Of a DNA stretch of 64,000 nt, positions 1 through 64,000 are shown in pieces. The notes beneath the pieces were generated by a model that ran no database searches, was not told where the DNA came from, and worked only from the letters and a program-made list of their open reading frames with translations. The DNA is from Shinella sp. H4-D48. GTDB taxonomy: Bacteria > Pseudomonadota > Alphaproteobacteria > Rhizobiales > Rhizobiaceae. Position numbers and translations under genes: made by a program. The stretch lies in contig NZ_CP093337.1 in NCBI RefSeq assembly GCF_022637395.1, positions 1,162,001 to 1,226,000 of the forward strand, read 5' to 3'. How positions within the stretch are numbered: the first letter of the stretch is position 1; each line of letters begins with the position of its first letter.

Positions 1-1400
1 GTTTCGTCCTGAAGCTTCAGGAGCAGTTTCAGGATGCCCTCGGCCACCAGCGGGTCGAGCGCCGAGGTCGGCTCGTCGCACAGGATGAGTTCCGGCTGCG
101 CGGCAAGCGCCCGGGCGATGGCGACGCGCTGCTTCTGGCCGCCGGACAGTTCGGCCGGGTAGCGGTCGGCGAAGCGGCCGCCCATTTCGATCTGTTCCAG
201 CAGTTCTTTCACCCGCTCCGTCTTCTTCGCGCCGCGCAGGCCGTAGTAGAAGGTGAGGGGGCGGCCGATGATGTCGCGCACCGTCTGGCGTGGATTCATC
301 GCCGTATCGGCCATCTGGTAGATCATCTGGATGCGGCGCAGCTGGTCGTTCGTGCGGCCTTTCAACGATTTGGGCAGCACAGTGCCCTCGAAGCTGATCG
401 TGCCGTCCTGCGGCGGCAGGAGGCCGGTGATGACACGGGCCAGCGTGGATTTGCCCGAACCGGACTCACCCACCACCGCCAGCGTCTGCCCCTTCGGCAG
501 GTGCAGCGAAACATTCTGCAACACCTTGAAGCCGTTGGAATAGCCGGCGGTGATGTTCTCGACCTTCAGCAGCGTATCCGTCTGGTCGGGCGCCTCGTCG
601 CGGGCGGTGCCGCGCACGTTGACGAGCGCGCGGGTATACTCTTCCTTCGGCGCCTCGATGATGTCCTTCACCGAGCCGTATTCCACCATCTTGCCATGCC
701 GGAGCACAAGGATGTCGTCCGTGATCTGGGCGACGACGGCAAGGTCGTGGGTGATGTAGAGGGCCGCGGTGTTGGTCTCCTCGATGGCATGCTTGATGGC
801 GGCGAGCACGTCGATCTGCGTCGTGACGTCCAGCGCGGTGGTCGGCTCGTCGAAGACGATGAGTTCCGGGTTGGGGCAGAGCGCCATGGCGGTCATGGCG
901 CGCTGCAGCTGACCGCCGGAGACCTGGTGCGGATACCGCTGGCCGAAGGTTTCCGGGTTCGGCAGGCCAAGGACCTTGAACAGGTAGAGCGCGCGTTTTT
1001 CCGCCTCTGCACGGTTCATGATGCCGTGTTTCAGCGAGGCCTCGATGACCTGTTCGCCGAGCCGGTGTGCGGGGTTGAAGGCGGCTGCGGCGGATTGCGC
1101 GACGTAGCAGACCTTGGCGCCGCGCACCTTGCGGATGCCCGACGGCGAGAGCTTGAGGAGGTCTTCGCCGTTAAGCTTGACCTCGCCTCCGGTGATACGC
1201 ACGCCGCCGCGTCCATAGGCGAGCGCGGTAAGCCCGATGGTCGACTTACCTGCACCGGATTCGCCGATCAGGCCGAGAACCTTGCCCTTCTCGACATCGA
1301 AGTTAATCCCCTCGACGAGCGTCACGGTCCGTGGTGCTTCACCCGGCGGGTAGCTGGTGGCCTCGATCTTGAGGTTTCTGACGGAAAGAAGATCAGGCAT
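1..1400 (-). CDS. Dpp-type ABC transporter, fused double ATP-binding protein (partial, C-terminus beyond window)
   Basis: This protein couples ATP hydrolysis to import by the two permeases encoded just upstream. Two nucleotide-binding domains lie in one chain, as in a DppD-DppF fusion. The first has a Walker [10 protein letters not shown] near residues 46-54, an LSGGQ-type signature (VSGGQLQRA) near 158 and Walker B ending FDEPTTALD near 180. The second has Walker [10 protein letters not shown] near 309, signature LSGGQKQRV near 414 and Walker [10 protein letters not shown] near 435. The start ATG overlaps the end of the upstream permease by 8 bases, so translation is probably coupled. The reading frame is still open at base 1, so the last residues are missing. 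It is the last visible gene of the minus-strand array. Substrate is inferred from the neighbouring carnitine genes, not from this protein. Confidence 0.9.
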
Positions 1401-2220
1401 CGCCACGCCCTCCCTTGAGGCTGGAGGTTCGTTTCATCAGCCAGTCGACGACGAGATTGACGCAGATGGCCAATCCCGCAATAGCCCCGCCCGGAATGAG
1501 GGCGGCGGAAATGCCGAAGATGATGCCGTCCTTGTTGTCCTTGACCATGCCGCCCCAGTCCGCCGCCGGCGGCTGGATGCCGAGGCCGAGGAAGGAGAGG
1601 GTGGACAGGAACAGGATCGAGAAGGCGAAGCGCAGGCCGAACTCAGCAAGCAGCGGCGACAGCGTGTTGGGCAGGATTTCCTTGAAGATGATCCAGCCGG
1701 TGCCTTCACCGCGCAGCCGCGCGGCCTCGACGAATTCCATGACCGCGACATCGAGCGCCACGGCCCGGCCGATGCGGTAGACGCGGGTCGAGTCCAGGAT
1801 CGCCATCACGAGGATGAGGATCCAGAGCTGCTGCGGCAGCACGGCCAGCACGACGAGGGCGAAGATGAGTGTGGGGATCGCCATCATCAGGTCGTTGAAG
1901 CGCGAGAAGATCTGGTCGATGAACCCGCCCGTTACAGCTGCGATGAACGACAGCAGCATGCCGAGCGAGAAGGACAGAACGGTCGCCGCCAGCGCCACGA
2001 AGATGGTGGTGCGGGCGCCGAAGATCAGACGCGAGAACAGGTCGCGCCCGAGATTGTCGGTTCCGAGCAGATACTGGCCGCCCATCGGCTCCCAGACGGA
2101 ACCGACGATCTGGCTTTCGCTGTAGGGCGCGATGAGGGGGGCGAACATGGCGCAAAACAGGGCGAGCACGATGCCCAGGATGCCGATCCATGCGCTGACG
2201 GGAATGGAGCTTAGTCTCAT
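1393..2220 (-). CDS. Dpp-type ABC transporter permease (DppC/OppC family)
   Basis: This 275-residue inner-membrane permease forms half of the transport channel of a peptide/opine-type importer. The N-terminal hydrophobic segment (residues about 10-32) is followed by the OppC-type periplasmic stretch ending GTDNLGRDLFSR, which is characteristic of the DppC/OppC subfamily. The cytoplasmic EAA loop that contacts the ATPase is seen at about 160-180 (EAARLRGEGTGWIIFKEILPN). Five to six membrane segments fit the family. It overlaps the preceding permease by 4 bases and the following ATPase by 8 bases, a tight operon arrangement. Substrate specificity normally comes from the binding protein encoded two genes upstream. 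Confidence 0.92.
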   Translation of the reverse strand: MRLSSIPVSAWIGILGIVLALFCAMFAPLIAPYSESQIVGSVWEPMGGQYLLGTDNLGRDLFSRLIFGARTTIFVALAATVLSFSLGMLLSFIAAVTGGFIDQIFSRFNDLMMAIPTLIFALVVLAVLPQQLWILILVMAILDSTRVYRIGRAVALDVAVMEFVEAARLRGEGTGWIIFKEILPNTLSPLLAEFGLRFAFSILFLSTLSFLGLGIQPPAADWGGMVKDNKDGIIFGISAALIPGGAIAGLAICVNLVVDWLMKRTSSLKGGRGDA

Positions 2221-3326
2221 CGCGGATGCCTCAATCTGGGGTTCGCTATGATGGCGAGGATATCGGCGAACATGTTGAGGAAAATGTAGAAGGCGGCGAA
2301 GATCAGGCCGCAGGCCTGCACGACCGGCATGTCACGCACCGTCACGGCGTCGACCATATACTGGCCCATGCCGGGATAGACGAACACCACTTCCACCACG
2401 ACGACGCCGACCACGAGATAGGCGAGGTTAAGCGCTATGACGTTGATGACGGGTGCCACGGCATTAGGCGCGGCATGCTTGGCGATGATGCGCAGGCTGG
2501 ACAGGCCCTTCAGTTCCGCCGTCTCGACATAGGCTGACGACATCACGTTGAGGATCGCCGCGCGTGTCATGCGCATCATGTGGGCAAGTACGACGAGGAC
2601 GAGCGTCGCCGTTGGCAGGGCGATGGCCGACAGCCTCTGGCCGAAGGTCATGGATTCATAGACCGTTGCAGGGAAGGTTGCGACACCCATCTGCACGGCG
2701 AAGAACAGGATCAGCAGGTATCCGACGAAGAATTCCGGCAGCGATATCGCCGCCAGCGAGACGACGTTGATGATCTTGTCGGGCAGCCGGTTTCGGTATT
2801 GCACCGCCAGCATGCCGAGCCCGACGGCGAGCGGCACCGATATGATGGCTGCGAAGAAGGCGAGGAACAGGGAATTGCCGAGGCGCTTGCCGATCTGCTC
2901 GCTTACAGAGTTTCGCGAGGCCCAGGAGGTGCCGAAATCGCCCTGCAGCGCGCCGCCAAGCCACTGGAAGTAGCGGGTGGTGGCGGACTGGTCGAGACCG
3001 AGTTCCTTGCGGATGTTCTCCACCGCCTGCGGCGTGGCGGATTGGCCGAGATAGGTCGTGGCGAAGTCGCCGGGCAAGGCTTCCACGCCCCCGAAGATCA
3101 TCAGGGACACGGCGAAGAGCAAGGCCACGCTGAGCGCGAGGCGTTGCGTGATCAGCGCCGCGAGCGGGCTGCTCTTGGCGAATTTCGCCCAGACGGAAGG
3201 CTTGGCTTCGACAAAAGGGGTTCCTGGGGACGCAACCGACCCGGCAGCGCCGGCAGACTGCGGGCTATCGCCCGCAGCCGCCGTTGCTGTCAGTTCCGGA
3301 CCGTGCGCCGGTCCGCCGCCGGTCAT
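2217..3326 (-). CDS. Dpp-type ABC transporter permease (DppB/OppB family)
   Basis: This is the partner permease of the importer. The DppB hallmark LPGDFATTYLGQSATPQAVENIRKEL lies after the first membrane segment, and the EAA loop (ETAELKGLSSLRIIAKHAAPN) is near residue 265. I chose the ATG at 3326: its A is also the last base of the preceding binding-protein stop (TGATG), which suggests translational coupling. An in-frame start 15 bases further upstream would lie inside that gene. The N-terminus is odd: about 45 residues rich in Ala, Gly, Ser and Pro precede the first membrane helix, an extension the family does not need. Its role is unknown. Confidence 0.9.
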   Translation of the reverse strand: MTGGGPAHGPELTATAAAGDSPQSAGAAGSVASPGTPFVEAKPSVWAKFAKSSPLAALITQRLALSVALLFAVSLMIFGGVEALPGDFATTYLGQSATPQAVENIRKELGLDQSATTRYFQWLGGALQGDFGTSWASRNSVSEQIGKRLGNSLFLAFFAAIISVPLAVGLGMLAVQYRNRLPDKIINVVSLAAISLPEFFVGYLLILFFAVQMGVATFPATVYESMTFGQRLSAIALPTATLVLVVLAHMMRMTRAAILNVMSSAYVETAELKGLSSLRIIAKHAAPNAVAPVINVIALNLAYLVVGVVVVEVVFVYPGMGQYMVDAVTVRDMPVVQACGLIFAAFYIFLNMFADILAIIANPRLRHPR

Positions 3327-4915
3327 CAGGCTTCGAGCCACACGCGGGTGGCGACATAGCCGTTCGACATGTCGTTGCCGATGTCGTGCACGTAGCCCTT
3401 CACGCTCTTGCTGGACGCGTTCACGAAGTCGTTGAACATCGGCAGGATCAGGCCACCTTCGTCACGCACCATCATGGCCATGGTGCGGTACATGTCCTTG
3501 CGCTTGGCCTCGTCGAGTTCCGAACGTGCCTCTAGCAGCAGCTTGTCGAAGTCTTCGCGCTGGAAGCGCGTGTCGTTCCAGTCGGCCGTCGAGAGATAGG
3601 CGGTGGAGTACATCTGGTCCTGGGTCGGGCGGCCGCCCCAGTAGGAGGTGGAGAAGGGCTGGACGTTCCAGACGTTCGACCAGTAGCCGTCGCCCGGCTC
3701 GCGCTTCACCTCGATATCGATGCCGGCCTTCTTGGCGCTCTCCTGGTAGAGGACCGCCGCATCGACGGCGCCGGGGAAGGCGACGTCGGAGGTGCGCAGC
3801 AGGACGGAGCCGCTGTGACCCGACTTCTTGTAGTGGAAGGCGGCCTTGTCCGGATCGTAGGCACGCTGTTCGATGCCTTCGGGGAAGAGGGCGTAGGTCT
3901 CGTTGATCGGGAAGTCGTTGCCAACCTTACCGTAACCGCCGAGCACCTTCTCCAGCATGGTCTCGCGATCCATCGCATACTTGAGAGCCATGCGTAGGTC
4001 GTTGTTGTCGAACGGCGCCGTGTTGCAATGCATGATAAACACGTAGTGGCCGCGGCCGGACGTGGAGAGGATGTCCACGGTCGGTGCGCGCTTCAGGAGG
4101 TCCACGGTCTTCGGGCTGACGCGGTTGATGTAATGGACCTGGCCGGAAGACAGTGCGGCGATACGGGCGGTGGCGTCGTTCATCGCGATCATTTCGATCG
4201 TGTCGACATAGCCACGGTCCTGGCGCCAGTCATCCTTGTTGCGCTCGAAGGTGGCGCGCACGCCCGCCTCGAAGTTCACGACCTTGTAGGGGCCGGTGCC
4301 GATCATGGCGTTCGGATCGTCCAGGCCGCCATTCGGCTGGATGATCAGGTGGTAATCGGTCAAAAGCAGCGGCAGGTCGGCATTGCCTTCCGACAGTACG
4401 AGCACGAGCTTGTCGCCGTCGGCCTTGATTTCCTTGATCGACTTCATGACGCCGAGCGCGCCCGACTCCGATTTCTCATCGGTGTGGCGCTGCAGGGTCT
4501 TGATGACGTCGTCGACGGTCAGTTCCTTACCGTCATGGAACTTCACGCCCTTGCGGATGGTAAAGGTCCAGGTGGCAGCGTCTGCGGACGGCTCCCAGGA
4601 TTCGGCCAGCGCGGGAACGGGCTGGCCGGTCAGCGGCTCGGATTCGACGAGCATGTCGCCCCAGTTGCGACCGACGACGAACATGAACTGCGACAGCGCC
4701 TTGGCGGGATCCTTCGAGTCGGTGGCGGCTGCGCCTTCCAGGCCGAGCTTCAGGTTGCCGCCGCGCTTGGGCTCCTGCGCGCGGGCTGCGGTGTCGAACA
4801 TGGTGCCGGCGGCGGCGAGCGTGATGCCGAAGGCAGCTGTGCGGCCCAGGAACTCGCGGCGGTTCATCTTGCCGAGCGAGACCTGGCTCGTGAGGTATTT
4901 GGTGTAATCAGTCAT
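3326..4915 (-). CDS. Dpp-type ABC transporter substrate-binding protein, Tat-exported
   Basis: This 529-residue periplasmic binding protein of the DppA/OppA family (solute-binding family 5) delivers substrate to the two permeases downstream. The N-terminus carries a twin-arginine signal (NRREFLGRTAAFGITLAAAG at about residues 18-37) with an Ala-x-Ala cleavage region ending AARAQE. The mature part shows the family pattern WTFTIRKGVKFHDGKELTVDDV, found in dipeptide, opine and nickel binders. It is the first transporter gene and has its own 280-base upstream region after the CaiD-like gene, so it may have a separate promoter. All upstream genes on this strand handle carnitine-type substrates, so a betaine ligand is a reasonable inference, although this family more often binds peptides. 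Confidence 0.9.
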   Translation of the reverse strand: MTDYTKYLTSQVSLGKMNRREFLGRTAAFGITLAAAGTMFDTAARAQEPKRGGNLKLGLEGAAATDSKDPAKALSQFMFVVGRNWGDMLVESEPLTGQPVPALAESWEPSADAATWTFTIRKGVKFHDGKELTVDDVIKTLQRHTDEKSESGALGVMKSIKEIKADGDKLVLVLSEGNADLPLLLTDYHLIIQPNGGLDDPNAMIGTGPYKVVNFEAGVRATFERNKDDWRQDRGYVDTIEMIAMNDATARIAALSSGQVHYINRVSPKTVDLLKRAPTVDILSTSGRGHYVFIMHCNTAPFDNNDLRMALKYAMDRETMLEKVLGGYGKVGNDFPINETYALFPEGIEQRAYDPDKAAFHYKKSGHSGSVLLRTSDVAFPGAVDAAVLYQESAKKAGIDIEVKREPGDGYWSNVWNVQPFSTSYWGGRPTQDQMYSTAYLSTADWNDTRFQREDFDKLLLEARSELDEAKRKDMYRTMAMMVRDEGGLILPMFNDFVNASSKSVKGYVHDIGNDMSNGYVATRVWLEA

Positions 4916-5160
4916 TCCCCTGTTCCCTTTGCTGTGCTCTTGCGGGCGAGCATTTGTCGTTGTGATTGGCAGAATTTCTGTTTTTGGCTTTTAAATCAAC
5001 CGTGCAGGCCGGTTTTTATCCCGGTGCGGGCGCATTCGGCGGTTTCGCGAAAACCTGATTTCTTTACCGCGAAGCGGATCCTCCTTTTGCAAATTTCGAT
5101 GCCTGATGCATGGTGGGCATGAAAAATTTCTTAATTCTTTTCAAATGTTTATGCTTTTCG

Positions 5161-5192
5161 CAGTGGCTGGCCCGCATTGGGGCCGGCCACTG
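5161..5192 (-). terminator. Stem-loop after the CaiD-like gene
   Basis: A GC-rich inverted repeat (CAGTGGC ... GCCACTG, with an inner GGCCC/GGGCC pairing) starts 6 bases after the CaiD-like stop codon. No clear T-run follows on the minus strand, so it may act as a weak terminator or an mRNA-stabilising hairpin between the enzyme genes and the transporter genes. Confidence 0.45.
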
Positions 5193-5198
5193 ATTTTC

Positions 5199-5981
5199 TC
5201 ATCGTCCCTTCCAGACGGGGTCGCGCTTTTCGGAAAAGGCGCGTGCGCCCTCAAGCTGGTCCTCGCTGGAGTAGAGAATATCGACTGTGCGGAACTGCCG
5301 TTTGGTGATCCTGTTCATCGTCGTCTGGAAGGTTTCACCCTCCGCGGCGCGCACCACTTCCTTGATGGCGGCGTAGACGAGCGGCGGGCCGCTTTCGAGC
5401 AGGCGGGCGAGCTCCCAGGCCCGGTCCATCAGCTTGTCGGCGGGAAGGACCTCGTTGACGAAACCCCACCGGTGGGCCTCCTGCACATCGAGCCAGCGGC
5501 CCGTCAGGAGCATGTCCATCGCGATGTGATAGGGGATGCGCTTGGGCAGCTTGATCGAGGCCGCATCGGCCACCGTTCCCGAGCGGATTTCCGGCAGCGC
5601 GAAGGTGGCGTGCTCGGCCGCGAGGATCAAATCTGTGGAAAGCGCAATTTCGAGGCCGCCGCCGCAGCATATCCCGTTCACGGCGCAGATGATCGGCTTG
5701 TTGAGGTCGCGCAGTTCCTGCATGCCGCCGAATCCGCCGATGCCGTAATCGCCATCGACCGCGTCGCCCGCGGCCGCCGCCTTCAAATCCCATCCCGGAC
5801 AGAAGAATTTCTCCCCCGCACCGGTGATGATGGCGACGCGCAGGCTGTCGTCGTCGCGGAAATTCGCGAAGATTTCGCCCATGATGCGGCTGGTCACAAG
5901 GTCGATTGCGTTCGCTTTGGGGCGATCGATGGTTACTTCAAGGATGCCGCCTTCGCGGCGTTGCAGGATCGGTCCGGTCAT
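5199..5981 (-). CDS. CaiD-like enoyl-CoA hydratase (crotonobetainyl-CoA hydratase)
   Basis: This 260-residue crotonase-fold enzyme closely resembles E. coli CaiD, which hydrates crotonobetainyl-CoA to carnitinyl-CoA. Shared stretches include SILE/GILEVTIDRPKANAID near the start, RVAIITGAGEKFF, GWDLKAAA and the C-terminal EKRDPVWKGR. The oxyanion-hole region reads NGICCGGGLEIALSTDLI (about 105-122), and a general acid/base Glu is expected near ALPEIRSG. The start overlaps the acyl-CoA synthetase stop by 4 bases (ATGA), so the two are probably co-translated. Its neighbours (carnitine dehydrogenase, acyl-CoA dehydrogenase, acyl-CoA ligase) fit conversion of gamma-butyrobetaine or crotonobetaine to carnitine. 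A role for another short-chain enoyl-CoA is less likely. Confidence 0.85.
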   Translation of the reverse strand: MTGPILQRREGGILEVTIDRPKANAIDLVTSRIMGEIFANFRDDDSLRVAIITGAGEKFFCPGWDLKAAAAGDAVDGDYGIGGFGGMQELRDLNKPIICAVNGICCGGGLEIALSTDLILAAEHATFALPEIRSGTVADAASIKLPKRIPYHIAMDMLLTGRWLDVQEAHRWGFVNEVLPADKLMDRAWELARLLESGPPLVYAAIKEVVRAAEGETFQTTMNRITKRQFRTVDILYSSEDQLEGARAFSEKRDPVWKGR

Positions 5982-8038
5982 GGGTTCTCCCTCAGACGGA
6001 TCAGTGCGTCGGCTGCGACGACACCGTCGCCAGCAGGCAGCACCATTATAGGATTAACGTCCAGTTCTTCGATTATTGAAGCGTTTGAAACGACATAGGA
6101 TGCCGCTGATGCGACGGCGGCCACAAGTGCGTCGAAATCCCCCTTCGGGCCGCCGCGATAGCCATCGAGAAGCCTTGCAACCCTGAGGCGGGCGATGGCT
6201 TCGCGGATCGCCTTTTCGTCGGTTGGCAGGGTCAGGATGGCCGAATCCTCGAGCAGCTCGACGAGGATGCCGCCGGCGCCGATGGTAAGAACCGGTCCGG
6301 CGACGGGATCGCGCATGGCGCCGACGATGAGTTCGGCGATGGGCTTGCCGACCATCTTTTCCACGAGGAAACCGGAGGCGACGCCGGCCATGCTCTCAGC
6401 AGCCTGCATGACGGCCTCGCGGCTTTGCAGGTTGAGCTTCACCGCGCCGGCTTCGGTCTTGTGGGCCACGCCGAGCCCCTTGAGCACGACGGGGAAGCCG
6501 AGCGTTTCGGCTGCGTCGGCGGCGGCTTGCGGCGTTTGGGCGGTCAGGCCCTTCGGCACGGTCAGGCCATGGGCGGCGAGCGCCCGCTTGGCCTCATGTT
6601 CGGTGAGCGTGACGGCTTCGCCTTCACCGGCGGCACTCTTGAGGAGCGGGGCCGATTGTGGCCGGGCCCAGGCCTCGCCGATGCCGGCGGCTGCGTCGGC
6701 GGCGGCAAGCGCCTCCTCGATACCGTAGAAGGGAACGACACCGTTCTGCATCAGCATTTCGGCGGTCGCCTCCGGCATGTTTTCACCCATGGAGGCGACG
6801 ATGCCGGCATTGGCCCCGGTCGCCTTCGACGCATCGATGACGGCGTGGCAGGTGGTGGTCCAGTCCTCAGCATCGCAGCGGTCGAGGCGGGGGAAATCGA
6901 GCACGATGAGGTTCAGGGCGTAGCCGCCCTGCATCATGGTGGTGAAGGCCGCCGTCTGCTTCTCGCGGTTGCCCCAGACGAAGGTGTGGTAATCGAGCGG
7001 ATTGGAGATCGTCACCATCTGGCCGAGCGTCTCGCGCAGCGGCTGGCGCTGGAAGTCCTTGAGCGCACGGTAGTTCACCTTGCGCTTTACCCCGGCATCC
7101 GCCATCAGCGAGGCCTCGCCGCCCGAGCAGGACATTGAGGAGATGTCATGGCTGGGCAAGGGGCCGGCGATGTGCAGCAGTTTCAACGTTTCCAGCAATT
7201 CCGGCAGCGTTTCCACGCGGCCGATGCCGAGGCGGGCCAGCAGCGCGGAAGAGACCGCGTCGTTGCCGGCCAGCGATGCCGTGTGCGAGACCGTCGCGAG
7301 CTGCGCCTGCTCCGATTTGCCGACCTTCAGTGTTACCACCGGTTTGTTCAGTTCACGCGAACGAAGCGCCAGGCGTTCCAGCGATTCGAGACTGTCGAAG
7401 CCTTCGATATGCAGGCCGACGGCGGTGACGCGCGGGTCTTCCAGCACGGCGCAGGCGAGGTCGGCGAGACCAGTCTGCGCCTGATTGCCGGCCGTCAGGA
7501 TATAGGCGAGCGGCAGGCCGCGTTGCTGCATGGAGATGTTGCAGGCGATGTTGGACGACTGCGTGAGGACGGCCACGCCCTTGTCGATGCGCAGCATGCC
7601 GTGCTGGTCGGGCCAGAGCAGGGCGCCGTCGAGCATGTTGATGAAGCCGTAGCAGTTCGGCCCGAGGATCGGCATGTCGCCGGCGGCCTCCACCAGGGCC
7701 GTCTGCAGGTCGTCGCCATCGGCGAGTTCGCTGACGGCCTCGCGGAAACCCGAGGCGTAGCACACGGCGCCGCCGGCGCCGCGTGCGGCGAGGTCACGGA
7801 TGATACCGATAGTCAGCTCGCGGTTGACGCCGACGAAGGAGGCATCCGGCGCGCCGGGCAGCTCCGAAACCGACCGGTAGCATTTGCGGCCGAGGATTTC
7901 GTCCTCACGCGGATGCACCGGCCAGATCTCCCCGGAAAAGCCCATCTTGTCGCACTGGAAGATGACGCGCCGCGCCTCCTTGCCGCCGAAAACGGCGATG
8001 GATTTGGGCCGGATCAGACGGTCGAGGGAACGGGTCAT
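5978..8038 (-). CDS. NDP-forming acyl-CoA synthetase (predicted gamma-butyrobetaine/crotonobetaine-CoA ligase)
   Basis: This 686-residue protein has the fused architecture of NDP-forming acetate/acyl-CoA ligases: a CoA-binding Rossmann domain (about 1-130), succinyl-CoA-ligase-like domains (about 140-440) and a C-terminal ATP-grasp domain (about 470-680). The phospho-histidine sits in VSHTASLAG near residue 250, and the ATP-grasp region shows VLKGLGVAHKTEAGAV. The family activates carboxylic acids to CoA thioesters with ATP and releases ADP. It lies 6 bases after the acyl-CoA dehydrogenase gene and overlaps the CaiD-like gene by 4 bases, so it probably activates the substrate that those enzymes then oxidise and hydrate. 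E. coli uses an unrelated AMP-forming ligase (CaiC) for this step. The substrate assignment is inference from context. Confidence 0.82.
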   Translation of the reverse strand: MTRSLDRLIRPKSIAVFGGKEARRVIFQCDKMGFSGEIWPVHPREDEILGRKCYRSVSELPGAPDASFVGVNRELTIGIIRDLAARGAGGAVCYASGFREAVSELADGDDLQTALVEAAGDMPILGPNCYGFINMLDGALLWPDQHGMLRIDKGVAVLTQSSNIACNISMQQRGLPLAYILTAGNQAQTGLADLACAVLEDPRVTAVGLHIEGFDSLESLERLALRSRELNKPVVTLKVGKSEQAQLATVSHTASLAGNDAVSSALLARLGIGRVETLPELLETLKLLHIAGPLPSHDISSMSCSGGEASLMADAGVKRKVNYRALKDFQRQPLRETLGQMVTISNPLDYHTFVWGNREKQTAAFTTMMQGGYALNLIVLDFPRLDRCDAEDWTTTCHAVIDASKATGANAGIVASMGENMPEATAEMLMQNGVVPFYGIEEALAAADAAAGIGEAWARPQSAPLLKSAAGEGEAVTLTEHEAKRALAAHGLTVPKGLTAQTPQAAADAAETLGFPVVLKGLGVAHKTEAGAVKLNLQSREAVMQAAESMAGVASGFLVEKMVGKPIAELIVGAMRDPVAGPVLTIGAGGILVELLEDSAILTLPTDEKAIREAIARLRVARLLDGYRGGPKGDFDALVAAVASAASYVVSNASIIEELDVNPIMVLPAGDGVVAADALIRLRENP

Positions 8039-8044
8039 CTATGA

Positions 8045-9205
8045 CTACGCTCCCAGTGGCCGCAGCAGGTCGCGGCTGATGATGTGGCGCTGGATTTCCG
8101 ATGTGCCGTCCCAGATGCGCTCCACGCGGGCATCGCGCCAGAATCGGGCGAGCGGCAGGTCGTCCATCAGGCCCATGCCGCCGAAGATCTGGATCGCCTC
8201 GTCGGTGACGCGGGCGAGCATTTCCGTGGCATAGACCTTGGCCGAGGCGATTTCGCGGTTCGACGGCAGGCCCTGATCGAGTCGCCAGGCGGCCGAGAGC
8301 GTCAGCAGGTCGGCGGCATCGATTTCGGTGATCATGTCGGCCAGCTTGAAGGACACACCCTGGTTCGCACCGATCGGCTTGCCGAACTGTTTGCGCTCGG
8401 CGGCGTAGTTGAGCGCGTAGTCGAAGGCGCGGCGGGCGCGGCCGACGGATGTCGCGGCGACCGTCAGGCGCGTCGCATAGAGCCAGTCGTTGGCGATGTC
8501 GAAGCCCTTGTGCACCTCACCGAGGATCTGGGAGGAGGGCAGGCGGCATTCGTCGAAATTCAGGATGCAGTTCTTGTAGCCACGGTGCGAAACCGAATTG
8601 TAGCCCTCGCGGATTTCGAATCCGGGCGTGCCGCGATCGACGAGGAAGCAGGTGATGAGCTTCTTCTTGCCGCGCGGCGTGTCCTCTTCGCCCGTCGCGA
8701 TGAAGACGATGACGAAATCGGCGATATTGGCGTGGCTGATGAAGTGCTTGGTGCCGTTGACGACCCAGTCGTCGCCGTCCTTGCGGGCAAAGCATTTCAT
8801 GCCGCGCACGTCGGAGCCGGCATCGGGCTCGGTCATGGCGAGCGCGTCGAACTTCTCGCCGCTGACAGCCGGCAAAAGGTATTTCTCACGCTGCTCGCCT
8901 TCGCAGGCCATCAGGATGCCCGAGGGACGGCCGAAGAAAACGGTGAGCGCCATGGAGCCGCGGCCAAGCTCGCGCTCGACCAGCGTGAAGGACGTATGAT
9001 CGAGACCCGCGCCGCCGACCTCTTCGGGGAAGTTGCAGCCGAAGAAGCCGATGTCCTTGCACTTGCGCGCGATCTCCTGGCCGAGCTCCGGCGGCACATG
9101 ACCGGTACGCTCGACCTCGTTTTCATGCGGATAGATTTCCGTTTCGACAAACAGGCGAACCGTGTCCACGATCATCTGCTGTTCGTCGGTAAGTGCGAAG
9201 TTCAT
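8045..9205 (-). CDS. Acyl-CoA dehydrogenase (predicted gamma-butyrobetainyl-CoA dehydrogenase)
   Basis: This 386-residue FAD enzyme oxidises an acyl-CoA at the alpha-beta bond and passes electrons to an electron-transfer flavoprotein. Family signatures are MTEPDAGSDVRGM near residue 130 and the C-terminal RIWDGTSEIQRH near residue 365. The usual catalytic glutamate of the C-terminal motif (Y/W-E-G-T) is an aspartate here, a conservative change. In context it would turn gamma-butyrobetainyl-CoA into crotonobetainyl-CoA, the substrate of the CaiD-like hydratase. The leader carries a 17-base sequence, including the ribosome-binding site, that is also found before the beta-keto acid cleavage gene. 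A 120-base palindromic repeat separates it from the carnitine dehydrogenase gene upstream. Confidence 0.85.
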   Translation of the reverse strand: MNFALTDEQQMIVDTVRLFVETEIYPHENEVERTGHVPPELGQEIARKCKDIGFFGCNFPEEVGGAGLDHTSFTLVERELGRGSMALTVFFGRPSGILMACEGEQREKYLLPAVSGEKFDALAMTEPDAGSDVRGMKCFARKDGDDWVVNGTKHFISHANIADFVIVFIATGEEDTPRGKKKLITCFLVDRGTPGFEIREGYNSVSHRGYKNCILNFDECRLPSSQILGEVHKGFDIANDWLYATRLTVAATSVGRARRAFDYALNYAAERKQFGKPIGANQGVSFKLADMITEIDAADLLTLSAAWRLDQGLPSNREIASAKVYATEMLARVTDEAIQIFGGMGLMDDLPLARFWRDARVERIWDGTSEIQRHIISRDLLRPLGA

Positions 9206-9211
9206 TGCAGT

Positions 9212-9228
9212 GTTCTCCCAGTATTCTC
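9212..9228 (-). promoter_or_regulatory. 17-base leader motif with ribosome-binding site, copy 1
   Basis: The minus strand reads GAGAATACTGGGAGAAC directly upstream of the acyl-CoA dehydrogenase start. An identical 17-mer lies upstream of the beta-keto acid cleavage gene at 12005-12021. It contains the Shine-Dalgarno GGGAG; the bases before it have no obvious function. Confidence 0.6.
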
Positions 9229-9250
9229 TTTACTGGAGGTGCGTTTGGTC

Positions 9251-9371
9251 ACCCCCCTCTGGCCTGCCGGCCATCTCCCCCACAAGGGGGGAGATTGAAT
9301 CGTGGCACCGCTTTGCCTCCAGCCGATCTCCCCCCCTTGTGGGGGAGATGCCCGGCAGGGCAGAGGGGGGT
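9251..9371. repeat. Rhizobial intergenic palindromic element (two inverted arms)
   Basis: Two nearly identical arms of about 45 bases (CCCCCCTCTG...GCC ATCTCCCCCACAAGGGGGGAGAT) are arranged head to head around a spacer of about 30 bases. Each arm also has internal palindromes. Elements of this form (CCCTCTG...CTGCCGG...ATCTCCCCC) are common between genes in Rhizobiales. It fills the 179-base gap between the carnitine dehydrogenase and acyl-CoA dehydrogenase genes and would form a large hairpin in the transcript. Confidence 0.85.
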
Positions 9372-9384
9372 AAGGGCTTGCGCC

Positions 9385-10878
9385 CTACGCGCGCTTCTGC
9401 CCGACGCTCCGGCCGGCACCTTCCGGCACCGGGAGCGTCGCGTGGGCTTCGGCGATCGGCTTGATCTTCGCGAGCACTTCCGCCGGTGCCTCGACGCTCT
9501 TGCCGGCCTTCGAGTCGACATGGACCATCATCTGCTCGGCGGTGGCGATGACGTCGCCCGTCGCCGCGTCATGGATGCGGGTGAAGAAGTGCAGGCGCTT
9601 GGCGTCGGACGACAGAAGCTGGAGCGTCGTGTAGAGCGCCTGGCCGAGCTTGCCCTCGCCGAGATGGCGGATGTGGGTTTCCACCGTGTAGTAGCTGTGG
9701 CCGGCCTCGACGTAATCGAAATCGACACCGATAAGGCGCAGCAGCGCATCCGAGGTGTCGCCGAACAGCTGAAGATAGCGGTGTTCGGTCATGTGGCCGT
9801 TGTAATCGACCCAGGCGGCGTTGACCTTGGTATCGAGCAGGCGCAGCGGTTCGGCAGCAGAGACCTCGACCTTCGCCTTGCCGGCCTTGGCCCACAGGTG
9901 CGCCTCGAAATCGGCGAGCAGCTTGCCGGAGCCCCAACCCTTGCCGTCATCGCCGGCCTTCAGCGCGTGCATGATGCCGACGAGGTTCTGGTCGCGGATG
10001 CGCTCCAGCTCGCGGATGCCGCGTGCGCCGGACTGGGCGTCCGACTGGTCGGCGATCTTCGCGACCAGCGCATCGTTGAGGTCGACGACATCGGTGAGCT
10101 TCGTCCACGGCCAGGACAGGCAGGGGCCGAACTGCGCGAGGAAGTGGCGCATGCCCGCTTCGCCGCCGGCGATGCGGTAGGTCTCGAACATGCCCATCTG
10201 CGCCCAGCGCATGCCGAACGAATAGCGGATCACGTCGTCGAGCGTCTCGGTATCGCAGATATCGTCCTTGATGAGCCAGAGGCCCTCGCGCCAGACGGCT
10301 TCCAGAAGACGGTCGCCGACAAAGGCCTCGATCTCCTTGTTGATGATCACGCCCTTCATGCCGATGGGCGCCAGCTTGGCCTTGGCGTCTTCGAGAACCG
10401 CGCGCGACGTCTTCTGGCCACCGACGAGTTCGGCAAGCGGCAGGAGATAGACGGGGTTGTAGGGATGCGCGACGAACAGGCGTTCGGGATGCTTCATGTC
10501 GCGCTGCAGGTCGGTCGGCATGAGGCCCGAGGTGGAGGAGCCGATCAGCGCCTTGGGGTCGGCGGCGGCATCGATCTGGTTCAGCACGCCGCGCTTCAGT
10601 TCGAGGCGCTCGGGCACGCTTTCCTGAATCCAGTCAGCGCCTTCGACGGCTTCCTCAATGCTCTTGGCGAAGGTGACCTTTCCCTTCGGCGGCAGCGGCG
10701 CCATGGTGAGCATGCCATAGGCACGCTCGGCATTGGCCATGACTTCGCCGATGATGCGCTCGGCTTCCGGGTGCGGATCGAAAATCTTCACATCGATGCC
10801 GGCCAGCGCGAAACGCGCGACCCAGGCCCCGCCGATGACGCCGCCGCCGATGCAGGCTGCCTTGTGGATGGTGCTCAT
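9385..10878 (-). CDS. lcdH: L-carnitine dehydrogenase fused to a hotdog thioesterase
   Basis: This 497-residue protein fuses two enzymes. Residues about 1-320 are a 3-hydroxyacyl-CoA dehydrogenase-type NAD-binding domain, with the Rossmann motif GGGVIGGAW at 11-19 and the family stretch AHPYNPVYLLPLAELV. This part oxidises L-carnitine to 3-dehydrocarnitine. Residues about 350-480 form a 4HBT-type hotdog domain with the motif WVDYNGHMTEHRYLQLF, a betainyl-CoA thioesterase in characterised rhizobial carnitine dehydrogenases. The thioesterase would release glycine betaine from the betainyl-CoA made by the neighbouring cleavage enzyme. The total length matches the fused enzymes of Rhizobium and Sinorhizobium. 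An AAGGGAA ribosome-binding site precedes the ATG. The fusion of this activity with its partner strongly supports the carnitine assignment for the whole array. Confidence 0.93.
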   Translation of the reverse strand: MSTIHKAACIGGGVIGGAWVARFALAGIDVKIFDPHPEAERIIGEVMANAERAYGMLTMAPLPPKGKVTFAKSIEEAVEGADWIQESVPERLELKRGVLNQIDAAADPKALIGSSTSGLMPTDLQRDMKHPERLFVAHPYNPVYLLPLAELVGGQKTSRAVLEDAKAKLAPIGMKGVIINKEIEAFVGDRLLEAVWREGLWLIKDDICDTETLDDVIRYSFGMRWAQMGMFETYRIAGGEAGMRHFLAQFGPCLSWPWTKLTDVVDLNDALVAKIADQSDAQSGARGIRELERIRDQNLVGIMHALKAGDDGKGWGSGKLLADFEAHLWAKAGKAKVEVSAAEPLRLLDTKVNAAWVDYNGHMTEHRYLQLFGDTSDALLRLIGVDFDYVEAGHSYYTVETHIRHLGEGKLGQALYTTLQLLSSDAKRLHFFTRIHDAATGDVIATAEQMMVHVDSKAGKSVEAPAEVLAKIKPIAEAHATLPVPEGAGRSVGQKRA

Positions 10879-10948
10879 GCTGATGCGTTCCCTTGTACTT
10901 TGTGCTCGTTTGCCTGCGCCCGCGTGCTTTTACACATGGAGCGGCCAT

Positions 10949-11068
10949 CCCCCTCATCCGCCCTTCGGGCACCTTCTCCCCGTGGGGGAGAAGGGAAGGA
11001 TGCACCGCCTTGCCAGATTCTCCTTCTCCCCCAATGGGGAGAGGTGCTCGAAGGGCGGATGAGGGGGC
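10949..11068. repeat. RIME-type rhizobial intergenic palindrome
   Basis: Inverted arms begin CCCCCTCATCCGCCCTTCG and end CGAAGGGCGGATGAGGGGG, each with an inner CTTCTCCCC...GGGGAGAAG hairpin. Elements of this design are known in rhizobia as RIME-like intergenic elements. It fills the gap between the cleavage-enzyme and carnitine dehydrogenase genes. Confidence 0.85.
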
Positions 11069-11085
11069 AGGCGCTGCCGTTCCGG

Positions 11086-12000
11086 TCATCCGCGCGGCGC
11101 GCGCTTCGTCAGTTTCAGCTTCTCGCGCACTTCGGCCGGGCCGATGACGCGGGCGCCCATGCTTTCGATGATGTTGACGGCCTTATCGACGAGCTGCGCA
11201 TTGGTCGCGAGCTGGCCCTTGCCGACATAGAGATTGTCCTCAAGGCCGACGCGGACATTGCCGCCGGCAAGCACGGCCGCAGCCGGATAGGCCATGGCGT
11301 TACGGCCGATGGAGAAGGCCGAAAAGGTCCAGTTCGACGGCACGTTGTTGACCATCGCCATGAAGGTGTTGAGATCGTCAGGCGCGCCCCACGGAATGCC
11401 CATGCACAGCTGGATGAGGACCGGATCCTCGATGACGCCTTCTTCGACGAGCTGCTTGGCGAACCAGAGATGGCCGGTATCGAAGGCTTCGATTTCGGGG
11501 CGCACGCCGAGATCGGTCATCATCTTGCCCATGGCGCGCAGCATCGACGGAGTGTTGGTCATCACATAGTCGCCGAGCGAGAAGTTCATGGTGCCGCAAT
11601 CGAGCGTGCAGATTTCCGGCAGGCATTCGACAACGTGGGACACGCGCTCGGTGGCGCCCACCATGTCGGTGCCGACAGGGTTCAGCGGCAGCGGCTGTTC
11701 GGTGCCGCCGAAGATCATGTCGCCGCCCATGCCGGCGGTGAGGTTGAGCACCACGTCGACTTCGGCGTCACGGATGCGCTCGGTGACTTCGCGATAGAGA
11801 TCGTTGCGGCGGCTGGGCGCGCCGGTCTCGGGGTCGCGCACATGGCAGTGCACGACGGCGGCACCCGCCTTGGCGGCGTCGATCGCGGATTCGGCGATCT
11901 GCTTGGGTGAGCGCGGCACATGCGGCGACTTGCCTGCGGTATCGCCGGAGCCGGTAACAGCGCAGGTAATGAAGACGTCGCGGTTCATCGAAAGAGGCAT
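11086..12000 (-). CDS. Beta-keto acid cleavage enzyme (BKACE), predicted 3-dehydrocarnitine cleavage enzyme
   Basis: This 304-residue TIM-barrel enzyme of the BKACE family (formerly DUF849) cleaves a beta-keto acid with acetyl-CoA to give acetoacetate and a new acyl-CoA. Seen here are the zinc-binding HCHVRDPETG near residue 50, GGTEQPLPL, and the EAFDTGHLWFA region near residue 170. Next to a carnitine dehydrogenase the expected reaction is 3-dehydrocarnitine plus acetyl-CoA to betainyl-CoA plus acetoacetate. I chose the ATG at 12000 because GGGAG stands 7 bases before it; a longer in-frame start at 12063 has no such site and would run into the divergent promoter. It is the first gene of the minus-strand array. 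Confidence 0.9.
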   Translation of the reverse strand: MPLSMNRDVFITCAVTGSGDTAGKSPHVPRSPKQIAESAIDAAKAGAAVVHCHVRDPETGAPSRRNDLYREVTERIRDAEVDVVLNLTAGMGGDMIFGGTEQPLPLNPVGTDMVGATERVSHVVECLPEICTLDCGTMNFSLGDYVMTNTPSMLRAMGKMMTDLGVRPEIEAFDTGHLWFAKQLVEEGVIEDPVLIQLCMGIPWGAPDDLNTFMAMVNNVPSNWTFSAFSIGRNAMAYPAAAVLAGGNVRVGLEDNLYVGKGQLATNAQLVDKAVNIIESMGARVIGPAEVREKLKLTKRAPRG

Positions 12001-12004
12001 TTTC

Positions 12005-12021
12005 GTTCTCCCAGTATTCTC
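12005..12021 (-). promoter_or_regulatory. 17-base leader motif with ribosome-binding site, copy 2
   Basis: This is the second identical copy of GAGAATACTGGGAGAAC, which supplies the GGGAG ribosome-binding site for the cleavage-enzyme gene at 12000. The other copy is at 9212-9228. Confidence 0.6.
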
Positions 12022-12114
12022 GTTAAGGCCATTACGAGCCAAGAGACGGCGCAATGCTTTCACTTTTCAGATCTATCCTTGACAATTTGAGAGGTGCATT
12101 TGCATGCTTGCGTC
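12022..12114. promoter_or_regulatory. Divergent promoter region, carnitine array / GlxA-type regulator
   Basis: About 90 bases separate the divergent starts of the cleavage-enzyme gene and the regulator gene. A TTGACA hexamer at 12079-12084 could be a -35 box for the regulator, but no good -10 box stands 17 bases further on. Operators for the regulator would be expected here; I saw no convincing long palindrome. Confidence 0.45.
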
Positions 12115-13089
12115 ATGCTCGACCTCTCCTCCGATACGCTCGACATCGATCTTCTTATCCTGCCCGAGACGAACCTCATCCTCGTCGCCTCGGTTATCGA
12201 ACCCCTGCGCGCGGCCAACCGAATTTCCGGTCAGACGCTCTACCGCTGGCGGATGTTCTCGCCGGATGGGCAACCCATCGAGACGCGCAGCCGCATTCCC
12301 GTTCCCGTCGACGGCGTTTTCCGGCCGGAAAAGGAGACGGCGCCGCTCTTCGTGCTGTCGAGCTATCAATGGCAGATGAGTGCGACGCCTCTGTTACGGC
12401 GCCAGCTTTCGCAGACCGCGCGCTACCGGACGATGATGGCGGGTATCGAATCGGGAAGCTGGCTGCTGGCGGAGGCGAGCCTCTTGGACGGCTACTCCGT
12501 GACCGTTCACTGGGAGGACATGGAGGAATTCGCTTCGTGCTATCCGCAGATTGCCGTGATGCGGGAGCGCTATGTCATCGACGGAAAGCGTGTCACCTCC
12601 GGCGGATCGCTGCCGACGCTCGACCTGATGCTGGAAATCATTCGCCGAAGGCAGGGCTATTCGCTTGCGCTGGAGGTATCGCGGCTGTTCATCTACGAGC
12701 ATGAGCGCACCGGCGGTCTCCTGCAGGTGCCGGCGCTCGGCAACATGCGCGTTGCCGACCAGCGCGTGAGCCAGGCCGTGCGGCTGATGGAAGAGACGGT
12801 CGATGCGCCGCTGACGCTGGCGCGGCTCGCCCGGCGTGTGGGCATCAGCGCGCGGCATCTGCAGGACCTGTTTCAGGAATCGATGGGTGTGGTGCCGCAC
12901 CAGCACTATCTGGCGCTGCGCCTCAACGCGGCCCGGCGCAAGGTCATCGAGACCAAGGCGGAGTTTGCCGACATCGCCGCGCTCACCGGCTTCAACTCGT
13001 CATCGGCCTTCTCGCGTAGCTACCGCGCGCACTATCACGAAAGCCCGACGGAGACGCGGCGGCGGCTGCGCGCAGGCGCCAAGGTTTAA
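12115..13089 (+). CDS. GlxA/AraC-family transcriptional regulator, CdhR-like
   Basis: This protein of 324 residues has an N-terminal DJ-1/PfpI-like (class I glutamine amidotransferase-like) domain (about 1-185) and a C-terminal AraC-type double helix-turn-helix (about 210-315), with APLTLARLARRVGISARHLQDLF and ADIAALTGFNSSSAFSRSYRAHYHESP. Regulators of this type (CdhR, GbdR) activate carnitine and glycine betaine catabolism in pseudomonads. It is divergent from the carnitine array and is probably its activator, sensing carnitine or a derivative. The start is uncertain: an in-frame GTG at 12094 would add 7 residues but has a ribosome-binding site too close to it; I prefer the ATG at 12115. Confidence 0.85.
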   Translation: MLDLSSDTLDIDLLILPETNLILVASVIEPLRAANRISGQTLYRWRMFSPDGQPIETRSRIPVPVDGVFRPEKETAPLFVLSSYQWQMSATPLLRRQLSQTARYRTMMAGIESGSWLLAEASLLDGYSVTVHWEDMEEFASCYPQIAVMRERYVIDGKRVTSGGSLPTLDLMLEIIRRRQGYSLALEVSRLFIYEHERTGGLLQVPALGNMRVADQRVSQAVRLMEETVDAPLTLARLARRVGISARHLQDLFQESMGVVPHQHYLALRLNAARRKVIETKAEFADIAALTGFNSSSAFSRSYRAHYHESPTETRRRLRAGAKV

Positions 13090-14255
13090 GGCGCACGCCG
13101 CGACAGGATGGGGATCACCGTTTCCGCCGCCTGGCGGGACAGCGTGTCACGCGGCCAGACGAGGCTCAGCGATTGGCGGTAGGCCGGGCCGAGCGGCAGC
13201 AGCGCCGGCGGCGGGCTGATATTGGCCAGCGAGTTCTCCGGCAGGATGGCAAGGTGGCCGTGTTTCAGCACGAGGTTGATGATGACGGGGATGGAATCCA
13301 CCTCCACCAGCGTCAGGCGTGCCCGCTCGGCCGGCGTGAGCGTGGCCTCCAGAAAACGGTCCGTCATCTGGCGCAGGCCGCTGCGCGGGCTCGGTACGGC
13401 AATCGGATAGCGGCGCAGGAGAGCCGCGAGGTCCTGCCGGTCGTCTTCCTTCAGGTCGCGGGGGGCGGCGAGGGCGAGTTGCGACTGGTCGATCAGGCAG
13501 CCATCGAACTCCACGGGATAGCGGTCGGTATCGAGCAGGATCAGGTCGAAACGGCGGTTCTTGAGACCGGAAACCAGTTCATCGGCCGTTGTCGAGGACA
13601 GGAAGAGCGGCTGGCGCGGGCGGGCGGCGCGCCACTCGACCGCCAGCCGCGCCAGCATGCCGGCGATCTCGCTTTCATGGCCGAAGGGGATGATGGCGCC
13701 GAGCCGCCAGGTTGCGGCGCTGCGCCGGAAACGCTCCGTGGAGGCAGCGGCGAGCGTTTCCCAGGCGGTGGTGATGTGCTCGGCAAGGGCAAGCGCTTCA
13801 AGGCCCGCCGGCGTGCAGCTAATGCCCTTGGCCGAACGGTCGAACAGCGTGCAGCCGATGGCCTTCTCAAGATGCGCGAGCTGACGGGTCAGCTGGGGCT
13901 GACCGAGGCCGTGGCTTCTGGCAGCGGCATTGATGCTGCCGGCCTTGGCAGCGGCGGCGAAGCGAGAGAGCGATGCGAGCGGGATGGCGCCCCCGGCCGA
14001 TGTGCCTTGCCCGAGCGACAAAAGCGTCGCCGCGGTGCGCGCGATCTCAGCAAAATGTGGCAGGCGGGTTTCCCCCTCCAGCGTGGGCACCAGCGCCTGC
14101 CCGTCGCGCCGAACAAGCGGCACCGAAAGGGCGGCTTCGACCCGTCGCAGTGCCGCACTTGCGCTGGAGGCCGGCCGGCCGGCGCGGGCGGCGGCCCGGC
14201 GAATGCCGCGCTGTTCGAGTATGTCGTGCACGAGGCTGAGGGTGGCCAGATCCAC
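13086..14255 (-). CDS. LysR-family regulator with two tandem N-terminal HTH domains
   Basis: At 389 residues this is about 90 longer than a normal LysR-type regulator. The extra length is a second winged HTH. Residues 3-60 resemble a degenerate LysR HTH (AAARAGRPASSASAALRRVEAAL followed by a VPLVRRDG wing). Residues 91-155 form the canonical one (FAAAAKAGSINAAARSHGLGQPQLTRQLAHLEKAIGCTLFDR). A LysR substrate-binding domain follows from about 175 to the end. The GTG at 14255 is the only start that keeps both HTHs. Its gene is divergent from the putative ergothioneine operon, and it converges with the GlxA-type regulator gene with a 4-base overlap. The likely role is substrate-responsive control of that operon. 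Both the inducer and the use of the first HTH are unknown. Confidence 0.85.
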   Translation of the reverse strand: MDLATLSLVHDILEQRGIRRAAARAGRPASSASAALRRVEAALSVPLVRRDGQALVPTLEGETRLPHFAEIARTAATLLSLGQGTSAGGAIPLASLSRFAAAAKAGSINAAARSHGLGQPQLTRQLAHLEKAIGCTLFDRSAKGISCTPAGLEALALAEHITTAWETLAAASTERFRRSAATWRLGAIIPFGHESEIAGMLARLAVEWRAARPRQPLFLSSTTADELVSGLKNRRFDLILLDTDRYPVEFDGCLIDQSQLALAAPRDLKEDDRQDLAALLRRYPIAVPSPRSGLRQMTDRFLEATLTPAERARLTLVEVDSIPVIINLVLKHGHLAILPENSLANISPPPALLPLGPAYRQSLSLVWPRDTLSRQAAETVIPILSRRAP

Positions 14256-14427
14256 GGGCGGCGCTTTCGTTTAGCGGATGATGTTCGGCTTATAGCATAG
14301 GGCGTGCGGATTTTGGGATATCTGTTTGTGCTGCGTTGCGCTTAACATCCATCCCGTACTTTTCTGCAATTGCCGGATAAGCCCGCGCGGCTTTTCCGAT
14401 GCTGCACTCGATACAGGCTTTGGGGAC
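14256..14427. promoter_or_regulatory. Divergent promoter region, tandem-HTH LysR gene / ergothionase-like operon
   Basis: This 172-base region separates the LysR gene (minus) from the first gene of the plus-strand operon. It should hold both promoters and the LysR binding site (T-N11-A type). A TATAGCATAG stretch at 14291-14300 could serve as a -10 region. I could not define an operator with confidence. Confidence 0.5.
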
Positions 14428-15966
14428 ATGCTCGCTTCCGCCGAAACGCTCTATCTCACTGGCCAGCCACTCGATTTCACCGCGCTGGAGGCGATCGGCC
14501 GGGCGGGCCGGCATGCGGTGGCCTGCGAGAAGGGCATGGGGCGGATCGTGACGGCGCGGCATGTCGTTACCGATCGACTCGCCACCGGCCTGCCGATCTA
14601 CGGCGCCAATACCGGCGTCGGCTCGATGAGGGACAAACTGTGGACGGCCGACGATCTCGTCGAGTTCAACAATAACCTCGTCAAGGCGCATCATTTCGGC
14701 ACGGGCGAGCCCTTTACGCTGCCCATCGTGCGCAAGGCCATGGCGATCCGGGTGAACACGGCGCTCGGCGGTTATTCCGGGTGCAGCCCTGAGCTGATCG
14801 ACGCCTTCCTCGCGCTGCTCGAAAAGGATGTCGTGCCCGTGGTGCGCCGGCACGGGTCTATGGGCTGCGCCGATATTGGCCTGATGGGCCAGATCGCTGC
14901 CGTGCTGATGGGCGAGGGCGAGGCGTGGTATCGCGGCGAGCGCGTGCCGGCCGCTGAGGCGCTGGAGCGCGCCGGGTTGAAACCCCATCACATGCAGCCG
15001 CGCGATGCGCTGGCGGCGCTGAGCGTCAACGCCATCTCGCATGCCGCCGCAGCCGACGTGGTGCGCGAGGCAGCCAAGGCGATCCGCAACCTCATGGTAA
15101 CAGGCGTTCTTTCGTCGCTGGCGCTCGGGGCATCTGCCGATCCTTGGCGGGTCGCCGCGCGCCTTTCGGCCCATGGCGAGGCGATGGCCGGGCGCTGGTT
15201 CGAGGCGCAGGCCGCCTCGGGCCACTGGCCCAAGCCATCGGCGATCCACGATCCGCTCAGCCTGCGCATGACCGCGCAGGTCTTCGGCGCCTGCCTCGAT
15301 ACGCTGATGAACGCGGCAGAGCGCATCGTCGAGGCGACCGCGCAGTCGGATGACAATCCCGTCGTCATCGACGGCGTGATCATGGCCTCCGGCGGCTCGC
15401 TGCCGCTCTCGACTACCCTCTATGTCGAGGCCGCGCAGACGGGGTTCGCGCATCTTGCCCGAAACGTCCTGAACCGCTGCGTGCTGCTGGCCAACGGCGT
15501 GCGCCGCAACCTGCCGGTCAATCTCGTTGCGCCCGGCGAGGCGGCGACCGGCTTCGGGCCGCTTTTGAAGCTCGCAGTCGAGCTCTATATGCGCATCCAG
15601 TCGCTGGCGGTGCCGATCTCGGCGCAATCCATTGTCGTGGCGGGCGGGCTGGAGGAGGAGGCGACCTTCCTGCCGCTGATCGTCGAGCGCATGGAAAGCC
15701 AGGTGCGCGACCTTCGCCAGCTTGCCGCGCTCGAAGCCATGCTGTCGGCGCAGGCCGTTGATCTCTCGGGCGACAATGTCGAGGGCGTGGCCTCCATCGC
15801 CTATCAGCGCACGCGTGCCATCAGCCCGTTCTACCGCAAGGACCGGCCGCTTTCCGCCGAAATCGAGGCGCTCGACCGTGATCTCGCCTGCCCGGATGCG
15901 CTTGCCGCCTTCCTCGATGCGGCGCCTATGGCCGAGTTCGACACCTTCTTCGCCCTCAAAGCCTGA
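14428..15966 (+). CDS. Aromatic amino acid lyase-family protein lacking the MIO triad; predicted ergothionase
   Basis: This 512-residue protein aligns with histidine ammonia-lyase through PIYGANTGVGSMRDK (about 56-70, with the catalytic-loop Tyr58), GGYSGCSPE, HGSMG and QSDDNPVVIDG. The Ala-Ser-Gly that cyclises to the MIO electrophile in true ammonia-lyases is Cys-Ala-Asp here (residues 147-149, bases 14866-14874). MIO therefore cannot form in the usual way, which argues against amino-acid ammonia-lyase activity. Ergothionases, which remove trimethylamine from ergothioneine to give thiourocanate, belong to this family and lack MIO because trimethylammonium is already a good leaving group. 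The four genes downstream supply the rest of that pathway. I chose the ATG at 14428; a TTG 102 bases upstream would add a non-homologous leader. The exact substrate remains inferred. Confidence 0.82.
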   Translation: MLASAETLYLTGQPLDFTALEAIGRAGRHAVACEKGMGRIVTARHVVTDRLATGLPIYGANTGVGSMRDKLWTADDLVEFNNNLVKAHHFGTGEPFTLPIVRKAMAIRVNTALGGYSGCSPELIDAFLALLEKDVVPVVRRHGSMGCADIGLMGQIAAVLMGEGEAWYRGERVPAAEALERAGLKPHHMQPRDALAALSVNAISHAAAADVVREAAKAIRNLMVTGVLSSLALGASADPWRVAARLSAHGEAMAGRWFEAQAASGHWPKPSAIHDPLSLRMTAQVFGACLDTLMNAAERIVEATAQSDDNPVVIDGVIMASGGSLPLSTTLYVEAAQTGFAHLARNVLNRCVLLANGVRRNLPVNLVAPGEAATGFGPLLKLAVELYMRIQSLAVPISAQSIVVAGGLEEEATFLPLIVERMESQVRDLRQLAALEAMLSAQAVDLSGDNVEGVASIAYQRTRAISPFYRKDRPLSAEIEALDRDLACPDALAAFLDAAPMAEFDTFFALKA

Positions 15967-15978
15967 CGGAGACACGAC

Positions 15979-17355
15979 ATGGCCGATTTCGATCTCGTTG
16001 TGAAAGGTACCGTCGTCCTGGCGGATCGTATTGTCGAAGGCGGGCATGTCGCGGTTCGCGACGGCAAGGTGGTGCATGTGGGACAGGGCGCGATGCCCGC
16101 AGCAAAGGAGCGGCACGACCTTTCGGGCGCGCTGATCCTGCCCGGCGCCATCGATGCGCAGGTCCATTCGCTCTCGCAGAAGAACCAGGAGGATTTCATC
16201 TGGTCGACGCGCTCGGCGGCGGCGGGCGGCGTCACCACCATCGTCGACATGCCCTATGACGAGGGCAACCTCGTGTGCTCGGCGGAAGCGGTGAAGATCA
16301 AGGTCGATCATGCATCGACGCAGGCGCGCGTCGATTTCGCGCTCTACGGCACCGTTGATCCCGAAGAAGGGCCGGCACGCATCGGCGAAATGGTCGAGGC
16401 GGGGGTTGCGGCCTTCAAGTTCTCGACCTTCGGCACGGACCCGAAGCGCTTTCCGCGCATTTCCGCCGCGCTTCTCGAAGACTGCTTCCGCGTCATCGCC
16501 CCGACGGGGCTGACCGCCGGCGTGCACAACGAGGACGACGAGGCGGTGCGGGCGGCGATCGCGAAGGTGAAGGCGGCGGGCATCACCGACTACCGCGCTC
16601 ATGGCCTGTCGCGTCCGCCGCTGACGGAACTGCTCGCCTCCAACCAGATCTACGAGACGGGGGCGCAGACCGGGTGCCCGGCGCATGTCGTGCATTGCTC
16701 GCTCGGCCGCGGTTATGAGATCGCTAGCGCCTACAGGGCGCAGGGTTTTCGCGCGACGATCGAGTGCTGCATCCACTATCTGACGCTTGATGAAGAGAAC
16801 GACGTGGCCCGGCTCGGCGGTAAGGCGAAGATCAACCCGCCGATCCGCCCGCGCGCCGAGGTGGAAAAGCTCTGGAGGCATATCGCGGAAGGCAATGTCA
16901 CCCTGGTGTCCACGGACCATGTCAGCTGGTCGGAGGACCGCAAGACGAACCCGGACATGCTGGCCAATGCATCCGGCGTGCCGGGGCTGGAGGTCATGGT
17001 GCCGCTCTTCGTCAAGGGCGCACTGGAGCGCGGCATTCCGCTGACGCGCGCGGCCGAACTGATGGCGCTGAACCCGGCCCGGCACTTCCGCCTCGATCAT
17101 GTGAAGGGCGCGCTGGAAGCCGGCAAGGATGCCGACATCACGGTGCTGACGCCGGAGCCCTACATCTATGACGCGGCCGCGAGCGGCAACAATGTCGTGG
17201 GATGGTCGCCCTATAACGGCATCCGCCTGCCATGGCGGGTCTCGGGCACCTATCTGCGTGGCAGGCTCGCCTTCGATGGCACGAACGTGCTTGCCGAACC
17301 GGGTACCGGCGCCTTCGTGCGGCCGCTGCCGACGCTCGTTTCCAGGGGAGCCTGA
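15979..17355 (+). CDS. Dihydropyrimidinase/allantoinase-family amidohydrolase; predicted hydantoin-5-propionate hydrolase
   Basis: This 458-residue cyclic amidase opens a hydantoin-type ring. Most metal-centre residues are visible: Lys147 (AFKFST, the carboxylated lysine position), His183 (GVHNEDD), His239 (HVVHCS) and Asp313 (STDHVSW). The usual HxH after the PG-x-ID stretch is Gln61-Val-His63, so one ligand position is replaced. In this operon the expected reaction is hydantoin-5-propionate to N-carbamoyl-L-glutamate, made just before the next gene's step. It starts 12 bases after the ergothionase-like stop with a GGAG site. Allantoinase is a weaker alternative, because no other purine-degradation genes are nearby. 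Confidence 0.8.
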   Translation: MADFDLVVKGTVVLADRIVEGGHVAVRDGKVVHVGQGAMPAAKERHDLSGALILPGAIDAQVHSLSQKNQEDFIWSTRSAAAGGVTTIVDMPYDEGNLVCSAEAVKIKVDHASTQARVDFALYGTVDPEEGPARIGEMVEAGVAAFKFSTFGTDPKRFPRISAALLEDCFRVIAPTGLTAGVHNEDDEAVRAAIAKVKAAGITDYRAHGLSRPPLTELLASNQIYETGAQTGCPAHVVHCSLGRGYEIASAYRAQGFRATIECCIHYLTLDEENDVARLGGKAKINPPIRPRAEVEKLWRHIAEGNVTLVSTDHVSWSEDRKTNPDMLANASGVPGLEVMVPLFVKGALERGIPLTRAAELMALNPARHFRLDHVKGALEAGKDADITVLTPEPYIYDAAASGNNVVGWSPYNGIRLPWRVSGTYLRGRLAFDGTNVLAEPGTGAFVRPLPTLVSRGA

Positions 17356-17357
17356 GG

Positions 17358-18626
17358 ATGGCCCGTTCAACCAATCTGCCGGTCGATCCAGCGCGCATCG
17401 CTGATGTGATCGACGGGCTTGCCCGGCTCACCGATCCGGGACGGCCCTACACACGGCGTGCCTTTACCGCTCTGTTCCCGGCAGGGCGGGATTTTCTTGA
17501 CGATGCGTTTCGGGCCGCAGGGCTCGAGACGCGCATCGACGCGGCAGGCAATCTCATCGGCCGCCGGCCGGGCCGCGTGCCCGGTCGCGGCACGATCATG
17601 CTCGGCTCGCATTCCGACACGGTGCCTGATGGCGGACGCTATGACGGCATCGCGGGCGTCGCGGTGGCGCTGGAAGTGGCGCGTGCGCTCACCGATCAGG
17701 ACATCGAACTCGATCATGATCTGGAGGTCGTGGATTTTCTTGCCGAGGAAGTCTCTGTTTTCGGTGTCTCCTGCATCGGCAGTCGCGGCATGGCCGGTGT
17801 GCTGCCTGAAGATTGGCTGACGCGCGACAGCGGGGGCCTGACGCTGGCGCAGGGCATCCGCGATGCCGGCGGCGATCCTTCACGCATTGTCGCCGAAGCG
17901 CGCAGAGACATTGCGGCGTTCCTTGAACTGCATATCGAGCAGGGGCCGGTGCTGGAGACGGAAAAGCTCGACATCGGCGTGGTGACGGCGATTGCGGGAA
18001 TCACGCGCATCGAGATCATCGTGGAGGGGCGCGCCGACCATGCGGGCACGACGCCGATGGGCGCACGTGCCGATGCACTGGCGGCGGCGGCAAGGCTGGT
18101 GACGGGCATCGAGGCGCTGGCGAAATCGTTTTCCGACGGCCCCGGCCATTTCACCGCGACGGTGGGCGAATTCTCCATCGAACCGAATGCCGCCAATGTC
18201 GTGCCGTCGCGGGCACGCCTGCTGATCGATGCACGTGCGGAAGAGCGCACCACCATGGATGTGTTCGCCGCCTCCGTGGACCAGCTCACGGAACAGATCG
18301 CGCGGGAAACTGGCACCGTTATAGCGCCGCCGCGCCGCATCTCTGACAACATGCCCACCCCCGGCGATCCGTTGCTGCTCGACATTCTGGATGCGGCCTG
18401 CGAGGCGGTCGGTGCCGGGCATCGCCGCATGGCCTCCGGTGCCGGGCACGATACGGCCTTCATGGCGAAGGTGACGCGGGCTGCGATGATCTTCGTTCCG
18501 TGCCTTGGCGGGCGCAGCCACGCGCCGGAGGAATTCGCCGAGATCGACGACATCGCGCTCGGCGCGGCGGTGCTTTTTAACGCGGTGATTCAGCTGGATG
18601 AGAAACTGATTCAGGAGAACGTCTAA
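17358..18626 (+). CDS. M20-family N-carbamoyl-amino-acid amidohydrolase; predicted N-carbamoyl-glutamate hydrolase
   Basis: This 422-residue metal-dependent hydrolase of the HyuC/AllC/beta-ureidopropionase group removes a carbamoyl group, giving CO2, ammonia and an amino acid. The binuclear metal site is visible as GSHSDTVPDGGRYDG (His85, Asp87 and Asp96) and the FLAEEVSVFG stretch with the conserved acidic pair near 130. The RADHAGTTPMGAR segment near residue 230 opens the dimerisation domain. I chose the ATG at 17358, 2 bases after the upstream stop and with CTGAGG before it; an in-frame start 126 bases earlier would lie within the amidohydrolase gene. In the proposed pathway it makes glutamate from N-carbamoyl-L-glutamate. 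Confidence 0.85.
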   Translation: MARSTNLPVDPARIADVIDGLARLTDPGRPYTRRAFTALFPAGRDFLDDAFRAAGLETRIDAAGNLIGRRPGRVPGRGTIMLGSHSDTVPDGGRYDGIAGVAVALEVARALTDQDIELDHDLEVVDFLAEEVSVFGVSCIGSRGMAGVLPEDWLTRDSGGLTLAQGIRDAGGDPSRIVAEARRDIAAFLELHIEQGPVLETEKLDIGVVTAIAGITRIEIIVEGRADHAGTTPMGARADALAAAARLVTGIEALAKSFSDGPGHFTATVGEFSIEPNAANVVPSRARLLIDARAEERTTMDVFAASVDQLTEQIARETGTVIAPPRRISDNMPTPGDPLLLDILDAACEAVGAGHRRMASGAGHDTAFMAKVTRAAMIFVPCLGGRSHAPEEFAEIDDIALGAAVLFNAVIQLDEKLIQENV

Positions 18627-19723
18627 TGGGTCGGATTTTAAAGGAAAAAGACGTCGAGGCGGCCGTTCGGGGCGGCTCGGTCTACGCCGCCGGCGGTGGC
18701 GGCTGGGCCGACCACGGGCGTATGCTGGGTCGTGCGGCGGTTTCCATCGGCAAGCCGGAACTGGTGTCCATCGACGAACTCTCCGACGACGACTGGGTGG
18801 CGACGGCGGCCGCCATCGGCGCGCCGGCCTCGACCACGCCGTGGGAGATGCGCGGCGTCGATTACGTCAAGGCCGTCGAGTTGCTTCAGGAAGCGCTCGG
18901 CGAGAAGGTCGCGGCGTTGATGGTGGGGCAGAACGGCAAGTCCTCGACGCTGAACGGCTGGCTGCCGTCCGCGATCCTCGGTACAAAGGTGCTGGATGCG
19001 GTGGGCGACATGCGCGCGCACCCGACCGGCGACATGGGCTCGATCGGCATGGCCGGCTCGCCCGAGCAGATGATCCAAACCGCCGTTGGCGGCAATCGTG
19101 ATGAAAACCGGTACATCGAACTCGTCGTGCGCGGCGCGACGGCGAAGGTCTCGCCGATCCTGCGCACCGCCTCTGACATGTCCGGCGGCTTCATCGCCTC
19201 GTGCCGCAACCCGCTGCGCGCCTCCTATGTGCGCAGGAATGCGGCGCTCGGCGGCATCTCCCTGGCGCTGAAACTGGGCGAAGCGATCCTTGCGGCAGAA
19301 GGCAGGGGCGGCTCGGCGATCATCGATGCCATCGTGAAGACGACGGGCGGCGGCATCCTGACCGAGGGCACGATCACCGACAAATCCGTGGTCTACACGA
19401 AGGAAGCCTTCGACATCGGCACGGTGACCCTCGGCAAGGGCGACAAGGCTTCGGTGCTTCATGTGATGAACGAGTACATGGCGGTTGAAACCGCCGACGG
19501 GACACGGCTTGCGACCTTCCCCGATGTCATCACCACGCTGTCGCCAGAGGGCGAGCCGCTGAGCGTCGGACAGCTGGAGGTCGGCATGTCGGTCTTCGTG
19601 CTGCATGTGCCCAAGACGATCATTCCGCTTGCCTCGAGCGTGCTGGATCCGACGGTCTATCCCTCGGTGGAGAAGGCGATGGGGATCGAGCTGGCGCGGT
19701 ATGCGCTGGAGACGGTGGTTTAG
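18626..19723 (+). CDS. DUF917 protein (S-methyl-thiohydantoin desulfurase family); predicted thiohydantoin desulfurase
   Basis: This 365-residue protein belongs to the DUF917 family, whose Pfam name now refers to S-methyl-thiohydantoin desulfurase. The N-terminal glycine-rich YAAGGGGWADHGRML (about 20-34) and the central HPTGDMGSIGMAGSPEQ are typical. Its start overlaps the preceding stop (TAATG), so it is translationally coupled. In the ergothioneine route the thiohydantoin formed from thiourocanate loses sulfur to give hydantoin-5-propionate, and a DUF917 protein beside a urocanase and a hydantoinase fits that step. It could otherwise act on another cyclic thioamide or hydantoin. The family assignment is firm; the substrate is inferred from context. 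Confidence 0.8.
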   Translation: MGRILKEKDVEAAVRGGSVYAAGGGGWADHGRMLGRAAVSIGKPELVSIDELSDDDWVATAAAIGAPASTTPWEMRGVDYVKAVELLQEALGEKVAALMVGQNGKSSTLNGWLPSAILGTKVLDAVGDMRAHPTGDMGSIGMAGSPEQMIQTAVGGNRDENRYIELVVRGATAKVSPILRTASDMSGGFIASCRNPLRASYVRRNAALGGISLALKLGEAILAAEGRGGSAIIDAIVKTTGGGILTEGTITDKSVVYTKEAFDIGTVTLGKGDKASVLHVMNEYMAVETADGTRLATFPDVITTLSPEGEPLSVGQLEVGMSVFVLHVPKTIIPLASSVLDPTVYPSVEKAMGIELARYALETVV

Positions 19724-19740
19724 GAGAAGACAGCCGCGTT

Positions 19741-19770
19741 ACCCCCTCTGCCCTGCCGGGCAGAGGGGGT
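19741..19770. repeat. Perfect 30-base palindrome (short form of the rhizobial repeat)
   Basis: The arms ACCCCCTCTGCCC and GGGCAGAGGGGGT flank a TGCC loop. It is the outer part of the element at 9251-9371 without the CTCCCCC arms. It lies inside the operon between the DUF917 and urocanase-like genes and may shape transcript stability. Confidence 0.8.
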
Positions 19771-19802
19771 GAGCCTCCCCACGAATATATGAGGAGACAC
19801 CC

Positions 19803-21464
19803 ATGCCCAAACCGAACGCCCGCCACCCGAACTATCCGATCCCGTCCGGCCCCGTGCTGCGCGCCAAGGGCTGGCGGCAGGAGGCGCTGTTGCGGCTGCT
19901 CGAAAACGTGCTGTCGGTCGGCGAGGACCCAGACAATCTCATCGTCTATGCCGCGCTCGGCAAGGCCGCGCGCAACTGGGCGGCGCATCGGGCGATCGTC
20001 AAGGCGCTGACCGAGATGGACGAGGACCAGACGCTGGTCATCCAGTCCGGCAAGCCGGTGGGGCTGCTGAAGACCCACTCCAAGGCGCCGCTCGTCATCA
20101 TGGCGAACTGCAACATCGTCGGGCAGTGGGCGAAGGCGGAGGTGTTCTATGAACTCCAGCGCAAGGGGCTGATCTGCTGGGGCGGCCTGACTGCCGGTGC
20201 GTGGCAATATATCGGCAGCCAGGGTGTTATCCAGGGCACCTATGAAATCTTCATGCGCATCGCCGAAAAGCGCTTCGGCGGCAGTCTTGCCGGCCGCTTC
20301 ATCCTGACCGCGGGGCTTGGCGGGATGGGCGGCGCGCAGCCGCTCGCCGGGCGCATGGCCGGGGCGGCCATTCTCTGCGTCGATATCGACCCCGCGCGGG
20401 CGGCGGCACGCAAGGCGGTCGGCTACCTCGAGCATGTCGCTCCGGATCTCGACACGGCGCTTGGCATGATCGATGCCGCGGTGAAGGAAAAGCGCGCGAC
20501 CTCCATCGGCCTCGTCGGCAATGCGGCGGAGACATACCCCGAAATCGCGCGGCGCGGCATCGTGCCCGATATCGTCACAGACCAGACCTCGGCGCATGAC
20601 CTCGTCTACGGCTATGTGCCGAAGGGCATGAGCCTCGATCAGGTGAAGGGGCTGCGTGACGACGGGCAGGGGCAGCTGATGGCCGCGAGCCGCGCTTCCA
20701 TCGTCGAGCATGTCTCGGCCATGCTGGAGTTCCAGAAAAGGGGCTCGGAAGTCTTCGATAACGGCAACCTCATCCGCACACAGGCGCGGGAAGGCGGCGT
20801 TGCCAATGCCTTCGACATCCCGATCTTCACGGAAGCCTATCTGCGCCCGCTCTTTGCGCGCGCCATCGGTCCGTTCCGCTGGATGGCGCTGTCGGGCGAA
20901 GAGAGCGATATCGCGCGCATCGACGATCTCGTGCTGGAGATGTTTCCGGACAATTCCATCGTCACCAACTGGATCCGCCTTGCGCGTGAGAACATTCCCT
21001 TCGAAGGCCTGCCGGCGCGCATTGCCTGGCTGGGGCACGGCGAGCGCACCGCGTTGGCGCTGGCGGTCAACACGCTGGTCGCCGCAGGTGAAGTGAAGGG
21101 GCCGATCGCTTTCTCGCGCGACCATCTCGACGCCGGCGCGATGGCGCACCCCAACATCATGACGGAGCGGATGAAGGATGGCTCCGACGCCATCGCAGAC
21201 TGGCCGCTGCTCGATGCGATGCTGCTCTGCTCGTCCATGGCCGATCTCGTCGTCGTGCATTCCGGCGGTGGCGGCTATGCCGGCTACATGACAAGCTGCG
21301 GCGTGACGCTGGTGGCCGACGGAACAGACGGCGGGGCCGAACGCCTCGAACATGCCCTGACCAACGACACCTCGCTTGGCGTGATCCGCTATGCGGATGC
21401 GGGCTATGACGAGTCGCTCGACGAGATCAAGAGGAAGGACATCGGCCACATCTCGCTGGGATGA
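19803..21464 (+). CDS. Urocanase-family protein; predicted thiourocanate hydratase
   Basis: This 553-residue protein is a homologue of urocanate hydratase (HutU), an NAD-dependent enzyme that adds water to the imidazole-acrylate system. Family features are GWRQEALLRLLENVL at the start, the NAD-binding GLGGMGGAQPLAGRM near residue 175, the DQTSAHDLVYGYVP loop near 260, and HSGGGGYAGYMTSCGVTLVADG near 480, where true urocanases read HHGGG...HSG. No hutI, hutG or functional hutH is nearby. Instead it closes an operon with a MIO-less lyase and a thiohydantoin desulfurase family member, which points to thiourocanate as substrate. An AGGAG site precedes the ATG. Ordinary urocanase activity cannot be excluded from sequence. 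Confidence 0.82.
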   Translation: MPKPNARHPNYPIPSGPVLRAKGWRQEALLRLLENVLSVGEDPDNLIVYAALGKAARNWAAHRAIVKALTEMDEDQTLVIQSGKPVGLLKTHSKAPLVIMANCNIVGQWAKAEVFYELQRKGLICWGGLTAGAWQYIGSQGVIQGTYEIFMRIAEKRFGGSLAGRFILTAGLGGMGGAQPLAGRMAGAAILCVDIDPARAAARKAVGYLEHVAPDLDTALGMIDAAVKEKRATSIGLVGNAAETYPEIARRGIVPDIVTDQTSAHDLVYGYVPKGMSLDQVKGLRDDGQGQLMAASRASIVEHVSAMLEFQKRGSEVFDNGNLIRTQAREGGVANAFDIPIFTEAYLRPLFARAIGPFRWMALSGEESDIARIDDLVLEMFPDNSIVTNWIRLARENIPFEGLPARIAWLGHGERTALALAVNTLVAAGEVKGPIAFSRDHLDAGAMAHPNIMTERMKDGSDAIADWPLLDAMLLCSSMADLVVVHSGGGGYAGYMTSCGVTLVADGTDGGAERLEHALTNDTSLGVIRYADAGYDESLDEIKRKDIGHISLG

Positions 21465-21571
21465 TGCCGTCTGGCGGGGCCGCTGGCGCTGCCTGCCTTA
21501 TCCCTCGGCCTTGGGGCCGTTTCGGGAGATTAATAACAATTGTCGGAAAACGCGAGGCATTCCGCCTTAAG

Positions 21572-21591
21572 TGACTGAAATGTCTCAGTCA
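21572..21591. promoter_or_regulatory. 20-base inverted repeat TGACTGA-N6-TCAGTCA
   Basis: Perfect 7-base arms with a 6-base spacer lie about 100 bases upstream of the GH25 lysozyme gene, in a 228-base intergenic region after the urocanase-like gene. The size and spacing suit a dimeric repressor operator. I do not recognise the cognate regulator. Confidence 0.5.
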
Positions 21592-21692
21592 GCTGTAAAC
21601 GTTGCATTTAACATTTCGCGGTAATCTTCCGTTAGTAATTCCGTCCCGGCATCGAGAGGGCGGGCTCCGGTTAGTTTTGCGTGCGAGTGCCT

Positions 21693-22718
21693 ATGCGTCT
21701 TTCGATCCTTACGGCGGCCCTCCTTGGCTGTGTTACCCTGGCGGGCTGCGCTTCGAGCGCAGGTCCCGAAACGGTCCTGTCAATCAAGCCGTCGCGCGAG
21801 ACGACGAGTTCGGTGAAGGCGAGCGGGCCGGTGCCGGAAGTCGCCGTCGGCCAGAGCAAGGTGAAGGCCGAGGGTGCGAGCGAAATGCTTGCCTGGGCCG
21901 GGCCGGTGCCGGGAACCCAGGTCTTCGAAAGCGTGACCGAAAAGGCCGTGCGCCCCACCGCGCGTCCCACGGATACCGCCGAAACGGCCGAGATGCCGTC
22001 CATCGGGAAGCTGGGCAAGCGCTCACGCATCTACAGCCAGCAGTTCCGCGATGCCAAGCCGATCAATTTCGGAAAGCGCGCGCCCAAGCACTATCAGGTG
22101 CATGGCGTCGACGTTTCGCGCTGGCAGGGCGATATCGACTGGATGAAGCTGCGCACGCAGGGCGCCAACTTCGCCTTCATCAAGGCCACCGACGGCGGCG
22201 ATCATACCGACCCGATGTTCCGCCACAACTGGCGCGCTGCCAAGGAGGCGGGCATCCGTCGCGGGGCCTATCACTTCTTCTACTGGTGCCGAGTCGCCAG
22301 CGAGCAGGCGGACTGGTTCATCCGCAACGTGCCGAAGGACCCGGACGCGCTGCCGCCCGTCATCGACGCCGAATATAACGGTGAATCAAAGTGCAAGCGC
22401 CGCCTGACGCGCGCGCAGTATGTCGAGAAGATCCGCGTCTTCGCCGAGCGGCTGGAGCGCCATTACGGTAAGCGGCCGATCATCTATACCGCACCGGACT
22501 TCTATGCCGACAACCTGTCGGGCGAGCTGAAGGAATATCCGTTCTGGCTGCGTTCGGTCGCAGCGCATCCGTCGGTGCGTTACCCCAACCGCCGCTGGCT
22601 GTTCTGGCAGTATTCCGGCTCGGGCCTGTCGCATGGCGTGAGTGGAAAGATCGATCTCAACGTCTTCGTCGGCAGCGAGAACGACTGGCACAACTGGCTG
22701 GCCGGCCAGTCGACCTGA
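21693..22718 (+). CDS. GH25-family lysozyme, predicted lipoprotein
   Basis: This 341-residue muramidase is predicted to cleave the MurNAc-GlcNAc bond in peptidoglycan. The N-terminus is a lipoprotein signal ending LAGC (about residue 17), followed by a low-complexity linker to about residue 125. The GH25 domain (about 130-335) shows HGVDVSRWQGDIDW, DAEYNGESKC with the catalytic Asp/Glu pair, and the C-terminal WLFWQYSGSG. I chose the ATG at 21693; a GTG 12 bases earlier would put four residues ahead of the signal. A paralogue lies at 57845-58624. The neighbouring L,D-transpeptidase also acts on peptidoglycan. Confidence 0.88.
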   Translation: MRLSILTAALLGCVTLAGCASSAGPETVLSIKPSRETTSSVKASGPVPEVAVGQSKVKAEGASEMLAWAGPVPGTQVFESVTEKAVRPTARPTDTAETAEMPSIGKLGKRSRIYSQQFRDAKPINFGKRAPKHYQVHGVDVSRWQGDIDWMKLRTQGANFAFIKATDGGDHTDPMFRHNWRAAKEAGIRRGAYHFFYWCRVASEQADWFIRNVPKDPDALPPVIDAEYNGESKCKRRLTRAQYVEKIRVFAERLERHYGKRPIIYTAPDFYADNLSGELKEYPFWLRSVAAHPSVRYPNRRWLFWQYSGSGLSHGVSGKIDLNVFVGSENDWHNWLAGQST

Positions 22719-22871
22719 TCGCGTTCCGGCCGCTGCCGTGTCTTGAAGGCAACGGCAGCGGCGCTAACGCTGTGCATCCCGAAGATGTGATCTTCCAATT
22801 GCTTGCCGCCGGCATCGCCGTTGGCTAGCGATCCTGCATCCATACGGGACTTGCAGGAGTTGTTTCTAGAA

Positions 22872-23585
22872 ATGTCTGAGATCGGTGTCTTGTCGCGCAG
22901 GGCCTTGCTAGTGGGGGCTGCAGCGACGCTGGCGGGGTGTGCAACCACGGAAGGCGGCGTGAAGAACGTGCCTGTTCCGCAGAAGGTCAGCTACCCGATC
23001 GTACCGGCGACGGACGAGGAGCTTGCCGCGCGCTATGCGGCTGTCGAGGATGGCGGACATCTCATTCCCGCGATCCCCTACAAGGAGATCGATCCGAAAT
23101 ACTATCGCCAGCGCGTGAAGGATCCGACCGGCGAGGCGCCCGGCACTGTCGTCGTGGATACGCCTGGACGCTTCCTCTATCTGGTCGAGCCCGGCGGCAC
23201 GGCGATGCGGTACGGTGTCGGCATCGGCCGCGACGGGTTTGCCTGGGAAGGCGAGGGTATCATTCACTGGCGCCAGCCCTGGCCGCGCTGGAAGGTGCCG
23301 GCCGACATGATCGCGCGCACGCCGAGCCTCGCCAAATATTCCGTCGAGAACGGTGGCATGGAGCCCGGCATCAAGAACCCGCTCGGTGCGCGTGCGCTCT
23401 ATATCTTCCAGAACGGGAAGGACACGCTCTATCGCCTGCACGGCTCGCCGGAATGGAAGTCGATCGGCAAGGCGACATCTTCGGGCTGCGTGCGACTGAT
23501 CAATCAGGATGTGATCGATCTCTATAAGCGCGTTCCCTACCACGCGCGCATCGTCGTGCATCAGGGGCCGCTCGGTTCGGTCTGA
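22872..23585 (+). CDS. L,D-transpeptidase (YkuD family), predicted lipoprotein
   Basis: This 237-residue periplasmic enzyme makes 3-3 cross-links in peptidoglycan or links proteins to it. The signal begins with an Arg-Arg pair (LSRRALLVGAAATLAGC) and ends in a lipobox Cys near residue 25, so Tat export of a lipoprotein is possible. The YkuD domain occupies about 90-235, with the catalytic HGSPEWKSIGKATSSGCVRL motif (the final Cys is the nucleophile). The ATG at 22872 has GGAG about 12 bases upstream; an in-frame TTG at 22803 would give an atypical leader. Confidence 0.87.
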   Translation: MSEIGVLSRRALLVGAAATLAGCATTEGGVKNVPVPQKVSYPIVPATDEELAARYAAVEDGGHLIPAIPYKEIDPKYYRQRVKDPTGEAPGTVVVDTPGRFLYLVEPGGTAMRYGVGIGRDGFAWEGEGIIHWRQPWPRWKVPADMIARTPSLAKYSVENGGMEPGIKNPLGARALYIFQNGKDTLYRLHGSPEWKSIGKATSSGCVRLINQDVIDLYKRVPYHARIVVHQGPLGSV

Positions 23586-23598
23586 GACCGGTTGCCGC

Positions 23599-24753
23599 TC
23601 AGGCTGCTTTGAACCGAGCCATCACCTCGGCGCGTGCCGGATCGGTCAGTGTCACCGCGGCACCGAATTCGAGCGGGGTGAGCGCGGCCTCGTCGGGATA
23701 GACGATCCTGTTGCCGGTGATTTCGGCTGGCAGCAGGGCGACGACGCGGCTGTCGGTGGCCGGCGTGCCGTTGGCGATGTGCTCCCGCACTGCGTTCTGC
23801 GGGTCCATCAGGAAGTTCAAGAGCGCGTAGCCGGCTGGCTTGTTGGGCGCATTCTTCGGAATGGCGTAGAAATCCGACCAGATCTCGCCACCGTCCGAAC
23901 CGAGGGTGAAGGCGATCTCCGGCACGTCGCGACTGAGCTGTGCGCCGTCACCGGTCCAGCACATGGTCATCCAGGCGTCAGTGCCGCGCATGGCCGGCTG
24001 ATAGTCGCTGGTGACGGCATAGAGATGCGGCTTGACCTGGAGCAACAGTTCCTCGGCCTTTGCAAGCTCCTCGGGTTTCACCGAGTTGAAGGAAAAGCCG
24101 AGCGCGACGAGGGCATTGCCGATGGCGGTGAGCTGGTAGTCGTGCACGATCGCGCGGCCATCTGCCTCGTCCATGGCGGCTGCGAAGAATTCTTTCCAGC
24201 TCGTGACCGTCACCTTGTCGGTATTGTAGGCAATGCCGGTCGTGCCCCAGTTCTTCGGCAGCGCATACACCTTGCCTTCGGCGGTGCCCTGTCTGGTGAA
24301 ACGGGCATTCTGGGTGCGTGCGTCGAAATTCGGCAGGCGGGACAGGTCCAGCGGATCGATCAGGCCGAGATGGGCATAGGTGGAGATCGTGTAGTTTGTC
24401 GGCACGAACAGATCCCATCGGGCGCTGTCGGTCTGAAGCGCTTCCAGCATCTCCTCGTTCGAGCCGAAGATGCTGACCTCCACCGCGACGCCGGTTGCGG
24501 CGGTAAAGGCCTCGAAGGTGGCGGGGTCGTGATAGTTCGGCCATGTCGCAATCGCCATGCTGGCGCCGAGATCGCCGCTGGCATGGGCGACCGAAGAAAA
24601 CCCCGGCTGGCGGGCGAGCACGGCGGCCGCAAGGCCGAGCCCGGTGATGCCTAGAAATTGGCGCCGCGAAATCGAGCCGCGCTTGAGGCGCATGAAGGCG
24701 TCCGTCAGCGCACCGGCATCCATGGGGGCATGTTCTCTGAACCATTTCGACAT
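23599..24753 (-). CDS. Orphan spermidine/putrescine-type substrate-binding protein, Tat-exported
   Basis: This 384-residue periplasmic protein resembles PotD-type binding proteins (solute-binding family 1/8). It has a twin-arginine signal (SISRRQFLGITGLGLAAAVLA at about 27-47). The mature part contains MAIATWPNYHDPATFEAFTAATG and NWGTTGIAYNTDKV, typical of polyamine binders. No permease or ATPase gene adjoins it, so it either feeds a transporter encoded elsewhere or acts as a sensor. It converges with the L,D-transpeptidase gene across 13 bases. Confidence 0.82.
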   Translation of the reverse strand: MSKWFREHAPMDAGALTDAFMRLKRGSISRRQFLGITGLGLAAAVLARQPGFSSVAHASGDLGASMAIATWPNYHDPATFEAFTAATGVAVEVSIFGSNEEMLEALQTDSARWDLFVPTNYTISTYAHLGLIDPLDLSRLPNFDARTQNARFTRQGTAEGKVYALPKNWGTTGIAYNTDKVTVTSWKEFFAAAMDEADGRAIVHDYQLTAIGNALVALGFSFNSVKPEELAKAEELLLQVKPHLYAVTSDYQPAMRGTDAWMTMCWTGDGAQLSRDVPEIAFTLGSDGGEIWSDFYAIPKNAPNKPAGYALLNFLMDPQNAVREHIANGTPATDSRVVALLPAEITGNRIVYPDEAALTPLEFGAAVTLTDPARAEVMARFKAA

Positions 24754-25213
24754 CGCGCTGTTCCCCTGTCGTTAAGACGGCCTCGCGTCACGGGCCGGAA
24801 GGACGAGCGTTCCGGTGGCGCCGTGCATGCCTTCCGAGACAGCCCGTGCGGCGATGTCGGGGAACGGCGGTGGCGTCTGAGCCGTACAGCCTTTGCGCGA
24901 TCATCGCGCGATGACGCCGCGTGGTTTGCAGGGCCTGCCGGCACGCTTCAGGTCGCCGGCATGCACCCCGCGCAACAGGCGGTCGTCTGCACGATAAGCA
25001 GGGAGAGGTGTTTTATCCGTAAATCGCGCATCCCCCACATTAGCATTCCATCCGGAATGTCGATCGGATGCAGGAGGCCAGGCGCGCAACAAGGCAATGC
25101 ATTGCCTTGTGACCAACATCGCAAACCCGGCGGTTGGCCGGGTCTGCGGTTTGTCTTTTCAATGTGTTACCGCCCTGCGCTGGCAGGGAGATTCCGGTCG
25201 TTGATGTGTCGAT
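24754..25213. other. 460-base intergenic region without a recognised gene
   Basis: The region lies upstream of the orphan binding-protein gene and downstream of the lumazine synthase gene. It must hold the promoter of the former. Short open frames on both strands lack ribosome-binding sites and family resemblance. I saw no tRNA, riboswitch or strong terminator in it. Confidence 0.5.
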
Positions 25214-25702
<489 letters not shown>

Positions 25703-25760
25703 TCAAGGGTTGAGCCATTTTTCAACGGTCCCCTTGGGCGAACACGCAGAACTTCCGCCA

Positions 25761-25775
25761 ACGCGGCGGTGGTCC
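25761..25775 (-). terminator. Hairpin in the expression platform of the FMN riboswitch
   Basis: A short stem-loop (CCGCC-GCGTT-GGCGG on the minus strand) sits between the aptamer and the ribH start. No long T-run follows, so it may work at the translation level or be part of a larger switching structure. Confidence 0.4.
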
Positions 25776-25786
25776 TGCTTGCTCTC

Positions 25787-25920
25787 TTTCATCCGGACTG
25801 TGACCGTCGGCTCCGGCATCGCACCGGATCTGCTGACCCTCCCATTCGCGAAAGGCGCTCGCGGGCTCCCGGATTGCTCCGGATACCGCCGGTGGGGAGT
25901 TTCACCCCGCCCTGAGAACA
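25787..25920 (-). ncRNA. FMN riboswitch (RFN element)
   Basis: Read on the minus strand, the leader shows the RFN consensus in order: TTCTCAGGGCGGGGTGAAA, CCCCACCGGCGGTA, GAGCCCGCGAGCG, a variable arm, AGATCCGGTG, CCGGAGCCGACGGT, and AGTCCGGATGAAAG. These are the conserved segments of the FMN aptamer. It lies about 100 bases upstream of ribH. FMN binding is expected to repress that gene. Confidence 0.95.
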
Positions 25921-26027
25921 GACAGACCATAACGGGCAAACGCCGGCGGATCAAATCCGCGGGCGACGCAAATAACGACTTTCACGACAGAATTTTTCAA
26001 GCTTCGCCAGAAGGCGGGAACGAACTG

Positions 26028-27089
26028 CTAATCGCGGATGATCAGCAGGTCACTCGCTACGAAGTGCAGCGTGACGGTCTCGCCTACCACCGGCGGCACG
26101 AGGCCGGGGCTGTTGAACATGTCGAACGAGATGACGCTTTCGCCGACCTTCATGCGGGTGCGGATGACCGAGCCGAGGAAATTGGTGGAGACGACGTCGC
26201 CGGAGAGCGCGGTGTCGCCCTTGGCATCCGGCATGATCGACCCGGCTTCGGGGCGCAGCGCCAGCGAGATCGTGTCACCGACCTTCACGTCTCCGAGCGG
26301 CTCGCGCAGGGTGACGCCCTGGTCGCCGATCGACACACGGTGGGAGGCGGGATCGACGACCTTCGCCTCGATGAGGTTCAGCGTGCCGACGAAGTTGGCG
26401 ACGAAGCGCGTGGCGGGGCGGTTGTAGATATCGGCGGGGGTGCCGATCTGGTCGGCGCGGCCTGCATTCATCACGACGATGCGGTCGGAGATCGACAGCG
26501 CCTCTTCCTGGTCATGCGTGACGAAGACGGTGGTGATGCCGAGCTGCTGCTGGATCATGCGGATTTCCTCGCGCAGCGACACGCGGATCTTCGCGTCGAG
26601 GGCCGACAGCGGCTCGTCGAGCAGGAGAACCTGCGGCTTTGGCGCGAGCGCGCGGGCAAGCGCGACGCGCTGCTGCTGGCCGCCCGACATCTGGTAGGGG
26701 TAGCGGTCGGCGAGGTGATCGAGCTTGATGAGGCCGAGCATTTCCTTGACGCGCGCGTCGATCTCCGCCTTCGGGCGGCCGGCAACCTTCAGGCCGAAGG
26801 CGACGTTTTCAGCGACATTCATGTTCGGGAACAGCGCATAGGCCTGAAAGACCATGCCGATGTTGCGCTGGTTGGGGCGCAGGTTCGCCTGGCTCTTGCC
26901 GTTGATGGTGATGGTGCCGCCGGAAGGCGTCTCGAAGCCGGCGATCATGCGCAGCACCGTGGTCTTGCCGCAGCCCGACGGCCCGAGGAACGAGATGAAC
27001 TCGCCCTTCTCGATGGACATGTTGAAATCCTTGACGACCTGGACGGTGCCGAAGGACTTCTGGAGGCTGGTGAGGGTCAGGAAGCTCAT
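26028..27089 (-). CDS. ABC transporter ATP-binding protein (PotA/FbpC/AfuC family)
   Basis: This 353-residue ATPase powers the importer formed with the two permeases encoded upstream. Walker A GPSGCGKTT lies near residues 36-44, the Q-loop at FQAYALFPNM, the signature MSGGQQQRVALARAL near 135, Walker B LLLDEPLSALD near 155 and the switch His in VTHDQEEAL. A TOBE-type regulatory domain fills the last 110 residues (LRPEAGSIM...). This layout is shared by polyamine, ferric iron and 2-aminoethylphosphonate importers. It is the last gene of a four-gene transporter operon, with 9 bases before it. Confidence 0.9.
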   Translation of the reverse strand: MSFLTLTSLQKSFGTVQVVKDFNMSIEKGEFISFLGPSGCGKTTVLRMIAGFETPSGGTITINGKSQANLRPNQRNIGMVFQAYALFPNMNVAENVAFGLKVAGRPKAEIDARVKEMLGLIKLDHLADRYPYQMSGGQQQRVALARALAPKPQVLLLDEPLSALDAKIRVSLREEIRMIQQQLGITTVFVTHDQEEALSISDRIVVMNAGRADQIGTPADIYNRPATRFVANFVGTLNLIEAKVVDPASHRVSIGDQGVTLREPLGDVKVGDTISLALRPEAGSIMPDAKGDTALSGDVVSTNFLGSVIRTRMKVGESVISFDMFNSPGLVPPVVGETVTLHFVASDLLIIRD

Positions 27090-27098
27090 AAAGGGTCC

Positions 27099-27890
27099 TT
27101 AGGCGGGGCTTTGCGCGCCCTTCTGGAGACGGGAGACAAGCTGGATAAGGCCGAGGCAGCCCCAGGTGATGCCGAAGGCGATCACGGCGAGAGCGGCTGG
27201 CTCGTAGGCGCGGTTGGCGCCGAGCAGCTGCATATACGGGCCGAACGCGGGACGGTTCAAAAGAGCAGCCATAGTGAACTCGCCGATGACGATGGCGAAG
27301 GTCAGGAAGGCACCCGAGAGAACCGCGACCAGCACATTCGGCAGAATGATCTTTGCGAGGATCGTGGTCCAGCCGGCGCCAAGGCTCTGGGCGGCTTCCG
27401 TCAGCGTCGCAATGTCGATGGCGCGCAAGCCCGTATCGACGGAGCGATACATGTAGGGCAACGCCAGCGTTGCATAACCGAACATAAGAAGGATGTTCGT
27501 GCCAGTCACGCTACCTGTCAGCGGCAGCCAACTCGAGGTGTTGTAGAGCCTAATATAGCCGAAGACGATGACGATGGCCGGGATGACGAGCGGCAGGAGC
27601 GTGACGAATTCAACATAGGGGCGCAGACCTGGAAGCTTCAGGCGGATCCAATAGGCCGTCGGCACGACGAGCAGCACGCCGAAGGCGATGGTGAACAGCG
27701 CCATCACTACCGAATAGGTGAAGGTTTCTTGGAAACGCGGATCGCTGAGAACGACAGCATAGGCATCGAACGAATAAACGCCGCGCCGCATTTTGAGCGA
27801 AAAGTTGGTCATGCCGATGAGCGGCAGAAGGAAATAGAGCAACCCGAAGATGAGGGCGCCCCAGGCCCAAAACCTCTTCATTTCAGCCAC
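27099..27890 (-). CDS. ABC transporter permease (PotC-like)
   Basis: This 263-residue inner-membrane permease has about six hydrophobic segments and the EAA loop TEAAQSLGAGWTTILAKIILPN near residue 160. It is the second permease of the Pot/Afu-type operon and overlaps the first permease gene by 13 bases, so their translation is probably coupled. Confidence 0.88.
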   Translation of the reverse strand: MAEMKRFWAWGALIFGLLYFLLPLIGMTNFSLKMRRGVYSFDAYAVVLSDPRFQETFTYSVVMALFTIAFGVLLVVPTAYWIRLKLPGLRPYVEFVTLLPLVIPAIVIVFGYIRLYNTSSWLPLTGSVTGTNILLMFGYATLALPYMYRSVDTGLRAIDIATLTEAAQSLGAGWTTILAKIILPNVLVAVLSGAFLTFAIVIGEFTMAALLNRPAFGPYMQLLGANRAYEPAALAVIAFGITWGCLGLIQLVSRLQKGAQSPA

Positions 27891-28765
27891 CTTTCGCTGC
27901 GGGCACGAAGCCAGATGTAAACCGCATTGGCGATGCCCGTCACGACGATCATGCCGAAGGCGAGGGCATAGCCGAGATGCGGATTTCCGAGCACGTCGCC
28001 ACGGATTTGGGCGAAGAGCAGGATCGGCGCAATGTTAAGCGACGAGCCGGTGAGCGCCATTGCTGTAGCGACCGCACCAAAGGAATTGGCGAAGAGCAGG
28101 GCGAAGGCACCAAGGAAGGAGGGTAGCAGGATTGGGAAGGCGACAAGGCGCCAATATTGCGCGTTCGTCGCGCCAAGGATTTGTGCAGCCTCGCGCCACT
28201 CGCGCTTCAGCGCGTCGATCGCAGGCGTGATGATCAGGATCATCAGCGGGATCTGGAAAAACAGATAGGTGATTGTGAGACCCCAGAACGACAGGAGGTT
28301 GAAGCCGAGCATCCGCAGGTTGATGCCAAACTGGGTCTGGAGAAACAGCGTGATCAGGCCGGCCGGCCCAAGTGTTGCGAGAAAGGCGAAGGCCAGCGGA
28401 ACGCCGGCGAAGTTGGACGCGACCCCCGAGAATGTGAGAAGCGGGCCGCGTATGCCTCTGGGCAAGCCGCCCAGAACGACCGCAGCCGCTACGGCAAAGC
28501 CCACCAGACATCCGAGCAGGGCCGAGGCCACGCTGATCTTTATGGAAACCCAATAAGCCGAGAGGATCGTCGGGGTGAATAGGCCCTGTATATTCTCGAG
28601 CGTGAAGCCGCCGTCGGAGGTTTGGAAAGCGCCCAGGACGATGCGGAACGTCGGCAGGATCAGGAACAGAATGACGAACACGGCAAAGGGAACCGCACCA
28701 AGCCAGTGCAGAGGCAAACGCAACGCATTGTCTGGCTGCTTCGCTGGTGAGCTGTCTGACGACAT
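27878..28765 (-). CDS. ABC transporter permease (PotB-like)
   Basis: This 295-residue permease is the partner of the one downstream. After a cytoplasmic N-terminus of about 20 residues come about six membrane helices, with the EAA loop REAAQILGATNAQYWRLVAFPILLPS near residue 190. It lies 91 bases downstream of the binding-protein gene, behind a strong hairpin that probably lowers its expression relative to that gene. Confidence 0.88.
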   Translation of the reverse strand: MSSDSSPAKQPDNALRLPLHWLGAVPFAVFVILFLILPTFRIVLGAFQTSDGGFTLENIQGLFTPTILSAYWVSIKISVASALLGCLVGFAVAAAVVLGGLPRGIRGPLLTFSGVASNFAGVPLAFAFLATLGPAGLITLFLQTQFGINLRMLGFNLLSFWGLTITYLFFQIPLMILIITPAIDALKREWREAAQILGATNAQYWRLVAFPILLPSFLGAFALLFANSFGAVATAMALTGSSLNIAPILLFAQIRGDVLGNPHLGYALAFGMIVVTGIANAVYIWLRARSERWLK

Positions 28766-28817
28766 CAGGATTGCCTCATGGGGTGGCGGTACAGACGCCG
28801 GATAGGCTCTTGGTGGC

Positions 28818-28847
28818 CACCGCCCCGGCCTGTCTGCCGGGGCGGTG
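28818..28847 (-). terminator. Intercistronic hairpin between binding-protein and permease genes
   Basis: A 12-base-pair GC-rich stem (CACCGCCCCGGC / GCCGGGGCGGTG) with a 6-base loop follows the binding-protein stop by 9 bases. There is no T-run. Such hairpins in importer operons usually stabilise the upstream message or attenuate downstream transcription, which lets the binding protein be made in excess. Confidence 0.7.
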
Positions 28848-28856
28848 AGGGGCGTA

Positions 28857-29960
28857 TTACTCTACGTTTGCGCCGACGACGCTGTCCCACCCGCCGGTGA
28901 CTGCAGCCTTGTTGGCGTCAACTTCCTCGAGCGTCGGGAAGTAGGCCTTTTCATAGGAAGCCGCCGGCGGCAGGGCGTCAATCAGGTCCTGCGGAACCTT
29001 GCCAGCCTTGACCATGGCGTTGAAGCGTGCCGGATGGCAATAGCCCTTCAGCCAGCCGAGCTGGCCGTCGTCGGAATAGAGGTGTTCCATCCACAGCTTG
29101 GCAGCGTTCGGATGCGGCGCGTAGGCGGAAATCCCTTGCACGTAGACGCCGGCCAGAACACCCTTTTCCGGAACGACGACTTCGGTCGGCGGGTTGCCGT
29201 TCAGCGTCTTGGCCCAGCCGAGCGCGTTGTAATCCCACGCGACGATGATCGGGGTCGAGCCCTGCGCCAGCGTGCCGGACTTGCCGGTGACCGGAACGAA
29301 GTTGCCTGCCTTGTTCATTTCAGCAAAATAGGCAAGGCCGGCCTCACCAGCTTCCTTCCCGGACTTGGCGTCTTTGGCAAGGCCAGCGGCGAGAACGCCA
29401 AGAATGGCCTGGTTCGACGTGCGCGGGTCGCCGGCGAGAGCGACCTGGCCGGCATATTCCGGCTTCAAGAGGTCGGCCCAGTCCTTCGGCGTATTGGCAA
29501 CAAGGTCCTTGTTCACGAAGAACGACATGACGCCGTAGTAGTCACCGTACCAGTAGCCTTCAGCGTCCTTGATGCTGTCGGGGATTTCGTCCCAGGTCGA
29601 GACCTTGTAGGGCTGCAGCAGGCCGTCGGCCTTGGCCTGCGGGCCGAAGGCGAGGCCGACGTCGATCACGTCGGGCGACTGCGGGCCCTTGTTGTCCTTG
29701 TTGGCCTTGATGGCTTCGATCTCGTCGGCCGAACCGGCATCCGGGTTCAGTTCGTTGACCTGGATTTCCGGATACTTCGCCTTGAACGACGCGATGACGT
29801 CGCCGTAACCGCACCAGTCGTGCGGCAGGGCGATGGTGGTGAGCATGCCTTCCTTCTTGGCCGCTTCGATGAGCTCGGCGCTCGGCTCGGCAAGGGCGAG
29901 CGAGGGAAGGGCGATCGCCAGCGCGGTGGAGAGCGAGAGCAGACGTTTCGTAGATGACAT
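28857..29960 (-). CDS. ABC transporter substrate-binding protein (AfuA/PotD-like, family 1)
   Basis: This 367-residue periplasmic protein has a Sec signal peptide (KRLLSLSTALAIALPSLALA, cut near residue 24). The mature part begins EPSAELIEAAKKEGMLTTIALPHDWCGYG, the pattern of family-1 binders related to iron, phosphonate and polyamine binders. It is the first gene of the importer operon. I prefer the ATG at 29960 to a GTG directly before it. The substrate is not readable; the flanking RpiR regulator and gamma-glutamyl genes hint at an amine or amino compound. Confidence 0.85.
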   Translation of the reverse strand: MSSTKRLLSLSTALAIALPSLALAEPSAELIEAAKKEGMLTTIALPHDWCGYGDVIASFKAKYPEIQVNELNPDAGSADEIEAIKANKDNKGPQSPDVIDVGLAFGPQAKADGLLQPYKVSTWDEIPDSIKDAEGYWYGDYYGVMSFFVNKDLVANTPKDWADLLKPEYAGQVALAGDPRTSNQAILGVLAAGLAKDAKSGKEAGEAGLAYFAEMNKAGNFVPVTGKSGTLAQGSTPIIVAWDYNALGWAKTLNGNPPTEVVVPEKGVLAGVYVQGISAYAPHPNAAKLWMEHLYSDDGQLGWLKGYCHPARFNAMVKAGKVPQDLIDALPPAASYEKAYFPTLEEVDANKAAVTGGWDSVVGANVE

Positions 29961-30060
29961 CACGGGTGTTCTCCTTTTGTGTGTCAGTCAACTTCGGCGA
30001 AGCTGATACTGGTGGCGCATGAACCTTATGTGACAGTTCTGTATCGCTTTTTTCTTTTAT

Positions 30061-30963
30061 TTATCGTGGTTTGTCGGTGACCTCCGGCCGGGGCTTGCGA
30101 AAAAGCCGGCTGGCCTCGAACAGGCCCTCCAGCGTCTTCATTCGGTCGCTGGTTTCCTCCCAGCCCGAACTCTGGACGGCCTCGATCAGCGCCTCGACGA
30201 TGAACAGCGTCACGACGGAGGAATCCCAGGCGGAGGGCGCCTCGATATGCACGCGGAAAACCTTCGCGGCGGCCTTGGCTACCGGCGAGGCCCACTGGTC
30301 GGTGAAGAGCACGATTTCCACGCCGCGCTCGCGCGCCACGCGGCCGAGCGTCTCCATCTCCTGCTCGTAACGGCGGATATCGAAGATCACCAGCACGTCG
30401 CCGGCCTTCATGTTCAGCACGTAATGCGGCCAGGATGCAGGATTGGCGGCGATCTGTGTGACGTTGGGGCGGATGACCTGGAGATGGGTGAACAGATAGT
30501 CCGCCAGCGCCTTCGTGATGCGGCCGCCGATGATGTAGATGCTGCGCTGGCGGTCGGCCAGAAGGGCGCTTGCGCTGTCGAAGTCGGCGGTCTCCACCTG
30601 AGAGAGCGTCTGACGCATATTGTTCATGATCGCGTCGGCGAAGCGGTTCAGGATATGGGTACCGGGCGCATTCGCGGCCCAGCGGTCATGCTTGGTTATG
30701 GGGTTGGAGAGCGTCGCCTCCAGTTCGTGGTGCAGGCGCGTCTGAAAATCCGGGAAGCCGCGAAAGCCAAGCTTCTGCACCATGCGGGCGACGGTGGGTG
30801 TCGATACGCCAGCATTATCCGCCACGGTGGTGATGCTGCCCAGCCCGGAGACCGGGTAATTGTCGAGCAATGATGTTGCGAGCTGCCGTTCGGCGCGTGT
30901 CAGCGCATCGAAGTGGGCAGCGATAACATCCGACACCGTCATAGATGCTTGATTGAGTGTCAA
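30061..30963 (-). CDS. MurR/RpiR-family transcriptional regulator
   Basis: This repressor or activator of about 300 residues has an N-terminal HTH_6 domain (LTRAERQLATSLLDNYPVSGLGSITTVADNAGVSTPTVARMV, about 20-60) and a C-terminal SIS domain (about 130-280), which in this family usually binds phosphosugars or other small ligands. It lies between the ABC importer genes, on the same strand, and the divergent TRAP/gamma-glutamyl operon, so it may control both. Start choice: TTG at 30963 has AGGGG 6-7 bases before it; the ATG at 30942 has no visible ribosome-binding site and would remove 7 residues. Confidence 0.85.
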   Translation of the reverse strand: MTLNQASMTVSDVIAAHFDALTRAERQLATSLLDNYPVSGLGSITTVADNAGVSTPTVARMVQKLGFRGFPDFQTRLHHELEATLSNPITKHDRWAANAPGTHILNRFADAIMNNMRQTLSQVETADFDSASALLADRQRSIYIIGGRITKALADYLFTHLQVIRPNVTQIAANPASWPHYVLNMKAGDVLVIFDIRRYEQEMETLGRVARERGVEIVLFTDQWASPVAKAAAKVFRVHIEAPSAWDSSVVTLFIVEALIEAVQSSGWEETSDRMKTLEGLFEASRLFRKPRPEVTDKPR

Positions 30964-31042
30964 ATTTTTCCCCTGCAGCCCCGGTCTCCGCCAGGGTTTC
31001 AACGATAAAACGCCCTGTCACAATTCGAGTCAAATGTTTTTT

Positions 31043-31058
31043 TGAAGAGATTTCTTCA
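31043..31058. promoter_or_regulatory. Putative MurR/RpiR operator 1
   Basis: Inverted repeat TGAAGA-N4-TCTTCA in the divergent region between the regulator gene and the amidohydrolase gene. The form (TGAA...TTCA) suits RpiR-type regulators. Its twin is 42 bp away. Confidence 0.55.
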
Positions 31059-31084
31059 CGCGACGGTTGACAGCGGCTGTTGAG

Positions 31085-31100
31085 TGAAGAATTCTTTTCA
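31085..31100. promoter_or_regulatory. Putative MurR/RpiR operator 2
   Basis: Inverted repeat TGAAGA-N4-TTTTCA, one base away from a perfect match to the site at 31043-31058. The centres are 42 bp apart, four helical turns, so two dimers could bind the same face of the DNA. Confidence 0.5.
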
Positions 31101-31133
31101 GTAACGATAAAAGCCGGTCGAGGGGATCAGGCT

Positions 31134-31895
31134 ATGGGAATTCTGACTGGAGAGGAGGGCGACCCCGTCGCCCTGGAGAATGCTGTTGCGCAGGGCCGGG
31201 TGATCCTGGTGTGCGAACACGCATCGCGCCTGCTACCGGCGTCGCTCGGCACACTCGGCCTTTCCGTCGAGGCGCTTGCCAGCCATATCGCCTGGGATCC
31301 CGGCGCGCTCGCGGTTTCGCGGCTGATGGCGGAGCAACTCGACGCTACGCTGCTGTTCCAGCGCTTCTCCCGTCTCGTCTACGATTGCAATCGCCCGCCG
31401 GAATCGCCGGCCGCCATGCCCGAGAAGAGCGAAGTCTTCGACGTGCCCGGCAATGTCGGCCTCGACCAGGCGGCGCGGGATGCCCGAACGCACGCGCTCT
31501 ATATTCCCTTCCGCGATACGTTGCGCGACCTTGTGGAGGCGCGGATTGCGGCGGGCAGGCCACCCGTCATCGCGACGATGCACAGTTTCACGCCGGTCTA
31601 TTTCGGCCAGCCGCGCGATGTCGAGATCGGCATCCTGCACGATGCCGATGCGCGCCTCGCCGATGCCATGCTGGCGGCCGCAGGGACCGAAGGCCCCTAT
31701 ACCATTCGCCGCAACGAGCCCTATGGGCCGGATGACGGCGTGACGCACACGCTGCGGGAGCACGGTCTGTCCAAGGGCCTTCCCAATGTGATGATCGAGG
31801 TCCGCAACGACCTTATTCAGGACGAAGCCGGTCAAGAGGTCGTGGCCGGCTATCTGACGGGACTGCTCGGCGCGGCCCTGTCGGCAATTCAATAA
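31134..31895 (+). CDS. N-formylglutamate amidohydrolase-family protein (HutG-like)
   Basis: This 253-residue protein belongs to the N-formylglutamate amidohydrolase family of zinc peptidase-like hydrolases. Features are VILVCEHASRLLP near residue 25, HIAWDPGALAVSRLMAEQL, FSRLVYDCNRPPE and ATMHSFTPVYFG. True HutG hydrolyses N-formylglutamate to glutamate and formate. Here it lies beside a glutamine-synthetase-like ligase and no histidine genes, so a gamma-glutamyl or N-acyl-glutamate amide is a possible substrate. I chose the ATG at 31134, which has GAGGGG upstream; an in-frame TTG 54 bases earlier overlaps the putative operator at 31085-31100. Confidence 0.83.
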   Translation: MGILTGEEGDPVALENAVAQGRVILVCEHASRLLPASLGTLGLSVEALASHIAWDPGALAVSRLMAEQLDATLLFQRFSRLVYDCNRPPESPAAMPEKSEVFDVPGNVGLDQAARDARTHALYIPFRDTLRDLVEARIAAGRPPVIATMHSFTPVYFGQPRDVEIGILHDADARLADAMLAAAGTEGPYTIRRNEPYGPDDGVTHTLREHGLSKGLPNVMIEVRNDLIQDEAGQEVVAGYLTGLLGAALSAIQ

Positions 31896-32029
31896 AAAAG
31901 ACCTGGGAACGAACGGCCCGTGGAAACGGAACTGAAAACGAACTGGAGAGGCGAAGCGAATGCTTGCGTTATCGCAATGGAGGGATGGTCCGGCTGAGAG
32001 ACCCGGCGCTGCCGACGGAGGCAGAGACC

Positions 32030-32539
32030 ATGCCTGATATCATCAAGAGCTATGTACGCTTCGTCGACACGTTCAACCGGCGCGTCGGCATTGTCGCGAT
32101 GTACCTGATCTTCGCCATGTTCGCGATTCTGCTCTACTCCTCGCTGTCCAAGGCTTTCCGCCTGCCGGCAAACTGGACGCTTGAATCCGCGCAGTTCACC
32201 ATGGCCGCCTACTATATGCTGGGCGGTGCCTTTGCCATGCAGACCGGCGACCACGTCCGCATGGACCTGTTCTACGGCACTTGGTCTGTCCGCAAGCGCG
32301 CGATCTTCGACATGGTGACCAGCATCGCGCTGATCGTCTTCCTCGGGTTCATGCTCTATGGCGGCATTTCCAGCACGACCTACGCCATACAGTTCAAGGA
32401 AAAGAGCTTCACCGCCTGGGCGCCCTATATGGCGCCGATCAAGATCGTCATGACATTCGGAGTGTTCATGATGCTCGCACAGTCGCTCTCCTCGCTCTTC
32501 AAGGATATCGCCGAATTGCGGGGAAGGCCGATCGCATGA
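32030..32539 (+). CDS. TRAP transporter small permease (DctQ family)
   Basis: This 169-residue protein has four predicted membrane helices, starting with RRVGIVAMYLIFAMFAILLYSS, and the DctQ-type GDHVRMDLFY motif. It forms the small membrane subunit of a tripartite ATP-independent periplasmic transporter, driven by an ion gradient. Its stop overlaps the start of the large subunit (ATGA). The ATG at 32030 is preferred to an upstream start that would add a polar leader. Confidence 0.87.
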   Translation: MPDIIKSYVRFVDTFNRRVGIVAMYLIFAMFAILLYSSLSKAFRLPANWTLESAQFTMAAYYMLGGAFAMQTGDHVRMDLFYGTWSVRKRAIFDMVTSIALIVFLGFMLYGGISSTTYAIQFKEKSFTAWAPYMAPIKIVMTFGVFMMLAQSLSSLFKDIAELRGRPIA

Positions 32540-33858
32540 GCTATGAATTCATCGCAATCACGATGTTCGCCGGCATGATGGTGCTGCTGCTCACAGGGCA
32601 GCGCGTCTTCGCCGTGATCGGCTTCGTCGGCGTTGTCGCCGCCTTCCTGCTGTGGGGCGAGGGCGGCTCAGAGATGGGCTTCTCGTCTGCCATGAAGCTC
32701 GTCAAATGGTATCCGATGCTCACGGTGCCGATGTTCGTTTTCATGGGCTACATGCTCTCGGAATCGGGCATCGCCGAGGACATGTACAAGGCCATCCATG
32801 TCTGGATGGGGCCGATCAATGGCGGTCTGGCGCTCGGAACCGTCGGGCTCATGGTGATCATCTCCGCCATGAACGGGCTGTCGGTCGCCGGCATGGCGAT
32901 CGGCGCGACCATCGCGTTGCCGGAACTGCTGCGTCGCGGTTATGACAAGGTCATGATGACGGGCGTGGTGCAGGGCGGCTCGACGCTGGGCATCCTGCTG
33001 CCGCCAAGCGTGGTGCTGGTGCTCTACGGCATGATCGCCCGCGTTCCGGTCGGCCAGCTCTGGCTTGCCGGCCTTCTGCCCGGCCTGATGATGGCGGCGC
33101 TGATGGCGATCTACGTCTATGTGCGCTGCCGTGTAAACCCGGCGCTCGGTCCGGCGCTGCCTCTGTCGGAGCGCAATGTGCCGTTCCGCGAGAAGGTGCG
33201 GCTACTTTCGGCCGGCATCGTTCCGCTCGGCATCTTCGTGCTCATGATGTGGCTGTTCCTCAGCGGGATCGCGAGCCTTGTCGAAAGCTCGGCCGTTGGC
33301 GCGATCTCCTCGGCGCTCGTCGCCTGGTGGCGTGGCCGCCTCAGCGCCCGGCTGTGGAACGATGTGCTGCAGAAGACGCTCGGCATCACCTGCATGTTCA
33401 TGTGGATCCTGATCGCCTCGCTCTGCTTCGGCGCCGTGTTCGACGGTCTTGGTGCGGTGAAATCGATCGAGCGTTTCTTCCTCGGCGACCTCGGCCTCGA
33501 GCCCTGGCAGGTGCTGGTTCTGATGCAGCTCTCGTTCCTGGTCATGGGGATGTTCCTGGACGATACCGCGATGCTCGTCATCGTCGCACCGCTCTACATT
33601 CCGCTGGTGCAGAAGCTGGGCTTCGATCTCGTCTGGTACGGCGTGCTCTACACGATCACGTGCCAGATCGCCTACATCACGCCGCCCTTCGGCTACAACC
33701 TGTTCATGATGCGTGCGATGGCGCCGCCCGAAATCGGGATGCGGGACATCTACAAGTCGATATGGCCCTTTGTCGGGATCATGGCCGCAAGCCTGATCAT
33801 CATCGGCGTGTTCCCGGAAATCGCGACATGGCTGCCGAACAATTACTACAGCAAATGA
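32536..33858 (+). CDS. TRAP transporter large permease (DctM family)
   Basis: This 440-residue subunit has about 12 hydrophobic segments and forms the substrate channel. DctM hallmarks are SVAGMAIGATIALPELLRRGYD, GGSTLGILLPPSVVLVLYGMI near residue 150 and DDTAMLVIVAPLYIPLV near the C-terminus. It overlaps the small subunit by 4 bases. The binding-protein gene follows after 133 bases. Confidence 0.9.
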   Translation: MSYEFIAITMFAGMMVLLLTGQRVFAVIGFVGVVAAFLLWGEGGSEMGFSSAMKLVKWYPMLTVPMFVFMGYMLSESGIAEDMYKAIHVWMGPINGGLALGTVGLMVIISAMNGLSVAGMAIGATIALPELLRRGYDKVMMTGVVQGGSTLGILLPPSVVLVLYGMIARVPVGQLWLAGLLPGLMMAALMAIYVYVRCRVNPALGPALPLSERNVPFREKVRLLSAGIVPLGIFVLMMWLFLSGIASLVESSAVGAISSALVAWWRGRLSARLWNDVLQKTLGITCMFMWILIASLCFGAVFDGLGAVKSIERFFLGDLGLEPWQVLVLMQLSFLVMGMFLDDTAMLVIVAPLYIPLVQKLGFDLVWYGVLYTITCQIAYITPPFGYNLFMMRAMAPPEIGMRDIYKSIWPFVGIMAASLIIIGVFPEIATWLPNNYYSK

Positions 33859-33991
33859 CCGGGTTCCCGGCGGTGGGAGCCGCCGGGCATTCGATGGACA
33901 CCACGAGGCCGACAGAAGAAAAAGGATTTTCCGACCGGGATGAACGGCCTGCCCGGCACCAGAAGAGTTATATAACCAGAGGGATAGAGAC

Positions 33992-35047
33992 ATGACGAAC
34001 AGACGGCAATTTCTTACGCGCGCCGGCGCGGTCACCATCGGTGCGGCCGGAGCCGCCACGCTGGCGGCACCCGCAGTCGTGAAGGCCCAGACGGCCATCA
34101 AGTGGCGCTTCCAGACCTATGCGGGCGCGGCGCTCGGCGAACACGTCACCAAGCCGATCATCGACGCGATCAATTCCGCGGCGCAGGGCGAACTGGAGAT
34201 TGAACTCTACTTCGCCGACCAGATCGTCCCGACCGGCGAGCTCTTCCGCGCGCTCCAGGCCGGTACGATCGACGCCGTGCATTCCGACGACGACTCCATG
34301 GCCTCGCCGGCGGATGTCGCGACCTTCGGCGGTTATTTCCCGCTCGCCACCAAGCAGATCCTCGACGTACCCGTCCTGTTCAAGCAGTACGGTCTCGCCG
34401 ATATCTGGAAGTCCTCCTATGAAAAGGTCGGCGGTGTCGTATGGCTGTCGTCCTCGGGGCAGGACCCGTGCCACTTCAACACCAACAAGGCGATCACGTC
34501 GCTCAAGGATCTCGATGGCCTGCGTCTCTATACATTCCCGACGGCCGGCCGCTTCCTGACCCAGTTCGGCGTCGTGCCCGTCACCATTCCCTACGAAGAC
34601 GCGCAGGTGGCCGTTCAGACCGGCGAACTCGACGGCATGGCCTGGTCCGGTATCACCGAGGACTATACGGTCGGCTGGGCCGATGTGACGGACCACTTCC
34701 TGACGAACAACATTTCCGGTGCCTGGATCGGCTCCTTCTTCGTCAACGAGAAGAAGTGGGCGGAACTGCCCGATCACCTGAAGAAGCTGGTCATGACGGC
34801 CATCGAGGCCGGCAACAACTACCGCGACCAGTGGTACTGGGGCGGAGAGGCGAAACTGCGCGCCGAGGGTACGAAGCTGAAGCTCACCAGTATCCCGAGC
34901 GAAGAATGGAAGGCCGTCGAAGATGCGGCGAAGGTGTTCTGGAAGGAAATCGCCGAACAGGGCGAGACGGCCGCCAAGGTCGTGAAGATCTTCGAGGACT
35001 ACAACGCCATCATCAACAAGGCCGGCCCGCCCTACGTCAACGGCTGA
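33992..35047 (+). CDS. TRAP transporter substrate-binding protein (DctP family), Tat-type signal
   Basis: This 351-residue periplasmic protein captures the substrate for the DctQM permease. The signal is NRRQFLTRAGAVTIGAAGAATLAAP, with an RR pair and cleavage near VVKAQ. The DctP family Arg that binds a carboxylate is probably in GLRLYTFPTAGRFLTQFG near residue 185. Because that Arg usually salt-bridges a carboxylate, the cargo is likely an organic acid or amino acid derivative. The subfamily resembles TRAP binders of alpha-keto acids and related compounds. Confidence 0.87.
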   Translation: MTNRRQFLTRAGAVTIGAAGAATLAAPAVVKAQTAIKWRFQTYAGAALGEHVTKPIIDAINSAAQGELEIELYFADQIVPTGELFRALQAGTIDAVHSDDDSMASPADVATFGGYFPLATKQILDVPVLFKQYGLADIWKSSYEKVGGVVWLSSSGQDPCHFNTNKAITSLKDLDGLRLYTFPTAGRFLTQFGVVPVTIPYEDAQVAVQTGELDGMAWSGITEDYTVGWADVTDHFLTNNISGAWIGSFFVNEKKWAELPDHLKKLVMTAIEAGNNYRDQWYWGGEAKLRAEGTKLKLTSIPSEEWKAVEDAAKVFWKEIAEQGETAAKVVKIFEDYNAIINKAGPPYVNG

Positions 35048-35121
35048 TGCCACAATGCTATCGAACCGGGCCCGCCAAGGCCCGGTTCATCACGACGCCA
35101 TAACCCCGCAGGACCACCCCG

Positions 35122-36492
35122 ATGACTGTGCGCTATACATTTGACGACCTGAAGAAGGATGTGGCCGAAGGCCGCATCGACACCGTGCTGGCCTGCCTTG
35201 TCGACATGCAGGGGCGCCTGATGGGCAAGCGGTTCCACGCGCAGTATTTCGTCGAGAGCGCGTACGAGGAAACGCACAGCTGCAACTACCTGCTGGCGAC
35301 CGACATGGAGATGGAAACCGTTTCCGGCTACAAATCCACCAGCTGGGAGGCTGGCTACGGCGACTATACGATGAAGCCGGACCTCGAGACGCTGCGAAAG
35401 CTGCCCTGGCTGGAAGGCACGGCGATGGTGCTGTGCGATGTGCTTGACCACCATACCCATGAAGAGGTGCCGCATTCGCCGCGCGCCATCCTCAAGAAGC
35501 AGGTGAAACGGCTGGAAGCCATGGGCCTCAAGGCCTTCATGGCAAGCGAGCTTGAATTCTACCTGTTTGACCAGACCTTTGATCACGCGCGCGAAAGCGG
35601 CTATCGCGATCTGCTGCCGGTCAGCGGCTATAATGAGGACTACCACATCTTCCAGACCACGAAGGAGGAGGATGTCATGCGGGCGCTGCGCAACGGCTTG
35701 CAGGGCGCCGGCATTCCCGTTGAAAATTCGAAGGGCGAAGCCTCTCCCGGTCAGGAAGAAATAAATGTGCGTTATGCCGAGGCGGTTACGATGGCCGACC
35801 GGCATTCCATCATCAAGAACGCCACCAAGGAAATCGCCTGGCAGCGCGGCAAGGCCGTGACGTTCCTGGCCAAATGGAACTACAACGCCGCCGGGTCTTC
35901 CTCGCACATCCATCAGTCGCTGTGGAGCCTCGACGGCAAGGAGGCGAAGTTCTTTGAGAAGGACGCCAAGTACGGCATGTCCGACCTGATGCGGAACTAT
36001 ATTGCCGGGTTGCTCGCCCATGCCAGCGAGATCACCTATTTCCTCGCGCCCTATATCAATTCCTACAAGCGCTTCGTCGCCGGCACCTTTGCGCCGACCA
36101 AGGCGATCTGGAGCAAGGACAACCGCACCGCAGGCTATCGCTTGTGCGGCGAGGGGACGAAGGGCATCCGCATCGAATGCCGCGTCGGCGGTTCCGATCT
36201 CAATCCCTATCTGGCGATGGCGGCCCTTCTCGCGGCAGGCATTGCCGGCATCGAGCAGAAGCTGGAACTGGAGGCCCCCTTCGAGGGCGACGCCTATGGC
36301 GGCAAGGATATTCGCGAAATCCCCAAGACGCTGCGCGCGGCGTCTGCGGTGCTGAAAACGTCCAGCATGCTGCGCGAGGCCTTCGGCGACGACGTGATCG
36401 ACCACTATGTCCGCGCGGCCGAATGGGAGCAGGAAGAGTATGATCGCCGCATCACCGACTGGGAGGTGGCGCGCGGCTTCGAGAGGGCGTAA
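35122..36492 (+). CDS. Glutamine synthetase-family ligase (gamma-glutamylamine synthetase-like)
   Basis: This 456-residue enzyme keeps the glutamine synthetase catalytic core: ELEFYLF (about 142-148), EASPGQEEIN, GSSSHIHQSL near 265, NRTAGYR and ECRVGGSDLNPYLAMAALLAAG near 355. It lacks the adenylylation Tyr context of GlnA-I and is the length of PuuA/GlnA4-like ligases, which join glutamate to amines such as putrescine or ethanolamine with ATP. An aldehyde dehydrogenase, an alcohol dehydrogenase and a formylglutamate hydrolase homologue flank it, which suggests a gamma-glutamylated pathway for an amine or amino alcohol. The specific amine cannot be read from sequence. Confidence 0.83.
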   Translation: MTVRYTFDDLKKDVAEGRIDTVLACLVDMQGRLMGKRFHAQYFVESAYEETHSCNYLLATDMEMETVSGYKSTSWEAGYGDYTMKPDLETLRKLPWLEGTAMVLCDVLDHHTHEEVPHSPRAILKKQVKRLEAMGLKAFMASELEFYLFDQTFDHARESGYRDLLPVSGYNEDYHIFQTTKEEDVMRALRNGLQGAGIPVENSKGEASPGQEEINVRYAEAVTMADRHSIIKNATKEIAWQRGKAVTFLAKWNYNAAGSSSHIHQSLWSLDGKEAKFFEKDAKYGMSDLMRNYIAGLLAHASEITYFLAPYINSYKRFVAGTFAPTKAIWSKDNRTAGYRLCGEGTKGIRIECRVGGSDLNPYLAMAALLAAGIAGIEQKLELEAPFEGDAYGGKDIREIPKTLRAASAVLKTSSMLREAFGDDVIDHYVRAAEWEQEEYDRRITDWEVARGFERA

Positions 36493-36610
36493 GGCTCAAG
36501 CCAGTCAAGGTCGAACCGACCCCGGCTTATAACCCTTCAGGGATATTTGCCGCGTGGCCGGATCGGCTATTGTCGGGCGGAAACTTCATATCGGAAACAG
36601 GAAATCGATC

Positions 36611-37996
36611 ATGACCGTGATCAAATGCATATCCCCCGTGGACGGCTCGGTTTACGCCGAGCGTGAGGCGATGCCGCTGGCGACCGCACAGGCGGCCGTG
36701 GCCCGCGCGAAGAAGGCGCAGAAAGCCTGGGCCAAGCGCCCGCTCGACGAGCGTATCCAGCTCGTCCTGAAGGGCGTTGCCCGCGTCAACGAAATGGCCG
36801 ACGAGATCGTGCCCGAGATCGCCTGGCAGATGGGCCGCCCGGTGCGTTACGGCGGCGAGTTCAAGGGCTTCAACGAGCGCTCGAACTACGTGGCCGAGAT
36901 CGCCGGCTCGTCGCTGGCGCCGATCGTCATCGAGAATTCCGAGCGTTTCGAGCGCCGCATCGAGCGCGAGCCGCACGGTATCGTCTTCGTCATCGCGCCG
37001 TGGAACTATCCCTATATGACGGCGATCAACACGATTGCGCCGGCGCTGATGGCCGGCAATGTCGTGATCATCAAGCACGCCGCGCAGACGCTGCTCGTCG
37101 GCGAGCGGCTGGTGCGCGCCTTCAACGAGGCCGGCGTGCCGGAAGACGTGTTCCAGAACGTCTTCCTCGATCATGACACGACCTCGGCGCTGATCGCTGG
37201 CAACGCCTTCGATTTCGTCAATTTCACGGGCTCCGTCGAGGGCGGTCGTGCCATCGAGCGTGCCGCCGCAGGAACCTTCACGCCCGTCGGTCTCGAACTG
37301 GGCGGCAAGGATCCGGGCTATGTGATGGAGGACGCCGATCTCGACGCCGCCGTCGACACGCTGATGGACGGCGCGACCTACAATTCGGGGCAGTGCTGCT
37401 GCGGCATCGAGCGCATCTATGTCAACGAGGCGCTCTACGACGAATTCGTCGAGAAGTCGGTGGCCTGGGTTTCGAACTACAAGCTCGGCAACCCGCTGGA
37501 CCCGGAAACCACGCTCGGCCCGATGGCGCACAAGCGCTTTGCCGCGACCGTTCGCGCGCAGATCGCGGATGCCGTTTCGAAGGGCGCCAAGGCTCTGCTC
37601 GATCCCAAGCTGTTTCCGGCCGATGACGGCGGCGCCTATGTCGCCCCGCAGATCCTCGTCGATGTCGATCACTCCATGGAATTCATGACGGAGGAGACCT
37701 TCGGTCCTGCCGTCGGCATCATGAAGGTGAAGAGCGACGCCGAAGCGCTCGCGCTCATGAACGACTGCAAGTACGGCCTCACCGTCTCACTGTGGACGAA
37801 GGACAGCGAACGCGCCGCCACCATCGCCCGCGATCTGGAAACCGGCACAGTGTTCCAGAACCGCGCCGACTATCTCGATCCGGCGCTGTGCTGGACGGGC
37901 GTGAAGGAAACCGGCCGAGGCGGCTCGCTCTCCGTGATCGGCTTCCACAACCTGACCCGCCCGAAATCCTACCACTTCAGGAAAGCACTCGCATGA
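36611..37996 (+). CDS. NAD(P)-dependent aldehyde dehydrogenase
   Basis: This 461-residue enzyme oxidises an aldehyde to a carboxylic acid. Visible features are the cofactor region IAPWNYPYMTAINTIAPALMAGNVVIIKHA, FTGSVEGGRAIERAA, the general-base Glu in GLELGGKDPGYV near 235, and the catalytic Cys in NSGQCCCGIERIYV near 270. The start at 36611 gives the usual family N-terminus; an upstream in-frame ATG would add 19 residues. It is 118 bases after the ligase gene and overlaps the alcohol dehydrogenase gene by 4 bases (ATGA). It probably acts on the aldehyde made by that enzyme. Confidence 0.88.
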   Translation: MTVIKCISPVDGSVYAEREAMPLATAQAAVARAKKAQKAWAKRPLDERIQLVLKGVARVNEMADEIVPEIAWQMGRPVRYGGEFKGFNERSNYVAEIAGSSLAPIVIENSERFERRIEREPHGIVFVIAPWNYPYMTAINTIAPALMAGNVVIIKHAAQTLLVGERLVRAFNEAGVPEDVFQNVFLDHDTTSALIAGNAFDFVNFTGSVEGGRAIERAAAGTFTPVGLELGGKDPGYVMEDADLDAAVDTLMDGATYNSGQCCCGIERIYVNEALYDEFVEKSVAWVSNYKLGNPLDPETTLGPMAHKRFAATVRAQIADAVSKGAKALLDPKLFPADDGGAYVAPQILVDVDHSMEFMTEETFGPAVGIMKVKSDAEALALMNDCKYGLTVSLWTKDSERAATIARDLETGTVFQNRADYLDPALCWTGVKETGRGGSLSVIGFHNLTRPKSYHFRKALA

Positions 37997-39138
37997 CCAT
38001 CACCGCCAACTGGAGCTATCCGACCGCGATCAAGTTCGGGGCCGGGCGCATCAAGGAACTGGCCGACCACTGCAAGGCCGTCGGCATGAAGAAGCCGCTG
38101 CTGATCACCGACCGCGGCCTCTCGACCATGGCGATCACACAGGGCGCGCTCGACATTCTCGACGCGGCTGGCCTCGGCCGGGCGATGTTCGCGGAGGTCG
38201 ATCCGAACCCGAACGACAAGAACCTCGAAGCCGGCGTCAAGGCGTTCAAGGACGGCGGCCATGACGGCGTGGTCGCCTTCGGCGGCGGTTCCGGCCTCGA
38301 CCTCGGCAAGGCCGTGGCCTTCATGGCCGGCCAGACGCGGCCCGTCTGGGATTTCGAAGATGTTGGCGACTGGTGGACGCGCGCCAATTCCGACGGCATC
38401 GCGCCGATCGTTGCTGTGCCAACGACCGCCGGCACCGGCTCGGAAGTCGGCCGCGCTTCTGTCATCACGAACTCCGAGACACACACCAAGAAGGTGATCT
38501 TCCACCCGAAGTTCCTGCCGTCGGTGACGATCTGCGATCCGGAACTGACGGTCGGCATGCCGAAGGTCATAACGGCTGGAACGGGCATGGATGCCTTCGC
38601 CCATTGCCTGGAAGCCTACAGCTCGCCGTTCTATCACCCGATGAGCCAGGGCATTGCGCTGGAAGGCATGCGCCTCGTCAAGGAATACCTGCCGCGCGCC
38701 TACAAGGACGGCACGGATATCGAGGCCCGCGCCCATATGATGTCGGCCGCCGCCATGGGCGCGGTTGCCTTCCAGAAGGGGCTCGGCGCGATCCACTCGC
38801 TGTCGCATCCGGTTGGTGCGATCTACAACACCCATCACGGCATGACCAATGCCGTCGTGATGCCGCCGGTCCTGACCTTCAACCGCCCGGCCATCGAGGC
38901 GAAGATTGCCAGCGCCGCCGCCTATCTCGGCATTGCCGGCGGCTTCGACGGCTTCTTCGACTATGTGCTGCGGCTGCGCGAGGAACTCGGCGTTCCCGAC
39001 AAGCTCTCGGCGCTCGGCGTCGGAACGGACAGGATCGACGAAATGTCGGAAATGGCGATCGTCGACCCCACCGCCGGCGGCAACCCGGTGGAACTCACGC
39101 TCGAGGCTGCCAAACGGCTCTTCAGCGAGTGCATCTGA
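37993..39138 (+). CDS. Iron-containing alcohol dehydrogenase (group III)
   Basis: This 381-residue NAD-dependent enzyme has the two-domain Fe-ADH fold. The nucleotide-binding motif is GGGSGLDLGKAVAFM near residue 97, and metal ligands lie in TAGTGMDAFAHCLEAYSSP (about 195-212) and HSLSHPVGAIYNTHHGMTNA near 270. It ends the operon, and a terminator follows. Together with the aldehyde dehydrogenase it could oxidise an alcohol group, for example of a gamma-glutamylated amino alcohol, to an acid. Confidence 0.88.
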   Translation: MTITANWSYPTAIKFGAGRIKELADHCKAVGMKKPLLITDRGLSTMAITQGALDILDAAGLGRAMFAEVDPNPNDKNLEAGVKAFKDGGHDGVVAFGGGSGLDLGKAVAFMAGQTRPVWDFEDVGDWWTRANSDGIAPIVAVPTTAGTGSEVGRASVITNSETHTKKVIFHPKFLPSVTICDPELTVGMPKVITAGTGMDAFAHCLEAYSSPFYHPMSQGIALEGMRLVKEYLPRAYKDGTDIEARAHMMSAAAMGAVAFQKGLGAIHSLSHPVGAIYNTHHGMTNAVVMPPVLTFNRPAIEAKIASAAAYLGIAGGFDGFFDYVLRLREELGVPDKLSALGVGTDRIDEMSEMAIVDPTAGGNPVELTLEAAKRLFSECI

Positions 39139-39161
39139 CTTCTCACCCGTGACAATTGATA

Positions 39162-39193
39162 GAAGCCCGGAAAGCCTTGGTTTTCCGGGCTTC
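39162..39193 (+). terminator. Rho-independent terminator after the Fe-ADH gene
   Basis: Stem GAAGCCCGGAAA / TTTTCCGGGCTTC with a short loop, followed by a T-rich TTCGTTTTCC stretch, about 25 bases after the stop codon. Confidence 0.8.
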
Positions 39194-39356
39194 TTCGTTT
39201 TCCGGACCCGACTTTTCACCCGCTTCCCCATCTTGAAGGTGCGGATATTTGCATTTCGTTAACCCTGTTTTGAAAGATTCGATTAACCGACGCCATTCCC
39301 TTCCGGCGCCTTGAAGAGAGCGATGACGCCGCTCAACCGCATCCATGAGGAACGCC

Positions 39357-40064
39357 ATGCCAGTCATCACATTCGCCAATGCCAAGGGCGGCGCGGGCAA
39401 GACCACCGCAGCGCTGATCCTCGCGACCGAGCTTGCAAGCCAGGGATATCGCGTCACGATCCTCGATGCCGATCCGCAGCGCTGGATCAGCCATTGGCAC
39501 GAGGTTACCGGCCGCCAGCGCAACATCGACGTCATCTCCGAAGTGTCGATGGCATCCCTACAGGGCCACATCCGCGAAAACCGGGATACGACGGACTATT
39601 TCGTCATCGACCTCGCCGGTGCGCGCGATGCGCTCGTGGCCACCGCCATCGGCCTTTCCGACCATGTGATGATCCCCGTGCAGGGCTGTGCGATGGATGC
39701 GCGCGGGGCCGCACAGATCCTCGACCTGCTCGGCCAGCTTGCCGAGAAGGCGGGCATCCGCATTGCCCATTCCGTGGTGCTGACGCGGATGAACGCGCTG
39801 GTCACCACCCGCGCCATGACCGCCATCAAGACGCTGCTGTCGGCAAAGGGCGTGCATGTGCTGGATACGCCGATTGCAGAGCGCACGGCGTTCCGCGACA
39901 TCTTCGACTGTGGCGGAACGTTTGCCACGATGGACCCGGCCAAGGTGAGCAATCTCGACAAGGCGCGTGAGAATGCACGGCTTCTTGCGCAGGAGGTGCT
40001 CCGGCTCGTGCCGGCGCGTCGTCGCAGGACGGGTGGCTCCGGCATGTCCCGGTTGGCAGCCTGA
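39357..40064 (+). CDS. Orphan ParA/MinD-family ATPase (VirC1-like)
   Basis: This 235-residue deviant-Walker ATPase has ANAKGGAGKTTAALILATELA at residues 6-25, DADPQRWISHW near 40 (switch I region) and YFVIDLAGARD near 80. The length and motifs fit ParA-like proteins including VirC1 of Agrobacterium. No parB, parS or replication gene is adjacent, so a role in replicon partition is not supported here. ParA relatives also position chemoreceptor clusters, and a chemoreceptor gene follows at 40318. I chose the ATG at 39357 because GAGGA stands 6 bases before it. Confidence 0.8.
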   Translation: MPVITFANAKGGAGKTTAALILATELASQGYRVTILDADPQRWISHWHEVTGRQRNIDVISEVSMASLQGHIRENRDTTDYFVIDLAGARDALVATAIGLSDHVMIPVQGCAMDARGAAQILDLLGQLAEKAGIRIAHSVVLTRMNALVTTRAMTAIKTLLSAKGVHVLDTPIAERTAFRDIFDCGGTFATMDPAKVSNLDKARENARLLAQEVLRLVPARRRRTGGSGMSRLAA

Positions 40065-40317
40065 TGAAGGACATTGATGGAATACAGGAACGGCTGCGAC
40101 GATTTGTGAAGCCAGATCATATGGATAATCGCGTGGAGCGGTAATCAACAATTTACCATGGGCATCTAAGAGTGGCGCATCAGAAAGCCTCCACGGAAGG
40201 CCCTGTGCCTTCTGAAAAACCCATGATGGGTGCGGGCTCTTGCATGCCGTCAGGCCTGCGTCCCGATGGAACAGTGCTGCTTTTCACATTCTCCATTTTT
40301 GCCGGGGTATTTTCAGT

Positions 40318-41841
40318 ATGAAGTCCTTATCGCCCACTGCCGGACCTAATCACGATATTGCCCGTCGCCTCGACTATCTCGGCCTGGATGCGGCCGCGCT
40401 GGAACGGCTGCGCAGCCTGAAGCCTTTCATCGAGAAGGAGCTCGGCACGGCGCTGGACAAGTTCTATTCCGTCGTGCGCAACAGCCCGGAAGTGAACCAC
40501 CTCTTTTCGAACGACGCCCATATGAACCGGGCGAAGACCGCGCAGCTCGGGCACTGGGCCAATATCGCCGCGGGTGACTTCACCGGCGACTACGCCGCAA
40601 AAGTGACGACGATCGGTCACGTTCACGCGCGTATCGGGCTTGAGCCGCGCTGGTATATCGGCGGCTATGCGCTGATCATCGAGCACCTGCTGACGGAGTC
40701 GGTTCGCTCGCTCTGGCCGAAGCAGGGCCTGTTCGGCCGTCAGGAAATCAAGCCGGAGGAGTTTTCCGCCCGGCTCAGCAGCCTCATCAAGGCGATCTTC
40801 CTCGACATGGACCTGTCCATATCGGTCTACATGGATACGTCCGACGTCGCCAAGCAGCAGGCGGTGCAGGCACAGGTTCTCGCCGACGAGCGCCAGCTCG
40901 TCAGCGATGCCTTCGGCGCGGCACTGAAGCGCATTTCGGACGGCGACCTGACCGCACGCATCACCGGCCCGTTGCCGGAAGCCTACGGCGCGTTGCGCGA
41001 AGATTTCAACCACGCCATTTCGGCCCTGTCGCAGGCAATCGGCAATATCGGCGTCGGCGCGGGATCGATCCATCTCAGCGCGCGCGAAATCGCCTCGGCG
41101 TCCGACGACCTTGCCAAACGCACGGAACGGCAAGCGGCCAATCTCGAGGAAACGGCGGCCGCCGTCGAGCAGGTCACGACCACCGTTCGCCAGACCGCGC
41201 AGAGCGCCAACGAGGCCAATGCGCTGGTGATGGCCGCGCGCGACAATGCACAGCGCAGCGGCGAGGTGGTGGAAGAGGCGATCACCGCCATGGGCGAAAT
41301 CCAGGCGTCGTCCGCCGCCATCGCCAATATCATCGAGGTCATCGACGAGATCGCCTTCCAGACCAACCTGCTCGCGCTCAATGCCGGCATCGAAGCCGCG
41401 CGCGCCGGCGAGGCGGGCCGCGGTTTCGCCGTCGTCGCTTCGGAAGTGCGTGCGCTCGCGCAGCGCTGCGCTGATGCGGCGAAAGACATCCAGAACCTCA
41501 TCGCCAAGTCGCATGGGCAGGTGGAGGGCGGCGTGCGCTCGGTCAACGAGGTCGCTCAGTCGCTGCGCCAGATCGTTTCGCAGGTCGTGGAGGTGAGTTC
41601 GGTGTTCAACACCATTCGCGCCAGCACCGCCGAACAGGCGACCGGCCTCCAGGCCGTCAATCAGGCGGTCAACGCCATGGACCAGATCACCCAGCAGAAT
41701 GCCGCCATGGTCGAGCAGGCCAATGCCGCGAGCCAGGCGCTGACCCAGGAGGCCGCCTCCATCGCCGCGCAGCTCTCCACCTTCCGCACCGACGGCACCG
41801 CGCGACCGGCGCAGGGTTCGGGCTATACCCGCGCGGCCTGA
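40318..41841 (+). CDS. Globin-coupled methyl-accepting chemotaxis protein (HemAT-like, soluble)
   Basis: This 507-residue receptor has an N-terminal globin-coupled sensor domain (about 10-175) and no predicted membrane helix. The proximal haem His is probably His103 in HVHARIGLEPRWYIGGY. A HAMP-like stretch follows (LKRISDGDLTARITG, about 205-245), then the signalling coiled coil with the hairpin tip EIAFQTNLLALNAGIEAARAGEAGRGFAVVASEVRALAQR near 345-385. It should sense O2 or another haem ligand and signal to CheA/CheW for aerotaxis. The start gives the family N-terminus; a longer reading frame begins 78 bases upstream. A strong terminator follows. Confidence 0.9.
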   Translation: MKSLSPTAGPNHDIARRLDYLGLDAAALERLRSLKPFIEKELGTALDKFYSVVRNSPEVNHLFSNDAHMNRAKTAQLGHWANIAAGDFTGDYAAKVTTIGHVHARIGLEPRWYIGGYALIIEHLLTESVRSLWPKQGLFGRQEIKPEEFSARLSSLIKAIFLDMDLSISVYMDTSDVAKQQAVQAQVLADERQLVSDAFGAALKRISDGDLTARITGPLPEAYGALREDFNHAISALSQAIGNIGVGAGSIHLSAREIASASDDLAKRTERQAANLEETAAAVEQVTTTVRQTAQSANEANALVMAARDNAQRSGEVVEEAITAMGEIQASSAAIANIIEVIDEIAFQTNLLALNAGIEAARAGEAGRGFAVVASEVRALAQRCADAAKDIQNLIAKSHGQVEGGVRSVNEVAQSLRQIVSQVVEVSSVFNTIRASTAEQATGLQAVNQAVNAMDQITQQNAAMVEQANAASQALTQEAASIAAQLSTFRTDGTARPAQGSGYTRAA

Positions 41842-41857
41842 ACCGCATCCTTCGACG

Positions 41858-41888
41858 AAAGGCCGGGCAGAGACCCGGCCTTTTTTTC
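41858..41888 (+). terminator. Rho-independent terminator after the chemoreceptor gene
   Basis: Stem AGGCCGGG / CCCGGCCT with loop CAGAGA, followed by a run of seven or more T. Confidence 0.92.
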
Positions 41889-42154
41889 TGCATGCGGGTC
41901 TTCAGAAGGTCCATCAACTTGCCGTTCCGCGGCAGCGTGGCACGTCCCAGAAGGCGATGAGATCGGCGGCGAGGGGCCGTGATGGGAAGCGTGGTGGCGA
42001 GGCTGAGGCTAAGCAGGTCCGACCGGAGTTTGTGGGCATTGATCACCGAAGAAGGGCTTTCGCCCCTTTGGAACGGGATGAGCGCACTTTCCGGGTGAAG
42101 TCAGCCGATTTCAGGCGGCGTAATGGCAGGGTGTTTGTTTCGCCGTTATGCTCG

Positions 42155-42183
42155 AAAGAAAAAGCCGGCCAAGAGGCCGGCTC
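42155..42183 (-). terminator. Rho-independent terminator after the L,D-transpeptidase gene
   Basis: On the minus strand, stem GAGCCGGCC / GGCCGGCT with a short loop, followed by TTTTTCTTTC, about 25 bases after the stop codon at 42206. Confidence 0.92.
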
Positions 42184-42205
42184 GTTTCCGTTGCTTCCCG
42201 ATCCG

Positions 42206-43621
42206 TCAGTCGACGAATTCGACGGTGACACCGGCGCTGGTCATCTTGGCGAGTTCTGTGGCGTCCCAGTTGGTCAGGCGGATACAGCCGTGGCTCTGGG
42301 TCTTGCCGATCTTCGACGGCTCGGGCGTGCCGTGGATGCCGTAGGTCGGCTTGGAGAGCGCGATCCACACTGTGCCGACAGGGCCGTTCGGGCCGGGCTG
42401 GAGGGTCAGCACCTTGTCGTTGCTGCCCTGCTTGAAATTGATCTTCGGATTGTATGTGTAGCCCGGATTGAGCGCGATGCGCTCGACCGTGACCGTGCCG
42501 GATGGCGAGGGGGTGTCGGCCGAGCCGATGCTGGCCGGATAGGCGGCGATGAGCGTGCCGTTGGCATCATAGGCCAAGACCTGCTTGCGGCCCTTATCGG
42601 CGAGGATCTTGGCGACCTTGCCGGTCTTCGGCTTGCCGATGTCCACGACCTTGACGAGCGTGCCGGGAATGGTGAAGTCCACGCCCGGATTGATCTCCTT
42701 CAGGTAAGCCTCGTCCATATGGAACTTCTCGGCCAGCATTTCCGTGGTCGAGGTGAAGGAGAGGTGCGGCAGGGCCGCCTTGTGGGCATAGTCGTCCGGG
42801 ATCGACGCCACATAGGGGCCGGCCGCGTCGGCGGCGGTGATCTCGTAGGTGGTGAAGGCCATGCCGCCGGACAGGCGCAGGCGTTCCAGGATGTCGTCGG
42901 TATTGTTCGGGTCGAGCGTTTCGCCCGTCGCGTTCTGCCACGCCTCTATGGCCTTGGTGACGTTCGAGCCCTTCTTTCCGTCGATGACGCCCGGCGAGAA
43001 GCCCTCACGGTCGAGGAAAACCTGGAGCGCCGTGACCTCGTTGGACGACATCTTGCCGAGCGCCGTGGCGGGCGCGAATTTCGGGCCGGGCACGAACTCC
43101 TGGTTGGGATCTGCCGGCAGCGCGGCCATGTCGTCGTTGTTGTTGAATTCGGGCAGGGCCTGCGAGCCGCCGAAATCGGCATCGGGGAGCTGCTGGCGCT
43201 CGATGTCGCCCGGCAGCGCCTCGCGCATCTCCGGCACGGATCCAGTCGTTACGTCGTCGCCATAGTCCGAGCCGGGTGCCGGCGGAAAGTATTCAGGGTT
43301 GGTTTCGTCATAGCCGCGCACCGGGCGATAGCGGTCGCGACGGGGGCGATAATCATCGCCGCGGGCGAAGTAGCGGTCGGCCGGCATGGCGGTGGCGATG
43401 ACGTCACCCCACGAATCGACCAGCACCGAGCGGCCGCGATTGTCACGCGTCCAGCGGACGCTGCCATCGTTGGGGACATAGTCGAGAATGTCGCCATCAG
43501 GCGAAACGAGAACCGTATCGCGGGGCAGCTGGTGCTGTTGCGCGGCGGCGGGCAGGGTGGCGATTCCGAGAGCGGAGATCGCGGTAATAAGCGAAATGCT
43601 TGATTTCAATATCGATTTCAC
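42206..43621 (-). CDS. L,D-transpeptidase with peptidoglycan-binding regions (YkuD/ErfK family)
   Basis: This 471-residue exported enzyme cross-links peptidoglycan stems. A signal peptide (residues about 1-28, ending PAAAQQ) is followed by a tyrosine- and arginine-rich linker, a PG_binding_1-like repeat (VTALQVFLDREGFSPGVIDG, about 185-240) and a LysM-like stretch (FHMDEAYLKEINPGVDFTIPGTLVKV, about 285-320). The YkuD domain is at about 330-471, with HGTPEPSKIGKTQSHGCIRL carrying the catalytic Cys near 450. It has its own terminator. It is longer than the L,D-transpeptidase at 22872 and not its close paralogue. Confidence 0.9.
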   Translation of the reverse strand: MKSILKSSISLITAISALGIATLPAAAQQHQLPRDTVLVSPDGDILDYVPNDGSVRWTRDNRGRSVLVDSWGDVIATAMPADRYFARGDDYRPRRDRYRPVRGYDETNPEYFPPAPGSDYGDDVTTGSVPEMREALPGDIERQQLPDADFGGSQALPEFNNNDDMAALPADPNQEFVPGPKFAPATALGKMSSNEVTALQVFLDREGFSPGVIDGKKGSNVTKAIEAWQNATGETLDPNNTDDILERLRLSGGMAFTTYEITAADAAGPYVASIPDDYAHKAALPHLSFTSTTEMLAEKFHMDEAYLKEINPGVDFTIPGTLVKVVDIGKPKTGKVAKILADKGRKQVLAYDANGTLIAAYPASIGSADTPSPSGTVTVERIALNPGYTYNPKINFKQGSNDKVLTLQPGPNGPVGTVWIALSKPTYGIHGTPEPSKIGKTQSHGCIRLTNWDATELAKMTSAGVTVEFVD

Positions 43622-43850
43622 GATCTTAACCTGCCAGACTGCATATATCGCGCGGACGGAACACTTGAATTCAGACCTTAATATGGAAAATCTGAATCGA
43701 TGGTGAACGTAACGTCAACGCATCGTGCAAATAGTTGTTACCAATGCTGTGAGCCGCCGGAAATATGCGAGCCTCCACGCGCGGCCGGTGGTGTTGCGTG
43801 ACCGTTCGCTCTAGCATCTCGTCCTCCTCAATCCCTGGCCGGAGCCACTG

Positions 43851-44705
43851 ATGACCTTTGCCCTCACCGCCTCGACGGAAGACCAGGCCTTTTGTCTTGA
43901 GCTGACGCCGCAATCGGCACTCGATGTCGGCACCGCCGTGTTTCATGGCGTGGACATCACTCCAGGCACGGCCATACCGTCTGACGGCGATCCTCGTATC
44001 GATAAAGCGCTACCCGGCTTTTTGTTCACATGCGGGCCTGATCACATCCGCCACCCCGTGCCGGTGGAGGGGGCGACGGCCGGCCGTCGCTACCCGTTGC
44101 ACGGGTCGCTGCCCTCCCATCCTGCCCGCGATATCCAGATCGAGGCGGACGAGGACGAGGTGGTCTGCGAGGGACAGGTCGATGTTGGGCTGGCGCATGG
44201 CGGGGCGGCGACGCTGTCGCGCCGCTGGCGGGCCGACCGGCTGACCGGCCACATCACGCTTGATGATCTCGTGACGAACACCGGTGAAACGTCCTGGCCG
44301 CCGTTCGCGATGTACCACATCAATTTCGGCACGGGGCTATTCGATGCCGATACGCGATTGACCGGCGCCATGCTGCCCGGCGGCAGCGTGCCGTGGCGCT
44401 TCGAGGAAGGCGACATGCGGATCTTCTGCGTGTCGGCTGCGGACACGGCTGAGCATGGCTGGGCCGAGATATCGGTCGGGCCGATCGCCGCGCTGGGCGG
44501 GCGCAGCGTGCATATCCGGTTCCAGACTGATACGCTGCCCTGGCTTCAGGTGTGGCGCAACCAGTCGCCGGGATGCGCGGTGCTCGGCATCGAGCCGGTA
44601 TCCCATCGCCTTGCTGCGCGCGAAGAGTTGATCGCAAGCGGCGAGGCGCCGGACTTCGCGCGCGGCGAAAGCATCGGTTATGCACTCTCCTTCGAGGTGC
44701 GCTAG
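43851..44705 (+). CDS. DUF4432 / aldose 1-epimerase-like protein
   Basis: This 284-residue beta-sandwich protein resembles the galactose mutarotase superfamily. The N-terminal half contains RYPLHGSLPSHPARDI, where the HG could match an active-site His, and ITLDDLVTNTGETSWPPFAMYHINFG, a stretch typical of sugar mutarotase-like proteins. Its substrate is unknown, and neighbours give no pathway. The gene starts with the ATG at 43851 without a strong ribosome-binding site. Confidence 0.7.
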   Translation: MTFALTASTEDQAFCLELTPQSALDVGTAVFHGVDITPGTAIPSDGDPRIDKALPGFLFTCGPDHIRHPVPVEGATAGRRYPLHGSLPSHPARDIQIEADEDEVVCEGQVDVGLAHGGAATLSRRWRADRLTGHITLDDLVTNTGETSWPPFAMYHINFGTGLFDADTRLTGAMLPGGSVPWRFEEGDMRIFCVSAADTAEHGWAEISVGPIAALGGRSVHIRFQTDTLPWLQVWRNQSPGCAVLGIEPVSHRLAAREELIASGEAPDFARGESIGYALSFEVR

Positions 44706-44775
44706 CGCATATGATTGACGCTCCCGCGGCACAGGCTTAAACGGTGAGCGCATCTTTTTTGGAAAGGACACGTCC

Positions 44776-45114
44776 ATGGATATCCGCGAGATCAACGACG
44801 AATATTCCGTTTCCGGCCAGATCACGGTCGAGGACCTCGACGCGATCGCCGCCATGGGATTCAAGTCCATCGTCTGCCACCGCCCTGACCATGAGGAAGC
44901 CGGCCAGCCGGAATTTTCCGCGATTGCCGCGCGCGCCAGCGAACTCGGCATCGAAACGGCGCATGTGCCTGTGGGCCCGATGGGCGTGACGCCGGAGGCG
45001 GTCAGGGGGATGGTCGACGCGCTCGACGAACTGCCGCGCCCCATGCTCGGCTATTGCCGCTCTGGCATGCGCTCGACGAAGACCTACGAACAGACCCAGC
45101 ATATTCGCGGCTGA
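44776..45114 (+). CDS. DUF442 / TIGR01244-family phosphatase or sulfurtransferase-like protein
   Basis: This 112-residue protein has the DUF442 fold, related to dual-specificity phosphatases. ISDEY/INDEYSVSGQI opens the domain, and the active-site loop CRSGMRS sits near residue 95 with the nucleophilic Cys. In related proteins this domain is fused to a persulfide dioxygenase or works near sulfide-oxidising genes (Blh, CstA-like). Here it stands alone. Sulfur from the thiohydantoin desulfurase elsewhere in the window could need such enzymes, but there is no direct link. A AAAGGA site precedes the ATG. Confidence 0.75.
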   Translation: MDIREINDEYSVSGQITVEDLDAIAAMGFKSIVCHRPDHEEAGQPEFSAIAARASELGIETAHVPVGPMGVTPEAVRGMVDALDELPRPMLGYCRSGMRSTKTYEQTQHIRG

Positions 45115-45129
45115 CGCGCGCGGGTGAGG

Positions 45130-45183
45130 GCAGTCCCCCATCCGCCTTCCGGCGCCTTCTCCCCGCAAGCGGGGCGAAGGGGC
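45130..45183. repeat. Partial RIME-type palindromic repeat
   Basis: CCCCCATCCGCCTTCCGGCGCCTTCTCCCC...GGGGCGAAGGGG is one arm of the element seen complete at 10949-11068. It lies between convergent genes and may be an eroded or half copy. Confidence 0.7.
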
Positions 45184-45258
45184 ATACCGAACCGGTTTCC
45201 AGAACCATCACCTATGCAAGGGAATGGCCATCGGGATGCGGGGCCTCCGGCCGTGCGG

Positions 45259-46908
45259 TTATTTTCCGCCCCGGATATCCGAGAGCGTGCGCATGGGCGT
45301 GATCGCTTCCGGGTCGAGTTTCACCTCGATGATCGCCGGCTTGCCGCTGGCGCGCGCGCGCAGGAAGGCTGGCGCGAAGTCTTCCGTCTTCTCCACCGTC
45401 TCGCCGTGGCCGCCATAGGCTATGGCGAGCGCCGCAAAGTCCGGGTTGGTGAGGTCGGTGGCGCTCACGCGGCCGGGGTATTCCCGCTCCTGATGCATGC
45501 GGATCGTGCCGTAGATGCCGTTGTTGACGACGACGGTGATGATCGGCAGACCGTAGCGCACGGCTGTCGCGAATTCCTGACCGTGCATCATGAAGCAGCC
45601 GTCACCGGCAAAGCAGACGACTTCGCGCTCGGGAAAGAGCTGCTTGGCGGCGACTGCCGCCGGCAGGCCATAGCCCATGGAGCCTGAGGTCGGCGCGGCC
45701 TGCGTTGCGAAACGGCGGAAGCGATGAAAGCGATGCACCCACGTCGCGTAGTTGCCCGCGCCATTGGAGAAGATCGTGTCCTCGGGCGTGTTTTCCTCGA
45801 TCCAGGCCATGATAGGGCCCATCTGGACGTCGCCCGGGCCTACCATCGGCGGTGTCGACCATTTCAGATAGGCCTCATGCATGGCTGCCGTGCGGGCGGC
45901 CCAGCGCGGGGCGGCTTTCGGGGCGAGGTCATCAAGTGCGGCGACGAAATCGTCGGGTGCGGCGCAGATGGCGAGGTCCGGACGGTAGACACGGCCGAGT
46001 TCGGACGGATCGGGATAAACATGGACCAGCGTTTGCTGCGGGTAGGGGCTTTGCAGCAGACTATAGGTAGACGAGGGCATTTCCGAATAGCGGCCGCCGA
46101 GGAGAACGAAGAGGTCGGCCTCGCGGATTTCCTTGCCCAACACCGGGTTGATGCCGATGCCGGAATCGCCGGCATAATTGGGGTGCTGGTGGTCGAACAG
46201 CATCTGCCGGCGGAACGAGCAGGATACCGGCAGCGACCAGCGCTCGGCGAAGGCGGTGAAATCCGCAACGCTTTTCTGCGACCAGCGCGTGCCGCCGAGA
46301 ATGACGATCGGGCGCTCGGCCTTTTCGAGCAGGGCGGCAAGTTCGGCCATCTGTTTTGGGCCGGGATGGGCCTCCACCGGCATATAGGCCTTTGCGTCCA
46401 CGGTCTCGACCGCGTCCCTCAGCATATCTTCGGGCAGCGCAAGCACGACTGGGCCGGGGCGGCCCGAGGTCGCGACGGCAAAGGCGCGGGTGACGAATTC
46501 CGGGATGCGACGGGCGTCATCGATCTCCGCCACCCATTTCGCCACCTCGGTAAAGGCGCGGCGATATTCGACCTCCTGAAAGGCCTCGCGTTCGCGCGCG
46601 TCGCGCTGCACCTGGCCGATGAACAGGATCATCGGAATGGAATCCTGCCGGGCGATGTGCAGGCCGGCAGAGGCGTTGGTTGCACCGGGGCCCCGCGTGA
46701 CCATACAGATGCCGGGCTCGCCGGTGAGCCGGCCCCAGCAATCCGCCATCATGGCCGCGCCGCCTTCCTGGCGGCAGACGAGCACGTCGATATCGGTGTC
46801 GTGCAGCGCATCAAGCACGGCGAGATAGCTCTCGCCCGGTACGCAGGCAATGCGTTTTACGCCATTGGCGACGAGGGCGTCGACGATCAGCTGGCCACCG
46901 GTCTTCAT
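45259..46908 (-). CDS. ThDP-dependent enzyme (acetolactate synthase / benzoylformate decarboxylase superfamily)
   Basis: This 549-residue enzyme has the three-domain fold of ThDP decarboxylases and synthases. The Glu that activates ThDP lies in VCRQEGGAAMMADCWGRLTG near residue 47, and the ThDP-Mg motif runs from FAGDGCFMMHGQEF to NNGIYGTIRM near 430-460. It lacks the motifs that would fix it as acetolactate synthase, and no small subunit gene is near. It overlaps the CoA-transferase gene by 4 bases, so the two probably act on one pathway, such as a 2-hydroxy or 2-oxo acid route. Oxalate degradation uses the same family pair, but this protein does not look like a clear oxalyl-CoA decarboxylase. 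Confidence 0.78.
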   Translation of the reverse strand: MKTGGQLIVDALVANGVKRIACVPGESYLAVLDALHDTDIDVLVCRQEGGAAMMADCWGRLTGEPGICMVTRGPGATNASAGLHIARQDSIPMILFIGQVQRDAREREAFQEVEYRRAFTEVAKWVAEIDDARRIPEFVTRAFAVATSGRPGPVVLALPEDMLRDAVETVDAKAYMPVEAHPGPKQMAELAALLEKAERPIVILGGTRWSQKSVADFTAFAERWSLPVSCSFRRQMLFDHQHPNYAGDSGIGINPVLGKEIREADLFVLLGGRYSEMPSSTYSLLQSPYPQQTLVHVYPDPSELGRVYRPDLAICAAPDDFVAALDDLAPKAAPRWAARTAAMHEAYLKWSTPPMVGPGDVQMGPIMAWIEENTPEDTIFSNGAGNYATWVHRFHRFRRFATQAAPTSGSMGYGLPAAVAAKQLFPEREVVCFAGDGCFMMHGQEFATAVRYGLPIITVVVNNGIYGTIRMHQEREYPGRVSATDLTNPDFAALAIAYGGHGETVEKTEDFAPAFLRARASGKPAIIEVKLDPEAITPMRTLSDIRGGK

Positions 46909-48101
46909 GCGCTTTTCTTTCCGGTTTCAAGGGTTGCGAGTTCGGCCATCACGGCCTCGGTGTGCTCGCCGAGCCGCGGGCTCGGCCGGTCATAGGCGAG
47001 GGGTGTGCCGGAAAAGACGATGGGTGTGCGCACGCCGGGAATGATATTGCCGTCGGCGTCCGGCAGGTCGATGCGCAAACCGCGTGCCTTGACCTGCGGA
47101 TCGTCGAAGGTCTCCGCAATAGAGTTGATCGGGCCGGCGGGCACGCCGTCCCGCTCGCAGGCGGCTAGCAGCTCGGTCTTGGCGATCGTGGCCGTCGCGG
47201 CGGTGACACGGCGGCGCACGTCGTCGCGGTGGGCGACGCGCGCGCGGTTGGTGGCGAAGCGCTCGTCGTCCGCCATGCCCTCGAGCTTCAGGATGTTGCA
47301 GAGCTTGCGGAACTGCCCGTCATTGCCGACCGCCAGAATGATATGGCCTTCCGCTGTCGACACCACTTCATAGGGCGAGATATTGGGATGGGCGTTGCCC
47401 AGACGCGCCGGCGCCTTGCCGGAAGCGAGGAAATTCATGTTCTGGTTCGCCATGACGGCGGACTGCACGTCGAGCAGCGCCATGTCGATGTGCTGGCCCT
47501 GACCGGTCTTCATGACATGGATGAGGGCGGCCTGAATGGCCGTGACCGCATAGATGCCGGTGAAGATATCCGCTATGGCGACGCCCGCCTTCATCGGCTC
47601 GCCGTCCGGCGCGCCGGTGACCGACATGAAACCCGACATGCCCTGCACGATATAGTCGTAGCCGGCGCGTGCGGCATAGGGACCGTCCTGCCCGAAGCCG
47701 GTGATCGAGCAGTAGATGAGCTTCGGATGCTGTTTTGCGAGGCTCGCAAAGTCGAGCCCGTATTTCACGAGGCCGCCCACCTTGAAGTTTTCGATAACCA
47801 CATCCGCCGTGGCGATGAGGCGGTGAACGGTGTCACGGCCTTCCTCGGTCTTCAGGTCGACGGCGATGGAACGCTTGCCGCGGTTGGTGGAGTGATAATA
47901 GGCGGCAGACAGGTTTTCGCCGTCCTTGCCCATCACGAAGGGCGGCCCCCAGGCGCGGGTGTCGTCGCCGCCATCCGGGTTCTCGATCTTGATGACATCG
48001 GCGCCGAGATCGGCCAGCGTCTGCCCTGCCCAGGGGCCGGCAAGGACCCGTGCCAGTTCGATGACCCTGATGCCGGCAAGCGGCAGGTTCGACTTGTCCA
48101 T
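46905..48101 (-). CDS. CaiB/BaiF-family CoA transferase
   Basis: This 398-residue class III CoA transferase moves CoA between acids. The N-terminus LAGIRVIELARVLAGPWAGQTLADLGADVIKIENPDGGDDTR is the family signature, with the catalytic Asp expected in the RGKRSIAVDLKTEEGR...IENFKVGGLVKYGLDF region. I chose the ATG at 48101, which has GGAGGAG 6 bases before it; a longer frame would add 29 residues. It is cotranscribed with the ThDP enzyme. It is distant from the carnitine array, so a carnitine role is not indicated. Confidence 0.83.
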   Translation of the reverse strand: MDKSNLPLAGIRVIELARVLAGPWAGQTLADLGADVIKIENPDGGDDTRAWGPPFVMGKDGENLSAAYYHSTNRGKRSIAVDLKTEEGRDTVHRLIATADVVIENFKVGGLVKYGLDFASLAKQHPKLIYCSITGFGQDGPYAARAGYDYIVQGMSGFMSVTGAPDGEPMKAGVAIADIFTGIYAVTAIQAALIHVMKTGQGQHIDMALLDVQSAVMANQNMNFLASGKAPARLGNAHPNISPYEVVSTAEGHIILAVGNDGQFRKLCNILKLEGMADDERFATNRARVAHRDDVRRRVTAATATIAKTELLAACERDGVPAGPINSIAETFDDPQVKARGLRIDLPDADGNIIPGVRTPIVFSGTPLAYDRPSPRLGEHTEAVMAELATLETGKKSA

Positions 48102-48263
48102 GGTGCACTCCTCCGCGACGGGCGCATGCATGCCCAACGGGCTTTCAGCCTGTTTTCCCTTGGATAACAAAAAGCCTGCAGGCCGCATAGCGGCGGGGGC
48201 GCGGCAGATGATGACGGCTCAGACTGAGTTGATGCCTGGTGCGCGCGCCGCATTTTACTTTCG

Positions 48264-49208
48264 TCAGATCGGCGTGTTGACCGTCGGGATGGTTGCGGTC
48301 TTGCCGACCTGGCGTTCGCGCCAGATGACATAGAGGCCCGAGCTGATGATGATGGCGATGCCGAGCCACTTGATGGCATCCGGCAGATGATCGAACACCC
48401 ACCAGCCGAGCACCGTCGCCGAGACGATCTCCAGATATTGCAGCGGCGCGAGTGTCGAGGCCGGCGCGGAGCGGTAGGCATAGACCCCGAGCACGCCGGC
48501 AATGGTGGCGGCGATCGCGGCGCCGGCAATATAAAGCGTATTCGTCATATCGGGCATGACAGGGGTCAGCATGCCGATGCCGAGGTAGCCGCCAACGGCG
48601 AGCAGCAGGCCGGAGAACAGCGCGCCCCAGAAGCCGGCATAGAACTGCATCGACCACGGATCTTCCTTCTGCGCCACGAGCCGGGTGAGCAAGTAGAAGA
48701 GCGCGATGGAGAATGCCGCGACGACAGGCATCAGCGCGATGAGACCCACTTCCTGCAGGCTGGGTTGGATTACGAGCAGCGAGCCGAAGAAGCCGACGGC
48801 GCAGGCGGTGTAACGCCGCCAGCCGATGGTCTCCTTCAGGACGATCGACCCGAGGATCGTCAGGATGATCGGCTCGACGAAGAAGATGGCGATGGCATCC
48901 GCCACCTCCATGACGGCGAGCGCCGTGACGAAGCTGATCATGGTGATCGCCATCAGCAGACCGCGGGCCGCGTGCAGGCCCATCTTGCGCCAGGTCACAT
49001 CCAGCAGCGTGCCGCGCACCAGGCAGATCGGTGCCAGCACCACCATCTGGAAGAGCAGGCGGACGAAAGTGATCTCGGTGGCCGGCACGGCGGTGACGGC
49101 GAGCTTGGCGAAGATATCGATGACCGGGGAAACCAGCACCGAGAGAACCATGAGCAAGAGGCCGAGGCTCACCTCGTTGCGCAACGGTGTTACGGCAGAC
49201 GTGCTCAT
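48264..49208 (-). CDS. EamA-family (DMT) transporter
   Basis: This 314-residue inner-membrane protein has ten predicted helices in two EamA repeats, including PATEITFVRLLFQMVVLAPI and IFFVEPIILTILGSIVLKETIGWRR. DMT exporters often move amino acids or metabolites. Its start overlaps the hydrolase stop (ATGA). A second EamA transporter lies at 55470-56405. Confidence 0.85.
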   Translation of the reverse strand: MSTSAVTPLRNEVSLGLLLMVLSVLVSPVIDIFAKLAVTAVPATEITFVRLLFQMVVLAPICLVRGTLLDVTWRKMGLHAARGLLMAITMISFVTALAVMEVADAIAIFFVEPIILTILGSIVLKETIGWRRYTACAVGFFGSLLVIQPSLQEVGLIALMPVVAAFSIALFYLLTRLVAQKEDPWSMQFYAGFWGALFSGLLLAVGGYLGIGMLTPVMPDMTNTLYIAGAAIAATIAGVLGVYAYRSAPASTLAPLQYLEIVSATVLGWWVFDHLPDAIKWLGIAIIISSGLYVIWRERQVGKTATIPTVNTPI

Positions 49209-50164
49209 GCGGCTTCGGGGCTCCGGCGTTTCTTTTCCGCCACGCGCCGGCACCAGCCGGCAAAGGCGTCCACGGCCGGGTCGCGCAGGGGCGGGATCTC
49301 GTTCAGTGTCTCGTGGCGCATGCCGGGATAGACGATCATCGTCACGTCCTCAAGCCGTGATTTTTCAAGCCGCGCTGCGAAGGCGCGCGTCGCCTTGCCG
49401 TGGTCCGTCGCCGGATCCTCCCCGCCGCCGACCAGATGGATCGGCAAGGCTTTCGGCAGGCGCCCGAGCCCCTCGGCGGAAGCGCCGGCGAAGGTGACAG
49501 CGAAGATGTCAAGCCACATGGAGACATTCACATCGAAGCCGCAGAGCGGATCGGCGATATAGGCGTCCACCTCGACTGCATCGTGCGACAGCCAGTCGAA
49601 GGGCGTGCGCGCGCCGGCGATGCTTTTGCCCCATGCGCCAAACGTCAGGCGGGGCAGAATGCCGCTCGGCACATCGGACCCTTTCAGCATGCGTTCCGCG
49701 GCCAGCACGACCTGGGCGACCCGCCCGGCCGTCCCCGGTTCCAGGTTGGAATTCCACACGGCCAGCGCATCGATATCGCCCGGATGGGCCTCGGCATAGG
49801 CGAGCGCGAGCAGCCCGCCCATAGAGTGGCCGAAGAGCACGAGGGGCAGGCCCGGATGCCGGCTGATGGTCAGGTCGCGGACCGCGCGCATATCCTCCAG
49901 CACGCGGTCGATGCCGTTCTTCGGCGCAAACTGACCACGCGGCGCATCCCGCGCCGTGGTATGGCCGTGGCCGCGATGATCGTGCGCATAGACGTGGAAG
50001 CCTTCATGCGCCATGCGCGCCGCGAATGCGGCATAGCGCGCGCTGTGTTCGGCAAGGCCATGGCTCAGAAGCAGGATGCCGCGCGCCTTGCCGCGTGCCG
50101 GCGCATGCCGCAACGCAAGCATCGCACCGCTCGGGCTGTTGAGCGTCTGGACTTCGCAAAACAC
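49205..50164 (-). CDS. Alpha/beta hydrolase (monoacylglycerol lipase-like, serine aminopeptidase S33 fold)
   Basis: This 319-residue esterase/lipase-type enzyme has the nucleophile elbow GHSMGG near residue 110, SHGLAEHSARYAAFAARM near 35 and YAHDHRGHGHTTARDAPRGQF near 65. The catalytic Asp and His are in VGGGEDPATDH and GMRHETLNE near 255 and 290. The start is a GTG at 50164, with GGGAGG 8 bases before it; in-frame starts further upstream would run into the next promoter. It overlaps the EamA transporter gene by 4 bases. Confidence 0.82.
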   Translation of the reverse strand: MFCEVQTLNSPSGAMLALRHAPARGKARGILLLSHGLAEHSARYAAFAARMAHEGFHVYAHDHRGHGHTTARDAPRGQFAPKNGIDRVLEDMRAVRDLTISRHPGLPLVLFGHSMGGLLALAYAEAHPGDIDALAVWNSNLEPGTAGRVAQVVLAAERMLKGSDVPSGILPRLTFGAWGKSIAGARTPFDWLSHDAVEVDAYIADPLCGFDVNVSMWLDIFAVTFAGASAEGLGRLPKALPIHLVGGGEDPATDHGKATRAFAARLEKSRLEDVTMIVYPGMRHETLNEIPPLRDPAVDAFAGWCRRVAEKKRRSPEAA

Positions 50165-50339
50165 CGGCCATTCCTCCCGTTTGCCCAGAGGACAACGTGA
50201 TTTCCGCAGGAAAGACAATGGGATGCCGCGTGTAATTTTGGATTCGTTCGCGTTTATCTCGATTTTTGTCCTCTGGGGTTGCATTTTGATGATTTTTGGT
50301 TGCATATGATCTTGTTTTGTTCTCATCGGGGAGCCCGTC

Positions 50340-51104
50340 ATGAAGACGATCGTCACCTTGCCTGCTCAGGTCGCATTATCCCTGCTTATCGTTTGTCTCC
50401 TTGTTCTCGCTCCGCCCGCAGCATGGGCGCAATCCGCGGTCGCGACGGGCGGCACGCGCGAGGTGCTTTCCGTCGGCTGGCAGGCCGGCTACTGTGCGGC
50501 GCGGCCGAAGAGCAAAGGCTGCGCCGGTTTTTCGTCGTCCGGCGATGCGGCACAGCGCTTCTCGCTGGTCGGCCGTTTCCAGCCGCGCAAGAGCTATTGC
50601 GGCATCGAGGCCGGCCTGGCGCAGAAGGCAAAGAAGGGGGCATGGACCGATCTGCCTGAGGTCAGTCTCGCATCGGCGACCAAGGACCGTCTCATGGCCG
50701 CCATGCCGGCTGCGCGATCCGGTTTCGACCGCAGGCTGTGGCTGAAGAGCGGCAGCTGCGTCGCGGCTTCGGCGGAAGCCTACTATACCCGGTCGCTGGA
50801 TCTGCTCGACCAGCTCAACGCATCGCCGGTGTTGACCGTCCTTACCCGCAAGGCCGGCGGCACGGTCACGCTAGCGGAGGTGCGCGCGGCCTTCGACACC
50901 GCCTTTGGCGCGGGGGCCGGCGAGCGTTTCCGTATGACCTGCCGCAAGGCCGGCAACCGCACCGTCGTCACCGGCCTCACCATTGGAATTGCAGCCGGAG
51001 AAGGAACGCTGACAACGCTGATCGCAGGTGCGAAGCCGACGACGTCGCGGTGTACAGAGGGATGGACGGGCATGCCAACGGTCGACCGGGCGTCCTTGCA
51101 ATAA
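50340..51104 (+). CDS. Secreted RNase T2-family protein with both catalytic histidines lost
   Basis: This 254-residue protein has a Sec signal (about 1-30, cut after AAWA). The mature part aligns with bacterial RNase I: VLSVGWQAGYC, the Cys pairs, the C-terminal AAFDTAFG...FRMTCRKAGN and a final TSRCTEGW. In active enzymes the first active-site motif reads LHGLWP and the second (H)E-x-x-KHG-x-C. Here they are LVGRFQP (Val77 for His) and RLWLKSGSC (Leu133 for Glu, Ser137 for His). RNase activity is therefore unlikely. The intact signal, cysteines and frame suggest a retained non-catalytic role, such as nucleic acid or partner binding. A clear ribosome-binding site (GGGGAG) precedes the ATG. 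Confidence 0.82.
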   Translation: MKTIVTLPAQVALSLLIVCLLVLAPPAAWAQSAVATGGTREVLSVGWQAGYCAARPKSKGCAGFSSSGDAAQRFSLVGRFQPRKSYCGIEAGLAQKAKKGAWTDLPEVSLASATKDRLMAAMPAARSGFDRRLWLKSGSCVAASAEAYYTRSLDLLDQLNASPVLTVLTRKAGGTVTLAEVRAAFDTAFGAGAGERFRMTCRKAGNRTVVTGLTIGIAAGEGTLTTLIAGAKPTTSRCTEGWTGMPTVDRASLQ

Positions 51105-51213
51105 GACGTCGGCTTATCGCATGTGGCTTGTATGCGCTGGCTTCAAGAGATTGCCGCGGGCGGATAATTCGCCTACATAGCGGGCAAATTTGTCCGACCC
51201 GGAGCGCGTTTGC

Positions 51214-52863
51214 ATGGCACGTCAATTCATCTATCACATGTCGGGGCTCAACAAGGCCTACGGCGCCAAGAAAATCCTCGAGAACGTCAACCTGTCCTTC
51301 TACCCGGATGCCAAGATCGGTATCCTCGGTCCCAACGGTGCTGGTAAGTCGACCGTTCTGCGCATCATCGCGGGCAAGGACAAGGAATATACCGGTGAAG
51401 CCTGGCTCGCCGAGGGTGCGACCGTCGGTTACCTCGAACAGGAGCCGCAGCTCGATCCGGCCAAGACCGCCTTCGAGAACGTGATGGAAGGCGTGGCCGA
51501 CAAGCAGGCCGTTCTCGACCGTTACAACGAACTGATGATGAACTATTCCGACGAGACGGCGGATGAGGGCGCCAAGCTCCAGGACATCATCGACAGCCAG
51601 AACCTCTGGGACCTCGAGCAGCAGGTCGAGATGGCCATGGAGGCGCTGCGCTGCCCGCCGAAGGATTCCGATGTCACGGTGCTGTCGGGTGGTGAGCGCC
51701 GCCGTATCGCGCTCTGCCGCCTGCTTCTGTCGCAGCCGGATCTTCTGCTGCTCGATGAACCGACCAACCACCTCGACGCTGAAACCATTGCGTGGCTGGA
51801 AAAGCATCTGCGCGACTATCCCGGCGCCGTGATGATGATCACCCACGACCGCTACTTCCTCGACAACGTTACGGGCTGGATTCTCGAACTCGACCGCGGC
51901 CGTGGCATTCCCTACGAGGGCAACTACTCCGCATACCTGCAGGCCAAGGCCAAGCGCATGCAGCAGGAATCGCGTGACGAAGCCGGCCGCCAGAAGGCGC
52001 TGTCGCGCGAACAGGAGTGGATCGCCTCCAGCCCGAAGGCCCGCCAGGCCAAGTCCAAGGCCCGTATCAAGGCGTACGAGCAGCTGGTCGATGCCGCCGA
52101 GAACATCCGTCCCGGCGATGCGCAGATCATCATTCCGGTCTCCGAGCGCCTCGGCAATGTGGTCGTCGAGCTTGAAGGCATCAAGAAGGGCTTCGAAGGC
52201 CGCACGCTGATCAACGACCTGTCGATCAAGCTGCCACCGGGCGGCATCGTCGGCATCATCGGGCCGAACGGCGCAGGCAAGTCGACGCTGTTCAAGATGA
52301 TCACCGGCCAGGAGCAGCCGGATGCGGGTTCCATCCGCGTCGGCGACACCGTCCATCTCGGCTATGTCGACCAGAGCCGCGACACGCTCGACCCCAACAA
52401 GACCGTCTGGGAGGAAATCTCCGGCGGTGCGGAAGTCATCAAACTCGGCAAGTTCGACATGAACAGCCGTGCGTATTGTGGCGCCTTCAACTTCAAGGGC
52501 GGCGACCAGCAGCAGAAGGTCGGCAATCTCTCGGGCGGCCAGCGCAACCGCGTGCACCTCGCCAAGATGCTGAAGGCAGGCGGCAATGTGCTGCTGCTCG
52601 ACGAACCGACCAACGACCTCGATACGGAAACGCTGGGTGCACTGGAAAGCGCGCTTGAAAGCTTCGCCGGCTGCGCGATCATCATCAGCCACGATCGCAT
52701 GTTCCTCGATCGTCTCGCGACGCATATTCTTGCCTTCGAAGGTGACGGCCATGTGGAGTGGTTCGAAGGCAACTTCGAAGACTACGAGCAGGACAAGGTC
52801 CGCCGCCTCGGTCCCGATGCCCTCAATCCGGGCAGCCAGTCCTACAAGCGCCTGACGCGCTGA
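51214..52863 (+). CDS. ettA: Energy-dependent translational throttle protein EttA (ABC-F)
   Basis: This 549-residue ABC-F protein binds the ribosomal E site and gates translation by ATP level. Two ABC domains are visible: Walker A GPNGAGKST at about 38-46 and 355-363, signatures LSGGERRRIAL and LSGGQRNRVHL, and Walker B DEPTNHLD and DEPTNDLD. The Arm insertion (AKRMQQESRDEAGRQKALSREQEWI) and the P-site tRNA interaction motif region follow the first domain. Length and composition match EttA/YjjK. A strong terminator follows. Confidence 0.93.
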   Translation: MARQFIYHMSGLNKAYGAKKILENVNLSFYPDAKIGILGPNGAGKSTVLRIIAGKDKEYTGEAWLAEGATVGYLEQEPQLDPAKTAFENVMEGVADKQAVLDRYNELMMNYSDETADEGAKLQDIIDSQNLWDLEQQVEMAMEALRCPPKDSDVTVLSGGERRRIALCRLLLSQPDLLLLDEPTNHLDAETIAWLEKHLRDYPGAVMMITHDRYFLDNVTGWILELDRGRGIPYEGNYSAYLQAKAKRMQQESRDEAGRQKALSREQEWIASSPKARQAKSKARIKAYEQLVDAAENIRPGDAQIIIPVSERLGNVVVELEGIKKGFEGRTLINDLSIKLPPGGIVGIIGPNGAGKSTLFKMITGQEQPDAGSIRVGDTVHLGYVDQSRDTLDPNKTVWEEISGGAEVIKLGKFDMNSRAYCGAFNFKGGDQQQKVGNLSGGQRNRVHLAKMLKAGGNVLLLDEPTNDLDTETLGALESALESFAGCAIIISHDRMFLDRLATHILAFEGDGHVEWFEGNFEDYEQDKVRRLGPDALNPGSQSYKRLTR

Positions 52864-52883
52864 TAACTGGTGCCAGCGAGCTT

Positions 52884-52914
52884 GAAAAACCCCGGTTCTC
52901 CGGGGTTTTTCTTT
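52884..52914 (+). terminator. Rho-independent terminator after ettA
   Basis: Stem AAAAACCCCGG / CCGGGGTTTTT with loop TTCT, followed by CTTTG. It starts about 20 bases after the ettA stop and is near-symmetric, so it may also work for the other strand. Confidence 0.92.
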
Positions 52915-53034
52915 GCCGCCATTAATGGGAAGATCAGTATGCAGCGGTTCACTGCTTTTCCTGCGTGCGGACGCCGGGGCCGGACCGGCGGAACTAGTTC
53001 CCATAGATTGGCTCTTGCAACGGCCAAGTTAATC

Positions 53035-53054
53035 ACATAAACATATCTTTATGT
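53035..53054. promoter_or_regulatory. 20-base palindromic operator before the ArsR-methyltransferase gene
   Basis: Perfect arms ACATAAA and TTTATGT flank a CATATC core. The repeat ends 16 bases before the start codon of the ArsR-type regulator, the place for autoregulation. AT-rich palindromes of this length suit ArsR-family dimers. SahR-type regulators of methionine genes use comparable sites. Confidence 0.7.
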
Positions 53055-53070
53055 CTTGATTGGAAAAGCC

Positions 53071-54078
53071 ATGGGCGACGCGCAGAAACTCGGACTTGAT
53101 GACATCGTGGAGATCCTGAAGGCCGCCGGCGAGCCGACGCGCCTTCGGCTGCTTGCGCTGCTTTCCCATGGCGACCTGACCGTGACCGACCTGACCGACA
53201 TTCTCGGCCAGTCGCAGCCGCGTATTTCACGTCACCTGAAGCTTCTCGCCGAAGCCGGGCTTGTCGACCGGTATCAGGAAGGGGCGTGGGCCTTCTTCCG
53301 GCTCAGCCAGGGCGGTGCGGCCGTTGCACTGGCGCGGCGTCTGCTGGAGACGGCCGATGAGGCGGATGCGGTTCTGGCGCGTGACGACGAGCGGCTGCGG
53401 GTGCTGAAAAAGGTGCGTGCCGACAAGGCGCAGGCCTATTTCAGCCGCAACGCGGCCGACTGGGATGCGATGCGCCGCCTCCATGTCAGCGATGCGGAAG
53501 TGGAGGCGAAGCTTGCCGCGATGATCGGCACCGAGCCGGTCGATGCCTTTCTCGATCTCGGAACGGGAACGGGCCGCATTCTCCAGCTCTTCGAAGGGCT
53601 TTACCAGCGCGGCGTCGGTGTCGATGCCAGCCGTGACATGCTGGCGGTGGCGCGTGCCAACCTCGACCGCGCGGGCATCACGAAAGCATCCATCCGCCAC
53701 GGCGACATCTTCAACCTGCCGCTCGAGCGCGACGAGTTCGACGTGGTGACGATCCACCAGGTGCTGCACTTCCTCGAGGAGCCCGAGGCGGCCATCGTGG
53801 AAGCGGCGCGCATGCTGGCACCGGGCGGACGCCTCGCCATCATAGACCTTGCGCCGCACGGCCTGGAGCATCTCAGAGACGACCACGCCCATATCCGCCT
53901 CGGTTTCTCGCACCAGATCCTTGCGGACTGGATGGAGAAGGTAGGGCTGGATGTCGAGGAGATCGTCGATCTGAAACCGGCGCATTCGGCTGCCGATGCG
54001 CTGACCGTGACCATATGGCTTGCCCGCGACCGGCGTGAACCGGCGGCCGGCAAGATTGCAGTTCGCAGAAGGAGTTGA
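53071..54078 (+). CDS. ArsR-family regulator fused to a SAM-dependent methyltransferase domain (SahR-like)
   Basis: This 335-residue protein has an ArsR winged HTH (residues about 8-95; LRLLALLSHGDLTVTDLTDILGQSQPRISRHLKLLAEAGLV) and a class I methyltransferase domain (about 140-320; DLGTGTGRILQLFEG, APGGRLAIIDLAPHG). SahR, an S-adenosyl-homocysteine-responsive repressor of methionine-cycle genes in Proteobacteria, has this fused layout. metF follows after one base, which supports a role in methionine/SAM control. No metal-binding Cys motif of arsenic sensors is seen. The ATG at 53071 follows GGAAAAG and a palindromic operator at 53035-53054. Whether the methyltransferase part is catalytic or only binds SAM/SAH is unknown. 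Confidence 0.85.
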   Translation: MGDAQKLGLDDIVEILKAAGEPTRLRLLALLSHGDLTVTDLTDILGQSQPRISRHLKLLAEAGLVDRYQEGAWAFFRLSQGGAAVALARRLLETADEADAVLARDDERLRVLKKVRADKAQAYFSRNAADWDAMRRLHVSDAEVEAKLAAMIGTEPVDAFLDLGTGTGRILQLFEGLYQRGVGVDASRDMLAVARANLDRAGITKASIRHGDIFNLPLERDEFDVVTIHQVLHFLEEPEAAIVEAARMLAPGGRLAIIDLAPHGLEHLRDDHAHIRLGFSHQILADWMEKVGLDVEEIVDLKPAHSAADALTVTIWLARDRREPAAGKIAVRRRS

Positions 54079-54079
54079 C

Positions 54080-54985
54080 ATGACCAAGGCGACCGACAGC
54101 CCGTCCCGCAGGGATATCCGCCTGTCTTTCGAGTTCTTCCCGCCCAAGACGGCGGAAGCGGAAAAGCAGCTATGGGAAACGGCTACGCAGCTTTCGGCCT
54201 ATGACCCGGCCTTCCTTTCGGTGACCTACGGTGCCGGCGGTTCCACCAAGGCGCCGACGCTGGCGACGGTGCGTCATCTCCTCAGGATGGGGCTGCCTGC
54301 CGCCTCGCATCTCACCTGCGTCGGTGCGACGAAGGATGAGGTCAATGCCGTCGTTGCGGAGTTCCAGGCCATCGGCGTCAAGCATTTCGTGGCGCTGCGC
54401 GGCGATCCGCCGGGCGGCGTGGGCACGGCCTACCAGCCGCATCCGGGCGGCTATGCGAACGCGGCGGAACTGGTCGCCGGGTTGCGCGGCCTTGCCGATT
54501 TCGAGGTCTCTGTCTCCGCCTATCCTGAAAAGCATCCGCAAAGCCCCGATGTCACGGCTGATATCGACATGCTCAAGCGCAAGGTCGATGCGGGCGCGAC
54601 ACGGGCGCTGACACAGTTCTTCTTCGAAAACGACCAGTTCGAACGCTACCTGGAGCGTGTCCGCCGGGCCGGCATCACTATCCCGATCGTGCCGGGCCTG
54701 CTGCCGGTGCACAATCTTTCTCAGGTGCAGAAATTCGCTGGAATGTGCGGTGCCACGGTGCCGGCATGGCTCGCCGAGCGGCTGTCGCCTGTCGACGAGA
54801 ACCCGCAGGAGCGTATGGCAGTCGCCGTGGAACTCGCCGTGCGCCAACTCGAGGATCTCGTGGCACGCGGCGTCGATGAATTCCACTTCTATACGATGAA
54901 CCGCGCCAATCTCGTGTCAGCGGTCTGCGACGGCGCGGGGCTCGCGAAGATCGACCGTCGTCCGGCTGCCGGCGCCGCGGCCTGA
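54080..54985 (+). CDS. metF: 5,10-methylenetetrahydrofolate reductase
   Basis: This 301-residue FAD enzyme reduces methylenetetrahydrofolate to 5-methyltetrahydrofolate, the methyl donor for methionine synthesis. Family features are RLSFEFFPPKTAEAEKQLWETA, SVTYGAGGSTKAPTLATV, FVALRGDPPGG and DAGATRALTQFFFENDQFERYL. The TIM-barrel and length are typical. An AGGAG site lies before the ATG at 54080, one base after the regulator stop. Confidence 0.94.
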   Translation: MTKATDSPSRRDIRLSFEFFPPKTAEAEKQLWETATQLSAYDPAFLSVTYGAGGSTKAPTLATVRHLLRMGLPAASHLTCVGATKDEVNAVVAEFQAIGVKHFVALRGDPPGGVGTAYQPHPGGYANAAELVAGLRGLADFEVSVSAYPEKHPQSPDVTADIDMLKRKVDAGATRALTQFFFENDQFERYLERVRRAGITIPIVPGLLPVHNLSQVQKFAGMCGATVPAWLAERLSPVDENPQERMAVAVELAVRQLEDLVARGVDEFHFYTMNRANLVSAVCDGAGLAKIDRRPAAGAAA

Positions 54986-55011
54986 ACAAAAGCTCACTTA
55001 TCCCCCAAATG

Positions 55012-55049
55012 AAAAATGCATGGCACCGTCTCCGGGGCCATGCATTTTT
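55012..55049. terminator. Bidirectional terminator after metF
   Basis: A long symmetric stem AAAAATGCATGGC / GCCATGCATTTTT around a GC-rich loop, with T-runs on both strands. It ends metF on the plus strand and the microprotein gene on the minus strand. Confidence 0.88.
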
Positions 55050-55112
55050 CCAAAAGGTTCGGGTAGGGATTTCTGGTTTGTAGCCTGCCGCTCGGGTTTC
55101 GCTTGTATCGCC

Positions 55113-55190
55113 TCAGATGAAGATCATCGTTGCGATGAAGAGGAATGCTGCACCGATCATCAGAACATTCAAGGAATGTGTGAGTCCCAT
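55113..55190 (-). CDS. 25-residue hydrophobic membrane microprotein
   Basis: A complete frame with an ideal ribosome-binding site (AAGGAGG, 5 bases before the ATG) encodes 25 residues. After a short polar start (MGLTHS) the rest is one hydrophobic helix (LNVLMIGAAFLFIATMIFI), enough to cross the membrane. It is followed by the shared terminator at 55012-55049. I do not know its function. Small single-helix proteins of this kind often regulate or stabilise membrane complexes. Coding status rests on the ribosome-binding site, composition and terminator. Confidence 0.72.
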   Translation of the reverse strand: MGLTHSLNVLMIGAAFLFIATMIFI

Positions 55191-55469
55191 GGCGACCTCC
55201 TTGCGTTAACTGTTCGATATTACGACCGAAAAAACCGGATTGAAAAGGTGTTTTGTTGCTGCGTTGCAACATTCGTACTTTGGCAGTCGGTTATTCACAG
55301 GTCTAACGCATTGTAATTTTTGCGCAAAAGAACCCGCCACAAAAATTTCACAATCCCTACCAGATGACGAATGCCGGCAATGTTCATTTACCAGTATGGC
55401 GCAACCGTGGCGTCGCAAGGCTGCATATTCCGCAAAAACGGCCGTGAAAGCCCTTTGTTCCGGAGGGAA
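55191..55469. promoter_or_regulatory. 279-base A+T-richer region upstream of the microprotein gene
   Basis: This stretch has noticeably lower GC than its surroundings and lies between the microprotein start and the end of the second EamA gene. It should hold the promoter of the microprotein. I saw no additional gene with a ribosome-binding site. Confidence 0.4.
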
Positions 55470-56405
55470 TTAACGTTTTGGAAACCGGGCAAGGAGGCGG
55501 CCGTCTAGAACGACGAGGCCGAGCAGGACCAGCGCCATTCCCAGCATTCCGAGCATCGTGAGCCGCTCGCCAAGGAACACCGCGCCGAGCACAATCGCGC
55601 TGGGCGGCACCAGCAGGGTAACGAGAGAGGTGTTGGTGGCTCCGGCCGCCGCCATGATTCGGAAATAAAGGATATATCCGTAGGCCGTGGAAAGAAGCGC
55701 CAGCGCCAGAACAGCGAGGATGGCGCCGGTTGGGGGCAGGGGAAGCTGCCAGGGCGCGTCGATGGCGAGCGAGACCGGCAGCATGAGCAATGTAGAAGCC
55801 GTCAGTTGCCCGGCTGCGATGACCGGCGGGGCGGTGCCGCGGAAACGCTTGCCGTAAGTCGCGGCGAAACCGTAGGACACGGCGGCGAGCACGGGAAGGA
55901 CGACGGCCCAGAGCGGCGGGCCGCTGTCGCCGGTGAACGGCGCAAGCGCACGTGGGCCGATGAGGACGGCGGTGCCGGCAAGGCCGATGAGGCAACCCGC
56001 GATCTTTGCGGGCGAAAGCTTCTCGTCCGCAGTCATCCGGTTGGCGATGAGCACGGTGAAGATCGGCGTCGTCGCATTGAGGATGGAGGCGAGGCCGGCG
56101 CCGATCTGCGTCTGGCCGAGAAAGATCAGCATATGCGGCACGGCATTGTTGATGAGGCCGAGCAACAGGAAGGAGCGCCAGCGGGCGCGCAGCGTGGCAT
56201 AGATCGAAAAGCGGCCGGCAATGTAGATGTGCAGGGCGATGGCGGCGATGGCCACGCGCAGCAGGACCAGCGTCGCCGGCGGCACATGGGGAACCGCCAC
56301 GCGCGCGAAGAAGAACGAACCGCCCCAGATGAGGCCAAGCAGGCTCAAAAGCCCCCATGTGGCTGCAGACATGCGCGTCGAAGCCGGTGATGCCTGCTGT
56401 TCCAT
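55470..56405 (-). CDS. EamA-family (DMT) transporter
   Basis: This 311-residue protein has ten predicted helices in two EamA repeats, including WGLLSLLGLIWGGSFFFARVAV near the N-terminus and LVTLLVPPSAIVLGAVFLGERLT near 265. The type is that of amino-acid or metabolite exporters of the RhaT/YdcZ-like group. The ATG at 56405 is the usual family start; a TTG 12 bases upstream is also in frame. Confidence 0.84.
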   Translation of the reverse strand: MEQQASPASTRMSAATWGLLSLLGLIWGGSFFFARVAVPHVPPATLVLLRVAIAAIALHIYIAGRFSIYATLRARWRSFLLLGLINNAVPHMLIFLGQTQIGAGLASILNATTPIFTVLIANRMTADEKLSPAKIAGCLIGLAGTAVLIGPRALAPFTGDSGPPLWAVVLPVLAAVSYGFAATYGKRFRGTAPPVIAAGQLTASTLLMLPVSLAIDAPWQLPLPPTGAILAVLALALLSTAYGYILYFRIMAAAGATNTSLVTLLVPPSAIVLGAVFLGERLTMLGMLGMALVLLGLVVLDGRLLARFPKR

Positions 56406-56520
56406 CGGATGTTCCAAGCGTCAGGATGAAAATGAAGCGGCGCCGCCGGTCTCGGCCGGTAGCGCCGCTCAGGTCTTCAAAGTCCTAGCGCACGGGATGG
56501 CGCCACGCCACCCGATTTCG

Positions 56521-57717
56521 TCAGAGCGCGGCGAGCAGGGCCGGCGTCGCCCAGCCATCGGCGGGCATGCCGAGGCGCAGCTGTTCTTTCTGGATGGCCG
56601 CGCGCGTGCCGGAGCCGAGAATGCCGTCGATCTTGCCGACATCGTGGCCATGGGCCTGCAGCTTCGTCTGAAGCTCCTTCATGGCGTCGCCGGACAGGCC
56701 TTCCTCGGGCATGCCGCGCTCATAGGGCGGGGCACCGGCCAGGCGCGTGGCGAAATAGGCCGCCGACGTCGTGTAGATGAAGGACTGGTTCCAGGCGAGG
56801 TAGATATTGAAGTTCGGATAGGTGATGAAAGCGGGGCCCTTGCGGCCCTGCGGCAGCACGAGCGAGGCTTCGAGATTGCCGAAGGAGGTATCGCCGTCGC
56901 GCGGCTTCACACCAAGGGCAAACCAGTCCGATGCTTTCATGCCCGGCTGGAGACCCGTCTTTTCGAAGGGCAGGGCATCGGGAACGGACACTTCCTGGAT
57001 CCACGGCTGACCCTTTACGAAGCCGAGATGCTGGATGAATTTCGCGGCCGTGAGGATCGCGTCGGGCGCGCTCTGCTTGACATTGATGTGGTTGTCGCCG
57101 TCGCCGTCGATCCCGAATTCGATGATGTCCTTCGGCAGCATCTGCACCTGACCGATCTCGCCGGCCCAGGCGCCCGTCGTGCCGTTCGGGTCGAGGTCGC
57201 CGTGACCGACCATCTCGACGGCAGCGATCAGCTGCGGACGGAAGAGTTCGGGGCGGCGGCAGTCATGCGAGAGGGTGACGAGCGCGTTGCGGGTGTTGAA
57301 ATCGCCCTGCACTGCGCCGAAATCCGTCTCCATGGCCCAGAAAGCGGCAATAACGGGGCCGGGAACGCCGAATTCCTGCTCGGCGCGGCCGAACACCGAA
57401 GACAGGTCGCTCAGCTTCTTGCGACCAATATCGAGGCGCGACTGGCTGACCGTGCGCTTGGAGAATTCAAGAAAGGTCTGGCGGAAGACGCCCTGCGCGC
57501 GGTCGCGCGACAGGACCTTCTGGTCGATGGCGGCGCCGGCAAGCGCGCGGTCGGCCACATCGGCGGAGACACCGTGTGTCAATGCTTCGGCCTTCACGCC
57601 CTGAAGAAAGGCGTCGAGATCGCCGCCGCAGGCCGTTGCCGTCTGGGCCTGCGCGCCGCCGGCCAGCAGGAAGGCCGTCAGGCCCGCTGCGAGTGTCGTC
57701 TTCAGGTTCTGCCGCAT
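56521..57717 (-). CDS. Lytic murein transglycosylase (MltB family) with peptidoglycan-binding domain
   Basis: This 398-residue periplasmic enzyme cleaves peptidoglycan glycan strands to 1,6-anhydro ends. The signal peptide (about 1-24) ends GGAQAQ. The MltB-type SLT domain (about 30-320) has the catalytic Glu in AAFWAMETDFGAVQGDFNT and the GEIGQVQMLPKDIIEFG stretch. A PG_binding_1 domain closes the protein (LQAHGHDVGKIDGILGSGTRAAIQ, about 340-395). The ATG at 57717 has AAGGAGC 6 bases before it. Confidence 0.9.
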   Translation of the reverse strand: MRQNLKTTLAAGLTAFLLAGGAQAQTATACGGDLDAFLQGVKAEALTHGVSADVADRALAGAAIDQKVLSRDRAQGVFRQTFLEFSKRTVSQSRLDIGRKKLSDLSSVFGRAEQEFGVPGPVIAAFWAMETDFGAVQGDFNTRNALVTLSHDCRRPELFRPQLIAAVEMVGHGDLDPNGTTGAWAGEIGQVQMLPKDIIEFGIDGDGDNHINVKQSAPDAILTAAKFIQHLGFVKGQPWIQEVSVPDALPFEKTGLQPGMKASDWFALGVKPRDGDTSFGNLEASLVLPQGRKGPAFITYPNFNIYLAWNQSFIYTTSAAYFATRLAGAPPYERGMPEEGLSGDAMKELQTKLQAHGHDVGKIDGILGSGTRAAIQKEQLRLGMPADGWATPALLAAL

Positions 57718-57844
57718 CTGGTGCTCCTTGGGTCCGCTGCCCTTCTGTAACATAGGGCGGCTGTCTCAGATGAATGTGACGGAAGCAAGAAGAAAAAGGC
57801 AAGCCAGAAGGCTCGCCGTTATTTCCCTCGTCAGTGTTGCGTCG

Positions 57845-58624
57845 TCAGCGGGAAACGGAGGCGACCCACTTGTTCCAGTTCTTTGCGGAACCGGCGAAGA
57901 CGTTGATATCGGTGTTGCCGGAAAGGCCGGGCACGACGCCGGTCGAGGTATATTGCCAGAACGCCCACTTGCGCGCCGGGTAGATGTTTTCCGGGTGGTT
58001 GGCGACCGAGCGTAGCCAAAAGTGATAGCCCTCGAAATGACCGACGAGATTGTCGCGGTGGAAATCCACGGTCGTGTAGATGATCGGCCGCTTGCCGTAA
58101 TGGGCTTCCAGGCGGTCCATGAAGCGTTTCAAGACCGTGCGCACCTCGTCCGCCGGTGGGCGCAGTTTGCATGTCGGCGAGGCCGCGTTCCATTCGGCGT
58201 CCAGAACCGGAGGGAGGTGCACGGCCTCCTTCGGCACATTGGCAATGAACCAGTCCGCCTGCGCATCGGCCGTCGAGCAGAAATAGTAGAAATGGTAGGG
58301 CGCGTGAGCGACGCCTGCGGCCTTCGCGCCGCGCCAATATTCCGTAAAGCGGCTGTCGAGACGGTCCGTGCCTTCGGTGGCCTTCAGGAAGGCGAAGGAA
58401 ACCCCGCCTGCCTTGGCGGCGCGCCAGTCGATATCGCCGTTCCATTTGGAGACGTCGATGCCGTGGACCTCGTGACGATGCGGATTGCGGGCGCCGAAAT
58501 CCTGCGGATCCTTGTCCTCGAAGCGCGGCGGCACGGAAGACGTGACCCCGAGATCGTAGTCGGTGGTGGAGCAGGATGTGGCGAGAAGGGCGAGCGGCAG
58601 GAGGGCCAGAATGAGCCGACGCAT
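57845..58624 (-). CDS. GH25-family lysozyme, predicted lipoprotein
   Basis: This 259-residue muramidase has a lipoprotein signal ending LLATSC near residue 18. The GH25 domain (about 50-255) shows HGIDVSKWNGDIDW, DAEWNAASPTCKLRPPADEV with the catalytic acids, and WAFWQYTSTGVV. It is a paralogue of the lysozyme at 21693 but lacks its long linker. It lies just after the MltB gene on the same strand but reads away from its own promoter near 58650. Confidence 0.88.
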   Translation of the reverse strand: MRRLILALLPLALLATSCSTTDYDLGVTSSVPPRFEDKDPQDFGARNPHRHEVHGIDVSKWNGDIDWRAAKAGGVSFAFLKATEGTDRLDSRFTEYWRGAKAAGVAHAPYHFYYFCSTADAQADWFIANVPKEAVHLPPVLDAEWNAASPTCKLRPPADEVRTVLKRFMDRLEAHYGKRPIIYTTVDFHRDNLVGHFEGYHFWLRSVANHPENIYPARKWAFWQYTSTGVVPGLSGNTDINVFAGSAKNWNKWVASVSR

Positions 58625-58748
58625 GTGTGTCCCGTTGTTACGCGTTTACCGATCCTGCCTCGAAAGGGGCGGAGCGTAAAGAGCAGCGCGCGAGACGGGC
58701 TCACGACCTATCGCATATTCTGGTAAAATTACGGTTAGCAGAGCGTTA

Positions 58749-58774
58749 AGCCGGGGCGATGGACCGCCCCGGCT
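58749..58774 (-). terminator. Terminator hairpin after the porin gene
   Basis: Stem AGCCGGGGCG / CGCCCCGGCT with a 6-base loop, about 7 bases after the stop at 58781; on the minus strand it is followed by TTAACGC, so the T-run is short. Confidence 0.7.
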
Positions 58775-58780
58775 TCAACC

Positions 58781-59449
58781 TCAGAATTTCATGCTAACGC
58801 CAAGCATAACAGAATGGGACGTGACGTCGCCCTTCAGGCCCTGCGCGTCGAAGACGTCGGACTTGCCATAATCGCTGTAGCGATATTCAAGTCGGCCGAC
58901 CACCGAATCGGTGAAAGCCTGCTCCACGCCGGCACCGATCGTCCAGCCATGGAGCGTGTCCTTTTCCCGAACGCCCGTCGTCTCGTTCTCTAGGGCCGCA
59001 TTGGTAAAGGCATAACCGCCTGTACCGTAGATCAGGGTTCGATCAATAGCGTAACCGACGCGGGCCCGGACCGAACCACCCCACAGGGTTTCTGCTTTCA
59101 GCGTATCGCCGCCGACATCGAAGCGCTCGTCGTTGAAGTCGCGCTTGACGTCCGCTTCGACACCGTAGACGAATCCGTTATTGAAGAAGTTATAGCCCGC
59201 ATAAGCGCCGACGGCCCAACCGTTCAAATCTTGGTCGATTAATGTGGTGCCGGCGGCGGAATATTCCGCGTTTGACCACCCATAGCCGGTGTTCACACCG
59301 ACGTAGAAGCCGCCCCAGTCATAGACGCCGGCGACTTCCGTGATTGGCGTTTCCATAGGCGGTTCGGCGACCGCCATATCGGCGGCGAATGCCGGCAGTG
59401 CGCCAGCGGTTGCAATGATGCCTGCGGCACCGAGGATCATGGATTTCAT
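58781..59449 (-). CDS. Outer membrane beta-barrel protein (Omp25/31-type)
   Basis: This 222-residue protein has a Sec signal (about 1-22, cut after AFA) and an eight-strand barrel of the OmpA-like porin family common in Rhizobiales. Typical stretches are YDWGGFYVGVNTGYGWSN near residue 43, GYAIDRTLIYGTGGYAF, and a terminal strand ending SVMLGVSMKF with C-terminal Phe, the usual barrel-assembly signal. It has its own terminator and probable promoter upstream of 59460. Confidence 0.88.
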   Translation of the reverse strand: MKSMILGAAGIIATAGALPAFAADMAVAEPPMETPITEVAGVYDWGGFYVGVNTGYGWSNAEYSAAGTTLIDQDLNGWAVGAYAGYNFFNNGFVYGVEADVKRDFNDERFDVGGDTLKAETLWGGSVRARVGYAIDRTLIYGTGGYAFTNAALENETTGVREKDTLHGWTIGAGVEQAFTDSVVGRLEYRYSDYGKSDVFDAQGLKGDVTSHSVMLGVSMKF

Positions 59450-59682
59450 GTAAGGGTCCTTCCCACTCTATGGTCGCGCGAAGCCCCGCACGCGAATGAC
59501 AACACCCCCCAAACGCCCGATTGACGGCTTGGTTCCGAGAAAAATTACCCCCGTTAATTCTTGTGATGCGAACGCCAATACACTCTTAACACTCTGTCAT
59601 CCTTTGTCCGCTAGAACCGTGATGCGCCGATATGTGGCTGGGCGCGTCCTGTTGTCATGATAACAACGGTTTAGGGTGCATG

Positions 59683-61242
59683 ATGTTCAAAACCTTGTTG
59701 CCAGGGATCGAGCGGCGCTATGCGCTTGCGGGATCGATCTTCGGTGCCTTCCTGCCAACGATCTGCCTGGTGGCGGATCAGGTCACACAAACCGAGATTC
59801 ACGAAAGCATCTTCGATTTTTCGGTGCCGACGGCGACGGCGCTGGCGCTGATGCCCGTCTTCTTCGGGGTCGGTTTCTACCAGATCGGCCGATCCAAGGC
59901 GCAGCTGATGCGCGAGCTCAACCAGCGCCGCCAGACGGAGCGGCTGTTGGCGCATGAGGCCCATCACGACCGCCTGACGGGGCTTTCGAACCGGTGCTGC
60001 CTCGAGCGCGATATTCAGACCCTCGTGGAGGCGAGCGGAAAAGGGGCGCACTCTGCGCTGCTGCTTCTCGATCTCGACCGTTTCAAGTTCGTCAATGACA
60101 GTCTCGGCCACGATGCCGGCGATCTTCTGCTGGCGACAATTGCCGGCCGGTTGAAGCACGCGCTCTCCCCGGCAGCGCAGGTCTACAGGCTGGGCGGCGA
60201 CGAGTTCGTGGTGACGATCCCGGGCAGCCCGTCACAGGGCAAGGTAGAGGACGTCTGCCGCACCATCTGCCGCCTCTTCGAAGTGCCGATGGACCTGAAG
60301 GGAAATCGCGTGACGAGCGGCTGCAGCATCGGCATCGCGCTGATTGCCGATGCGGACTGCAAGACAAGGGAACTGTTGAAACGGGCGGATGCCGCGCTCT
60401 ACGAGGCCAAGGCCATACCCGGAAACAGCTATCGCTTCTTCGACGCCGTACTTGCCGCCGACATCGAGGCGCGCGCCTCTATCGAACGCGATCTGACACG
60501 GGCGATCGATGCGCAGGAATTCTTTCTTGAATACCAGCCCATCGTTGGGGTCGAGAGCGGTTCGGTTCGCGCCTTCGAGGCATTGCTGCGCTGGCGGCAC
60601 CCTGACAAGGGGATCATCTTGCCCGACGTGTTCATTCCCGCTGCGGAGAAGACAGGCCTCATCCTGCCGCTCGGAAGCTGGGTGGTGCGCGAGGCCTGCC
60701 GACAGGCCAGCGGATGGCCGGCGCCGACGGGCGTGGTGGTCAATGTGGCGAGCGCCCAGTTCCGGGACAGGGGGTTCGTGGATCACGTCAAGCATTGCCT
60801 GGACGAGGCCGGCCTTGCGCCCGGTCGCCTTACCGTCGAGGTCACGGAAGCGGTATTTTCGTCCGATGATACGGCCGTGTGCGAGGGGCTTCGCGCACTG
60901 CGCGCTCATGGCATCCGCGTCGCGCTCGACGATTTCGGCATTGGCTTCTCATCGATCAACAACCTGCGCACATTCCCGATCGACCAGTTGACCGTGGACC
61001 GCTCCTTCGCCCGAGCGATGATGGAGAGCAAGCGGGAGGCCGATCTCGTCGACATCATTCTCAAGCTCGGCCAGACCTTTCAGGTGACGACGACGGTCAA
61101 GGGCATCGAGTCGGAAGAACAGCTCGACTTCATTCGCCAGCGCGGTGCTTGCGAGGCGCAAGGCTATCTTATCTCGGCGCCGGTGCCGGCAGCGGACGTG
61201 CCCACATTTCTCGCGAGACCGGAAAGCCGGCTTTCGGCCTGA
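59683..61242 (+). CDS. GGDEF-EAL protein with intact GGDEF and degraded EAL active site
   Basis: This 519-residue cyclic-di-GMP protein has two membrane segments near the N-terminus (about 10-30 and 50-70), a GGDEF domain (about 90-250) and an EAL domain (about 265-505). The diguanylate cyclase motif RLGGDEFVV is intact; the RxxD inhibition site is absent. In the EAL domain, FEALLRW, VTEAVF and DDFG remain, but the conserved Lys of LKID is Thr (LTVDRSF) and AEGVE reads VKGIE. Phosphodiesterase activity is therefore doubtful, so the net activity is probably c-di-GMP synthesis. Start: the second ATG of an ATGATG pair, with AGGG 6 bases before it. Confidence 0.86.
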   Translation: MFKTLLPGIERRYALAGSIFGAFLPTICLVADQVTQTEIHESIFDFSVPTATALALMPVFFGVGFYQIGRSKAQLMRELNQRRQTERLLAHEAHHDRLTGLSNRCCLERDIQTLVEASGKGAHSALLLLDLDRFKFVNDSLGHDAGDLLLATIAGRLKHALSPAAQVYRLGGDEFVVTIPGSPSQGKVEDVCRTICRLFEVPMDLKGNRVTSGCSIGIALIADADCKTRELLKRADAALYEAKAIPGNSYRFFDAVLAADIEARASIERDLTRAIDAQEFFLEYQPIVGVESGSVRAFEALLRWRHPDKGIILPDVFIPAAEKTGLILPLGSWVVREACRQASGWPAPTGVVVNVASAQFRDRGFVDHVKHCLDEAGLAPGRLTVEVTEAVFSSDDTAVCEGLRALRAHGIRVALDDFGIGFSSINNLRTFPIDQLTVDRSFARAMMESKREADLVDIILKLGQTFQVTTTVKGIESEEQLDFIRQRGACEAQGYLISAPVPAADVPTFLARPESRLSA

Positions 61243-61315
61243 CCTATCACGCGCCTGAAAGGTCTTTTCATGACGGTCAAATCCTGATTGTGTCCGTAGT
61301 GGAAGGAGAGGCTGC

Positions 61316-62722
61316 ATGAGACGATTCTACAGGCGTCTGGCCTGGACAATCTCCGCGCTCGCATTGTTCGTTGCAGTGGCGGCGAGTTGGCTCATCGTTT
61401 CGCCGCCGGCACTGCTCAGCGTCGGCTCCGGCTATGCCGCCAAGATCGTGTGCTCCAACACGTTCATCGCCGGCCGCGACCCCGCTCAGGTGTTGAACGA
61501 GGATGTGCAGGCGCCGGGTCATCCGCTGCTCAAGCTCATGCGTCAGGACGTCGATCTCGACGGAAAGACGGTGACGACCCGCCTATTGGGCCTTTTTGCA
61601 CCCGGCTACGCGGTATGGCACGAGGGCTTCGGCTGCACGGGGGTGCCGGACGGCGACTTTCAGGCGGCGCGCCAGGCCGTGTCCGACGTGGCTCTTCCCT
61701 CGATTCCCGCGGGAAATCCGGCTATCGCCTGGCCTGGCGGGGAGGGGGTGTCGCAGAACGAGCGCATTGCCGCCCTGCTTGCCAATCCAGACCTGACGGG
61801 GCCCGGAATGCGGGCGGTTGTCGTCGTGCATGACGGCCGGATCGTCGCGGAAACCTATGGTCCGGGCTTTTCGGCACAAACGCCGCTGCTCGGCTGGTCC
61901 ATGGCGAAGTCGGTCAATGCTGCACTCCTCGGCCGGCTGATGCAGGCGGGCGCGCTGTCTCCGCGGATATCAGGCCTGTTTCCCGAATGGCAGGGTGATG
62001 CGCGCTCTGCCATCACGATCGCCCAGCTGCTCGCGATGGAAAGCGGGCTCGCCTTCAATGAGAGCTACGGCTCCGTCACCGATGTCACGCGCATGCTCTT
62101 CCTCGAGCCCGACATGACGCGTTACGTCATCTCGCTGCCGCTGCAGGCCAATCCGGGCAAGGTGTTCAACTATTCGAGCGGTACGTCGATGCTGCTGACG
62201 CGTCTGTGGATGAGTGCGGCCGGCGGACGGGCGCAGGCGCTGTCCTTTCCCTCGCGCGCGCTGTTTGCGCCGCTTGGCATGGCGAGCGCGGTTCTGGAGC
62301 CGGACGAAACGGGTATCTTCGTCGGCTCTTCCTACATGTACGCGACGGCGCGCGACTGGGCGCGCTTCTCGCTTCTGCTGCTGAATGACGGGGTCTGGAA
62401 GGAAAACCGCCTGCTGCCTCCTGGCTTCGTGACCGCCATGGCGACGCCGACGAAGGCCTCAGGGGGCGCCTATAGCCATATGCAGAGCTGGACGAAGGGG
62501 CCGGGGGAAAAGACCGATGCGGAATACGGTCTGCCGCCGGGCTCGTTCTGGATGCTCGGGCATGACGGCCAGTCCGCCGCCATCATGCCCGCCCGCAGGC
62601 TTGCGGTAATCCGGCTGGGGCTCACGCCGTCGAAACTCGGCTATCGGCCCCAGCTACTGGTCAGACGCATCCTTGATGTGCTGGATGCGTCGGGCACTCA
62701 GGCGGATCAGCCGCCGACTTGA
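61316..62722 (+). CDS. Serine hydrolase (class C beta-lactamase-like), membrane-anchored
   Basis: This 468-residue protein has one N-terminal membrane helix (about 8-28) and a penicillin-binding-like serine hydrolase domain. The catalytic SxxK is GWSMAKSVN near residue 198, followed by YSSGTSM (the YxN-equivalent) and a C-terminal HDGQSA (KTG-equivalent HxG). This group includes esterases and D-amino peptidases as well as beta-lactamases; resistance function is not implied. An AGGAG site stands before the ATG. It converges with the NTF2-like gene with a 16-base overlap. Confidence 0.82.
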   Translation: MRRFYRRLAWTISALALFVAVAASWLIVSPPALLSVGSGYAAKIVCSNTFIAGRDPAQVLNEDVQAPGHPLLKLMRQDVDLDGKTVTTRLLGLFAPGYAVWHEGFGCTGVPDGDFQAARQAVSDVALPSIPAGNPAIAWPGGEGVSQNERIAALLANPDLTGPGMRAVVVVHDGRIVAETYGPGFSAQTPLLGWSMAKSVNAALLGRLMQAGALSPRISGLFPEWQGDARSAITIAQLLAMESGLAFNESYGSVTDVTRMLFLEPDMTRYVISLPLQANPGKVFNYSSGTSMLLTRLWMSAAGGRAQALSFPSRALFAPLGMASAVLEPDETGIFVGSSYMYATARDWARFSLLLLNDGVWKENRLLPPGFVTAMATPTKASGGAYSHMQSWTKGPGEKTDAEYGLPPGSFWMLGHDGQSAAIMPARRLAVIRLGLTPSKLGYRPQLLVRRILDVLDASGTQADQPPT

Positions 62723-63108
62723 GCGATCCAGTCGTTGAGGTTGTAGGTGTTGGTGATGCGCGCGACCTTGCCGTCGCGGATCTCGAAGAAGGCGCCGGCG
62801 GGCAGCACGTAGGTCTGGCCGTTGGCTTCCGGCAGGCCTTCGTCGGTTGCCAGATACTGGCCGTTGACGACGAATTCGGCCGCACCGCGCGTGCCGTCGT
62901 CGTTCGACATGATGACGATGTCGGTCAGCGTTTCGCGATAGCTGCGGTTCATGTGCGCCATGAAGTCGCGGAAGGCGTCCTTGCCGACCTGACGTCCGCC
63001 CTGGTTGATATCGTGGACAACCTCATCATGCAGGAGGTCGAAGAAGGCCTCCATGTCCTGCCTGTTGAAAGCGTCGTAATAGGCGCGGATTGTCTCTTTT
63101 GCTGGCAT
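62707..63108 (-). CDS. SnoaL/NTF2-like protein
   Basis: This 133-residue protein has the cone-shaped NTF2/ketosteroid-isomerase fold, with KETIRAYYDAFNRQDMEAFFDLLHDEVVHDINQGG at the start and GQTYVLPAGAFFEIRDGKVARI near the end. Family members are isomerases, hydrolases or small-molecule binders. The function is not predictable. I chose the ATG at 63108, with GAGGG before it, over an ATG 12 bases upstream. Confidence 0.8.
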   Translation of the reverse strand: MPAKETIRAYYDAFNRQDMEAFFDLLHDEVVHDINQGGRQVGKDAFRDFMAHMNRSYRETLTDIVIMSNDDGTRGAAEFVVNGQYLATDEGLPEANGQTYVLPAGAFFEIRDGKVARITNTYNLNDWIAQVGG

Positions 63109-63189
63109 GTCATCCCTCATATCTTTATCTCTCGGCCGAAGCCGACCGACTTATAGCACTGTTCAAGCCCCTGGGAACATTCGCGTATC

Positions 63190-63777
63190 ATGCAAATCAA
63201 GATTGTCCATGGCGACGCCGTGACGCCTTACATCGCCGACCTTGCCCGCCTGCGCATTGCCGTGTTCCGCGCCTTTCCCTACCTCTACGAGGGCAGCGAG
63301 GACTACGAAGCGTCCTATCTTGCGACCTATGCGAAATCGCCCGAAAGCCTGTTCGTGCTGGCGCTCGACGAGGACCGCATCGTGGGCGCTTCGACGGGCG
63401 TGCCGATGACGGACGCCTCCGGCGAGTTCAAGGCGCCGTTCATCGATGCGGGCATCGATCCGCAGACTGTTTTCTATTTCGGTGAATCCGTATTGCTGGA
63501 CAGCTATCGGGGCAGGGGGCTCGGCGTGCGTTTCTTCGAGGAACGCGAAGCCTATGCAGGCCGTTTCGATCGGTTCGACTGGTGCGCCTTCTGTGCCGTC
63601 GAGCGCCCCGCCGGTCATCCTCTGCGTCCGGCCGGCTATGTGCCGCTCGACGCCTTCTGGGGCAAGCGCGGCTATAAGAAGCGCGCGGATCTGCGCGCCA
63701 TGCTTTCCTGGCAGGATATCGGCGAGGGCGAGGAGACCGAAAAGCCCATGACGTTCTGGCTGAAGCCGGCGCGCTAG
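63190..63777 (+). CDS. GNAT-family N-acetyltransferase
   Basis: This 195-residue acetyltransferase has the GNAT core: YEASYLATYAKSPESLFVLALDEDRIVGAST near 40-75, and GESVLLDSYRGRGLGVRFFEEREAYA, whose R/Q-x-x-G-x-G/A acetyl-CoA loop (YRGRGLG) lies near residue 110. The substrate is unknown. Its start lies 81 bases from the NTF2-like gene in the opposite direction. Confidence 0.85.
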   Translation: MQIKIVHGDAVTPYIADLARLRIAVFRAFPYLYEGSEDYEASYLATYAKSPESLFVLALDEDRIVGASTGVPMTDASGEFKAPFIDAGIDPQTVFYFGESVLLDSYRGRGLGVRFFEEREAYAGRFDRFDWCAFCAVERPAGHPLRPAGYVPLDAFWGKRGYKKRADLRAMLSWQDIGEGEETEKPMTFWLKPAR

Positions 63778-63786
63778 GGCTACGGC

Positions 63787-64000
63787 TTAGCGCAGGCCGG
63801 TCTCGTCAAGCAGGCCTTTTCGCTTGGCGTGATAGTAGTAGCCCGCCGCGTAGAGGCGCACGGCGCCGTCGTTCTTGTCATCAGCAACCAACCAGGCGCC
63901 ACGCAGATACTTGCCGGCATATTTGATGTTGGTCTCGGCGTCGAACAGGCCCTCGGCCGGGCCTTCGTAGCCCATGCTCCTGGCCGTCGCATACTTGATC
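63787..64000 (-). CDS. Lytic transglycosylase (SLT domain), C-terminal part only
   Basis: The open frame enters from beyond the window end and stops at 63787. The visible 70 residues (IKYATARSMGYEGPAEGLFDAETNIKYAGKYLRGAWL) match the end of Slt-type soluble lytic transglycosylases, after the catalytic Glu. The substrate is peptidoglycan. The start is outside the window. Confidence 0.75.
   Translation of the reverse strand, partial: IKYATARSMGYEGPAEGLFDAETNIKYAGKYLRGAWLVADDKNDGAVRLYAAGYYYHAKRKGLLDETGLR

Follow-up and report, generated by a model that had tools for sequence, protein, structure and literature searches.

Five genes on the forward strand of the soil rhizobium Shinella sp. H4-D48 very probably form a complete operon for the aerobic utilisation of ergothioneine, ending in glutamate. 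They lie at positions 14428-21464 of the window, by which we mean the whole stretch of 64,000 nucleotides that was analysed. Ergothioneine is a dietary antioxidant that is produced by fungi and some bacteria. When the operon was compared with the five-step bacterial ergothioneine catabolism reportedly described by Beliaeva, Leisinger and Seebeck in 2021, all five activities were represented and steps 2-5 met curated models, whereas the lyase of step 1 belonged to a diverged clade. The pathway is already published and NCBIfam names four of its five enzymes; the operon is a further case of it. New are the lyase clade with 29% identity, an alternative lyase in the same slot in two relatives of one genus, and four relatives that have the downstream genes and in which only HutH-like lyases were found.

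The ORF check found all five ORFs on the + strand, separated in operon order by 12, 2, −1 (an overlap) and 79 bases. This agrees with the sequence-only reading, which had described five same-direction genes with short gaps or overlaps, and the five protein families that it named were backed by Pfam and NCBIfam. The first gene (14428..15966, +) encodes the predicted ergothionase (trimethylamine lyase) of 512 residues, a member of the MIO-less aromatic-amino-acid-lyase family (Pfam Lyase_aromatic, 282.6 bits). Its start is the ATG chosen in the sequence-only reading at 14428; the mechanical ORF begins at 14326. It is followed by ErtD, a hydantoin-5-propionate amidohydrolase of 458 residues (15979..17355, +), and by ErtE, an N-carbamyl-L-glutamate amidohydrolase of the M20 carbamoylase type with 422 residues (17358..18626, +), whose ORF was taken from 17358 within a mechanical ORF that begins at 17232. 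The last two genes encode a thiohydantoin desulfurase (S-Me-THD-like, the former DUF917) of 365 residues (18626..19723, +) and a thiourocanate hydratase, a urocanase homologue of 553 residues (19803..21464, +). The five genes may be expressed together. Counting against a single transcript, the promoter scan gave one sigma-70-like site, on the strand opposite to the operon (1.3 expected), and of seven terminator-like sites, where 3.2 were expected, five lay within ErtE on the + strand. Upstream lies a divergent LysR-family regulator (13086..14255, −) with two tandem HTH matches (Pfam HTH_1 in two stretches, and LysR_substrate), which possibly regulates the operon; a homologue was present in 29 of 80 related loci.

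The chemistry of the five steps is in agreement with the NCBIfam names. The MIO-less lyase would take trimethylamine off ergothioneine to give thiourocanate, to which the urocanase homologue would add water, yielding 3-(5-oxo-2-thioxoimidazolidin-4-yl)propionate. The DUF917 desulfurase would then swap sulfur for oxygen and release hydantoin-5-propionate and sulfide. Ring opening by ErtD would lead to N-carbamoyl-L-glutamate, and removal of the carbamoyl group by ErtE to glutamate, CO2 and ammonia.

Four of the five proteins scored over the NCBIfam cut-offs for the ergothioneine pathway: the hydratase with 1043.2 bits (NF058530, cut-off 930), the desulfurase with 602.7 bits (NF058529, cut-off 440), ErtD with 799.6 bits (NF058538, cut-off 600) and ErtE with 596.9 bits (NF058540, cut-off 520). 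The ErtD protein stayed under the cut-offs of the second-type ErtD model NF058539 (381 bits, cut-off 650) and of the allantoinase model TIGR03178 (278.1 bits, cut-off 357.85). ErtE scored higher on the broader Zn-dependent hydrolase model NF009531 (660.7 bits, cut-off 486). The top PDB match of the hydratase was 7ned with 815 bits, the second-best reaching 609.

No NCBIfam model named or confirmed the lyase, and with 218-226 bits it remained far under the HutH equivalog cut-offs of 524-539. When it was aligned with the strain's own HutH, the MIO-forming Ala-Ser-Gly triad was absent, as the sequence-only reading had stated. Residues 143-150 at the MIO site (14854..14877, +) read GSMGCADI, one residue shorter than the GSVGASGDL of HutH. 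Its best PDB match was 6s7j, the ergothionase of Treponema denticola (PDB 6s7j/6s7q) reportedly described by Maurer in 2019, with 186.9 bits by phmmer and 250.4 bits with a profile of the clade. The same structure led the Foldseek matches of the lyase model (E 1e-23), with the P. putida HAL near it (E 8e-23). In the predicted model, confidence was poorest (pLDDT < 50) in loops, among them residues 58-66, 145-147 and 398-413, three stretches that align with active-site motifs of HAL. The comparison with a characterised ergothionase proposed in the sequence-only reading gave this enzyme as the nearest structure by sequence and fold, with 29% identity. Identity was likewise 29% to the lyase of Burkholderia arboris (L085), and 25% to the own HutH. 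Both the window lyase and the T. denticola ergothionase lack the MIO triad and have a DPLS motif in common. Within this motif, the column that we take to be that of HAL Tyr280 holds Leu in the window lyase. They differ at the MIO site, where GCADI stands against GEGDI, and in the column of HAL Phe329, where the window lyase has Ser and T. denticola has Phe (Leu when the alignment is anchored on the SGG motifs).

In a tree of 25 rows, a 98/95 branch separated the lyase clade and the T. denticola/Burkholderia-like lyases from HutH. In a tree of 28 rows, the window lyase clade was set off from a group made up of the T. denticola ergothionase, other MIO-less lyases and HutH; long branches meet in both trees. 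A grouping of the lyase with MIO-type HutH, which the sequence-only reading had named as evidence against itself, was seen in neither. By sequence, the lyase looks like a far-diverged branch of the known ergothionase, in a clade of its own. Because the identity to the T. denticola enzyme is only 29%, the assignment of ergothioneine as its probable substrate rests mainly on the genomic context.

This context was surveyed in 199 genomes of the family. The thiourocanate hydratase was over its cut-off in 26 of them and in none of 14 control genomes, and the scores listed show a gap between 1002.5 and 717.2 bits. The window-type lyase (E <= 1e-120) was found in 20 of the 199 genomes, all of them among the 26 with the hydratase and none among the other 173 (Fisher p 1.6e-22, a statistic that ignores relatedness). 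In 19 of these 20, both genes were on one contig within 10 kb. Related loci, 80 in number, were collected via the hydratase; ErtE and DUF917 were present in all 80, ErtD in 76 and the lyase in 69.

The lyase was missing from 11 of these loci (L060, L068-L072, L074-L076, L080 and L084), two of which (L060 and L080) are short loci or truncated at a contig end. For the other nine, a whole-genome search found the window-type lyase elsewhere in every genome, at 52-54% identity, so the idea that lyase-less clusters represent a separate pathway fails for those nine. Six of the 26 hydratase genomes of the family had no window-type lyase. Two of these relatives, from one genus (G108 and G182), have a T. 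denticola/Burkholderia-like MIO-less lyase where the window operon has its own lyase. In four others from three genera (G168, G061, G164 and G080), the downstream genes lie beside a TRAP binding protein, and the search for lyases (E <= 1e-8) returned one HutH-like match each, of 29-31%. The idea of a separate lyase-less pathway survives only for these four. In a survey of 385 genomes of the class, the hydratase (E <= 1e-280) occurred in five and the window-type lyase (E <= 1e-110) in three, all among the five; the hydratase genomes G296 and G472 had neither lyase type at the survey thresholds. A type-I-like lyase (E <= 1e-75) was found in one genome, which has no hydratase, and is therefore not a specific marker. 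GAGD-type MIO-less lyases (L107-L111, 31-33% identity) were also considered as an alternative first enzyme and rejected; in the three contexts examined for these five (L122-L124), no pathway gene set lay nearby, L123 showing one partial ErtD-like match of 34%.

The far distance of the lyase clade from the characterised ergothionase would also fit an operon that degrades oxidised or modified ergothioneine, such as ergothioneine sulfonate, with a diverged lyase adapted to such a betaine. Window-type lyases occur in Rhizobium rhizogenes (L054 and L055), and a recent survey (PMC13405746) cites a published ergothioneine-sulfonate pathway (Yan 2022) for Agrobacterium radiobacter. However, the desulfurase and the hydratase passed the thiohydantoin and thiourocanate cut-offs, and downstream genes of the same kind adjoin the T. 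denticola-like lyase in G108, where they pass the same models, and in G182, where they were assigned by similarity. We consider a modified substrate improbable.

A histidine or hydantoin degradation cluster, ordinary or duplicated, is very unlikely and mostly contradicted. The lyase fold is close to HAL and the urocanase homologue scores above the hutU cut-off (687.2 versus 375 bits), as do three hydratase homologues of related clusters. Against this stand the missing MIO triad, the low HutH scores and the dedicated pathway models that were passed. The sequence-only reading had seen no hut genes nearby, and indeed none was among the 30 window proteins scanned (about 50 ORFs were picked in the window). 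In the whole-genome search, all HutH and HutU matches outside the operon lay near 2.145 Mb, at a distance of about 1 Mb on this contig, which likewise counts against this reading. These two enzymes belong to the superfamilies of the step 1 and step 2 enzymes; the own HutH has an ASGD-type MIO site, and the own HutU reached 689.2 bits on the thiourocanate model, under 930. An S-methyl-ergothioneine pathway uses the same enzyme families, and the S-methyl models gave 289.5 bits for the desulfurase (NF058532) and 734.4 bits for the hydratase. Both values are under the respective cut-offs (450 and 880) and the non-methyl models were passed, a score pattern that mostly contradicts this pathway and makes it extremely unlikely. 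The pattern is reversed in a cluster on pAt of A. tumefaciens (L089), where homologues of DUF917, urocanase, ErtD and ErtE are also present. There, the S-methyl models are passed but the thiourocanate model is not, and the annotation includes a GST and an S/N-oxide reductase; this cluster was ruled out as a same-substrate relative. Taken together, the full pathway from ergothioneine proposed in the sequence-only reading accounts best for the operon.

It is well possible, though somewhat short of probable, that the lyase of the Alphaproteobacteria represents a second ergothionase lineage, uncharacterised and separated long ago, in the operon slot of the T. denticola/Burkholderia-like one. Step 1 would then have been replaced one or more times, with steps 2-5 retained. 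A member of this lineage, from A. radiobacter, may already have been assayed. Recognition of the first enzyme decides which soil and root bacteria count as ergothioneine consumers that release trimethylamine and sulfide. The recent survey, which used one Burkholderia ergothionase as query, describes the enzyme as restricted to few genera and divergent homologues as unaccounted for (PMC13405746). The window lyase clade is found in 20 of the 199 sampled family genomes and is 29% identical to the B. arboris cluster lyase, not necessarily the query of that survey. If the second lineage is real, some ergothioneine degraders would be missed by similarity searches with the Burkholderia enzyme.

The genome was also searched for neighbouring functions. 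EgtB, by which alone ergothioneine synthesis was judged, had no match in the genome. For the use of trimethylamine, the gamma-glutamylmethylamide synthetase model TIGR03105 gave 10 matches in the genome, none over the cut-off (best 233.7 versus 469.6). The window held no transporter clearly for ergothioneine. In the Martelella locus L083, an OsmF-type betaine ABC transporter lies between the lyase and ErtD.

The genome of 4.77 Mb is in three contigs, with the window at 1,162,001-1,226,000 of contig 1. The sequence-only reading had claimed a five-gene operon, and five plus-strand genes were indeed found, spaced 5' to 3' by 12, 2, -1 and 79 bases. They encode the predicted ergothionase, a lyase lacking the MIO-forming Ala-Ser-Gly (14428-15966, Pfam aromatic amino acid lyase), ErtD (15979-17355, Pfam amidohydrolase; NCBIfam 799.6 bits, cut-off 600), ErtE (17358-18626, Pfam M20 peptidase; 596.9 bits, cut-off 520), a thiohydantoin desulfurase (18626-19723; 602.7 bits, cut-off 440) and a thiourocanate hydratase (19803-21464, all three Pfam urocanase domains; 1043.2 bits, cut-off 930). 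The desulfurase has the N and C domains of S-Me-THD in Pfam, the newer name of DUF917. Upstream, a LysR-type gene with two tandem HTH matches in Pfam is transcribed divergently (13086-14255, minus strand). By eye, the LysR proteins of several related loci have a comparable N-terminal extension. A promoter scan gave nothing exceeding chance, and terminator-like sites were located within ErtE.

The five-step degradation of ergothioneine is reportedly the subject of a 2021 paper by Beliaeva, cited in PMC9732360. The assignment of the operon to this pathway is correct as far as sequence can tell, with ErtD, ErtE, the desulfurase and the hydratase all over their NCBIfam cut-offs, although a broader Zn-hydrolase model outscored that of ErtE (660.7 vs 596.9 bits). 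The S-methyl models stayed below cut-off with the window desulfurase (289.5 bits, cut-off 450) and the urocanase homologue (734.4 bits, cut-off 880). The S-methyl-type cluster on pAt of A. tumefaciens (L089) exceeded the cut-offs for the S-methyl pair and failed the thiourocanate hydratase model (725.3 vs 930 bits). Among the listed matches of the Rhizobiaceae survey, hydratase scores dropped from 1002.5 to 717.2 bits with none between, and the thiourocanate hydratase cut-off was exceeded in none of 14 control genomes. From the L089 pattern, the score gap and the controls we conclude that the NCBIfam models discriminate. The nearest named loci are from Shinella species, with a urocanase homologue 94-95% identical, so the genome probably belongs to Shinella or a close relative. 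The pathway is already known and the window operon adds a member; what deserves further attention is its first enzyme, which has diverged. PMC13405746 cites Maurer 2019, Muramatsu 2013 and Yan 2022, and a title-level search, with subscription literature mostly outside its scope, found no paper title on such an operon in rhizobia.

Through the hydratase, 80 related loci were collected. DUF917 and ErtE were present in all 80; 76 had ErtD, 69 the lyase and 29 a LysR homologue. In the Rhizobiaceae survey the hydratase was over the cut-off in 26 of 199 genomes; the lyase was found in 20, all within the 26. The two genes shared a contig and lay at most 10 kb apart in 19 of the 20; two lyase matches had one stop each and one was partial. 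Across 385 alphaproteobacterial genomes the hydratase was found in five and the lyase in three of these five, and one genome had a type-I-like lyase without the hydratase.

The lyase had been described as MIO-less, and its site reads GSMGCADI, as against GSVGASGDL in the HutH of the same genome. When 103 lyase-like rows were compared (some genes present twice), 82 rows, all those at least 52% identical, read GSIGCADI, GSMGCADI or, once, GSIGTADI. GSVGASGDL occurred in 11, including the own HutH. Of the remaining ten rows, five read GSIGAGDL, GSIGEADI and GSIGAADL occurred once each, and three lacked a match to the pattern. In HAL numbering, the Tyr280 column holds Leu in both the window lyase and the T. 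denticola ergothionase (PDB 6s7j). At Phe329 the window lyase has Ser and the ergothionase Phe, and both retain the residues equivalent to Tyr53, His83 and Arg283.

An NCBIfam search with the window lyase gave no model naming it, and the HutH models reached 218-226 bits (cut-offs 524-539). In the PDB the T. denticola ergothionase was the best match (186.9 bits), followed by the Thermoplasma HAL 7tqr (152.5) and the P. putida HAL (125); a clade profile gave 250.4 bits for the ergothionase vs 194.1 and 181.4 for the two HALs. The AlphaFold model (mean pLDDT 80.6, pTM 0.86; below 50 in loops 58-66, 145-147, 271-273, 321-325 and 398-413) had 6s7j as its top three Foldseek matches. The P. putida HAL was nearly equal, and therefore the fold alone is indecisive between ergothionase and HAL.

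The window lyase shares 28.8% identity with both the T. denticola ergothionase and the lyase near a cluster of Burkholderia arboris (L085), and 25.0% with the HutH of its own genome, whereas the DUF917 protein and hydratase of L085 are 66% and 70% identical to those of the window. It belongs to an alphaproteobacterial clade with support 100/100, where 21 of 69 loci are closer (66-91%; Shinella, Ensifer, some Rhizobium) and 48 farther (52-56%; most Rhizobium, Devosia, Martelella, Brucella pituitosa). Both trees carry a long-branch warning. A 28-row tree set this clade apart from all other rows and grouped T. denticola with HutH and the other MIO-less lyases; after removal of five rows and addition of two, the 25-row tree put it and the T. 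denticola/Burkholderia-like group on the same side of a branch (98/95), opposite HutH and GAGD-type lyases.

Six of the 26 Rhizobiaceae genomes with the hydratase lack this lyase. In two of them, from one genus (G108, G182), a different MIO-less lyase, GSVGEADI, lies immediately upstream of ErtD; it is 38% identical to T. denticola, 41% to L085 and 28% to the window lyase, and the top PDB match of the G108 copy was ergothionase (299 bits). The other four, of three genera (G168, G061, G164, G080), have the cluster of ErtD, ErtE, desulfurase and hydratase, and a genome search for the lyase gave only one HutH-like match each. In all four loci (L141, L144, L145, L146) a TRAP solute-binding protein lies no farther than about 2.3 kb from the cluster; L141 additionally has UbiD and flavoprotein genes. 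The lyase-less clusters possibly scavenge thiourocanate released by other bacteria. Clusters on plasmids of Paracoccus aminophilus and Thalassospira marina (L086, L091) have TRAP genes and no lyase inside the stretch examined; on pAMI4 a MIO-less lyase with 29% identity (L092) lies about 13 kb from the cluster. Several rhizobial genomes have a further MIO-less lyase type, GSIGAGDL (L107-L111, 31-33% to the window lyase), with no full ert gene set adjoining in the three contexts examined (L122-L124).

As claimed, no hut gene was found nearby, among 30 window proteins scanned; HutH and HutU lie near 2.145 Mb of the same contig, flanked by hutI- and hutG-like ORFs (named by eye). Since, in addition, searches of the genome gave no EgtB match and no gamma-glutamylmethylamide synthetase over cut-off, our results suggest that external ergothioneine is used. 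In Martelella (L083) an OsmF-type glycine-betaine ABC transporter lies between lyase and ErtD, which fits a betaine substrate. Two L083 gene clusters are common to eight loci; the arrangement is repeated in Devosia (L077) and in L073, where ErtD was not found. Carnitine, like ergothioneine, is a betaine, and carnitine catabolism genes adjoin the operon (8045-13089): carnitine 3-dehydrogenase (898.4 bits, NCBIfam cut-off 592; thioesterase domain included), a beta-keto acid cleavage enzyme, a GbdR-like AraC regulator that stayed below cut-off and, judged by eye, an acyl-CoA dehydrogenase. Of the 80 hydratase loci 20 retain the cleavage gene, and each of these has the closer type of lyase.

A PotD-like solute-binding protein (23599-24753) apparently lacks its own permeases and ATPase. 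At this position related loci have SDR, permease and ATPase genes, and Shinella curvata (L009) has about 2.6 kb before and 2.4 kb after the gene that are unmatched there in the window. At 40240-41841 a methyl-accepting chemotaxis protein has an N-terminal protoglobin domain and is perhaps an aerotaxis-type sensor.
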